The position numbers and the translations under genes are program-made. From NCBI GenBank assembly GCA_026417995.1, contig JAOACF010000014.1:1-33162 (forward strand): a DNA stretch of 33,162 nucleotides, given 5' to 3'. How positions within the stretch are numbered: the stretch's first letter is position 1; each line of letters starts with the position of its first letter. Source of the stretch: Negativicutes bacterium. Its GTDB lineage: Bacteria > Bacillota > Negativicutes > Sporomusales > JAOACF01. The notes below the pieces were generated by a model. That model was not told the DNA's origin. It saw only the letters and a program-made list of their open reading frames with translations, and did no database searches. Shown here in pieces: positions 1 to 33,162 of this stretch.

Positions 1-284
1 ACCCTAACCCGTACGGAAATATTGTCTTTAACATTGATTTCTACTGCTTCATTGGGAATAAATTTGGGCTCAGTGGTCATGATGGTTTTCCCGGCAGCGC
101 TTTGCGGTAATTCATCCTTAGCTCTTTCTTTCTCATAGACGTCTGTGATGTTAGGCAATACCATAGTCTCCATGAAGCGCTTGATAAACGTTGATTTACC
201 GGTTCTTACCGGGCCGACTACACCAATGTAGACATCACCTCCTGTCCGTTCGGCGATATCTCTAAACAGGTCAAATTTCTCCAC
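1..284 (-). CDS. spoIVA: Stage IV sporulation protein A (partial, N-terminal part only)
   Basis: This is the first ~94 codons of SpoIVA, cut by the window edge and absent from the ORF track because no stop is present. The translation begins VEKFDLFRDIAERTGGDVY and contains a Walker A motif, GPVRTGKST, near residue 25. Both are hallmarks of SpoIVA, the ATPase that polymerises on the forespore surface and forms the base layer of the spore coat. The start is a GTG at 284 with a GGGGAGGG ribosome binding site just upstream; an ATG at 300 is out of frame. It follows gpsA in the same direction but is separated from it by a strong terminator, so it is its own transcription unit. A mother-cell sigma-E promoter candidate lies just upstream. 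The family assignment is firm; nothing can be said about the missing C-terminal part. Confidence 0.95.
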   Translation of the reverse strand, partial: MEKFDLFRDIAERTGGDVYIGVVGPVRTGKSTFIKRFMETMVLPNITDVYEKERAKDELPQSAAGKTIMTTEPKFIPNEAVEINVKDNISVRVR

Positions 285-305
285 GTTTTTCCCTCCCCAT
301 ATTTC

Positions 306-333
306 AACTTATGTAAAACATTTGAGCATATAG
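306..333 (-). promoter_or_regulatory. Candidate sigma-E promoter of spoIVA
   Basis: On the minus strand a CATAAGTT (-10 like, 306-313) is preceded after 13 bases by CTATATG (-35 like, 327-333). This resembles the sigma-E pattern of a -35 around ATAT and a -10 of CATAnnnT. Transcription would start about 15-20 bases ahead of the GTG start of spoIVA. spoIVA is sigma-E dependent in Bacillus subtilis, which supports the reading. The -35 match is imperfect, so this is a candidate only. Confidence 0.4.
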
Positions 334-500
334 CTCATAGTGTTTCAGATCATCCCTCCCTTAAACCAAGTTACCACCGAACGAAAAGGACTGTAGCGGC
401 AATAAGCGTTTCAGGGACAATAGCTGCAAAACACGGTTCACTGGTAGGTCAATTAATCATTATAAATATATGACATGCCGCAGAGATTATTACAAACATT

Positions 501-530
501 AAAAAGAGTATGGTAACCCATACTCTTTTT
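501..530 (-). terminator. Intrinsic terminator of the gpsA operon
   Basis: This is a perfect 13-bp stem (AAAAAGAGTATGG with its complement) and a 4-base loop, starting two bases beyond the gpsA stop codon. The U tract forms the 3' side of the stem on the minus strand. It closes the long DUF1614-to-gpsA run of genes and isolates spoIVA. Confidence 0.9.
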
Positions 531-531
531 C

Positions 532-1563
532 TTACCAATTATTCCAATAATTGTTGATGACTACTTCCTCCGCTTCATGCGTGCGGCTGCGCATCATCAG
601 GTCGAACACAGCATCGTGGGGTGATTTGCCTTCATATAATATCAGATAAATCTGCTCGGTAATCGGCATTTCGACACCATGTAGCCGGGCCAGGCGGTAT
701 GCCGCCAACGTGGCACGGATGCCTTCGACCACCATTTTGGTTTCTGCTTCGACTTGCACCAGCGATTTACCCTGTGCCAATAAAAGGCCTGCCCTGCGGT
801 TGCGACTATGCCGGCTGGTACAGGTAACAATGAGATCGCCGAGACCTGATAGTCCGGCAAACGTGGCCGGAGTGGCATTCATCGCAACTCCTAGGCGGGA
901 GATTTCGGCCAATCCGCGGGTCATTAAGGCAGCTTTTGAGTTATCGCCAAAACCTAGGCCTTCAGCAACGCCCGCTCCCAAGGCGATAATGTTTTTCAGT
1001 GCCCCGCCCAATTCCACACCCGCAATATCGGGATTAGTATAGACTCTGAAATATGGCAGAAGGAATAAATCCTGCACGGCTTCAGCTACTTCCCGGGAGA
1101 CGGCTGCAACCACCGAGGTGGTCGGATACTGCACGCCCACTTCCTCTGCGTGATTAGGTCCTGACAAGACGGCGATGTTACCCGCCTGCAAGGGAATTTC
1201 ACTGGCAATCACTTCTGACATCCGTTTGAGGCTGTCAGTTTCTAATCCTTTGGCAGCGCTGACGATAATAGTATCAGGTTCTACCACGTCGGCAATTTGC
1301 CGCACAGTTTGGCGAACTGCGTGCGAGGGCGTTGCGATGACGATATACTTGGCCTGAGCTGCCGCTTCCCGGATATCTGAAGTAAAAGACACCGTCTCCG
1401 GCAATATTACATTTGGCAAATAATCCGAATTTTCCCGGCGTAAGGCAATTTTTTCTTTTAATTCCGGGCTGCGCACCCAGAGTGTCACAGCTTTATGCTT
1501 TTGTCCAAGCATGCGGGCCATCACGGTTCCCCAACTGCCCGCCCCTAAGACGGTCACTTTCAT
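532..1563 (-). CDS. gpsA: Glycerol-3-phosphate dehydrogenase [NAD(P)+]
   Basis: GpsA reduces dihydroxyacetone phosphate to sn-glycerol 3-phosphate, the backbone for phospholipids, in the cytosol. The 343-residue length is normal for the family. The N-terminal Rossmann motif GAGSWGT is at residues 7-13, and the C-terminal domain carries the catalytic-lysine segment GGALKNIIALGAG with Lys190. The ATG start has an AAGGGG ribosome binding site and overlaps the plsY stop codon as ATGA, so the two are translationally coupled. PlsY uses the product of GpsA directly, so the two genes form one metabolic step pair. It is the last gene before a strong terminator. The assignment is secure. Confidence 0.98.
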   Translation of the reverse strand: MKVTVLGAGSWGTVMARMLGQKHKAVTLWVRSPELKEKIALRRENSDYLPNVILPETVSFTSDIREAAAQAKYIVIATPSHAVRQTVRQIADVVEPDTIIVSAAKGLETDSLKRMSEVIASEIPLQAGNIAVLSGPNHAEEVGVQYPTTSVVAAVSREVAEAVQDLFLLPYFRVYTNPDIAGVELGGALKNIIALGAGVAEGLGFGDNSKAALMTRGLAEISRLGVAMNATPATFAGLSGLGDLIVTCTSRHSRNRRAGLLLAQGKSLVQVEAETKMVVEGIRATLAAYRLARLHGVEMPITEQIYLILYEGKSPHDAVFDLMMRSRTHEAEEVVINNYWNNW

Positions 1564-2189
1564 GGCGACCCCTTCTCTTTCGTTTCCGGTTCTTTTTTGC
1601 CGCCTGCCTTGATTTTCAGTTCCTCCCCTTTTAGCAGCCGTTCAATATTGGGGCGATGTCTTACAATGACAAAAACAGCGGCAATAAGTCCAAAATATAA
1701 AAATTCTCCCCGTTCGCCCAGCAGCCACATTGCAATAGGCACCAGCGCCGCGGCAGTAATGGAAGCAAGCGAAACATAGCGGGTATAGTACACGATAAGC
1801 GCCCAAACGGCGAATACAATCAGGGTAACTTGCGGGGCTATGACAGCGATTACACCTAACCCGGTGGCTACGCCCCGTCCGCCTTTAAATCTTAAAAAAA
1901 CCGACCAGTTATGTCCGGCAATGGCGGCTATGCCGCCGATAATGGCCGCCAGCGGGGAGCCGATCAGTATCTGCCCGAGGTAAACGCCGACAACGCCTTT
2001 TAAGAGGTCAGTAAGAAACACCCAGAATGCCGGCTTTGGACCCAAAACACGGTACGCATTGGTTGCTCCGATATTTTTGCTGCCGAACTGGCGGAGATCA
2101 ACCCCCCATAAGTATTTACCCAAAATAAGGCCGTTGGGAATGGAGCCGACCAGATACGCCAAGAGCGCGACCAGTATGTATTTTCCCAC
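1560..2189 (-). CDS. plsY: Acyl-phosphate:glycerol-3-phosphate acyltransferase
   Basis: PlsY is the integral membrane enzyme that transfers an acyl group from acyl phosphate to glycerol 3-phosphate, giving lysophosphatidic acid. The 209-residue protein is highly hydrophobic with about five or more membrane segments. The family's loop motifs are visible: the N-terminal GSIPNG segment, GSKNIGATNA near residues 36-45, and FKGGRGVATGLG at 101-112. The start is GTG with an AGGAGG site rather far upstream (about 12 bases), so initiation probably depends on coupling to der, whose stop is 5 bases away. The C-terminal tail is lysine/glutamate rich and cytosolic in character. Together with gpsA here and plsC near 16 kb, most of the phosphatidic-acid route is within the window. 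Confidence 0.97.
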   Translation of the reverse strand: MGKYILVALLAYLVGSIPNGLILGKYLWGVDLRQFGSKNIGATNAYRVLGPKPAFWVFLTDLLKGVVGVYLGQILIGSPLAAIIGGIAAIAGHNWSVFLRFKGGRGVATGLGVIAVIAPQVTLIVFAVWALIVYYTRYVSLASITAAALVPIAMWLLGERGEFLYFGLIAAVFVIVRHRPNIERLLKGEELKIKAGGKKEPETKEKGSP

Positions 2190-2193
2190 TACG

Positions 2194-3516
2194 CTATTCT
2201 TCCTCCTTGCGCGACCGTACTACTAATTTTAAAGGAGAGCCTTCAAAGCCAAACGCCTCCCGCAGCTTGTTCTCCAGGTACCGAAGATAGGAGAAATGCA
2301 TAATCTCAGCGTCATTGACAAAGAAGACAAATGTCGGCGGCTTAACATCCGGCTGTGTTGCATAATATAACTTCAGGCGTTTGCCCTTGTCGTACGGGGG
2401 AGGATTGATCGCCACCGCATCTTCGATAACCTGATTGAGGACGCCGGTAGCTACCCGCATGGCATGCTGCTCTGCGACAAATTTTACCAAATCAGTGATG
2501 CGGTGTATCCGTTGCTTGGTCAGCGCAGAAATAAACAGCACCGGTGAGTATTGCATGAAAGCGAGTTCATTGCGTATGCTTTCAGTCCAGCGTAGTGTGG
2601 TCTTGCTGTCTTTTTCGACAAGATCCCATTTATTTACTACAATTATGCTGGCTTTGCCTGCTTCATGTGCATAGCCGGCAATTTTTTTGTCCTGTTCAGT
2701 AATACCTTCGGCGGCGTTGATCACCATCAGCACAACATCCGAACGGTCAACCGCGCGCAGCGATCGGATTACACTGTAGCGCTCGACCGGAAGGTCGATT
2801 TTGGCTTTGCGCCGCATGCCTGCGGTATCAATGAGGATAAAGTCGGTACCATCCTTGGCCAGACGGGTATCAATAGCGTCCCGCGTCGTTCCGGGTATGG
2901 GACTGACGATGACGCGATCCTCGCCTAAAATCGCATTGGTCAGCGAGGACTTGCCGACATTCGGCCGGCCGATGACCGCAACCTTGATAACATCGGTTTC
3001 TTCTTTCTCAACCGCCGTGTCCGGCAACTTCTGCACAATTTCGTCTAGCAGATCGCCGATATTCAGTGCGTTAGTTGCGGATATGCCGATGGGATCGCCT
3101 AGCCCCAGGTTATAAAAATCATAAATGTCAAAGCTCGCCTTAAAGGTGTCTACCTTATTCACAGCAAGGATTACCGGTTTTCGGGTATTGCGAAGTATAT
3201 CGGCAATCTCTTGATCTGATGCCGTAATACCGGTTTTTCCGTCTACCATGAACAGTATGACATCCGCTTCTTCCATGGCAAGGTGAGCCTGATGACGCAT
3301 TGCGGCAAGAATGCTGTCTGTTGTTTCTAATTCAATGCCGCCCGTATCAATCATCGTAAATTCGCGACCTTGCCATTCGGCGTCCATATAGATGCGATCC
3401 CGGGTAACTCCCGGCATGTCTTCAACAATGGATACGCGGCGGTTGCCGATATAATTAAATAAAGTAGATTTGCCGACATTCGGTCTGCCGACAATTGCGA
3501 CAATCGGTTTACTCAT
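2194..3516 (-). CDS. der: Ribosome biogenesis GTPase Der (EngA), tandem G domains
   Basis: Der is an essential GTPase needed for maturation of the 50S ribosomal subunit. Two consecutive G domains are evident: each begins with the P-loop GRPNVGKS, has a DTxG-type switch II (DTGGIE in the first, DTAGMRRK in the second), and an NKxD specificity motif (NKVD, then NKWD). A C-terminal KH-like domain ends in a basic tail. The track ORF starts at 3543, but the ATG at 3516 ([13 protein letters not shown]) has an AAGGAG site 7 bases upstream and gives the usual 440 residues, so I take that start. Its neighbours are cobO upstream and plsY downstream, with 5-25 base gaps. In Bacillus subtilis der is likewise next to gpsA. 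Confidence 0.98.
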
Positions 3517-3539
3517 GGTCAGTCTCCTTATTCTGCGGT

Positions 3540-4067
3540 TCAAAAATCAATGCCTTTGCGCGCCGGCGCTCCGGCGGCGAAAGGATGCTTGATATCTTTC
3601 ATTTCGGTTACCAGGTGCGCGATATCCAGTATAGCGTCTGGTGCATACCGCCCGGTAAGAACAATCTCGGTCCGGTTGTCCGTAAGACCGGTGAGAAACC
3701 GTACGACTTCATCCGTACTGATGAGTCCGCATGCCATTGCAACGTTGATCTCATCAAGAATTACCAAATCGTAGTGGCGTGAGACTATTGCCTGCTGCGC
3801 CAGTTTCCAACCATTTTGCGCCAGTTCAATATCAATTGCCTCCGGTTCGGCCAAGTTGACAAACTTATTCCGTCCCACCTGCTTAATTTCAAATCCGGGT
3901 AAGCAGGTGGCTGCTTTTGTTTCCCCATAATTCTGATCCTCCTTCATAAACTGAAGCATCAGAACCTGAAACCCGTGACCACAGGCGCGAAAAGCCAAGC
4001 CCAGACTAGCAGTAGTTTTTCCTTTCCCATTCCCAGTATATACCTGAATTAATCCTAACTCCGACAT
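3540..4067 (-). CDS. cobO: Cob(I)alamin adenosyltransferase, CobO/BtuR type
   Basis: This cytosolic enzyme transfers adenosine from ATP to reduced corrinoid, giving adenosylcobalamin or adenosylcobinamide. The 175-residue protein carries the typical P-loop [14 protein letters not shown] at residues 12-25, followed by the family's LQFMK segment and a VILDEIN (Walker B like) motif around 105. The start ATG has a GGAGGT site inside the end of the upstream DUF512 gene, with only 3 bases between stop and start. No cobalamin riboswitch or other cobalamin genes lie nearby; it simply sits in a housekeeping operon. This fits a salvage role and a B12-dependent metabolism. The substrate (cobinamide, cobyrate or cobalamin) cannot be decided from sequence. 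Confidence 0.93.
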
Positions 4068-4070
4068 CTT

Positions 4071-5381
4071 TTACCTCCATGCAGAAAGTAACGTATAAAG
4101 GTCTTGCGCAAAATACGCGATTCTTACTGGTGTACCAAGCTCTCTTTCAAGATCAGCCGGCGTAATGCCATCCAGAAATACGCTCTCGCCCTTACGGAGC
4201 GCAATACCGGGGATAATCACTCCCGATCGGCAGCCTTGCTGTTTTTGCAGGGCATCCAATATATCTCGCCCAGTTAATAAGCCTGTAACCGTTACACTCG
4301 AACCGAAAAATACGTTTTCCACCGCAATCACTCGGACAATAAGATTAGGAATTACCAGTTGCCGCAGCAAAGGTTCCAGGATTTTGTGCGCGGACACTCC
4401 GCAGACAACATCTAAGTACAGCGGCATTTCATATCCATCGGATTTCATCGCGAGCACCTCTTCCCATTCGGTTAGGAAGTTGCGCACAATCCCGACTCCA
4501 TTTTCTAATTGCGGAAAGCCGTCATAAAAATTGGCTTCAGGTATCTCCATCCCAGCCGACAGATAAAACTCATCCGACAGATAAACAAAAGAACTGCCAA
4601 TTTCCTGGCGGCAGCGCTCCTGCCACCTATGAACCATCACGATAACTTCCCTGGCCTTCTCCTGATTAAAAACACTGAGTGGATAGCATCCTTCCCGGTA
4701 ACGCGTCAGTCCAACCGGTACAATCGCCAGCGACAGAACATTGGGCGTAGCGGCGTACAGGTCTCTGATCGTTTTTTCCAATACATACCCATCGTTAATT
4801 CCCGGACAGAGTACAATCTGGGTATGGATTTCCACACCACTGTCAAAAAGCCGGGAAAGCTGGGACATGATGTTCGACGCTTGTTTATTGCCCAGCATCT
4901 CAGCCCGAAGCTTGCCGTCGGTAGTATGCACCGACACATACAAGGGCGACAGGTGCAGCCTGTTAATGCGCTCAAAATCGCGCGACATGAGATTGGTCAA
5001 TGTGATAAAGTTACCATATAAAAAAGAAAGACGATAATCGTCATCTTTTATATACAGGCTTTCCCTCATGCCCTTCGGCATTTGATCAACAAAGCAAAAA
5101 ATACAGCGATTGGCGCATTGGCGCACATTATCAAAAACGGCACTTTCAAACTCGATGCCAATGTCTTCATCAAAGTCCTTTTCAATTTCCAAGAGTTCCT
5201 GTTCACCGTTTGCCTTCTCAATTATCAGCTCTACGTACTCCTCAGCGAGGGCAAAGCTTAAGTCAATAATATCCCGTATTGTCTTGCCGTTGACGCTGAC
5301 TATCTTATCACCGGCCGTCAGCCCCATTTCATCAGCGATACTGCCGGAGATAACTCGGGAGATTATACCAGTATTGGTCAA
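4071..5381 (-). CDS. DUF512 family PDZ/radical-SAM protein
   Basis: This is a conserved but functionally uncharacterised clostridial/cyanobacterial family. Residues ~1-60 form a PDZ-like domain (GSIADEMGL, then GDKIVSVNGK). Next comes a radical-SAM-like core with the CxxxCxxC motif CANRCIFC, expected to hold a 4Fe-4S cluster and bind S-adenosylmethionine, and then the DUF512 C-terminal region. The track ORF runs from 5489, but its first ~36 residues overlap the upstream gene and look non-native. A TTG at 5381 has a GAGGTG site six bases upstream and begins directly at TNTGIISRV, giving 436 residues, so I chose it. Members of this family commonly sit beside der in Clostridia, as here. The substrate is unknown. 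Confidence 0.85.
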   Translation of the reverse strand: MTNTGIISRVISGSIADEMGLTAGDKIVSVNGKTIRDIIDLSFALAEEYVELIIEKANGEQELLEIEKDFDEDIGIEFESAVFDNVRQCANRCIFCFVDQMPKGMRESLYIKDDDYRLSFLYGNFITLTNLMSRDFERINRLHLSPLYVSVHTTDGKLRAEMLGNKQASNIMSQLSRLFDSGVEIHTQIVLCPGINDGYVLEKTIRDLYAATPNVLSLAIVPVGLTRYREGCYPLSVFNQEKAREVIVMVHRWQERCRQEIGSSFVYLSDEFYLSAGMEIPEANFYDGFPQLENGVGIVRNFLTEWEEVLAMKSDGYEMPLYLDVVCGVSAHKILEPLLRQLVIPNLIVRVIAVENVFFGSSVTVTGLLTGRDILDALQKQQGCRSGVIIPGIALRKGESVFLDGITPADLERELGTPVRIAYFAQDLYTLLSAWR

Positions 5382-5457
5382 GTTTTTCACCTCGCGTACA
5401 TATATTCCGTTGCGGCACCCTCTTTTCCTGCAAAAAAACAGAGTGACGCAAAAAACA

Positions 5458-5913
5458 TCACTCCAACCGCTGCTTAACGCTTTCAACAAGCGAGACGAAA
5501 TCCTTATACCGCCGCTGTATTCCCCACACGGAGATTTTTCTTCCTACTGACGTTATAAGAAACCGTTTTGACAGCGCTCCTCCCAGTTTTGTGGAAAAAT
5601 TCAGCAGCGGAAAACTATCTTGCAATATATAATTCGACGGTGAAATACCGGCGGCTTCCAGCATTTCACAAATTACCGATGACAAAGCCTGCCGTTGATT
5701 CCACATCCCCATAAAATAAACTGCATGTCCATGCCCGTCGTGCCCCATAAAATACGGTTTGCCTACAAGCTCGGGGCTTGTTTGGTCATAATAAGGTACG
5801 CTAAGAAATTCCTGAAATGTCGGGACGCGATCCGAAGGCAGTATCCCGCAGTGGATCGCAGCGCTCACAACCGAGGCGTGCGCTCCTGCGAAACAATAAT
5901 AGATAACTACCAA
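5458..5913 (-). CDS. DUF3189 family protein (copy A)
   Basis: This 151-residue protein matches what I know of DUF3189, a small family of unknown function found in spore formers. It begins MVVIYYCFAGAHASVVSAA, with a glycine/histidine-rich loop after the first strand, and has a second histidine-rich motif, GHDGHGHAVYF, near residue 58. The two histidine clusters suggest a metal or nucleotide site, but that is inference. The start is TTG at 5913, overlapping the end of copy B by 7 bases, with GGTGAT upstream. It lies between copy B and the DUF512 gene. Between its stop and the DUF512 TTG start are 76 bases in which the track ORF of DUF512 extends artificially. Confidence 0.75.
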   Translation of the reverse strand: MVVIYYCFAGAHASVVSAAIHCGILPSDRVPTFQEFLSVPYYDQTSPELVGKPYFMGHDGHGHAVYFMGMWNQRQALSSVICEMLEAAGISPSNYILQDSFPLLNFSTKLGGALSKRFLITSVGRKISVWGIQRRYKDFVSLVESVKQRLE

Positions 5914-6341
5914 GTCCTATCACCGCGCTTCTGTTCGACCTCAAGACGTAACCATTCAAGCATCAGCTTATGCAATTCTGTCTCAATATATATCCCTGAC
6001 CATCGGACAAGATCGAGGCAAGTTGCCATCATCGGATGGAAACTTGCCTTATGCCGAAGGATCTCATCAACATCCTTGATTTTGACGTCTAACCGAAATA
6101 TATTTGTTATGCCGGCTATTGCCCGGTCATAGATCGGTCCGTATTTACGATATACTAAACAGCATACCGCATCTCCGTTCCCGTCTATGCCGTACCGGTA
6201 GAAAGGCTGTCGCCGCCAGTCTCTCGCGCTTAGCCATCCATGCGCGCTGTCAGCAAGTACGGCACGCCCATAAAATTCGCAGTGAAGGCGGCATGCGGCC
6301 CAAGGAAAATAAGGATGCGATCCTTGATAAATAATGATCAC
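5907..6341 (-). CDS. DUF3189-like protein (divergent copy B)
   Basis: This 144-residue protein is clearly a diverged paralogue of the following gene: both start with a short hydrophobic strand (MIIIYQGSH) and share the pattern GxDGxGxAV (GIDGNGDAVCC here, GHDGHGHAVYF there). In this copy most of the histidines of that motif are replaced and the N-terminal glycine-rich loop is altered to PYFPWAAC. If the histidines are functional in copy A, copy B may be regulatory or structural. The start is GTG with no strong ribosome binding site, 10 bases after the spoIIP stop, so coupling to spoIIP translation is likely. Function is unknown; DUF3189 membership of this copy is inferred from the shared pattern and adjacency. 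Confidence 0.65.
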   Translation of the reverse strand: MIIIYQGSHPYFPWAACRLHCEFYGRAVLADSAHGWLSARDWRRQPFYRYGIDGNGDAVCCLVYRKYGPIYDRAIAGITNIFRLDVKIKDVDEILRHKASFHPMMATCLDLVRWSGIYIETELHKLMLEWLRLEVEQKRGDRTW

Positions 6342-6350
6342 CGGCGCTAT

Positions 6351-7502
6351 TCACTCTCGGCCATCAGAAGGATTTTTCTTGCCTCGTTTAATCCTGCCAA
6401 GGAAGTTGGCAAATTCAGTACTGGTAAATTGTTTCAATTTCGCACCTGCTTCCTTAAGACCACCAGTGCTGAGCAAGAGGAATGCGCCACCACCAACTAC
6501 CAGCAGACCAAGTATCCAGCCGATTGATTTCGCAGCGCCGCTAGGACCGGATTGTGTCGTACCCATGCCCGTGGCCCCTGTTCCGCTAGGCGTTCCGCTT
6601 TGACTGGCCTGTCCTAGTACTGACGGCACAACATCAGCGAATAAAGCGATTCCCCTTTCCGCTGCTTCTTTGGTATTTGTATGAGCACCGACCTCTAACA
6701 ACATCGAACGGGGATGAAGATCCTGATTATAGTCGCCGCCCTTGGCAAAAAAGATGCCTTTAACCAATCCGGGATGCTTCTGGTCGGCGGCGGCTTTGAT
6801 TTTCAGGGCGTAATCTTCGATTTGTTTCGCAGTGGCGCCGTACTTTCCTACTACAAGTTGTATCTTGGTAACATCCTGACCGTTGATATTTGCTTTATAC
6901 ACTTGCGGCGGTACGGCATCACGGTGAATATCAAAAACGGCGTCCGGTTTCTGTTTAATCAGGCTTGCCACTGTCCGGCGCGATCGCTCATACGCCATAT
7001 CATCATGTGGATCATGTTTTGCTTCAGAAATAAGAGGTTCGATACCTTTAGCCTTTAGCGCATTGGCAAAACTTTTGCCAACATCGTAAATGCCGCCCGC
7101 CCCTAACTTGCTTTCTTTACCGTCGCTGGGAACATACGACTCATCGGAATGGGTGTGGTAAATCGCTACCCTACCGCCGCCCTGCGCTTTGGCAGTCTTA
7201 GGCGCCAAAAATGCATAGAGGATTCCGTTTTGCGCTTCCTTTGGCAGATACTGTGACAAATTCACGTCACCAATGTATTTAGCGTGGGCGGTATCCCCTT
7301 CAATGCGAATAATTTCAAACCGTTTATTGTTTTCGGTAATACACTGGTCGCCAATTTTTACATGACGACCGGTCATATATACAACATTGCCATTTTCGTC
7401 AACGATAGTAAAAAAAACGCCATCATACCGCTCGGAGGCCATCGCGGGCGACATGGCAAGGATCAGGAGCGAGGCCATCAGCAGGGCTATAAATCTATTC
7501 AT
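6351..7502 (-). CDS. spoIIP: Stage II sporulation protein P, with C-terminal membrane anchor
   Basis: SpoIIP is a peptidoglycan amidase/endopeptidase that, with SpoIID and SpoIIM, thins septal wall and drives engulfment of the forespore. The family motif VAIYHTHSDESYVP is present, followed by LGAGGIYDVGKSFANAL and the later MLLEVGAHTNT segment. The start at ATG 7502 (MNRFIALLMAS) has an AGGGGTGA site and gives a clean signal peptide ending near AMASE; the 35 extra track residues overlap DUF1614 and are not used. After a Gly/Ser/Thr-rich linker, residues ~326-347 form a hydrophobic helix (ILGLLVVGGGAFLLL) with a basic tail, so the protein seems anchored at its C terminus, unlike the N-terminal anchor of Bacillus SpoIIP. 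It overlaps the upstream DUF1614 gene by 8 bases. Confidence 0.9.
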   Translation of the reverse strand: MNRFIALLMASLLILAMSPAMASERYDGVFFTIVDENGNVVYMTGRHVKIGDQCITENNKRFEIIRIEGDTAHAKYIGDVNLSQYLPKEAQNGILYAFLAPKTAKAQGGGRVAIYHTHSDESYVPSDGKESKLGAGGIYDVGKSFANALKAKGIEPLISEAKHDPHDDMAYERSRRTVASLIKQKPDAVFDIHRDAVPPQVYKANINGQDVTKIQLVVGKYGATAKQIEDYALKIKAAADQKHPGLVKGIFFAKGGDYNQDLHPRSMLLEVGAHTNTKEAAERGIALFADVVPSVLGQASQSGTPSGTGATGMGTTQSGPSGAAKSIGWILGLLVVGGGAFLLLSTGGLKEAGAKLKQFTSTEFANFLGRIKRGKKNPSDGRE

Positions 7503-8253
7503 TCTTGTCACCCCTGTTGAATTTCTGCGTTTGTGCTTGCGGTGCATCCTTTGTATTCTGCTGTTTATTGCGGTTAGGGTTTTTAGCCAGTTCTTCGCTA
7601 AACTCATAAAGCCCTTCGGGACGGTGCGGTCCTAACACGGGCCCACCCTGCAGCTTCTCTCTGGTCTCCCCGATAAGCTCGGCAAACATAACAGCGACAA
7701 TACCGGCAATGATCGTAACGTCAAATGCTCCCGCGCCGCCCATGGCAGTGCGTCCTGGGATACCAGCGTTAATCAACGTCACCATATGAACGACGTCACT
7801 CAATACAATGCCTAAAACGCCGCCAATAAAGGAGCTGCGGCGGGAACGTCCGGCCAGGTAGGCAATCAGGCCAGCCGCAATACCGTAAATCAGTTTGGGG
7901 TCTAAAAACATGTTTTCAGGCTCGTAAGGCAGATACCGGGAGCCAAGCCAAACGGCAACCGCGACCAATATTGAAGCTAATACTGCGCGAACCCGCTCCG
8001 CCGTTTCGTCGGCTTTGAAGATAAGCCAGATTGCCAGCGCTGCCGGTATCAAAGCGCCTCCCACATTAATGGTGACTTCAATCGGCTCACGCATCACCGG
8101 AATATCAATAAAACTACCGACAATCATGGCGCCGATGAAGAGCAATGCCTGCTTGTCGGTTAAACGCATGCGATCCAGGATCCGCTGAGCCAGTCCGAAA
8201 TACACCAATATTCCGATGACTAAAAGCGCGATCATTCCTAATGGCATACTCAT
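7495..8253 (-). CDS. DUF1614 family multi-membrane-span protein
   Basis: This is an integral membrane protein of about 252 residues with roughly six or seven hydrophobic segments (LGMIALLVIGILVYFG at the N terminus, then several Ala/Val/Ile-rich stretches) and a hydrophilic, Gln/Asn/Lys-rich C-terminal tail of ~50 residues. It resembles DUF1614, a family without known function. I prefer the ATG at 8253 (MSMPLGM) because TAGGTGA lies six bases upstream; the GTG at 8262 overlaps that site. Its stop overlaps the start of spoIIP by 8 bases, so the two products are made together, and a role with SpoIIP in engulfment is plausible but not shown. It is the first gene after the fni terminator and hence probably heads the downstream operon. 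Confidence 0.75.
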   Translation of the reverse strand: MSMPLGMIALLVIGILVYFGLAQRILDRMRLTDKQALLFIGAMIVGSFIDIPVMREPIEVTINVGGALIPAALAIWLIFKADETAERVRAVLASILVAVAVWLGSRYLPYEPENMFLDPKLIYGIAAGLIAYLAGRSRRSSFIGGVLGIVLSDVVHMVTLINAGIPGRTAMGGAGAFDVTIIAGIVAVMFAELIGETREKLQGGPVLGPHRPEGLYEFSEELAKNPNRNKQQNTKDAPQAQTQKFNRGDKNE

Positions 8254-8316
8254 ACGATTCACCTACTTAATAGTTTTTGGTATCCTTATGTTGTCCGGAA
8301 TACCCAAAAACCATGC

Positions 8317-8346
8317 AAAAAGGCACAGCGTCAGCTGTGCCTTTTT
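8317..8346 (-). terminator. Intrinsic terminator of the ispH-rpsA/fni unit, containing the fni stop codon
   Basis: This is a perfect 13-bp stem (AAAAAGGCACAGC and its complement) with a GTCA loop on the plus strand, followed on the minus strand by a U run within and after the stem. The TGA of fni (8331-8333) lies in the loop itself. The stem is symmetric and could also act in the other direction, but no plus-strand gene ends here. Confidence 0.92.
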
Positions 8347-9395
8347 CTTTTTCTATATTCTGTAATGTTAATACCCCGCGCCAAGAGCCACTCTCGCACA
8401 AACCCGGTAATTACCACCGGTTTTTGACAAAGTTCCGAACAGTTGCGCGCGCCTGTAAGCAACACGAATTGTTTCATCTCCGCCAGAAACTGCCTGATCC
8501 AGACTGCTGCTGCTTCCGAATCCTTTTGTAAAACCAATTTTATAACCGGACCGGCTGCTCCGATACCAGCAGCGCCTAGCGCCAGAGCTTTTACAGCCTC
8601 AAGCGGCGTACGGATGCCGCCGGAGGCGATGACATCGACTGTCCCCCCTGCTGCGTCCAGCGTTTCCAGCAAGCTGATTGCCGTGGGGATTCCCCAAGCG
8701 GCAAGCTCAGGCGAAACAGGACGTCCTAGTCTTGCAGCTTCAATCGCAATAAAGTTGGTTCCGCCTGCACCACCCACATCAAGCGCACGAACTCCGACAT
8801 TAACCAAAGCTACCGCTTGCTCCCGCGCAATGCCGCATCCTACCTCCTTAACAATGACAGGGACGTCGACAGACCGGACAATCTTTTCAATGTTATGCAG
8901 ATAGCCGACAAATGACCGGTCGCCCTCCGCCATGACGATTTCCTGCGCAACATTCAGATGGATTTGCAGAGCTTGGGCACCAATCATGTCAACGGCCCTT
9001 TTTGCCTGTTCGGGGCTGGCGTGTGCGCCAAGATTAGCAAAAATAATGCCGGAAGGATTAACCTTGCGTACAATCCGGTATGTATCCGCCATTTCCGGAA
9101 ACTCCAGCCCGGCATATTGCGAGCCGACCGCCATTGCCGAGTGCGTGACTTTGGCAATTTCAGCGATACGTCCATTAAAATCGGCAACGGCCTCGGCTCC
9201 GCCAGTAATCGCATTGATCATAAAGGGGTGCCGGAGAGGAATACCTGCAATTTCCGTTGTCATCTCAACCTCACTGTCAGTGAGGTCAGGCAGGCAGTTA
9301 TGGATCAGCGAAATATCGGCAAAGTAGGTGTTTTGCGGTCCGTCAGGCAATGCCGCAGCATGACGTATATGCTCTAATTTCCTGGATTGTCGCAC
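8331..9395 (-). CDS. fni: Isopentenyl-diphosphate delta-isomerase, type 2 (FMN-dependent)
   Basis: Fni interconverts isopentenyl and dimethylallyl diphosphate using reduced FMN. The 354-residue protein shows the family's N-terminal RKLEHIRHA, the flavin-binding MINAITGGA and AVGSQYAGLE segments, HLNVAQE, VKEVGCGIA, and DVGGAGGTNFIAIE, followed by the TIM-barrel phosphate-binding GGIRTPLEA. The start is GTG at 9395 with TAGGAGA seven bases upstream; that site overlaps the TAG stop of ispH-rpsA, so the two are coupled. IspH already makes both isomers from HMBPP, so Fni would balance the pool rather than be strictly required. The last residues (RKRKRHS) are encoded by the terminator hairpin. The neighbouring S1 gene and fni are also adjacent in Bacillus subtilis (ypfD-fni). 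Confidence 0.97.
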   Translation of the reverse strand: MRQSRKLEHIRHAAALPDGPQNTYFADISLIHNCLPDLTDSEVEMTTEIAGIPLRHPFMINAITGGAEAVADFNGRIAEIAKVTHSAMAVGSQYAGLEFPEMADTYRIVRKVNPSGIIFANLGAHASPEQAKRAVDMIGAQALQIHLNVAQEIVMAEGDRSFVGYLHNIEKIVRSVDVPVIVKEVGCGIAREQAVALVNVGVRALDVGGAGGTNFIAIEAARLGRPVSPELAAWGIPTAISLLETLDAAGGTVDVIASGGIRTPLEAVKALALGAAGIGAAGPVIKLVLQKDSEAAAVWIRQFLAEMKQFVLLTGARNCSELCQKPVVITGFVREWLLARGINITEYRKRKRHS

Positions 9396-9406
9396 GATAT
9401 ATTCTC

Positions 9407-11377
9407 CTAGTCTTCGCGTTTGAGCAAGTGCCCTAGCTTATCGGCAAGCGAAACGCTCAATGAAGACGGTTTGCTCAGATATTGCTGATATTCCGCACGC
9501 TCGGTTTCTTCTTGTGCCTGCTTAATACTTAGGCCAATTTTCTTGGTTTGCTTATCCAGTGATACTATTTTTACCTGAACTTCCTGTGCGGGATGCACAA
9601 CTTCATCTGCTGTAGCAACCCGCCGATCTGCAATCTCGGAAATATGAACCAAGCCTTCGATACCTTTGGCAACTTCGACAAAAGCACCAAACTTGGACGT
9701 TTTGGTAACTTTACCGGTTATGATTTGTCCAACTCTTAGTTCGTCTGTCTTGTCAAACCAAGGATCCTGCTGGCTCTGTTTAAGGCTGAGCGAGATACGC
9801 TTAGCTTTGGGATCTACTTTTAATACATGGACTTCTACTTCGTCGCCTACAGCGACAACCTCAGCCGGATTTTTTACCCGTTCCCAAGACAGATCGGAAA
9901 GATGTATTAACCCTTCGACGCCGCCGATATCGGCAAAGGCGCCGAAATCAGCCAACCGTGTAATCCTTCCTTTAATAACAGTGCCGGGAGTGATACTGCC
10001 GTAAACTTGTTCTTCCCGCTCCTGACGTTCTTTTTCCAGCAGCAGTCTGCGGGAAAGCACCACCCGTTGCTTATCGCGATCCAAATCAATTACAATCGCT
10101 TTGACGGTTTGGCCTTTAAACACACTGAGATCTTCCACAAAACGCAAATCCAGTTGTGATGCCGGGATAAAGCCGCGCAGGCCGAAAACGGAAACGGCAA
10201 CGCCTCCTTTTACCGGTTCAGTAACCTTGACTTCAATGGGAGACTTCTTTTCCAGCGAAGCGGCCAGCTTATCCCAGACAACTATTTTATCCGCTTCTTT
10301 TTTGGATAGTTTTATATTTCCTTCAGCGCTATCCGCGTCCATGACGTAGACATCAATCACATCACCTTCCGCTACCACATCTGCGGCTGTTTCCGGCGTC
10401 GGATAGGCAAGTTCTGCCAGTGGAATAATGCCCTCCGCCTTATAGCCAATATCCACGAAAACTTCATCTTTTCTGACTCCTACAACCTTACCCTTAACAA
10501 TGGCGCCTGTCTCTAGTTGCGGAAGCACTGGGGTCATTTCCTGATTAAAATCCTGCATCCTGCGGTATACCTCCTCTATTAGCCAGCTCGGCGTTGAGGC
10601 GCCGGCCGTTATTCCTGCTGTCTGTATGTCGGCAAACCAGGCTGGGTCCAGTTCGTCTGCCGTTTCAATATGATAGGCGGGGCATCCGACACTGCGGCTG
10701 ATTTCGGCAAGCCTGGCCGTATTGGCGCTGTTGCGGCCGCCGACAATAATCATAACATCAGCTTTTTTCGCTATCTCCAGCGTCTCAGTTTGACGCAAAT
10801 CGGTGGCATTGCAGATTGTCCGTTCGACTTGGATTTCCGCCGCTTTACTTACGACAATTGCCAAAATCGTTTCAAACAGGCTGCCGGAGAAGGTAGTTTG
10901 CGCTACCACGCCCACGCGCGGCAAAGCGGGAAGTGCTTCCGCTTCCTCGACTGTTTCCACGATCGAGTGATGTTTTCCAGACCAAGCAGCGATACTCTTA
11001 ACCTCGGGGTGGTTTCTCTCGCCAATAATCATGATGTGGTAGCCCTGCGCACTCAGTTTTTGCGCAGCGAGTTGCGCTTTTCTCACATGAGGGCAAGTAG
11101 CGTCAACAACTGTCAATCCTCTCGCTGCAGCAGCACTATAGATTTCCGGGCCAACACCATGCGAGCGGAAAATAACGGTATCACCTGCACGAAAAGCATC
11201 AAGGTTATCGACCGCGTCGATGCCTCTATCAGAAAGATGGGCTACCATCTGCGGATTATGGATAATAGGCCCAAGCGTAGCCACTTTCCCTGTCGCTGCA
11301 TTACAGGCAAGCGCTAAGTCTATCGCACGCTTCACACCGTAGCAAAAGCCGCTGTGTTTGGCGATCAGTATCTTCAT
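9407..11377 (-). CDS. ispH-rpsA: Fusion: HMBPP reductase (IspH) + ribosomal protein S1 (four S1 domains)
   Basis: Residues 1-~280 are IspH, the 4Fe-4S enzyme of the last MEP-pathway step, making isopentenyl and dimethylallyl diphosphate. The three cluster cysteines are present: Cys12 (SGFCYGV), Cys95 (DATCPHV) and Cys189 (TICNATD). From about residue 288 four S1 RNA-binding repeats follow, starting at GAIVKGKV, PIEVKVTEPVKGG, GTVIKGRITRLADFGAF and GQIITGKVTKTSKFGAF, then a charged tail. The 656-residue fusion is an established arrangement in Clostridia and Negativicutes and has no internal stop or ribosome binding site that I can see. The third and fourth S1 repeats are the most canonical. 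The ATG start has AGGAGG eight bases upstream and a sigma-A-like promoter ahead. It is co-transcribed with fni. Confidence 0.97.
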   Translation of the reverse strand: MKILIAKHSGFCYGVKRAIDLALACNAATGKVATLGPIIHNPQMVAHLSDRGIDAVDNLDAFRAGDTVIFRSHGVGPEIYSAAAARGLTVVDATCPHVRKAQLAAQKLSAQGYHIMIIGERNHPEVKSIAAWSGKHHSIVETVEEAEALPALPRVGVVAQTTFSGSLFETILAIVVSKAAEIQVERTICNATDLRQTETLEIAKKADVMIIVGGRNSANTARLAEISRSVGCPAYHIETADELDPAWFADIQTAGITAGASTPSWLIEEVYRRMQDFNQEMTPVLPQLETGAIVKGKVVGVRKDEVFVDIGYKAEGIIPLAELAYPTPETAADVVAEGDVIDVYVMDADSAEGNIKLSKKEADKIVVWDKLAASLEKKSPIEVKVTEPVKGGVAVSVFGLRGFIPASQLDLRFVEDLSVFKGQTVKAIVIDLDRDKQRVVLSRRLLLEKERQEREEQVYGSITPGTVIKGRITRLADFGAFADIGGVEGLIHLSDLSWERVKNPAEVVAVGDEVEVHVLKVDPKAKRISLSLKQSQQDPWFDKTDELRVGQIITGKVTKTSKFGAFVEVAKGIEGLVHISEIADRRVATADEVVHPAQEVQVKIVSLDKQTKKIGLSIKQAQEETERAEYQQYLSKPSSLSVSLADKLGHLLKRED

Positions 11378-11395
11378 GGAGTGCCTCCTGCCTAA

Positions 11396-11410
11396 AGAAT
11401 TTTTAATTCT
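11396..11410 (-). other. Small palindrome in the ispH-rpsA leader
   Basis: AGAATT-TTT-AATTCT forms a 6-bp A/T-rich stem between the predicted transcription start and the AGGAGG site of ispH-rpsA. It could be a weak leader hairpin or operator. It has too little G+C to be confident that it folds. Confidence 0.3.
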
Positions 11411-11418
11411 CTTATGAT

Positions 11419-11447
11419 ACTATAATTCCTTTATTTTGTTATTTTAA
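11419..11447 (-). promoter_or_regulatory. Candidate sigma-A promoter of ispH-rpsA-fni
   Basis: On the minus strand TTAAAA (11442-11447), a 17-base spacer and TATAGT (11419-11424) agree with sigma-A at 4/6 and 5/6 positions. The start point would be ~11412, leaving a leader of about 35 bases before the ATG. It lies just after the cstA terminator, where a new promoter is needed. Confidence 0.55.
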
Positions 11448-11473
11448 CATGTTACCTGGGTTAATTGGCAAGA

Positions 11474-11504
11474 AGAAAGGTGCAGGTTGTACCTGCACCT
11501 TTCT
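11474..11504 (-). terminator. Intrinsic terminator of cstA
   Basis: This is a perfect 14-bp stem (AGAAAGGTGCAGGT and its complement) with a 3-base loop, six bases past the cstA stop. On the minus strand it ends in a T-rich TTTCTTCTT tract. It separates cstA from ispH-rpsA. Confidence 0.92.
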
Positions 11505-11510
11505 ATTGTA

Positions 11511-13361
11511 TTAGCTTGGAATGCTCGGACCGGTCTTGCCGTATTCGCATGATGGATGCTGAATTTCGGTATTCATGCCGACAGGTTTGTCGGTCTTTAA
11601 GAGTTCCATCCACTTACGAGCCGAGTCAAGCAAGGTGATGACAACTAAAACAATCAGGACAATGCTCACTGTGCCGTTGATGTTGCCAAGCGTATCGCCG
11701 CGCTTGTAGAACATGCCTATGTTCATCACACCGGCGGAAATAACGGTGATGCTCAGGAATGTTAGCGGCGCAGCAGTGATCCAGGCATAGGATTTTTTCT
11801 TGGAAATTTTCAGGATAATGGTAGTGCCGATTGCCAAGGCAACAACTGCCAACAATTGATTAGCCACACCAAAGAGAGGCCAGATTGAAGCAACATCGCC
11901 GCTATAGAGCAAATATCCCCATGCATAGGTTACGACAGCGCTGGTGAAAAGAATACCGGGCCACCAGCCGGTTTGCTTGAGCGGAGGATAAGCGTAAGTG
12001 CCAATGATATCCTGCAGGATATAGCGGGCCACACGGGTACCGGCGTCAATCGTGGTCAGAATGAACAGGGCTTCGAACATGATGGCGAACTGATACCAGT
12101 AGCTCATCAGATGCTTCATGCCACCGATGCTGGAGAAGATATGCGCCATGCCAACTGCGAGCGATACTGCGCCGCCGGGACGATGGGCAACATCCATGCC
12201 AACCAGGGCGGAAAGATCTTTCAGTTCTACCATGGGGAAAGCGTTTTGAATTTTTGCATACACAGGCGCCAGCGAGTTGATGGCGAAATAGTCACCAGGC
12301 ATGAGAACGACCGCTGAAATGAGCGCCATGATCGCTACGAAGCCTTCAGTCAGCATACTGCCATAGGCAACCATTGTAGCCTGGGTTTCTTTTTCCAGCA
12401 TCTTAGGCGTAGTGCCGGAACTGATCAGCGAATGGAAGCCGGAAATAGCGCCGCAGGCGATGGTAATGAACACATATGGCCAAACGGGACCCGGAATGAT
12501 GGGGCCGCCGCCGTTAACAAACTGGGTAGTAACCGGGAAGTTAACCGCCGGCTGAACCACCAGAATACCAAAGGCCAATGCCAAAACAGTACCGATCTTC
12601 ATGTAGGAGCTAAGGTAGTCACGCGGGGCGAGCAGCAGCCATACCGGCAGAACGGCTGCGAAGAAACCGTATAAAGGTAAGGCAACCGACAGCTGGTTTT
12701 TGGTAAGCGTAAACATGCCGGCCAGCGGCGAACCTGGAATGTAATGACCGCTAAATACTGCCAAGAGCACCAGGATAAAGCCGACGATCGAGCCCGATCG
12801 AATGGATCCGGGAGCAATCTTGAACATGTACAGGCCAATTACAATGGCGATCGGGATAGTCATTGCCAAAGTATAAACTCCCCAGGGATTTTTGAACAAG
12901 GCATTGACAACAACGATAGCGAGACCAGCCAGCGCGACAATAATGATGAATAAGATAGCCAGTGAAGTGGTAATACCGGTGATAGGACCTACTTCACGGC
13001 GTGCAATAACAGCCAGCGACTGGCCGTTATGACGAACCGACGCGAACAGAATAATAAAGTCATGGACGGCGCCGGCAAAAACCGAACCTAACAGTATCCA
13101 GGCAAACCCCGGACCCCAGCCGTACTGAGCTGCCAGTACCGGACCTACCAGTGGGCCGGCGCCGGCAATAGCGGCAAAATGATGACCGAATAATACCCAT
13201 TTGTTGGTCGGGACAAATTCACGACCGTCATTGCACCGATAGGCCGGAGTGACATTAATGTCATTTAGGGCCAATACCTTGGCTGCGATGAATGCCGAAT
13301 AGTACCGGTACGCCAGCGCGTACACGCATGCAGCCACTAATAATAACATAACTGAATTCAC
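11511..13361 (-). CDS. cstA: CstA-family peptide/pyruvate transporter (BtsT/CstA-like)
   Basis: CstA proteins are large inner-membrane transporters; E. coli BtsT carries pyruvate and CstA carries peptides and pyruvate. The 616-residue protein has many membrane helices and the family's N-terminal landmarks: NDINVTPAYRCNDGREFVPTNK, then GHHFAAIAGAGPLVGPVLAAQYGW. The central GFHSLISSGTTPKM and late TTIDAGTRVARYILQD segments are also typical. The start is the GTG at 13361, seven bases after GAGGAGG; the longer track ORF begins upstream of the predicted transcript. It has its own good sigma-A promoter and terminator, and lies directly downstream of lytS-lytR. By analogy with E. coli BtsSR-BtsT and Bacillus LytST, it is probably induced by extracellular pyruvate. 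The exact substrate is inferred. Confidence 0.93.
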   Translation of the reverse strand: MNSVMLLLVAACVYALAYRYYSAFIAAKVLALNDINVTPAYRCNDGREFVPTNKWVLFGHHFAAIAGAGPLVGPVLAAQYGWGPGFAWILLGSVFAGAVHDFIILFASVRHNGQSLAVIARREVGPITGITTSLAILFIIIVALAGLAIVVVNALFKNPWGVYTLAMTIPIAIVIGLYMFKIAPGSIRSGSIVGFILVLLAVFSGHYIPGSPLAGMFTLTKNQLSVALPLYGFFAAVLPVWLLLAPRDYLSSYMKIGTVLALAFGILVVQPAVNFPVTTQFVNGGGPIIPGPVWPYVFITIACGAISGFHSLISSGTTPKMLEKETQATMVAYGSMLTEGFVAIMALISAVVLMPGDYFAINSLAPVYAKIQNAFPMVELKDLSALVGMDVAHRPGGAVSLAVGMAHIFSSIGGMKHLMSYWYQFAIMFEALFILTTIDAGTRVARYILQDIIGTYAYPPLKQTGWWPGILFTSAVVTYAWGYLLYSGDVASIWPLFGVANQLLAVVALAIGTTIILKISKKKSYAWITAAPLTFLSITVISAGVMNIGMFYKRGDTLGNINGTVSIVLIVLVVITLLDSARKWMELLKTDKPVGMNTEIQHPSCEYGKTGPSIPS

Positions 13362-13387
13362 ATAATTTCCTCCTCTCTGTGTTGACA

Positions 13388-13416
13388 ATTATATTATACC
13401 GTTGTTCCCTTGTCTA
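13388..13416 (-). promoter_or_regulatory. Sigma-A-type promoter of cstA
   Basis: TAGACA (13411-13416) and TATAAT (13388-13393) are separated by exactly 17 bases on the minus strand, matching the consensus 5/6 and 6/6. A second overlapping TATAAT lies five bases upstream. The predicted start, near 13381, is ~20 bases before the GTG start, just ahead of GAGGAGG. A promoter this near consensus may be held down by a repressor or boosted further by LytR. Confidence 0.75.
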
Positions 13417-13428
13417 CCCCTCCTTTAC

Positions 13429-13490
13429 AATAGTTTTTTCATTGCAATTCAGACTATTACTGAGTATAGCATAAGAGATTTTGTCTCTTA
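13429..13490. promoter_or_regulatory. Inverted repeats upstream of the cstA promoter (possible operator region)
   Basis: A perfect inverted repeat TAAGAGA-N5-TCTCTTA (13472-13490) lies about 55 bases upstream of the -35 box. Between it and the promoter, AATAGT and ACTATT flank an ATTGCAAT palindrome (about 13429-13458). The first repeat has no U tract, so it is a poor terminator for lytR. These elements are where a LytTR-type activator would be expected to bind, but I do not see an unambiguous pair of LytTR direct repeats. Confidence 0.4.
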
Positions 13491-13556
13491 GCGCAATATA
13501 TCGGGTTTAAATGGCACGTTTTACCGGGTGAGATGCATAAGTAAGCCGCTGAGCGG

Positions 13557-14324
13557 TTATAACCCGAACATTTTTTTCAATTGCGGCGAATTTTGCCTGC
13601 TTACCGGAATTTCCTTATCCGGCATCCCTTCAAGAACAAGATTATAGGTTCCGTTAAACCAGGGTATAACTTCCCTTATCTTTTCGACATTTACCAGATA
13701 CGCCCGGTGCGAGCGGAAGAACAACTCCTCATCTAATTTTAGTTGCAAGTCCTGCAGCGTCATATTGGTAACGTAAGTTTTCTCGGTCGTATTAATTGTC
13801 AGCTGGCCGTCTGAGCAGTACGCAAGTACGATATCCTTCATATTGAGGATCATAGCCTTGCCGTTCACCTCGATTGCCAGTTTGCGCTGGGGAACCGGAC
13901 GGTTCACCGGTTCAAACTTTTGCCGGTCGATCTGGGCCGCATCTGCGAGCAGGCTGCGCACACGACCGATGCACCTGTCTACCCTTTTGGCTGAAAATGG
14001 CTTTAGCAGATAGTCCACAGCATTAAGCTCAAACGCTTTGACGGCAAATTCCTCATGCGCGGTGGCAAAGACGAGCAGCGGCGGACGCACGTTTTCCATG
14101 ATTTTTTCGGCTGCCTGCATACCGTCCATACCCGGCATGCGTATATCGAGAAACACCAAATGCGGCTGCAGGCGTTCAATCGCCGGCAGTGCATCCTTTA
14201 CGTTGGCGCTTTGGCACACAATCTGGACGTCAGCGTGCTGCTCCAACAGATATTGCAGCTCTGTACGTGCATGCGTCTCATCGTCCACGATTATTGTCCG
14301 TATCTTTTTGTGCTGACTGTTCAT
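13557..14324 (-). CDS. lytR: LytTR-family response regulator
   Basis: This is a two-component response regulator of 255 residues. Residues ~8-125 are a receiver domain with the acidic pair VDDE (14-17), the phospho-acceptor Asp60 in LVFLDIRMPG, and a conserved Lys in YLLKPF. Residues ~145-250 form a LytTR DNA-binding domain (FFRSHRAYLVNVEKIREV is diagnostic). Its ATG is one base past the lytS stop, with GAGGTG at the end of lytS as ribosome binding site, so sensor and regulator are made together. It probably activates the adjacent cstA, as BtsR does with btsT in E. coli. There is no convincing terminator after it, so some read-through into cstA is possible. Symbol follows the LytS/LytR (LytT) naming; btsR would be equally apt. 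Confidence 0.94.
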   Translation of the reverse strand: MNSQHKKIRTIIVDDETHARTELQYLLEQHADVQIVCQSANVKDALPAIERLQPHLVFLDIRMPGMDGMQAAEKIMENVRPPLLVFATAHEEFAVKAFELNAVDYLLKPFSAKRVDRCIGRVRSLLADAAQIDRQKFEPVNRPVPQRKLAIEVNGKAMILNMKDIVLAYCSDGQLTINTTEKTYVTNMTLQDLQLKLDEELFFRSHRAYLVNVEKIREVIPWFNGTYNLVLEGMPDKEIPVSRQNSPQLKKMFGL

Positions 14325-14325
14325 T

Positions 14326-16014
14326 TTACACCTCGTTGGGCGCGGGAATTTTCAAGGTTACAGTGGTACCAGCCCCCTCGGCGCTGACTATTTCCAGTAT
14401 ATGGTTGGTGCCGTAAATTGCTTTAAGGCGGTCCTTTACATTGCTGAGGCCAATGCCGGCGCCTTTACCAAAACCATGCTCGAAAATCTGTTTGACAATC
14501 GAACTGGGAATGCCCTCCCCGTCATCGCAGATCGTAATCTCAACATATCTGCCATTCCCTGCCGCCGTAATGCACACAGTACCTCCCTCTTCCTTAGTGA
14601 GCAGGCCGTGTTTAACAGCGTTTTCAACGAGCGGCTGCAGTGTAAAAGCCGGAATTTGCACATCCATTACCTTTCTATCCAACTTTTTCTCAACCCGCAG
14701 TCTGTCACCAAACCGGGCTTTTTCCAACACCAGATACGAATCTACCTGTTCCATTTCTTCCCGCAGCGTGATGAAGTCGCGCGAAACTTTCAGACTGCGG
14801 CGGAAAAATTCGCTTAATTCAACTAATAGGTTGCGCGCTTGCTCAGGATTGGTGCGAATCAGGGACACGATGGTATTAAGCGCGTTAAACAAAAAGTGCG
14901 GGTTGATCTGAGCACGAAGCGCCTTGAGTTCGGCCTTGGCGGTTAGTTCCGCACGCTGCTGCAGCAGCGCGAGCTCAAGCTGGGTGCTGAAAATCTGCCC
15001 TAACCCCTGTGCGAATTCCAAATCCAGGGCACTCATCGCTTCTTCCCGTTGATAATAAATTTTGAGCGTACCGACAACTTGTTCTCGGCAAAAAAGGGGC
15101 ACGACAACCGCCGACCTCAATTGGCAATTCGGCACGTCGCAGCCAATCTCCCCAGCCGTTTGCGCTACTGTCATCTGCCCGCTTTGCAGCGCCTGACGGG
15201 TAGCATTGGTTAACAATGGCACACCCGCGATATGATGGTCACTGCCAACGCCGATGTGAGCAAGCACTTTTTCATTGTCGGTTATCGCCACGGCGGCAGC
15301 TGATGTCATCGTCAGAATGGTGGATGCCACCTGCTCTGCCGAACTTTGCGACAAACCTTTGCGAAAGTATGGCAGGGCGGCATTGGCGATTTTCAGCGCC
15401 TTATGCGTCTGTAACGCCCCGATCTTGGTTTGGTGTATGCGGGCATTATGCACGATAATCATAAACACGGCCACTCCCAGCGCATTAGCCAGCGACATGG
15501 GCAAGGTAATTTGCGCCACTAGCGACCGGGCAGCTGATTCAGGTGTCGAAAATAACAGTATCAACCCCATACTGAACAGTACGATAGCAACAACTAGCGT
15601 AGCGCCGGTAATAAACTCGGGTTCCCTGGGCTTCATGCGATAGTGAACATAACCGGCGGCAATACCACCGAGAATGGTGGTAATACCGCAGGGAATAGCC
15701 GTAAACCCACCAAGGGAAATTCGGTGGAGACCGCTGATCAGCCCGGTAGCGATACCAACAGCCGGACCGCCCAAAAGCCCGGCAACTACCGTTCCGGTGT
15801 CGCGAAAATTTGCTAACGCTCCTTCAATGGGTATGCCAAAATAGGTTCCGGCAATAGAAAATGCCGAAAAAAAGACCACTAAAACCAGTTTCTCCCGATT
15901 TGTGGTCTGTTCTTTAAACATCATGCGAAATGCTTGCGTATGAGAAAACACATAGGCCAGGACCGCAATGATTGAAATCCGTTGCAGCAGGATCATGGAT
16001 AAATTGTCATCCAT
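14326..16014 (-). CDS. lytS: LytS/BtsS-type sensor histidine kinase
   Basis: This 562-residue membrane kinase has the 5TMR-LYT type sensor domain (residues ~5-190, with GTVVAGLLGGPAVGIATGLI and GLHRISLGGFTAIPCG), then a GAF-like domain (~225-345) containing the paired cysteines GCDVPNCQ at 291-297. A HisKA_7TM/LytS type kinase core follows with His373 in NPHFLFNALN, and then the ATPase domain with LVENAVKHG and a GIGLSNVKDRL G box. Such kinases sense small carboxylates; E. coli BtsS binds pyruvate. The ATG lies three bases after the plsC stop, with GGGAGG inside plsC, so it is joined to the aroA-cmk-plsC transcript. That is an unusual place for it. It is expected to phosphorylate LytR. The ligand is not determined by sequence alone. 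Confidence 0.94.
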   Translation of the reverse strand: MDDNLSMILLQRISIIAVLAYVFSHTQAFRMMFKEQTTNREKLVLVVFFSAFSIAGTYFGIPIEGALANFRDTGTVVAGLLGGPAVGIATGLISGLHRISLGGFTAIPCGITTILGGIAAGYVHYRMKPREPEFITGATLVVAIVLFSMGLILLFSTPESAARSLVAQITLPMSLANALGVAVFMIIVHNARIHQTKIGALQTHKALKIANAALPYFRKGLSQSSAEQVASTILTMTSAAAVAITDNEKVLAHIGVGSDHHIAGVPLLTNATRQALQSGQMTVAQTAGEIGCDVPNCQLRSAVVVPLFCREQVVGTLKIYYQREEAMSALDLEFAQGLGQIFSTQLELALLQQRAELTAKAELKALRAQINPHFLFNALNTIVSLIRTNPEQARNLLVELSEFFRRSLKVSRDFITLREEMEQVDSYLVLEKARFGDRLRVEKKLDRKVMDVQIPAFTLQPLVENAVKHGLLTKEEGGTVCITAAGNGRYVEITICDDGEGIPSSIVKQIFEHGFGKGAGIGLSNVKDRLKAIYGTNHILEIVSAEGAGTTVTLKIPAPNEV

Positions 16015-16017
16015 GGC

Positions 16018-16611
16018 TTATGCCTCCCGTAAAAGCCTATCAATTTCACTCATCATTTCATTCGTCAGCTGCTCCAAATATTCCTTGTCTGTTTGACCGG
16101 GTTTTACGTAAATAGGTCTGCCAAATTTCACCTTGAACTTAGGGAACAAACCGCCGCCGTTTTTAAGAAACCGGTTTGTTCCGGTCACAGCCGCCGGAAC
16201 AATTACCGCTCCAGCCTTCGCGGCGATTAAGGCTAAACCGGGTTCGGCTTTGCCTAGCGCACCTGTTTTGCTGCGAGTTCCCTCGGGAAAAACACCGACG
16301 ACCGCACCGTTTTCCAGTAAGGATAAAGCGGTACGGATGGCACTCCGGTCAGCCGCTCCCCGTTTTACCGGAAATGCATTCAATTGCCTGATCAGCCAGC
16401 CAAATCCCGGCACTTTAAACAGTTCTTCTTTAGCCATATAATGGATCGGGCGCTGCAAAGCGCAACCTATTACCGGCGGATCCCAAAAACTTAAATGATT
16501 GGATGCCACCAGGGTCGGTCCGCTGGCGGGGATGTTCTCCGCTCCCTGATACTCCCAGCGAAAGAATAATCGCAATAAGAATCTGACTAGTCCGCGCAAG
16601 AAATTATACAC
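16018..16611 (-). CDS. plsC: 1-acyl-sn-glycerol-3-phosphate acyltransferase
   Basis: PlsC adds the second acyl chain to lysophosphatidic acid, giving phosphatidic acid, at the inner face of the membrane. The catalytic motif HxxxxD appears as NHLSFWDPP and the second block as FPEGTRSKTG, both at the expected spacing. A hydrophobic N-terminal stretch (FLRGLVRFLLRLFF) would anchor it. The track start at 16629 has no ribosome binding site and overlaps cmk by 26 bases. A GTG at 16611 has GAGGAG ten bases upstream and overlaps the cmk stop by only 8 bases (GTGTATAA), giving 197 residues; I prefer it, with moderate certainty. The cmk-plsC pairing is common in Firmicutes. Confidence 0.94.
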   Translation of the reverse strand: MYNFLRGLVRFLLRLFFRWEYQGAENIPASGPTLVASNHLSFWDPPVIGCALQRPIHYMAKEELFKVPGFGWLIRQLNAFPVKRGAADRSAIRTALSLLENGAVVGVFPEGTRSKTGALGKAEPGLALIAAKAGAVIVPAAVTGTNRFLKNGGGLFPKFKVKFGRPIYVKPGQTDKEYLEQLTNEMMSEIDRLLREA

Positions 16612-17284
16612 GCCGCGTCTTCTCCTCACATAACTTCAGGATTGTCTGAACAGCGCCCTCTATCGACAATTCAGTAGTATCAACAAGCACCGCATCCTTA
16701 GCCCTCACCAGTGGCGCAAGTTCACGCTTGCAGTCCATATCGTCGCGACAGCGGATATCATCTTTTAGCTGTTCTAAATCAACGGCATATCCCTTTTCTT
16801 TTAACTCCAACCAACGCCGCTTTGCCCGTTCTTCAATTGATGCAGTTAAAAATATCTTTATATCGGCATCCGGCAACACATACGTGCCAATGTCACGTCC
16901 GTCTAAGACTACCCCGCCGTCCCTGGCCAGTTCCCGCAGCAGACGGGTCATGGCCTCACGTACGCCGGCAATCTGGGCAACAGCCGACACCATGCCGGTT
17001 ACTTCCGGCGACCGAATATCGCCGGTCACCTCGGTATCATCGACAAATACCCGGGTCTTGCCGTCAATATAGGCAAGTCTGAGATCAATTGTCTCGGCAA
17101 TAGCAATAATTTCCATCGCCGCGTTGCTGGTCAGGCCGCACGAGATCGCTTTCCAGGTTACTGCGCGGTACATAGCGCCTGTATCTAGGTAAATATAGCC
17201 CAGCCGCCGGGCGACGATTTGCGCTACCGTGCTTTTTCCCGCGCCTGCCGGGCCGTCAATCGCAATTGTCAGTTTCTGGGTCAT
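16604..17284 (-). CDS. cmk: Cytidylate kinase
   Basis: Cmk phosphorylates CMP and dCMP with ATP, feeding CTP for nucleic acid and phospholipid synthesis. The 226-residue protein starts MTQKLTIAIDGPAGAGKST, with a P-loop at residues ~10-17. The substrate-binding DGRDIGTYVLPDADIKIFL and RAKRRW segments are intact. The start at ATG 17284 has GGAGG nine bases upstream; the six extra residues of the track ORF are not supported. It overlaps the end of aroA by 29 bases, indicating tight coupling, and its stop overlaps plsC. cmk next to an S1-protein gene and fni is a conserved Firmicute order, here interrupted by lytSR-cstA. Confidence 0.97.
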   Translation of the reverse strand: MTQKLTIAIDGPAGAGKSTVAQIVARRLGYIYLDTGAMYRAVTWKAISCGLTSNAAMEIIAIAETIDLRLAYIDGKTRVFVDDTEVTGDIRSPEVTGMVSAVAQIAGVREAMTRLLRELARDGGVVLDGRDIGTYVLPDADIKIFLTASIEERAKRRWLELKEKGYAVDLEQLKDDIRCRDDMDCKRELAPLVRAKDAVLVDTTELSIEGAVQTILKLCEEKTRRV

Positions 17285-18596
17285 GGTCAAGCGCCTCCAC
17301 ACAGTTCGTGAGTCGGTTCAGTTCTTCAAAAAACCGCGGATAAGAAATTGCAACACAGCCAGGATCGCTGATGGATGCTCCTCCACCCGTTACGCCGGCT
17401 ACAGCTAAGGACATGGCAATGCGATGATCGTCATGCGAATAACAATCCCCATAACCCAGCTTTTGCGGACCATTAATAATCAAACCGTCAGGCGTCTCAA
17501 TTATGGCAGCGCCTAAACGTGCAAACTCCTGCGCAATGGCTTTTAGCCGGTCAGTCTCTTTAACCCGAAGTTCTTCCGCGCCGGCAATGACCGTTTTGCC
17601 TTTCGCCGCCAGCGCCGCTACGGCCAAGACGGGTATTTCGTCGATCAACCGAGGCATGATGTCGGCGCCAATGCTTGTCCCGACAAGATCAGCCGATTTA
17701 ACGACAAGATCGGCAACGAGCTCGCCAGCGCTCTCTCGGCGATTAACCACTGTGATATTGGCACCCATGGCACGAAGCACGTCGAGAATGCCAGTCCGGG
17801 TTGGGTTAACACCTACGTTGCGAAGGTATAACTCGCTGCCCGGAACAATGGTGGCAGCAACCAGCCAAAACGCCGCCGAGCTAATATCCCCGGGAACTTC
17901 CAGTACATCCGGAGGGTCTAACTCCTTGCCCGGATATATGGTAACTGTGGTGCCCTCCTGGCGAATATCAACCCCAAACGCCTGGAGCATAAGTTCGGTA
18001 TGATCCCTTGATTTGACTGGCTCGCTCACGCTTGTCGGTTCTTCGGCATACAGACCGGCTAACAATACTGCCGACTTAATCTGCGCGCTGGCCACCGGTG
18101 AGGCATAGGAAATCCCCTTGATTCGCTCTGCCGGTAAAATAGCAAGCGGTGCATATTTGTCTTGTTGCCGCCCCTTGATGCGGCAGCCCATCTGTGACAG
18201 AGGCTGGATTACCCGCCCCATCGGCCTGTGCCGGAGAGAATTATCCCCGGTCATTATGCTAAAAAAAGACTGGCCCCCCAAAATGCCGGACATCAGCCGC
18301 ATAGTTGTTCCTGAATTGCCGGCATCCAGAACAGCATTAGGCTCTTTGAGCCCCCGCAGGCCATTACCGGTGATTACGATGTCTCCGTCCGGCTGCGAGA
18401 CAATTGTTACACCCAGAGCGCGCATGCATTCCAACGTGGAACAGCAATCAGCGGCAAGTAAAAAATTGCGGATGATCACCGGTTTTTGGGCCAAGCCCGC
18501 TAACATCACGGCCCGGTGCGAAATAGACTTGTCGCCGGGTATGAAAACTTCGCCGCGCAAAGCCCGCCCAGGACGCACGGTAACTCTTTTGCTCAT
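17256..18596 (-). CDS. aroA: 3-phosphoshikimate 1-carboxyvinyltransferase (EPSP synthase)
   Basis: AroA joins phosphoenolpyruvate to shikimate 3-phosphate, the sixth step of the shikimate pathway. The 446-residue protein has the N-terminal GDKSISHRA, the PEP-binding DAGNSGTTMRLM, and the C-terminal LRVKETDRL and DDHRIAMSLA motifs. The GNSGTTMR variant corresponds to the class II type seen in many Gram-positive bacteria, as opposed to the GNAGTAMR form of E. coli. The ATG at 18596 has GGGAAGG seven bases upstream. It is preceded by a 107-base gap with two very short open reading frames (see findings) and a weak promoter-like pair. No other shikimate gene is within the window. Confidence 0.97.
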   Translation of the reverse strand: MSKRVTVRPGRALRGEVFIPGDKSISHRAVMLAGLAQKPVIIRNFLLAADCCSTLECMRALGVTIVSQPDGDIVITGNGLRGLKEPNAVLDAGNSGTTMRLMSGILGGQSFFSIMTGDNSLRHRPMGRVIQPLSQMGCRIKGRQQDKYAPLAILPAERIKGISYASPVASAQIKSAVLLAGLYAEEPTSVSEPVKSRDHTELMLQAFGVDIRQEGTTVTIYPGKELDPPDVLEVPGDISSAAFWLVAATIVPGSELYLRNVGVNPTRTGILDVLRAMGANITVVNRRESAGELVADLVVKSADLVGTSIGADIMPRLIDEIPVLAVAALAAKGKTVIAGAEELRVKETDRLKAIAQEFARLGAAIIETPDGLIINGPQKLGYGDCYSHDDHRIAMSLAVAGVTGGGASISDPGCVAISYPRFFEELNRLTNCVEALDHDPETDNCD

Positions 18597-18703
18597 GCTT
18601 TATCCTTCCCTCATCTTTTGCCAAAAAGCAATCATAAATTTTATAAATTGTATACTTTCACCAATTTCGCATAAACTCCTCCCTGCCCGGAAGCACTTGC
18701 AGA

Positions 18704-19216
18704 TTATTTAAACTTAACCCTTCCTATCGGTACGCTCCTTCGGTCCTGTACATCGATTACCAGTCCATCCATGGGAGCTACCAGCTCTGAGTTAGGAACA
18801 CTGACAATCAGTTGCGCTTGCCCGTCAAAGTAATTTGCATCAATTTCGATATAGTCGCCATCGTATATGGCAAATTTAAGATCGCCGCGAGCGAAATCGC
18901 CGACAGATTGTCCGTTCACCGTCGCGTAAATATAGGGTGAAGTTTGTGGACGAATCAGCCTGAGAACGATTACTCTGCTCTCACGCAGCGATTTTAGCGG
19001 GCTAACTGCCATTGCTTCGCTTTTTTCACTGACGGTGAGCGGCTGTACTGCATAGAGAGGCGAATTCCTCGCAACCGTCTCGCCTTCCAGTTTGTCGATG
19101 CGCGATACATAATGCCGTGTCGTATCTTTAATAAATAAAAGTTGTATAATCATTAGGACGCTGAGCAGCAACGCCGCCAGCTTGAGAAGGATTTTTTCTC
19201 CAGTCGCAATCCACAT
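18704..19216 (-). CDS. Membrane-anchored protein of unknown function
   Basis: I do not recognise this 170-residue protein. Residues ~8-30 form a single hydrophobic helix (ILLKLAALLLSVLMIIQLLF) preceded by a short charged N terminus, so it is probably anchored with the rest outside the membrane. A short linker region (35-70) is followed by a beta-rich C-terminal domain with phrases such as YIYATVNGQSVGDF and YDGDYIEIDANYFDG that look like a small all-beta fold with a repeated hydrophobic/aspartate pattern. The start ATG has a GGTGG site. It lies between an HI0933-type flavoprotein (58-base gap) and aroA (107-base gap), all in one direction with no terminator between them. No function can be assigned. 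Confidence 0.7.
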   Translation of the reverse strand: MWIATGEKILLKLAALLLSVLMIIQLLFIKDTTRHYVSRIDKLEGETVARNSPLYAVQPLTVSEKSEAMAVSPLKSLRESRVIVLRLIRPQTSPYIYATVNGQSVGDFARGDLKFAIYDGDYIEIDANYFDGQAQLIVSVPNSELVAPMDGLVIDVQDRRSVPIGRVKFK

Positions 19217-19274
19217 TGAAATTCCACCTGCCTAATAGGCTATCTAGTCTATTATGCACTGGCGGTTTCCATAT

Positions 19275-20513
19275 TTATACTGAGGCTGCATGCCTGCCGG
19301 CCACATAACCGCTGGAAAAGGCGGCCTGGAGGTTGTACCCGCCGGTATATCCGTCAATATCCAACACCTCGCCTGCAAAATAGAGACTAGCAACCAGCTT
19401 GGATTCCATTGTGGAAGGGTTAACCTCCTTAGTGCTGACCCCGCCTGCAGTGACAATGGCTTCGCTTACCGGACGGGTCTTGGTAATCGCAAGCGTAAAC
19501 CGAGTAATAGTTTCTAATAAACGAAGCCGCTCCGACTTGGTAATTTGGTGCACCGGTTTATCTGGGTCCAAAAAGGATAAATCAATAACGGTGTCAATCA
19601 TTTTGGCTGGCAAGAGATCGCCCAGCGCGTTTTTCAGCGCCTTGCGCGCATATTTCTCAAAATCGCGCTGAATCCGCTTGTCCAGTATTTCCGGTGTTAA
19701 AGCCGGCTTTAAATTTATGGTAACAATAACTTCCTTTTGTTTATCTAAGAGCGGCGCGACATATTTGCTGAGCGAGAGTATGATCGGCCCGGAAATTCCG
19801 AAATGTGTGAATAACATTTCACCGAAGTCCGCTGCAACCTTTTTTCCTTCGCTGTACACTGTGGCCTCGACGTTTCTCAGCGATAACCCCTGCAGGTCGG
19901 CAATCCAGTCTTCTGCGACCTCCAGCGGTACCAGCGAGGGTTTAATGTCCACAATGGTATGACCGACTTGCTTCGCCATGATGTATCCGTCACCGGAAGA
20001 GCCTGTTCCGGGATAGGACATACCGCCGGTGGCAACAACGACTGCATCCGCCAAATATCGGCGTCCGGCCTTGTCAACCGCGCCCCGTACGAGGCCATTC
20101 TCAACCAGCAGCCGTCGTGCCGGACAGTTGAGCAGCACTTCGACGCCCAGCTCTTTCAAACTCCGCTCAAAAGCAACCACCACATCACGCGCCTTGTCAC
20201 TGGCCGGAAAAACGCGGCCGCCGCGTTCCACTTTGGTCTCGACACCATTAGCTCGCAAAAACTCAATCAGATCCTGGTTGGTAAAACTGCGGAGCGCGCT
20301 ATTAAGAAAACGGCCGTTGCCGGGGATATTCCTGATGATTTCAGGAATATCGGCAATATTGGTAAGGTTGCAGCGCCCCTTTCCCGTAATCAGCAGTTTC
20401 CGTCCCACTGACGGCATTTTCTCCAGCAGGACAACCTTGCCGCCATGTGCGGCTGCGCTGACGGCGGCCATTAATCCTCCTGCCCCGCCGCCTATGATCA
20501 ATACCTGTTTCAC
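19275..20513 (-). CDS. HI0933/YhiN-family FAD-dependent oxidoreductase
   Basis: This 412-residue flavoprotein belongs to the HI0933-like family (also annotated as aminoacetone oxidase family or YhiN). The FAD dinucleotide-binding motif IGGGAGGLMAA is at residues 6-16, followed by the diagnostic GKGRCNLTN and, near the C terminus, the TAGGVSTKEVNPSTMESK and YTGGYNLQAAFSSGYVAGR FAD-contact segments. The physiological reaction of the family is not established. The start is GTG at 20513 with GGGG about ten bases upstream. It follows the rluB terminator and probably heads the operon running through aroA to lytR, although I see no clear promoter in the short gap. Confidence 0.9.
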   Translation of the reverse strand: MKQVLIIGGGAGGLMAAVSAAAHGGKVVLLEKMPSVGRKLLITGKGRCNLTNIADIPEIIRNIPGNGRFLNSALRSFTNQDLIEFLRANGVETKVERGGRVFPASDKARDVVVAFERSLKELGVEVLLNCPARRLLVENGLVRGAVDKAGRRYLADAVVVATGGMSYPGTGSSGDGYIMAKQVGHTIVDIKPSLVPLEVAEDWIADLQGLSLRNVEATVYSEGKKVAADFGEMLFTHFGISGPIILSLSKYVAPLLDKQKEVIVTINLKPALTPEILDKRIQRDFEKYARKALKNALGDLLPAKMIDTVIDLSFLDPDKPVHQITKSERLRLLETITRFTLAITKTRPVSEAIVTAGGVSTKEVNPSTMESKLVASLYFAGEVLDIDGYTGGYNLQAAFSSGYVAGRHAASV

Positions 20514-20555
20514 GCTCGTATCCCCGCCATTCGTAGATAGTGCCGTAAGCCAAGA

Positions 20556-20584
20556 AGACCCTTATCCCCTAAGGGAAAGGGTCT
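20556..20584 (-). terminator. Intrinsic terminator of the redox-module/rluB unit
   Basis: An 8-bp stem (AGACCCTT with AAGGGTCT) is extended, past a one-base bulge, by TCCC-CTAA-GGGA. On the minus strand it is followed by the pyrimidine-rich TCTTCTT, a weaker U tract than elsewhere. The TAG stop of rluB (20583-20585) overlaps the base of the stem. Confidence 0.75.
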
Positions 20585-21305
20585 ATCTTTTTATTAATTC
20601 TTTTAGTCGAGCGACTTCACTCGCGGTCAAATGCCGGTACTGGCCGCGCCGGACGCCGGTTAAGTCTAGAAAAGCAAAGCGTGAGCGCTTGAGTTGTTTG
20701 ACCGGATGGCCGACTGCTTCGCACATCCGGCGAACCTGGCGGTTTTTCCCTTCGTGAATGACAATCTCCAGCGCTGTTACGTCGCGTTCGGCATCGTATT
20801 CTAATACCTTCACCTGTGCCGGTGCAGTCATGCCGTCTGCGAGCTTTACACCTTTTCGCAGTTGCGTAAGCGCAGATGTGCCAGGCTGCCCTTTGACTTT
20901 AGCTATGTAGGTTTTCAAAATATGACGACTGGGATGAGTAAGGCCAAATGTCAATTCCCCGTCATTGGTCATGAGGAGTAGTCCCTCAGTATTATAGTCC
21001 AGTCTGCCAACGGGATACAACCGCTCTGGTACATCATTTACCAGCTCGGTAACCGTTTTCCGACCCTGCGGGTCAGAAACGGTTGTAACATAACCTTTAG
21101 GCTTGTTCAGCAGGATGTAGACACGCTTGTTCCTTGGCAGCGGCTTGCCGTTCACTGTTACCAAATCATTGGTGTCCACTTTCGCGCCCAACTCTTTCAC
21201 AATTTGTCCGTTGACCGCCACCCTGCCTTCCAGAATGAGTGCTTCTGCATGACGCCGGGATGCAACACCGGCATGACTAATTACTTTTTGAAGACGCTCG
21301 AGCAT
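20583..21305 (-). CDS. rluB: 23S rRNA pseudouridine synthase, RluB family
   Basis: RluB-type enzymes convert a specific uridine in helix 89/90-region 23S rRNA to pseudouridine. The 240-residue protein begins with an S4 RNA-binding domain (RLQKVISHAGVASRRHAEALI, residues 3-60) and has the catalytic motif GRLDYNTEGLLLMTNDGEL with its catalytic aspartate near residue 100. KNRQVRRMCEAVGHPV closes the fold. RluE/RluF/RsuA relatives share these motifs, but the length and lack of extensions fit RluB. The ATG start has GAGGTGAT upstream. It lies 45 bases after the flavin/Fe-S module with no terminator between, so it is likely co-transcribed. In Bacillus subtilis rluB follows spmB directly; here the redox module sits between them. 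Confidence 0.95.
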   Translation of the reverse strand: MLERLQKVISHAGVASRRHAEALILEGRVAVNGQIVKELGAKVDTNDLVTVNGKPLPRNKRVYILLNKPKGYVTTVSDPQGRKTVTELVNDVPERLYPVGRLDYNTEGLLLMTNDGELTFGLTHPSRHILKTYIAKVKGQPGTSALTQLRKGVKLADGMTAPAQVKVLEYDAERDVTALEIVIHEGKNRQVRRMCEAVGHPVKQLKRSRFAFLDLTGVRRGQYRHLTASEVARLKELIKR

Positions 21306-21350
21306 TTAAACGTATCACCTCATAGAGTAGTCGTCTGCTGCATCATATGG

Positions 21351-22328
21351 CTAAATAAAGCTGACAAAATCGGTTTGCACTTTACAGGTCCGGACGGTTT
21401 TGCCGCTGCGCGTCTCTTTGTCGCAACTGCCGCACACACCTTCGCCGCAGCACATGGTTGCATTATTGGTGGCTGCCATGGGCAAATTGAGATTTACGGC
21501 CTGCATAGCGCGAATAATTCCATAATGCTGGTCATCAGGCCCCGCGCTCACGACTAGATCAGGAGTATTGCCCGGTGCGACGATCAAGTCCTGCAGTCGC
21601 GCCAATCCTTCGCGCCGCATTGAATTTACTTTGATCACTTCGATGCCCCATTTGCTAAACTCTTCTTCGACGATGATTTTCCCAATTTTCCCGGGCGCCA
21701 CAATAGCAACGACCTTATTCTTATTCTCGCTTAACGCTTTGGCTATCAGCACCGCCGGGGGCTGACCCATGCCACCTGCCAACAGTACAATATAGCCTTC
21801 GGTAATTTTATCAATCCATGGCTGGCCAAATACACCGTTATAGTAAGGACCCTTCACTACCAAGGTTTGAAGTCCCTGTTCCAGAACGCGAGAAGATTTG
21901 GCACCGATAGCTTCGATTACTACTTCAATCTTTTCGTTTTCTACTGCCATAATTCCTACCGGAAACTTAAAAAACTCGGGATCATCCGATCGGCGCAGAA
22001 AGACAAAGGAACCAGGGCGGTTTAAACTTTCCGCCAATTCTGGCGGAACAAGCAGTTGTACCCGGCAGGTGTCTGGCGCAATTTCTTCCAGCCTGCTAAT
22101 CGGCGCTGCGACTTCGGTTCTGGTTTTGACATCATCCCAGTTCCATTTCTTATTAGTAGTAGACTGCCATGTTTTTTCGTTGAGTATGCAAACGCCCGTC
22201 CAGTTGCAGTTGCACACCTGTTCGCCACGCAGATGGCTGCAATAGACGCAATGGTTAACCTCTGCCAATATACAGGGACAATATGGAGAATTGATGTCGA
22301 TGCAGCGAGCCGGCAAACGATTTCTCAT
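21351..22328 (-). CDS. PyrK/sulfide dehydrogenase-like FAD/NAD-binding subunit with Cys-rich N terminus
   Basis: This 325-residue protein resembles the electron-transfer subunit of dihydroorotate dehydrogenase B and sulfide dehydrogenase: a flavin-binding barrel, an NAD-binding fold (LLAGGMGQPPAVLIAKAL) and a C-terminal cysteine cluster (MCCGEGVCGSC plus RTCK) expected to hold a 2Fe-2S centre. The N terminus is different: eight cysteines fall at residues 9, 17, 19, 27, 30, 39, 41 and 47, a layout I associate with an uncharacterised clostridial subfamily. The start at ATG 22328 has GGGGAGG upstream; the 28 extra track residues overlap the previous gene and are not used. It follows its FAD partner gene by 16 bases. 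There is no pyrD nearby, so a pyrimidine role is unlikely. Electron donor and acceptor are unknown. Confidence 0.8.
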   Translation of the reverse strand: MRNRLPARCIDINSPYCPCILAEVNHCVYCSHLRGEQVCNCNWTGVCILNEKTWQSTTNKKWNWDDVKTRTEVAAPISRLEEIAPDTCRVQLLVPPELAESLNRPGSFVFLRRSDDPEFFKFPVGIMAVENEKIEVVIEAIGAKSSRVLEQGLQTLVVKGPYYNGVFGQPWIDKITEGYIVLLAGGMGQPPAVLIAKALSENKNKVVAIVAPGKIGKIIVEEEFSKWGIEVIKVNSMRREGLARLQDLIVAPGNTPDLVVSAGPDDQHYGIIRAMQAVNLNLPMAATNNATMCCGEGVCGSCDKETRSGKTVRTCKVQTDFVSFI

Positions 22329-22344
22329 GACAGTTTTCCTCCCC

Positions 22345-23625
22345 TTATACCAGACATTGATTATAAATATCGCGAAGACCGCTCTGCTCCACTCGTGTTT
22401 GAATTTGCTCACGGTCTGTTGCGTAAAGACCGGTGGCCTTCATGCGCTCAAAGTAAACCGACCCGGAAAAAGTATAGCGTATTTTAAGCCCGTTCGGTGT
22501 ATGCATCTGCTCATGCACAAAGCTGATAATATCCCCCACGGCCAGCGTCCGCGGCAACTCCAGATACTGCATGTCGATACAACAGCGCACGGCGTTGTGA
22601 CCGGCTAACAACCCAGTGACAATAGCTTCGGTATGACCTACCATTACGCCGGATTTTTCGCCGCCGCAGAAAAGATTGTCGACGCCGTCTACTTTTAGGC
22701 TGTTATTACAAGGTGCAATAGCTAAGTACCGGACTGAATTCCCTTTACCGCCGGCATAAGGATCGGCAAAACGTGCGCTTTCAAACCCAGGAATGGTTCT
22801 TAGCTCTTCCAGCGGGAAAAATGATGTCATGAGTTTTGCGTGTCCTGTATCCAAAAGCACAAGGTTTGTGGCGTACTCATCAACCGCATACTGCGTGCAT
22901 GCCTTTTTACCCAGTGAATTTGTTTTTACCAATTCGTCGGGCAGCTTTACCACTACAACACCGGTAGCCTCCAGGATCCGCCGTATATCCTCGGAGAGTG
23001 AGTCTTTGGCCAGCTTGCAGGAGCCGCTCATGGCACCGCTAGATCCATCGGTTTTGCGTCCGGTGTATTCCTTGACGTCAGCCTTAGCGGTGATACTGAC
23101 CCGCGGGCCAAATGCCGGGCAGCGCAACACGCACATTGCACAGCCATTGCCGTACTTGAGACAGTTGCCCATCGGCCCTGCTGAACCGGTCGTATCGACA
23201 AACGCATCACCGTCAACCGTGTCGCCAGAATCAAGCACCACTGCCTGAATTTTCCTTCCCATTTTCACAACGTCGGTAACCCGGGACTGAAACAACAACT
23301 CCACGCCATAGTTTTTCAGAACACTTCTGACCAGAGGTTCGATAGTTGTAACATCATACAGCGAGGCATGATTATGTCCGGGAAAGCTAATATTCTTATG
23401 CCTGGTTTTCGCGTCCATGGCCACGAACAAGTCGCTGCCACCCATTGCGATCGCTTCCTCAGCAGCGGTATAACGCCCGTTGTTGCGAAAAATGCCGCCC
23501 ACAAGCCCGGTTCCTAATAATAAATCGGTTCGCTCGATAAGTGTAACCTGAGCCCCTGCTTTAGCCGCAGCGAGCGCCGCTGCGCATCCGGCCCAGCCAC
23601 CTCCTACAACCACCACTTTGATCAT
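22345..23625 (-). CDS. FAD-dependent oxidoreductase with internal CX6CX2CX3C motif
   Basis: This 426-residue flavoprotein starts MIKVVVVGGGWAGCAAALAAAKAG, a classic FAD-binding Rossmann motif, and ends its FAD domain with LFCGGEKSGVMVGHTEAIVTGLLAGHNA, reminiscent of the GidA/TrmFO and FAD_oxidored groups. Inserted after the first domain is GNCLKYGNGCAMCVLRCP, with cysteines at 155, 162, 165 and 169, a plausible 4Fe-4S ligand set. The start at ATG 23625 follows a GGGGGG-rich site; the longer track start is upstream in the leader. It is followed 16 bases later by the PyrK-like protein, and the two likely form one electron-transfer complex. The reaction is unknown to me. A pair of palindromes lies just upstream of the gene. 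Confidence 0.75.
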   Translation of the reverse strand: MIKVVVVGGGWAGCAAALAAAKAGAQVTLIERTDLLLGTGLVGGIFRNNGRYTAAEEAIAMGGSDLFVAMDAKTRHKNISFPGHNHASLYDVTTIEPLVRSVLKNYGVELLFQSRVTDVVKMGRKIQAVVLDSGDTVDGDAFVDTTGSAGPMGNCLKYGNGCAMCVLRCPAFGPRVSITAKADVKEYTGRKTDGSSGAMSGSCKLAKDSLSEDIRRILEATGVVVVKLPDELVKTNSLGKKACTQYAVDEYATNLVLLDTGHAKLMTSFFPLEELRTIPGFESARFADPYAGGKGNSVRYLAIAPCNNSLKVDGVDNLFCGGEKSGVMVGHTEAIVTGLLAGHNAVRCCIDMQYLELPRTLAVGDIISFVHEQMHTPNGLKIRYTFSGSVYFERMKATGLYATDREQIQTRVEQSGLRDIYNQCLV

Positions 23626-23650
23626 GGACTTCCCCCCACTCTCCGTATTC

Positions 23651-23680
23651 ACACTTTCAGTGTATTCATGCTAGCGTGAA
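23651..23680. promoter_or_regulatory. Palindrome pair upstream of the redox module (candidate operator)
   Basis: ACACT-TTC-AGTGT (23651-23663) is followed at once by the 16-base near-palindrome TTCATGCTAGCGTGAA (23665-23680), centred on GCTAGC with one mismatched pair. They lie 26-55 bases upstream of the FAD oxidoreductase start, where a promoter must lie because the spmB terminator is just beyond. This looks like a binding site for a dimeric regulator. No regulator gene is adjacent. Confidence 0.4.
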
Positions 23681-23703
23681 ATGCTACAGAAGGGAAATGA
23701 AAA

Positions 23704-23732
23704 GTGGCCGGAAACCTTTGGTCACCAGCCAC
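23704..23732 (-). terminator. Intrinsic terminator of spmA-spmB
   Basis: An 8-bp stem, GTGGCTGG with CCGGCCAC (one G-U pair), encloses a second small stem ACC-AAA-GGT and is followed on the minus strand by TTTTCATTT. It begins 16 bases beyond the spmB stop. Confidence 0.8.
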
Positions 23733-23748
23733 GAAAGATATTGCATCA

Positions 23749-24285
23749 TTAACCGAAAAGCATCCGGCAAACAATGATCGAACCGATAAAGCCCGTAAAA
23801 TCTCCGAGAAGCCCGACAAACAGCGAATAGCGAGGCTTAAAGACGCCTACCGCGCCAAAGTATACGGTAATGATATACAACGTGGTATCAGTACTGCCGA
23901 GAATGGTTGAGGCCATTTTTCCAATAAGCGAATCAGGGCCGAAGGAATTTAAAATTTCGGTTGTTAACCCCAGCGAACCTGTGCCGGAAATGGGACGCAT
24001 GATGGCTAACGGTGCTAAGTCCGGCGGTATGCCAAACGCCTCTAAAACCGGCCGGGCAACACCAATGCAAAAATCCATCGCTCCTGACGCACGGAAGATA
24101 TTAATGGCAACCAGCATAGCAATCAAAAACGGCATGATGCGAATCGCCGTATGGAAACCTTCCCCGGCGCCTTCTACAAATGTTTCATAAACCTTAACTT
24201 TGCGAAAATAGCCGATCAGCGGTATGAACAATAAAATCGCCGGAATTGCCAACTGTGATAACTCCTCGGTGATATCAGCAAACAT
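23749..24285 (-). CDS. spmB: Spore maturation protein B
   Basis: SpmB is a small integral membrane protein with the nucleoside-recognition (Gate) domain that, with SpmA and DacB, is needed for proper dehydration of the spore core. The 178-residue protein has about five hydrophobic segments, and the family stretches FRASGAMDFCIG, LAIMRPISGTGSLGL and GSTDTTLYIITVYFGAVG are easily recognised. The ATG start lies six bases past the spmA stop, with GGAGGT overlapping that stop region. It is the last gene before the 23704 terminator. The molecular substrate of the SpmA/SpmB pair is not known. Confidence 0.96.
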   Translation of the reverse strand: MFADITEELSQLAIPAILLFIPLIGYFRKVKVYETFVEGAGEGFHTAIRIMPFLIAMLVAINIFRASGAMDFCIGVARPVLEAFGIPPDLAPLAIMRPISGTGSLGLTTEILNSFGPDSLIGKMASTILGSTDTTLYIITVYFGAVGVFKPRYSLFVGLLGDFTGFIGSIIVCRMLFG

Positions 24286-24291
24286 ACGGCC

Positions 24292-24885
24292 CTACCTCCT
24301 CTGGCGAGGATACAGCAGCGTGCGGCACACCCAATCTGCGGCGAGAGCGACGCAAGTCGCAGTCAAACTTACCAGAATGGTCGCACCGACAATTTCAGAA
24401 GGATTGATCGAACCAGCAGCCGACCTGAGGGCAATAATCGTTGCCGGTACCAGCGTAAAGCCGGTGGTGCAAAGCGCCAGCAACGTGCACATCGCCTCAG
24501 AAGCGCTGTCGGCGTTCTTATTCAGCTTTTGTAATTCCTGCATGGCTTTGATCCCGAGCGGAGTTGCTGCATTGCCCAGTCCCATCATATTGGCGCTCAC
24601 CGTCATAATGATTGAGCCCATGGCCGGATGGCCCGGCGGCACGCTGGGAAACAGTAACCTGATCAAAGGACCAAGCGCCCGGGCAACAAGACGGATAACT
24701 CCAGCTTTTTCAGCGATTTTCATAATGCCAAGCCACAAGCACATGACGCCAATCAATTTAAAAGAAAGCAGCACCGCGCTTTCTGCGCCGCTGATCGCTG
24801 CCTGCGTCACAACATCAATCTTATTATTGATGGCGGCGTAAATAATCCCGCCTGCCATAAGTGCCAGCCAAATCGCGTTTATCAT
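24292..24885 (-). CDS. spmA: Spore maturation protein A
   Basis: SpmA is the partner of SpmB in spore-core dehydration. From the ATG at 24885 (MINAIWLALMAGG), which has GGAGGGG five bases upstream, the protein is 197 residues, the usual size; the 37 extra residues of the track ORF run through the dacB terminator and are not real. Visible family segments are LIGVMCLWLGIMKIAEKAG, MTVSANMMGLGNAATPLGIKAM and LCTTGFTLVPATIIALR, all in membrane helices. Just upstream, CATACGCT (24906-24913 on the minus strand) resembles a sigma-E -10 element without a clear -35, which would fit mother-cell expression. The terminator between dacB and spmA means this pair needs its own promoter. Confidence 0.95.
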   Translation of the reverse strand: MINAIWLALMAGGIIYAAINNKIDVVTQAAISGAESAVLLSFKLIGVMCLWLGIMKIAEKAGVIRLVARALGPLIRLLFPSVPPGHPAMGSIIMTVSANMMGLGNAATPLGIKAMQELQKLNKNADSASEAMCTLLALCTTGFTLVPATIIALRSAAGSINPSEIVGATILVSLTATCVALAADWVCRTLLYPRQRR

Positions 24886-24942
24886 GCACTCCCCTCCATC
24901 AATAGAGCGTATGACACTGCCTGGAGCGCTAGAACAAAAAAA

Positions 24943-24962
24943 GCCTAGCCCGAAGGCTAGGC
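24943..24962 (-). terminator. Intrinsic terminator of dacB, containing its stop codon
   Basis: GCCTAGCC-TTCG-GGCTAGGC followed by TTTTTTTG on the minus strand is a textbook terminator with a stable tetraloop. The TAG stop of dacB (24957-24959) lies within the first arm of the stem. It separates dacB from spmA. Confidence 0.95.
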
Positions 24963-26105
24963 AAAGTTGCGAATAACAAACGTAAAGAAACTCCATAGCG
25001 ATCCCCAGAGTAAACGGAACAATGATTTGCGTTCCACTTCTTCGACTGCTACCAGGTCAACCGATGATACCTCAACATTTTTATACATAACTTTCAGCGT
25101 CCCTAGCTTCTGACCGGCTTTAACCGGAGCTTCCACAGCCGTTGCAGTATTGACAACAGTGGTAAACTGTCCTTTGTCGTCTTCGGAGACCGGTACGGTG
25201 ATTGCCGCACTAGCTACCGCCTTAACATTATCTGTTTTGCCATTGTTTACGCGCACCGTCTTAAAAATATCACCCTTATGAAAAAGCGTGACCGGTTTTA
25301 CCTGGCTAAAACCATAATCCAACAGCGCCATCGAGTCTTCCCACATATAATCGCTGTCCAGTACGACCGCGATCAGTTGAATGCCATTGCGGCTGGCGCC
25401 CGAAACCAGACAGCGCCCGGCGGCTTCGGTATAGCCGGTCTTAACTCCATTACCACCTTCGTACCGCCAAAGCATTTTGTTTTCATTATAGAGTTCCCGG
25501 TCATGGTTTTTACCAGGCCAGGGGATAATCTTATGCTTGGTGCCGACAATTTGTGCAAATATGGGATTTTTGTAGCCATAAGCAGCTAATTTGGCCAAAT
25601 CATGAGCGGTGCTGTAGTGATTCGGATCAGGCAGTCCGCTGGAGTTGGTGAAATTAGTATTAACCGCTCCAATGGCATGGGCTTTTTCAGTCATGAGTTT
25701 CGCAAACTTTTCGACACTGCCGGAAATATGTTCCGCTACCGCGACGGTGGCGTCGTTGCCGGAAACCAGCATGATGCCATAGAGCATATCTTCCATTTTG
25801 AGCTGTTCACCGGCAGCCAGCCAGAGCGAAGAACCTTCCGTCGAAGCCGCGTTGGCACTCGTCGTCACAATATCATTCAAGTTGCCGTGCTCAAGCGCCG
25901 TAATCAGTGTCACCAATTTCGTGGTGCTGGCAGGATAGCGACGTTCTTCAGCATTCTTAGCGAACAACACCTTGCCGGTTGATGCTTCTATGACAACGGC
26001 TGATTTGGCGGAAAGGCTATCAATAGCAGCTGCCTGCGCCAGCGCTGAAGGCGCAAGCAGGAAAAAGACTAACAGGACGAGCGCAGTAATCGTCTTTTTG
26101 AGCAC
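24957..26105 (-). CDS. dacB: D-alanyl-D-alanine carboxypeptidase (PBP5-like, dacB/dacF type)
   Basis: This enzyme removes the terminal D-alanine from peptidoglycan pentapeptides. Catalytic motifs are complete: STTK with Ser60 and Lys63, SGN at 115-117 and KTG at 222-224. The C-terminal beta domain ends with a short hydrophobic, membrane-associating helix (FRLLWGSLWSFFTFVI). I take the GTG at 26105 as start: it has AGAAAGGA ten bases upstream and yields a clean signal peptide ending in ALAQAAA. The track ATG at 26141 falls on the predicted transcription start and so cannot be used. Location beside spmA-spmB matches the Bacillus dacB-spmA-spmB operon, so I use the dacB symbol; but the sigma-A promoter and own terminator suggest vegetative expression too, as for dacA or dacF. 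Confidence 0.93.
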   Translation of the reverse strand: MLKKTITALVLLVFFLLAPSALAQAAAIDSLSAKSAVVIEASTGKVLFAKNAEERRYPASTTKLVTLITALEHGNLNDIVTTSANAASTEGSSLWLAAGEQLKMEDMLYGIMLVSGNDATVAVAEHISGSVEKFAKLMTEKAHAIGAVNTNFTNSSGLPDPNHYSTAHDLAKLAAYGYKNPIFAQIVGTKHKIIPWPGKNHDRELYNENKMLWRYEGGNGVKTGYTEAAGRCLVSGASRNGIQLIAVVLDSDYMWEDSMALLDYGFSQVKPVTLFHKGDIFKTVRVNNGKTDNVKAVASAAITVPVSEDDKGQFTTVVNTATAVEAPVKAGQKLGTLKVMYKNVEVSSVDLVAVEEVERKSLFRLLWGSLWSFFTFVIRNFA

Positions 26106-26146
26106 TGTTGTTTGATCCTTTCTCAAGTTCTTACGAACCATTGTAT

Positions 26147-26175
26147 ATTATAGCTTTATTTTTTCCCGCCGTCAA
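26147..26175 (-). promoter_or_regulatory. Sigma-A promoter of dacB
   Basis: TTGACG (26170-26175) and TATAAT (26147-26152) on the minus strand are spaced by exactly 17 bases, matching the vegetative consensus at 5/6 and 6/6. The start site would be near 26140, giving a leader of ~35 bases to the GTG start. Confidence 0.8.
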
Positions 26176-26240
26176 AAAACTCTACATCAAGGCCGCGCTT
26201 GCCGGGAATAATAAATTCAAATTATAGGGAGGTGAATACA

Positions 26241-26429
26241 TTGGAAACACTCGATATTAAAACCGCACTGCGTACCACTTTGACACAAAAACAGGAATTG
26301 GTCCGCGACTATCAAACTTATGCCGAGCAGATAAACAACCCGGAAGTTTCCAAAATGTACCGGCATTTTGCAGAGGCGGAGGCGCTCCATGCCACTCAGA
26401 TTCAGAAAGCATTAGACCAGCTTCATTAA
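26241..26429 (+). CDS. Small two-helix ferritin-like protein
   Basis: This is a 62-residue acidic protein, one of only two plus-strand genes. The track ORF begins at 26199, but a TTG at 26241 has the strong site GGGAGGTG six bases upstream and starts at the domain itself (LETLDIKTALRTT). The sequence predicts two amphipathic helices, QELVRDYQTYAEQI and KMYRHFAEAEALHATQIQKALDQL. The AEAEALHA segment recalls the helices of ferritin-like/rubrerythrin proteins, but the size is only half of a four-helix bundle, so it would have to dimerise, and a complete metal-ligand set is not evident. It is transcribed divergently from dacB and has its own terminator. Function is unknown. Confidence 0.75.
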   Translation: METLDIKTALRTTLTQKQELVRDYQTYAEQINNPEVSKMYRHFAEAEALHATQIQKALDQLH

Positions 26430-26439
26430 AATGTATGAG

Positions 26440-26467
26440 AAAAGCCACACCTTAATGTGTGGCTTTT
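26440..26467. terminator. Bidirectional terminator between the ferritin-like gene and gerW
   Basis: AAAAGCCACAC and GTGTGGCTTTT form an 11-bp perfect stem around a 6-base loop, with T tracts on both strands. It lies 10 bases past the plus-strand stop and 20 bases past the gerW stop, serving both convergent genes. Confidence 0.9.
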
Positions 26468-26487
26468 AATACTTCCTGAATACTTCT

Positions 26488-26934
26488 TTAATGCTTATCC
26501 CTCGCTATTTCGGCGGTATCAGCCAATTGCTCCAGTTTATCCTCTTTCACTTTGTTGCAGGACATCATTTCCTGCACCTTAGCAATGACCTGGGGAACCA
26601 TATCAACAAGCCGGTCATAAATTACCGGCCCGTGAACCGGCAGAAAGCGCACGCCATTATTGGGGGAGCATACCAGAAAGCCAACCGGTCTTACGCTAAC
26701 GCCTGCGCCGCTGCCGCCGCCGAAAGGATGAGCGGCATGAATCTTATCATTACTCTCCTCTGTTTCATAGTCTCCGCCTCCTGCCGCAAAACCGAAGGCA
26801 ACCTTGGAAATAGGAATGATAACTGTACCGTCGGGAGTTTCTACCGTGTCACCTATGATCGTATTTACGTCTATCATTTCTTTAATACTTTCCATAGCCG
26901 TTTTCATGAGTCCCTGGATAGGGTGTTCAGCCAC
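26488..26934 (-). CDS. gerW: GerW/YtfJ family sporulation protein
   Basis: GerW (YtfJ) is a forespore-expressed protein needed for normal germination in Bacillus. The 148-residue protein has the family pattern: an N-terminal helix ending IDVNTIIGD, TPDGTVIIPISKVAFGFAAGG, the glycine-rich PFGGGSGAGVSVRPVGFLV, and a following hydrophobic helix region (VIYDRLVDMVPQVIAKV). The start is GTG at 26934 with GGAGG nine bases upstream and overlaps the DUF2953 stop by 8 bases. The DUF2953 (YtfI)-GerW (YtfJ) pair is also adjacent in Bacillus subtilis, so the two are probably a functional unit. The biochemical role is unknown. Confidence 0.95.
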   Translation of the reverse strand: MAEHPIQGLMKTAMESIKEMIDVNTIIGDTVETPDGTVIIPISKVAFGFAAGGGDYETEESNDKIHAAHPFGGGSGAGVSVRPVGFLVCSPNNGVRFLPVHGPVIYDRLVDMVPQVIAKVQEMMSCNKVKEDKLEQLADTAEIARDKH

Positions 26935-27601
26935 GTGTTACCGCCTCCTTACGAGTTAAAGTTAATAATCGGGTACTTGCACCTATAACATTGCCGAGTC
27001 GCAAACGAAATATACACGTCAGCTCAGTATCAAGCCGGTTTTCACCAAATGCCGGCGTAACACTGACCAATGGCTTTCGGTCAAATCCGATCCGCCGACT
27101 TAAGTGCTGAAGCAATAGTTGTTTGAGCGCCCAAACCGCGCCAATACCAACGCCGGTAAGCGCAGCGTCCTCGCTGCCCAGCCTAGTACGCCATTCGAAG
27201 TATTCACAATGCATGCCCTGCAGGATGCGATCCATAAAGTGATCCAACACCCTACGGTAATAGCGTATCGTGGAGAACAGCTTGCGGATGCGCCGGGGAT
27301 GCCGGATATAAAAGCGCAATACCCGCATAACAAACCGTTTCTCCCTTTGGGGATAGGTCTGGGTTTTTTCGCGGCCTCCGGCGCGAATTTCCGAGATCAG
27401 CCAGGTGTAATCCTGCCTGGTAAATTTGACCACCGGTACTTTTACTTGATATACCATCAAGTTTCGCAGTAGCCTTACTTCTACGGCGACATAATCATCA
27501 CTCTGATTGCGCCGGTAGTGGAGCGTAATATAGATATTGATACGGCTGAATAAAAAGAAAATGAGCAAATATGCTATTGCCGCAGCATATCCTTTATCCA
27601 T
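26927..27601 (-). CDS. DUF2953 (YtfI-like) membrane-anchored protein
   Basis: This 224-residue protein has an N-terminal membrane helix (AAAIAYLLIFFLFS), a short beta segment (INIYITLHYRRNQSDDYVAVEVRLL), a highly basic middle (KRFVMRVLRFYIRHPRRIRKLF), and a C-terminal domain with DAALTGVGIGAVWALKQLL typical of DUF2953. I chose the ATG at 27601 because GGGGGTG lies six bases upstream, in preference to GTG 27610 in the track. Its gene overlaps gerW by 8 bases, the same pairing as ytfI-ytfJ in Bacillus. It begins just after the scpB terminator, so a promoter should lie in the 61-base gap; I do not see a clear sigma-A or forespore type one. The role is unknown, possibly in sporulation together with GerW. 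Confidence 0.88.
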   Translation of the reverse strand: MDKGYAAAIAYLLIFFLFSRINIYITLHYRRNQSDDYVAVEVRLLRNLMVYQVKVPVVKFTRQDYTWLISEIRAGGREKTQTYPQREKRFVMRVLRFYIRHPRRIRKLFSTIRYYRRVLDHFMDRILQGMHCEYFEWRTRLGSEDAALTGVGIGAVWALKQLLLQHLSRRIGFDRKPLVSVTPAFGENRLDTELTCIFRLRLGNVIGASTRLLTLTRKEAVTRG

Positions 27602-27662
27602 GCCCATCACCCCCGCCAGCAGTAAGGTAGTGTCCCCTAAAACCTACCATTCCATGCAAAAA

Positions 27663-27682
27663 GGCAGCCTATTCCGGCTGCC
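27663..27682 (-). terminator. Intrinsic terminator of scpB, containing its stop codon
   Basis: GGCAGCC and GGCTGCC form a 7-bp G+C-rich stem with a 6-base loop, followed on the minus strand by TTTTTGCATGG. The TAG stop of scpB (27669-27671) lies at the junction of the loop and the stem. Confidence 0.93.
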
Positions 27683-28199
27683 CAGTATGTAAAAAGCTCG
27701 CTAATTCCGGCAAATCCTTTAACGAGTTGAGACCAAAGCATTTCAAAAATTCTTCGGTAGTTCCGTAAAGAATGGGACGCCCAATCGCCTCTTTGCGTCC
27801 CTGTTCGCGTATCAGCCTGCGCTCTAAAAGTGTACCCAGAACCCTGTCAACTTTAACGCCCCTTATACTCTCAATTTCTTGGCGCGTAATCGGCTGTTTA
27901 AAAGCGATGATTGCCAATGTCTCCAGGCTGGCCGGCGAAAGTTTAGCATCGCTCGGACGATCCAGTTTTTCCAACGTTGCCGCCAGTTCGGGCTTAGTAC
28001 ACAACTGATACCCGCCCGCTACCTCGACTATGGTTAAGCCGCGCATCGGATCCGCCAAGTCTTCTTTCATCTCGGCCAAAAGCAGCACGAGCTGCTCGGC
28101 AGGAACCTCCAGAATATCACTGATCTGGTTAAGCGCAAGCGGTTCACCGCTGGCAAACAATAAAGCCTCGATATGACCTTTTAGGTGACGGTAAAACAC
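27669..28199 (-). CDS. scpB: Segregation and condensation protein B
   Basis: ScpB is the winged-helix kite subunit of the SMC-ScpAB condensin complex that organises and segregates the chromosome. The typical N-terminal LKGHIEALLFASGEPL is followed by the first winged-helix domain, then TIVEVAGGYQLCTKPE and the well-conserved SPASLETLAIIAFKQPITRQEIESIRGV and TTEEFLKCFGL. The track start GTG 28211 sits directly against AAGGAG with no spacing, so the GTG at 28199 (12 bases from the site) may be the true start; the difference is only four residues. The scpA stop codon lies between, and the two genes are coupled. The protein is then about 176 residues, within the normal range. Confidence 0.95.
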   Translation of the reverse strand: MFYRHLKGHIEALLFASGEPLALNQISDILEVPAEQLVLLLAEMKEDLADPMRGLTIVEVAGGYQLCTKPELAATLEKLDRPSDAKLSPASLETLAIIAFKQPITRQEIESIRGVKVDRVLGTLLERRLIREQGRKEAIGRPILYGTTEEFLKCFGLNSLKDLPELASFLHTGQPE

Positions 28200-28207
28200 C
28201 CGGATTA

Positions 28208-28933
28208 TCACTCCTTAAGTGTAAGGTAAATGGCACCAAAACTTTTTTCCTGGGTGATGGTAATCCGTTTAAGGCGTATTAGTTCCAGCACGGCCAAAAA
28301 GGCAGCCACCATTTCGCTGCGACTACCTGAGCGGAGCAGCGTTTCGTCGAAACTTAGCCGGGAACGCTTGCTGCGCAGTAAATATAAAATATCATGCATT
28401 TTATCTTGAACGGTTATCTCTTCCCGGGCTACCAGGCCATAAGCATTTTCCGCCGCATGGCTCTCCCAGACCGCCGCAAAAGCCATCAAGAGGTCATCGA
28501 TGGTAAGGCCTTCCGGCAGCGGAATTTCTCTGGCGAGCTCTTGCCGCTGTCTGGTAAAGTATTGCCCGCGTATCTCTGCCATCTCGCCCAGCAGCGCAGC
28601 CGCCTCCTTAAACTTCTTATACTCAATAAGCCTGTCCACCAATTCCTGGCGGGGATCAATCCCTTCCTCCTCCGGAGGAGTATCCTTCGGCGGTTTTGGC
28701 AGCAGCATCCGGGACTTGATCTGCAGTAGCGTCGCCGCCATTACCAGAAATTCACTGGCAATTTCAATATTAAACTGCTCCATGGTCTTAATATAAGTCA
28801 GGTATTGCTCGGTGACCAATGCAACGGGAATGTCATAGATGTCAATCTGATTTTTATCAATGAGATGCATTAATAGCGCCAGGGGCCCTTCAAAGGTCTC
28901 CAGCCTGACAGTATAAGCATTACCGGCATTCAT
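28208..28933 (-). CDS. scpA: Segregation and condensation protein A
   Basis: ScpA is the kleisin that bridges the two heads of the SMC dimer. The 241-residue protein begins with the highly conserved YTVRLETFEGPLALLMHLIDKNQIDIYDIPVALVTEQYL, the SMC-neck-binding N-terminal domain, with a central acidic/proline-rich linker (PPKDTPPEEEG) and a C-terminal winged helix (VAAFLAVLELIRLKRITITQ) that contacts the SMC cap. The ATG start overlaps the stop of the M50 protease gene as ATGA, so it is translated together with that gene. No smc gene lies in the window. Confidence 0.97.
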   Translation of the reverse strand: MNAGNAYTVRLETFEGPLALLMHLIDKNQIDIYDIPVALVTEQYLTYIKTMEQFNIEIASEFLVMAATLLQIKSRMLLPKPPKDTPPEEEGIDPRQELVDRLIEYKKFKEAAALLGEMAEIRGQYFTRQRQELAREIPLPEGLTIDDLLMAFAAVWESHAAENAYGLVAREEITVQDKMHDILYLLRSKRSRLSFDETLLRSGSRSEMVAAFLAVLELIRLKRITITQEKSFGAIYLTLKE

Positions 28934-29550
28934 AAGATAAACGATACGATCGTTCGGATTAGCGTAGATAGCGCTATTTCCAGCGGCCGGGTGATCGTTC
29001 CGATAAATCCGATATACACAAGCCCCATCAAGATAAACGGGCCGTACTGCTCCATGCTCTGCAGCACGTATGCCTGCCTGCCGGGCAACAAACTCATTAA
29101 CACCTTCGACCCGTCAAGCGGCGGTATTGGCACCAAATTAAAAATTGCAAAGATGATATTGTAGACGTAAGTCAGCCGCAGTATCTCATACACAGGACCG
29201 GCCAGCAGTTGAAGCTTGCCTAAAATACCAATAACCAGCGCAGCCAGGAAAGCCAGCGCAATATTCGATCCTGGCCCCGCCAGCGATACATAAATCATAC
29301 CCTGGCGTCCGTTCCGAAAGTAACTGGGATTAACCGGCACCGGCTTCGCCCAGCCGAATTTAAACAACCACAACATAATAAGTCCGATGGGGTCGAGATG
29401 TGCCACCGGATTAAGCGTCAATCTTCCCATGAAGCGCGGTGTTGGATCTCCCATCCACACGGCTACCCGGGCGTGGGCATATTCATGAACCGTTAAAGCA
29501 ATCAGTAAAGCCGGGATGCGAAATACCATATCGGCGTCAAAACCGAACAC
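28930..29550 (-). CDS. Site-2 protease family (M50) membrane metallopeptidase
   Basis: This 206-residue integral membrane protein has the zinc-binding HEYAH at residues 22-26 in the first helix and the third-ligand motif PPLDGSKVL near residue 147, both typical of the small M50 (YwhC/SpoIVFB-related) group. AKPVPVNPSYFRNGRQGM and LAGPGSNIALAF are group-specific. Four to six helices are evident. It would cleave a membrane substrate; the substrate is unknown. Sporulation factor SpoIVFB is a relative, but this shorter housekeeping-type member is usually found beside scpA in Firmicutes. The start is GTG at 29550 with AAGGAGG seven bases upstream. It is the first gene of the protease-scpA-scpB unit and is divergent from the lipoprotein gene. 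Confidence 0.92.
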   Translation of the reverse strand: MFGFDADMVFRIPALLIALTVHEYAHARVAVWMGDPTPRFMGRLTLNPVAHLDPIGLIMLWLFKFGWAKPVPVNPSYFRNGRQGMIYVSLAGPGSNIALAFLAALVIGILGKLQLLAGPVYEILRLTYVYNIIFAIFNLVPIPPLDGSKVLMSLLPGRQAYVLQSMEQYGPFILMGLVYIGFIGTITRPLEIALSTLIRTIVSFIL

Positions 29551-29674
29551 TGTGTCTCCTCCTTATGCTAATAGCTATCTACTATTGTGTCACAGAATTC
29601 ACTGGTAGGCAAGGCGATTTAGGGAATAAATGGCGCAGGTGGCGCGCAACCTAATTATCAAAGGAGGGATAGTA

Positions 29675-30418
29675 TTGCATTTTTTGAAACGCATACCTGC
29701 TTTGGGTGTCTCGATCCTGTTTGCAGGTCTGCTGTTGAGCGCTTGCGGTATGTTTACGCCGGCGCCCAAGCCCGAGATCGGGCCTGCCGGCAAGCCCGTA
29801 GAATCAAAACCAAATCCACCGGTTATAGAACGTTTTTATTCGCCGCCGGCCGAAATGTATGATCTGGAAGCTCTAGCCGGCGCCATTTTTGAAGGTATTT
29901 ATAAAGAAAACTGGCAGCCGGCCGAGGAAAACCTCGCGCAGCTTCAAGTAACATGGCAGGATGTTAAGACCAGAGTAGGCAATAAAAAGGGTGTAAAAGA
30001 AGCAGATGAAGCGCTGGAAAAACTTACTGAAGCAGTCGCAGCTAAAAAGATTACCGCTTCCTACGAGGCACTGAACAAATTTATGGGAAGTGTAAGCGAT
30101 GTGGGAAAATCTTATAAGCTTTCGCCGGTTGCCGATGTTATCGGTGTGAGTAACAGCCTGCGCAATGTGAGTTTTTATGTCGAAGAAAAAAACTGGATAA
30201 AAGCTGCTTCGAAGGTGAAAGAACTGGAAGGCGTCTGGAATCATGCCAAACCAGCATTGGAGCAAGTTGGAATTTTAGGCGAAATTACCAAAACCCACGC
30301 CAAAATAAAGCAGCTCAAAGATGCGGTAAACGCCGAAAACAAGGGGGTAGCCGAAGAACATATCGCTTCGCTTAATGAAAGTTTGGGTTACATTCGTCAG
30401 TTTCACCGAGGAAAGTAA
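29675..30418 (+). CDS. Lipoprotein with duplicated Trp-containing helical module
   Basis: This is a 247-residue secreted lipoprotein. A TTG at 29675, six bases after AAAGGAGGG, is the likely start; the 15 upstream track residues are leader sequence. The signal peptide ends in the lipobox LLSAC with Cys24 as lipidation site, followed by a Pro-rich linker (TPAPKPEIGPAGKPVESKPNPP). The rest is predicted all-helical and consists of two similar ~75-residue modules: ENWQPAEENLAQLQVTW and KNWIKAASKVKELEGVW, in each of which two tryptophans are 14 residues apart (Trp80/94 and 174/188). It resembles DUF4363-type proteins, but I am not certain. It converges on spoVAF and shares its terminator. A plus-strand promoter is not obvious. 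Function is unknown. Confidence 0.8.
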   Translation: MHFLKRIPALGVSILFAGLLLSACGMFTPAPKPEIGPAGKPVESKPNPPVIERFYSPPAEMYDLEALAGAIFEGIYKENWQPAEENLAQLQVTWQDVKTRVGNKKGVKEADEALEKLTEAVAAKKITASYEALNKFMGSVSDVGKSYKLSPVADVIGVSNSLRNVSFYVEEKNWIKAASKVKELEGVWNHAKPALEQVGILGEITKTHAKIKQLKDAVNAENKGVAEEHIASLNESLGYIRQFHRGK

Positions 30419-30455
30419 GAAGTAGCTTGGCAGTCGCCAAGCTACTTCTTACTTT
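30412..30455. terminator. Shared bidirectional terminator, 20-bp perfect stem, with both stop codons inside
   Basis: A 20-bp perfect inverted repeat (AAAGTAAGAAGTAGCTTGGC and its complement) with a 4-base loop lies between two convergent genes. The TAA of the lipoprotein gene (30416-30418) is in the left arm and the TAG of spoVAF (30442-30444) is in the right arm. T tracts follow on both strands, better on the plus strand. Confidence 0.92.
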
Positions 30456-31938
30456 TATCACCTGTGTCAGGCTCACCTTCCAACCTGTCTTGGTCAAGCG
30501 GCTTTAGTATCGCCGGCCGCATAACCTTATGAGGTAACGGCAGCCGCAAAATTACATCTTTCATGGCCTTAAAATTAAAAGGCAGCACCGGCCATAAATA
30601 AGGAATACCAAATGATTTGGTCATTATCAACGCAATAAACGCCGCCGCTAACCCAACAAGCAAGCCGGGCAACTTAAACAAAGTGACCAGTACAACCAAA
30701 GCCATGCGCAGCGTCCGAATAGCTAACGCCAGCTCAACACTCGGAGTAGCAAATGTACCGACAACGGCTACCGCTGTATAGAAGATGATTTCATTGCCGA
30801 ATAACCCGACTTTGGTCGCAATATCTCCCAGCATAAATGCGCCGATAAAACCAAGTGCGGTGGATTGAGCAGCCGGCACATGCACAGTAGCCATTCGTAC
30901 CAGTTCCACACCGAATTCAGCCAGCAGAAATTGGATCCCGAGCGGAATGATACCCGGATCACGCGGCCCTAAAAAAGCAAACTGTTCGGGTAAAAGCTGC
31001 GGCTGCAAGACAAGCGCCAGCCACAATGGAGGCAGAATTAAAGATAACAAGACTCCGCCCATTCTCACCAGACGCATGAAAGTGCCAATGATTACGTTCT
31101 GCCGAAACTCTTCCACGTGCTGCACATGATGCCAGAATGTCGTCGGCAGAATCATGACATTGGGCGAAGTATCAGTAATTACACAGACATGTCCCTCCAG
31201 CAAATGCACCGTTGCAACGTCGGGACGCTCGGTGTAACGCACCAGAGGAAATATATTCCATTTACCTTCACCGGTAATATACTCTTCAACAGCTTTTTCC
31301 GCCATAGGAATCCCATCGATCGTAATATTATTCAGCCGCTCCTTCACAGTTTCAACCAGATCCGGGTTGGTGATGTCCTTAATATAACAAATCGCTACAT
31401 CGGTTTGCGAGCGTTCGCCCACTTTGACAATCTCAAAACGCAAATTGGGGTCACGCAAACGGCGGCGAATCAGCGCCGTATTGAAAACCAACGTTTCAAC
31501 AAAAGAATCACGCGAGCCTCTGGTCACTTTTTCAATATTGGATTCGCTCGGCGTTCGTGCTGGATACGACCTGGCATCGAAGACAAGAATACTTTCTTCG
31601 CCATCAACGAAAAACAGTAATTCTCCCGACAACAAACTGGTAATCGCGTCCGACATATTGTCAACCAGTTTTACCTGGGTATGAGTAGCCCGATTGTAAA
31701 ACAGTTTCTGAAGGGTATTAATCGACAGTTCTTCGGTTTGCTGTGCCATGATGTGCTCAAGCACATCCGCCATAACTATGTCATTAACCATGGCGTTGAT
31801 GGAAAAAGAAGCAGCCCTCTTTCTGCCAATTTTATATTCACGGAAAATAATATCGAAAGTTTCGCCAACATCTAGCAGTTTTTTCAAATAGTTAATATTT
31901 TTATCAATATCGCTTTCGACCTTGGGCCTGCTCTCCAT
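30442..31938 (-). CDS. spoVAF: Stage V sporulation protein AF / GerA-type membrane protein
   Basis: SpoVAF is related to the GerA A-subunit family of nutrient germinant receptors and in Bacillus works with the SpoVA dipicolinate channel. The ~498-residue protein has a large N-terminal soluble domain with the family text FFVDGEESILVFDARSYPARTP and ETLVFNTALIRRRLRDPNL, then about five to six membrane helices from residue ~280 (MGGVLLSLILPPLWLALV onwards), and a charged tail. I prefer the ATG at 31938 over the track GTG at 31950, since a GGAG lies 11 bases ahead. It overlaps the end of spoVAE by 35 bases. Placement after spoVAE, as in Bacillus, favours SpoVAF over a GerAA germinant receptor; no gerAB or gerAC is adjacent. 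Confidence 0.92.
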   Translation of the reverse strand: MESRPKVESDIDKNINYLKKLLDVGETFDIIFREYKIGRKRAASFSINAMVNDIVMADVLEHIMAQQTEELSINTLQKLFYNRATHTQVKLVDNMSDAITSLLSGELLFFVDGEESILVFDARSYPARTPSESNIEKVTRGSRDSFVETLVFNTALIRRRLRDPNLRFEIVKVGERSQTDVAICYIKDITNPDLVETVKERLNNITIDGIPMAEKAVEEYITGEGKWNIFPLVRYTERPDVATVHLLEGHVCVITDTSPNVMILPTTFWHHVQHVEEFRQNVIIGTFMRLVRMGGVLLSLILPPLWLALVLQPQLLPEQFAFLGPRDPGIIPLGIQFLLAEFGVELVRMATVHVPAAQSTALGFIGAFMLGDIATKVGLFGNEIIFYTAVAVVGTFATPSVELALAIRTLRMALVVLVTLFKLPGLLVGLAAAFIALIMTKSFGIPYLWPVLPFNFKAMKDVILRLPLPHKVMRPAILKPLDQDRLEGEPDTGDKSKK

Positions 31939-32509
31939 AGTTAATGCCACTCCGTTTCAATATTTCCTCGATCGCTTTTCTCGTGATCGGCGACCCTTTG
32001 CGAATGTCATCAGCCCGGTCCATTTTGCCGATATCGCCTACACCGACGATAACCGGCACATCCACCTCATTGAGAACATCTACGGTGTCGCCGGTTACGA
32101 CCGGCTTGCCGCGTTTATTTTGGGCCTCGCCGTTCTTGTCTACTGATGTATTTACGATTTCGCCATTGCCGCAAACGCAGACATCCGCCTCAACTCCGGC
32201 GATGCCCGTAGTATTGGATGCAACCGCCACCGCGCCTAGCACCTCTATATCCGGATGAGACGCCACATATTCTAACGCCGTCTCCCCAACTCCTTTATGC
32301 TCTTCTCCCCGGTCATCGAACATTACCAGCACGGGATCATAGGGTACTGTTTTTAACAGCCTTACAATTTCTTCGCCGCTAATCGGAGTAGGATTGCCTC
32401 CCGATGCCGATATGCACCGTAAGCCGAGGGAGGAAGCAATACTTTCCACCGTCTTCTGAGCTACGCGGTCGCCGTCGGTGACCAGTATCACCCTGACCTT
32501 ACCCTTCAC
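31904..32509 (-). CDS. spoVAE: Stage V sporulation protein AE (SpoVAEa type)
   Basis: This soluble 201-residue protein begins KVRVILVTDGDRVAQKTVESIA and contains the SpoVAEa-family CISASGGNPTPISGEEIV and VLVMFDDRGEEHKGVGETAL segments, with an apparent Rossmann-like alternation of strands and helices. In Bacillus the spoVA operon builds the channel for calcium-dipicolinate entry into the forespore and its release at germination. The start is GTG at 32509 with AGGGGTG overlapping the stop of the preceding gene. The other spoVA genes (C, D, Eb) are not in the window: the gene immediately upstream is the Gln/Asn-rich protein instead. They could lie beyond the right edge or elsewhere. Confidence 0.92.
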   Translation of the reverse strand: MKGKVRVILVTDGDRVAQKTVESIASSLGLRCISASGGNPTPISGEEIVRLLKTVPYDPVLVMFDDRGEEHKGVGETALEYVASHPDIEVLGAVAVASNTTGIAGVEADVCVCGNGEIVNTSVDKNGEAQNKRGKPVVTGDTVDVLNEVDVPVIVGVGDIGKMDRADDIRKGSPITRKAIEEILKRSGINYGEQAQGRKRY

Positions 32510-32519
32510 TCTATCACCC

Positions 32520-33131
32520 CTACTTGTTGTTTTCCTTACCCAAGAGATTGCTGATTTTATTTGCTAATTTCTCACTTTCACTGATAACCTGTTTCAGTTT
32601 CTTCAGACTGGCCTCGAGCTCATTGGAAAGTTCGTATTGTGCCTGAGCCAATGCCTGTGCTGCAGTTTGCGCAGTCATTTTATTTCGCTCGTCTTGCCCG
32701 GAAGATTGAATATCACTTTCTTCACCGGCGTCCGAAACCATCGGGTTATTCTGTTGGGATTGAGAATTTTGTTCGTTTTGACTATTCAACAATTGTTGAA
32801 ATAAAGTTTGCAATTGCTGCGTGACTTGAGCTTCGGTTTGGTTATTGCCGCCAGACTGAGCGTCTTCCGACTGTGATTGCCGAGCGGGCTGATTCGCCAG
32901 TGAATTCTGCTGCTGCATGCATTCAAGCTGGGCGCTGATGCGTTCCAGCAAAGCTTTAATCTCAGTGGTTTCGCTGCTTTGAAAATTATCGGCTGCCTTC
33001 TTCTGTGCCGAATTCCCTTGCCCTACCATGAGACTTTTGGCAATATTGGCGATGAGTTCATTGGGCGATTGGTCTCTACCCTGACTAGATTGCTTTTTTG
33101 TATAAATCTGGCTTGACGTTTTTTTTTGCAT
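32520..33131 (-). CDS. Gln/Asn-rich low-complexity protein of unknown function, in the spoVAE-spoVAF operon
   Basis: I do not recognise this 203-residue protein. By my count about 35 residues are Gln and about 20 are Asn. A basic N-terminal segment (KKTSSQIYTKKQ) is followed by a helix (NELIANIAKSLM), a possible coiled coil (IKALLERISAQLECMQQQ), a Gln/Asn/Ser-rich stretch at ~75-130 (QTLFQQLLNSQNEQNSQSQQ) and a C-terminal coiled-coil-like helix (LSNELEASLKKLKQVI). There is no signal peptide or membrane helix. The ATG has GGGAGG seven bases upstream, and its stop is 10 bases from the spoVAE start, so it is co-expressed with the germination genes. A spore-coat, spore-core or DNA-associated role is possible but not shown. 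Confidence 0.75.
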   Translation of the reverse strand: MQKKTSSQIYTKKQSSQGRDQSPNELIANIAKSLMVGQGNSAQKKAADNFQSSETTEIKALLERISAQLECMQQQNSLANQPARQSQSEDAQSGGNNQTEAQVTQQLQTLFQQLLNSQNEQNSQSQQNNPMVSDAGEESDIQSSGQDERNKMTAQTAAQALAQAQYELSNELEASLKKLKQVISESEKLANKISNLLGKENNK

Positions 33132-33162
33132 ATTTAATCCTCCCTACATCCAATAAAACTGC

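Follow-up and report, generated by a model that had tools for sequence, protein, structure and literature searches.

A flavin/iron-sulfur gene pair of spore-forming Negativicutes as a candidate dipicolinate synthase

Introduction

The known dipicolinate (DPA) synthase of spore formers is DpaA/DpaB (SpoVFA/SpoVFB), of which DpaB is a flavoprotein. DPA makes up 5–15% of spore dry weight and is the basis of heat resistance (PMC5629000). For spore formers without spoVF, the explanation of its synthesis has so far depended on one flavoprotein in one species: EtfA of Clostridium perfringens was proposed as the DPA synthase where spoVF is missing (Orsburn 2010, cited in PMC4959285).

Here we analyze two adjacent genes, P0001 and P0002, in a stretch of 33,162 nucleotides from a Negativicutes contig (JAOACF010000014.1; hereafter the window). 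Our main reading is that the pair encodes an NAD(P)-linked dehydrogenase with flavin and iron-sulfur centres that is specific to sporulation, and that this is most likely a dipicolinate synthase not recognised before; to the dipicolinate chemistry we give a probability of about 0.5. The distribution of the pair fills most of the spoVF gap, so that the question can be tested directly in an acetogen and in B. subtilis.

Results

The gene pair and its neighbourhood

The first-pass annotation placed the two genes between spmB and rluB, with 16 bases from the stop of P0001 to the ATG of P0002, and both statements hold (the names spmB and rluB are family assignments); the synteny is repeated in relatives. 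The interval it drew as the module, 20583–23680, has to be shortened, since it also takes in rluB (20583–21305), which is no part of it. The order scpAB-ytfJ-dacF-spmAB-pair-rluB is kept, whole or in part, across many families, in almost all of the intact loci that we looked at P0002 stands beside P0001, and the two are probably co-transcribed sporulation genes. Reading the products of the window's open reading frames by eye, we too found neither pyrD nor a sulfide dehydrogenase partner; the neighbour of P0002 is the GidA-like P0001.

Table 1. Features of the locus, in window coordinates
Feature	Position	Strand	Basis
P0001, FAD-dependent oxidoreductase, GidA/TrmFO-like superfamily, 426 aa	22345..23625	(-)	Pfam, ortholog identity
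P0001 Cys155/162/165/169, CX6CX2CX3CP, probable 4Fe-4S site	23119..23163	(-)	invariant in 87/87
P0001 codon 346, integration point of large-serine-recombinase elements in relatives, uninterrupted here	22588..22590	(-)	relatives' loci
P0002, PyrK-like FAD/NAD(P) reductase, N-terminal 8-Cys segment and C-terminal 2Fe-2S-type motif, 325 aa	21351..22328	(-)	NF004470/PRK05802, fold match
P0002 N-terminal eight-cysteine segment, Cys9-Cys47	22188..22304	(-)	all eight invariant in alignment A1
P0002 C293/C294-x4-C299-x2-C302-x12-C315, 2Fe-2S-type motif	21384..21452	(-)	invariant
Promoter/operator-like element GTGGCACTT-N11-GAATAnACTGTAnTGTGA, upstream of P0001	23649..23687	(-)	20/20 relatives
spmB, upstream neighbour, outside module	23749..24285	(-)	position, translation, synteny in relatives
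rluB, downstream neighbour, outside module	20583..21305	(-)	position, translation, synteny in relatives

P0001 belongs to the GidA superfamily, scoring 133.8 bits against PF01134 (cut-off 22.1), and reaches 76.1 bits against PF12831 (cut-off 27); its orthologs in relatives are 62–77% identical. As a candidate MnmG or TrmFO it was rejected, at 49.5 bits against TIGR00136 (equivalog cut-off 524.85) and 34.9 bits against TIGR00137 (equivalog cut-off 428.65). The CX6CX2CX3C motif lies where it was first described; its four cysteines are invariant throughout the family, as is Cys243 (87 of 87 members). The AlphaFold2 model of P0001, built on an alignment of 22 rows, has a pLDDT of 57 and was left out of the fold search.

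Against NF004470/PRK05802, P0002 scores 289.9 bits in an alignment covering residues 8–321 of 325, which is under the curated cut-off of 313 and leaves it outside the equivalog; that cut-off is exceeded in 18 of 300 phylum genomes, and the literature library searched has no paper on PRK05802. Exactly eight cysteines fall within residues 1–47, as claimed earlier (positions 9, 17, 19, 27, 30, 39, 41 and 47), and all are invariant in 20 aligned relatives. The C-terminal 2Fe-2S-type motif is also present, with Cys293, 294, 299, 302 and 315 invariant in aligned relatives; the score against the 2Fe-2S domain PF10418 is 12.2 bits, under the cut-off of 23.9. Because the cysteines of both proteins are invariant among relatives, their layout is far beyond chance. 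The eight-cysteine segment was considered as a known metal domain (ferredoxin-thioredoxin-reductase-like), which was rejected as there is no Pfam match. In the predicted structure of P0002 the core, residues about 70–285, is good and both cysteine regions have a pLDDT below 50; the top PDB matches in the fold search are DHODB and NfnI (NfnI-S), giving the protein an FNR-like FAD/NAD(P) fold.

The candidate operator ascribed to the pair is real and conserved: each of the 20 relatives examined has the element upstream of P0001, with constant internal spacing and at 40–48 bases ahead of the start codon. Across 13 genomes, copies with at most two mismatches are nearly restricted to the P0001-P0002 operon. 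The bipartite element could not be assigned to a sigma factor, since it has no second strong copy in those genomes and does not clearly match the sigma consensuses considered.

The operon is split in nine Negativicutes. The break falls in P0001 at codon 346 or in P0002 near codon 36, and the resolved junctions carry large serine recombinases. Sporulation genes are known integration sites of serine-recombinase elements (PMC5595907, PMC4191935).

The pair follows spore formation

The spore gene spoIVA was used as the sporulation marker in samples of 81 Negativicutes and 300 phylum genomes. The pair is present in every one of the 49 Negativicutes with spoIVA and in one of the 32 without (G062); in the phylum set all 29 genomes with P0002 carry spoIVA, against 249 of 300 overall. 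We are confident that the pair has a role in sporulation. The first-pass annotation had left it as an orphan complex for electron transfer from NAD(P)H, with no link to sporulation, which the domain content alone, taken in isolation, would allow; the co-occurrence with spoIVA, the conserved spm locus and the service of the operon as an integration site speak against this, and we consider it highly improbable. Its description of the pair as a putative NAD(P)-linked complex of two subunits, with flavin and iron-sulfur centres and no function described so far, is supported by our analysis, and the pair does occur in other anaerobes. Missing from that account were the sporulation link, the complementarity with DpaA/DpaB, the paralogous PLP/B12 clusters and the operon as an integration site.

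Paralogs of P0001, 59–65% identical, carry every P0001 motif cysteine, and their genes stand beside those for a PLP enzyme, RidA, a B12-binding protein and a transporter. Their company, with RidA suggesting imine products, would suit a pair that acts in general metabolism, like these paralogs, as a dehydrogenase of amino or imino acids. However, the paralog copies form their own clade (97/98), apart from the P0002-linked copies, and non-sporulating Negativicutes hardly ever have the pair; a role of this kind seems quite improbable.

The pair occurs mostly where DpaA/DpaB do not

DpaA and DpaB were identified with TIGR02853 and TIGR02852. None of the 81 Negativicutes genomes has DpaA, with the B. 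subtilis control positive, and the window's genome (G000) has no match to either model. Among the 249 phylum genomes with spoIVA, 27 of the 29 with P0002 lack both dpaA and dpaB, whereas 212 of the 220 without P0002 have one or both, a near-exclusion with Fisher p 8e-27. Seen from the other side, 35 spore formers lack both dpaA and dpaB: the pair is found in 27, and a P0001-family gene in five more. The exceptions are two P0002-bearing genomes with dpaAB (G092 and G321) and eight spore formers without dpaAB or a full P0002, some of these genomes being incomplete. Together with the dpaAB-positive spore formers that have P0001 but not P0002, they are a reason to be cautious. Being nearly confined to spore formers, mostly without the known enzyme, the pair is a candidate for the lacking dipicolinate enzyme; a dipicolinate synthase would be expected in such genomes, and that is where the pair occurs.

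We propose that the two products probably join as the subunits of one NAD(P)-linked dehydrogenase with flavin and iron-sulfur centres. In spore formers without DpaA/DpaB its most likely reaction would be the last step on the way to DPA, in which dihydrodipicolinate, the product of DapA, is oxidised. Hydride from the substrate would pass to the FAD of P0001 and from there to a putative 4Fe-4S cluster at Cys155–169, then through the predicted iron-sulfur sites and FAD of P0002 to NAD(P)+.

A different account would make the pair a sporulation-specific flavin/iron-sulfur oxidoreductase for another metabolite or for redox balancing, with the exclusion of DpaA/DpaB coming from shared lineage history. 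The strong spoIVA link would be equally expected, independent lineages are few, and P0001 orthologs stand at the spm/rluB locus without P0002 in dpaAB-positive spore formers (families f41, f83 and f139), so that P0001 alone is not tied to the loss of DpaAB. On a quick spoIVA tree, though, the state with P0002 and without dpaAB appears in about six separate places, and a phylogeny-aware sign test on a quick tree gives three independent pairs in the opposite direction and none in the same (p 0.25, the test being unable to reach significance because only three pairs are informative). Furthermore, nine genomes have a P0001-family gene on the strand of dpaA, 35–105 bases downstream of it, and in a tenth (G160) the two are adjacent; the ten span three other families. 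We regard this account as unlikely. P0001 was also considered as a substitute for DpaB where it stands next to dpaA, and rejected, since 9 of the 10 such genomes have dpaB elsewhere. The check on co-occurrence proposed by the first-pass annotation is thus answered in part: P0002 is accompanied by P0001, but P0001-family genes also occur without P0002 and with the same conserved cysteines.

Alternatively, the proposal made for C. perfringens could apply to these lineages too: EtfA would be their DPA synthase, and the pair, which resembles an electron-transfer module, its accessory electron acceptor or partner. A C. perfringens etfA mutant has less than 11% of normal DPA (Orsburn 2010, cited in PMC4959285), but exogenous DPA did not rescue it (PMC4959285), for which reason the role of EtfA may be indirect. 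EtfA is moreover common in bacteria (PMC5376575), and its presence would not explain P0002 in place of DpaAB. We judge this arrangement improbable. Neither P0001 nor P0002 matched Etf families in Pfam or among the NCBIfam matches listed.

Discussion

Our preferred reading remains dipicolinate synthesis by the pair. In its fuller form, which we put just short of an even chance, this would be a dipicolinate synthase of a third kind, unrelated to the others. Its two subunits would make up an FAD/4Fe-4S dehydrogenase in which a PyrK-like NAD(P) reductase bears a putative eight-cysteine metal domain; it would stand in for DpaA/DpaB in every sporulating member of the Negativicutes and in several clostridial families, and would derive from a flavoprotein of sporulation that already lay at the spmAB locus. 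If true, it would open a way into the PLP/B12/RidA clusters related to it and into the use of sporulation genes as integration sites in Negativicutes. The literature library searched gives no DPA content for Negativicutes spores; it has no paper that joins a P0001-type flavoprotein to DPA synthase, nor one that joins the gene names of the locus.

Each part of the pair has described relatives. P0001 has the FAD-binding halves of MnmG and TrmFO, the tRNA-modifying flavoproteins of the GidA superfamily; it differs in lying far under their equivalog cut-offs and in the added CX6CX2CX3C motif, and it is shorter than MnmG. P0002 has the FNR-like FAD/NAD core of PyrK, which serves dihydroorotate dehydrogenase B as its electron-transfer subunit, and of the small subunit of NfnI, together with their C-terminal CX4CX2CXnC motif, and both of these work with a separate substrate-flavin subunit, as P0002 would with P0001. 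Unlike PyrK, it has an extra N-terminal eight-cysteine segment, no adjoining pyrD and a PF10418 score under the cut-off. Clostridial homologs in the same pair score above the cut-off of NF004470/PRK05802, a family of sulfide/dihydroorotate dehydrogenase-like FAD/NAD-binding proteins without described function, whereas P0002 of the window is under it.

At the level of the whole enzyme, the pair is of another protein family than EtfA of C. perfringens, which was not seen at its locus. The layout of dihydroorotate dehydrogenase B (PyrD-PyrK), an enzyme that aromatises a dihydro-heterocycle carboxylate as the pair would, is the one that we propose for the pair. With DpaA/DpaB the pair would have the reaction and the sporulation role in common, while no sequence relation between the two was found and their distributions are complementary.

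A conserved pair of redox proteins

P0001, the FAD oxidoreductase, is a member of the GidA superfamily of flavoproteins (PF01134, 133.8 bits) but falls well short of the cut-offs for MnmG and TrmFO. The family closest to its partner P0002 is NF004470/PRK05802, a PyrK-like FAD/NAD reductase (289.9 bits, cut-off 313). The first-pass annotation had described an undescribed flavin/iron-sulfur module at 20583-23680, between spmB and rluB; both genes do lie within that interval on the minus strand, but so does rluB. The gene coordinates bear out its claim that P0002 starts 16 bases downstream, and the cysteine layout that it called unusual is conserved: Cys155/162/165/169 and Cys243 of P0001 are invariant in 87/87 family members, as are the eight N-terminal and five C-terminal P0002 cysteines in an alignment of 20 relatives. 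From fold and motif we infer that both subunits carry FAD, that P0001 holds a 4Fe-4S and P0002 a 2Fe-2S cluster, and that NAD(P) is the redox partner. Separately, four short proteins (227-266 aa) bear P0002's eight-cysteine N-terminus fused to a reduced domain, with the transporter or B12 genes of the PLP/FAD gene set described below nearby, and this segment looks like a separable module.

Wherever the loci of relatives are intact, P0002 directly adjoins P0001. The Negativicutes order is P0001 then P0002. Similar pairs do occur in Clostridia, as the first-pass annotation said: each of the 17 clostridial loci with P0002 also has a P0001-family gene in the same orientation. P0002 comes first at most of them, and only L126 has a gene in between. 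Co-occurrence holds for P0002 but not for P0001, whose family members are also found without P0002 among the 300 phylum genomes compared. The suspected operator of the operon also has a counterpart, since a bipartite element, GTGGCACTT-N11-GAATAnACTGTAnTGTGA, precedes P0001 in 20/20 relatives and is almost limited to this operon.

Coordinates of the features discussed
Feature	Locus	Position	Strand	Length
P0001	window	22345-23625	minus	426 aa
P0002	window	21351-22328	minus	325 aa
spoIVA, N-terminal part	window	3-284		94 residues
Eight-cysteine short proteins	L068; L069; L070; L071	6125-6808; 5845-6543; 123-923; 5112-5825
Serine-recombinase integration sites	L086; L073 (G020)	4125-5609; 5693-7225
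Serine-recombinase integration sites	L158, L160, L161, L162, L163, L099
PLP/FAD gene set	L066 (window's genome, C203); L067 (C177)	3941-14060; 8745-12010
PLP/FAD gene set	L120, L121, L125, L178-L190
Transporter-like membrane protein	L066	7366-8748		460 aa

Restriction to spore formers

The sporulation marker spoIVA is present in 49/81 Negativicutes genomes. The pair, counting split genes, occurs in all 49 and in one other (G062); the remaining 31 have neither. Two non-sporulating Negativicutes (G048, G076) carry a P0001-family copy only. In the 300-genome phylum survey, 29/29 genomes with P0002 have spoIVA. The locus scpA-scpB-ytfJ-dacF-spmA-spmB-[P0001/P0002]-rluB is common, whole or partial, to many families. 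At the left end of the window, which is also the end of its contig, spoIVA is truncated; contig C72 from this genome carries the remainder, which places an assembly break inside the gene.

The operon is also a recurrent integration site, interrupted in nine Negativicutes genomes. P0001 is split in eight, its 5' piece stopping at codon 346 in the junctions read, by elements of about 2 kb to 42 kb. The junction serine recombinase carries PF00239, PF07508 and PF13408 at L086 and L099, and has BLAST relatives (48-62%) at L158, L160, L161, L162 and L163. In the ninth genome, G020, it is P0002 that is broken, near codons 36-39, by a related recombinase (40%) with an element of ~50 kb. Insertions of this type are known from Bacilli and Clostridia, where they disrupt genes for sporulation and are cut out as the cell sporulates (PMC5595907, PMC4191935, PMC5025042), so these integrations fit a gene dispensable in growing cells, and the elements are candidates for skin-like, sporulation-excised insertions.

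Distribution against dipicolinate synthase

DpaA (TIGR02853) was found in 0/81 Negativicutes, including the window's genome, while the B. subtilis control was detected. Across the 300 phylum genomes dpaA occurs in 216 and dpaB in 217. Among the 249 with spoIVA, P0002 and DpaA/DpaB almost exclude one another: of the genomes with P0002, 2 carry dpaA or dpaB and 27 carry neither, versus 212 and 8 of those without P0002 (Fisher p 8e-27). Put differently, 35 spore formers lack both dpa genes; the pair is present in 27, a P0001-family gene in 5 more and neither in 3. Among the exceptions are incomplete genomes (e.g., G153, 84% complete), but also the single-contig G370. When 79 genomes are arranged by a spoIVA tree, the state with P0002 and without dpaA/dpaB turns up in about six places. 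Well-supported branches of this quick tree give 3 independent pairs differing in both traits, every one opposite in direction, a number too small to reach significance (p 0.25).

Independently of this phyletic pattern, gene adjacency ties the P0001 family to metabolism of dipicolinic acid (DPA). In nine genomes of other lineages (G192, G225, G322, G156, G299, G346, G275, G119, G251) the P0001-family match begins 35-105 bases beyond that of dpaA, both on one strand, and the two genes likewise adjoin in G160. P0001 as a simple DpaB replacement at these loci is ruled out, because dpaB lies elsewhere in the genome in every case except G322. The main difficulty for a role in DPA synthesis is that P0001 occupies the same locus in genomes with dpaA/dpaB and without P0002. 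At two loci in genomes with dpaAB (L210, L212; families f43, f71) a P0001-family gene lies near genes for 4Fe-4S and FAD/NAD-binding sulfhydrogenase-like subunits, perhaps another electron-transfer partner.

A tree built from 87 proteins of the P0001 family puts copies accompanied by a PLP enzyme, RidA, a B12-binding protein, a DUF1611 protein and a transporter in one clade (35 rows, support 97/98), together with a few from other settings. Outside this clade fall the P0002-linked and dpaA-adjacent copies and most spm-locus copies; the window's genome has one P0002-linked and two PLP-type copies. This widespread, uncharacterised gene set comprises the PLP enzyme (about 488 aa, no assigned family), the P0001-like FAD enzyme, RidA, the B12-binding protein (~605 aa), a DUF1611-like P-loop protein, an FCD-type regulator and a transporter that matches no Pfam family, and in some clostridia it directly adjoins the P0002-P0001 pair. 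The transporter-like membrane protein at L066, whose place beside the gene set is conserved, gave zero Pfam or NCBIfam matches.

A possible route to DPA

Both dpaA and dpaB are missing from C. acetobutylicum, C. botulinum, C. kluyveri and C. perfringens (PMC3533761). EtfA has been put forward as the C. perfringens DPA synthase, with DPA under 11% in an etfA mutant that added DPA did not rescue (PMC4959285). Our literature search found no paper joining the P0001/P0002 pair to DPA. We propose that P0001 and P0002 may form a complex, that electrons would pass through both subunits, and that the putative reaction would be dihydrodipicolinate to DPA. The reaction is suggested by analogy with PyrD-PyrK, which converts dihydroorotate to orotate. 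Both in sequence and in its model, the core of P0002 is similar to PyrK and to the small subunit of NfnI.
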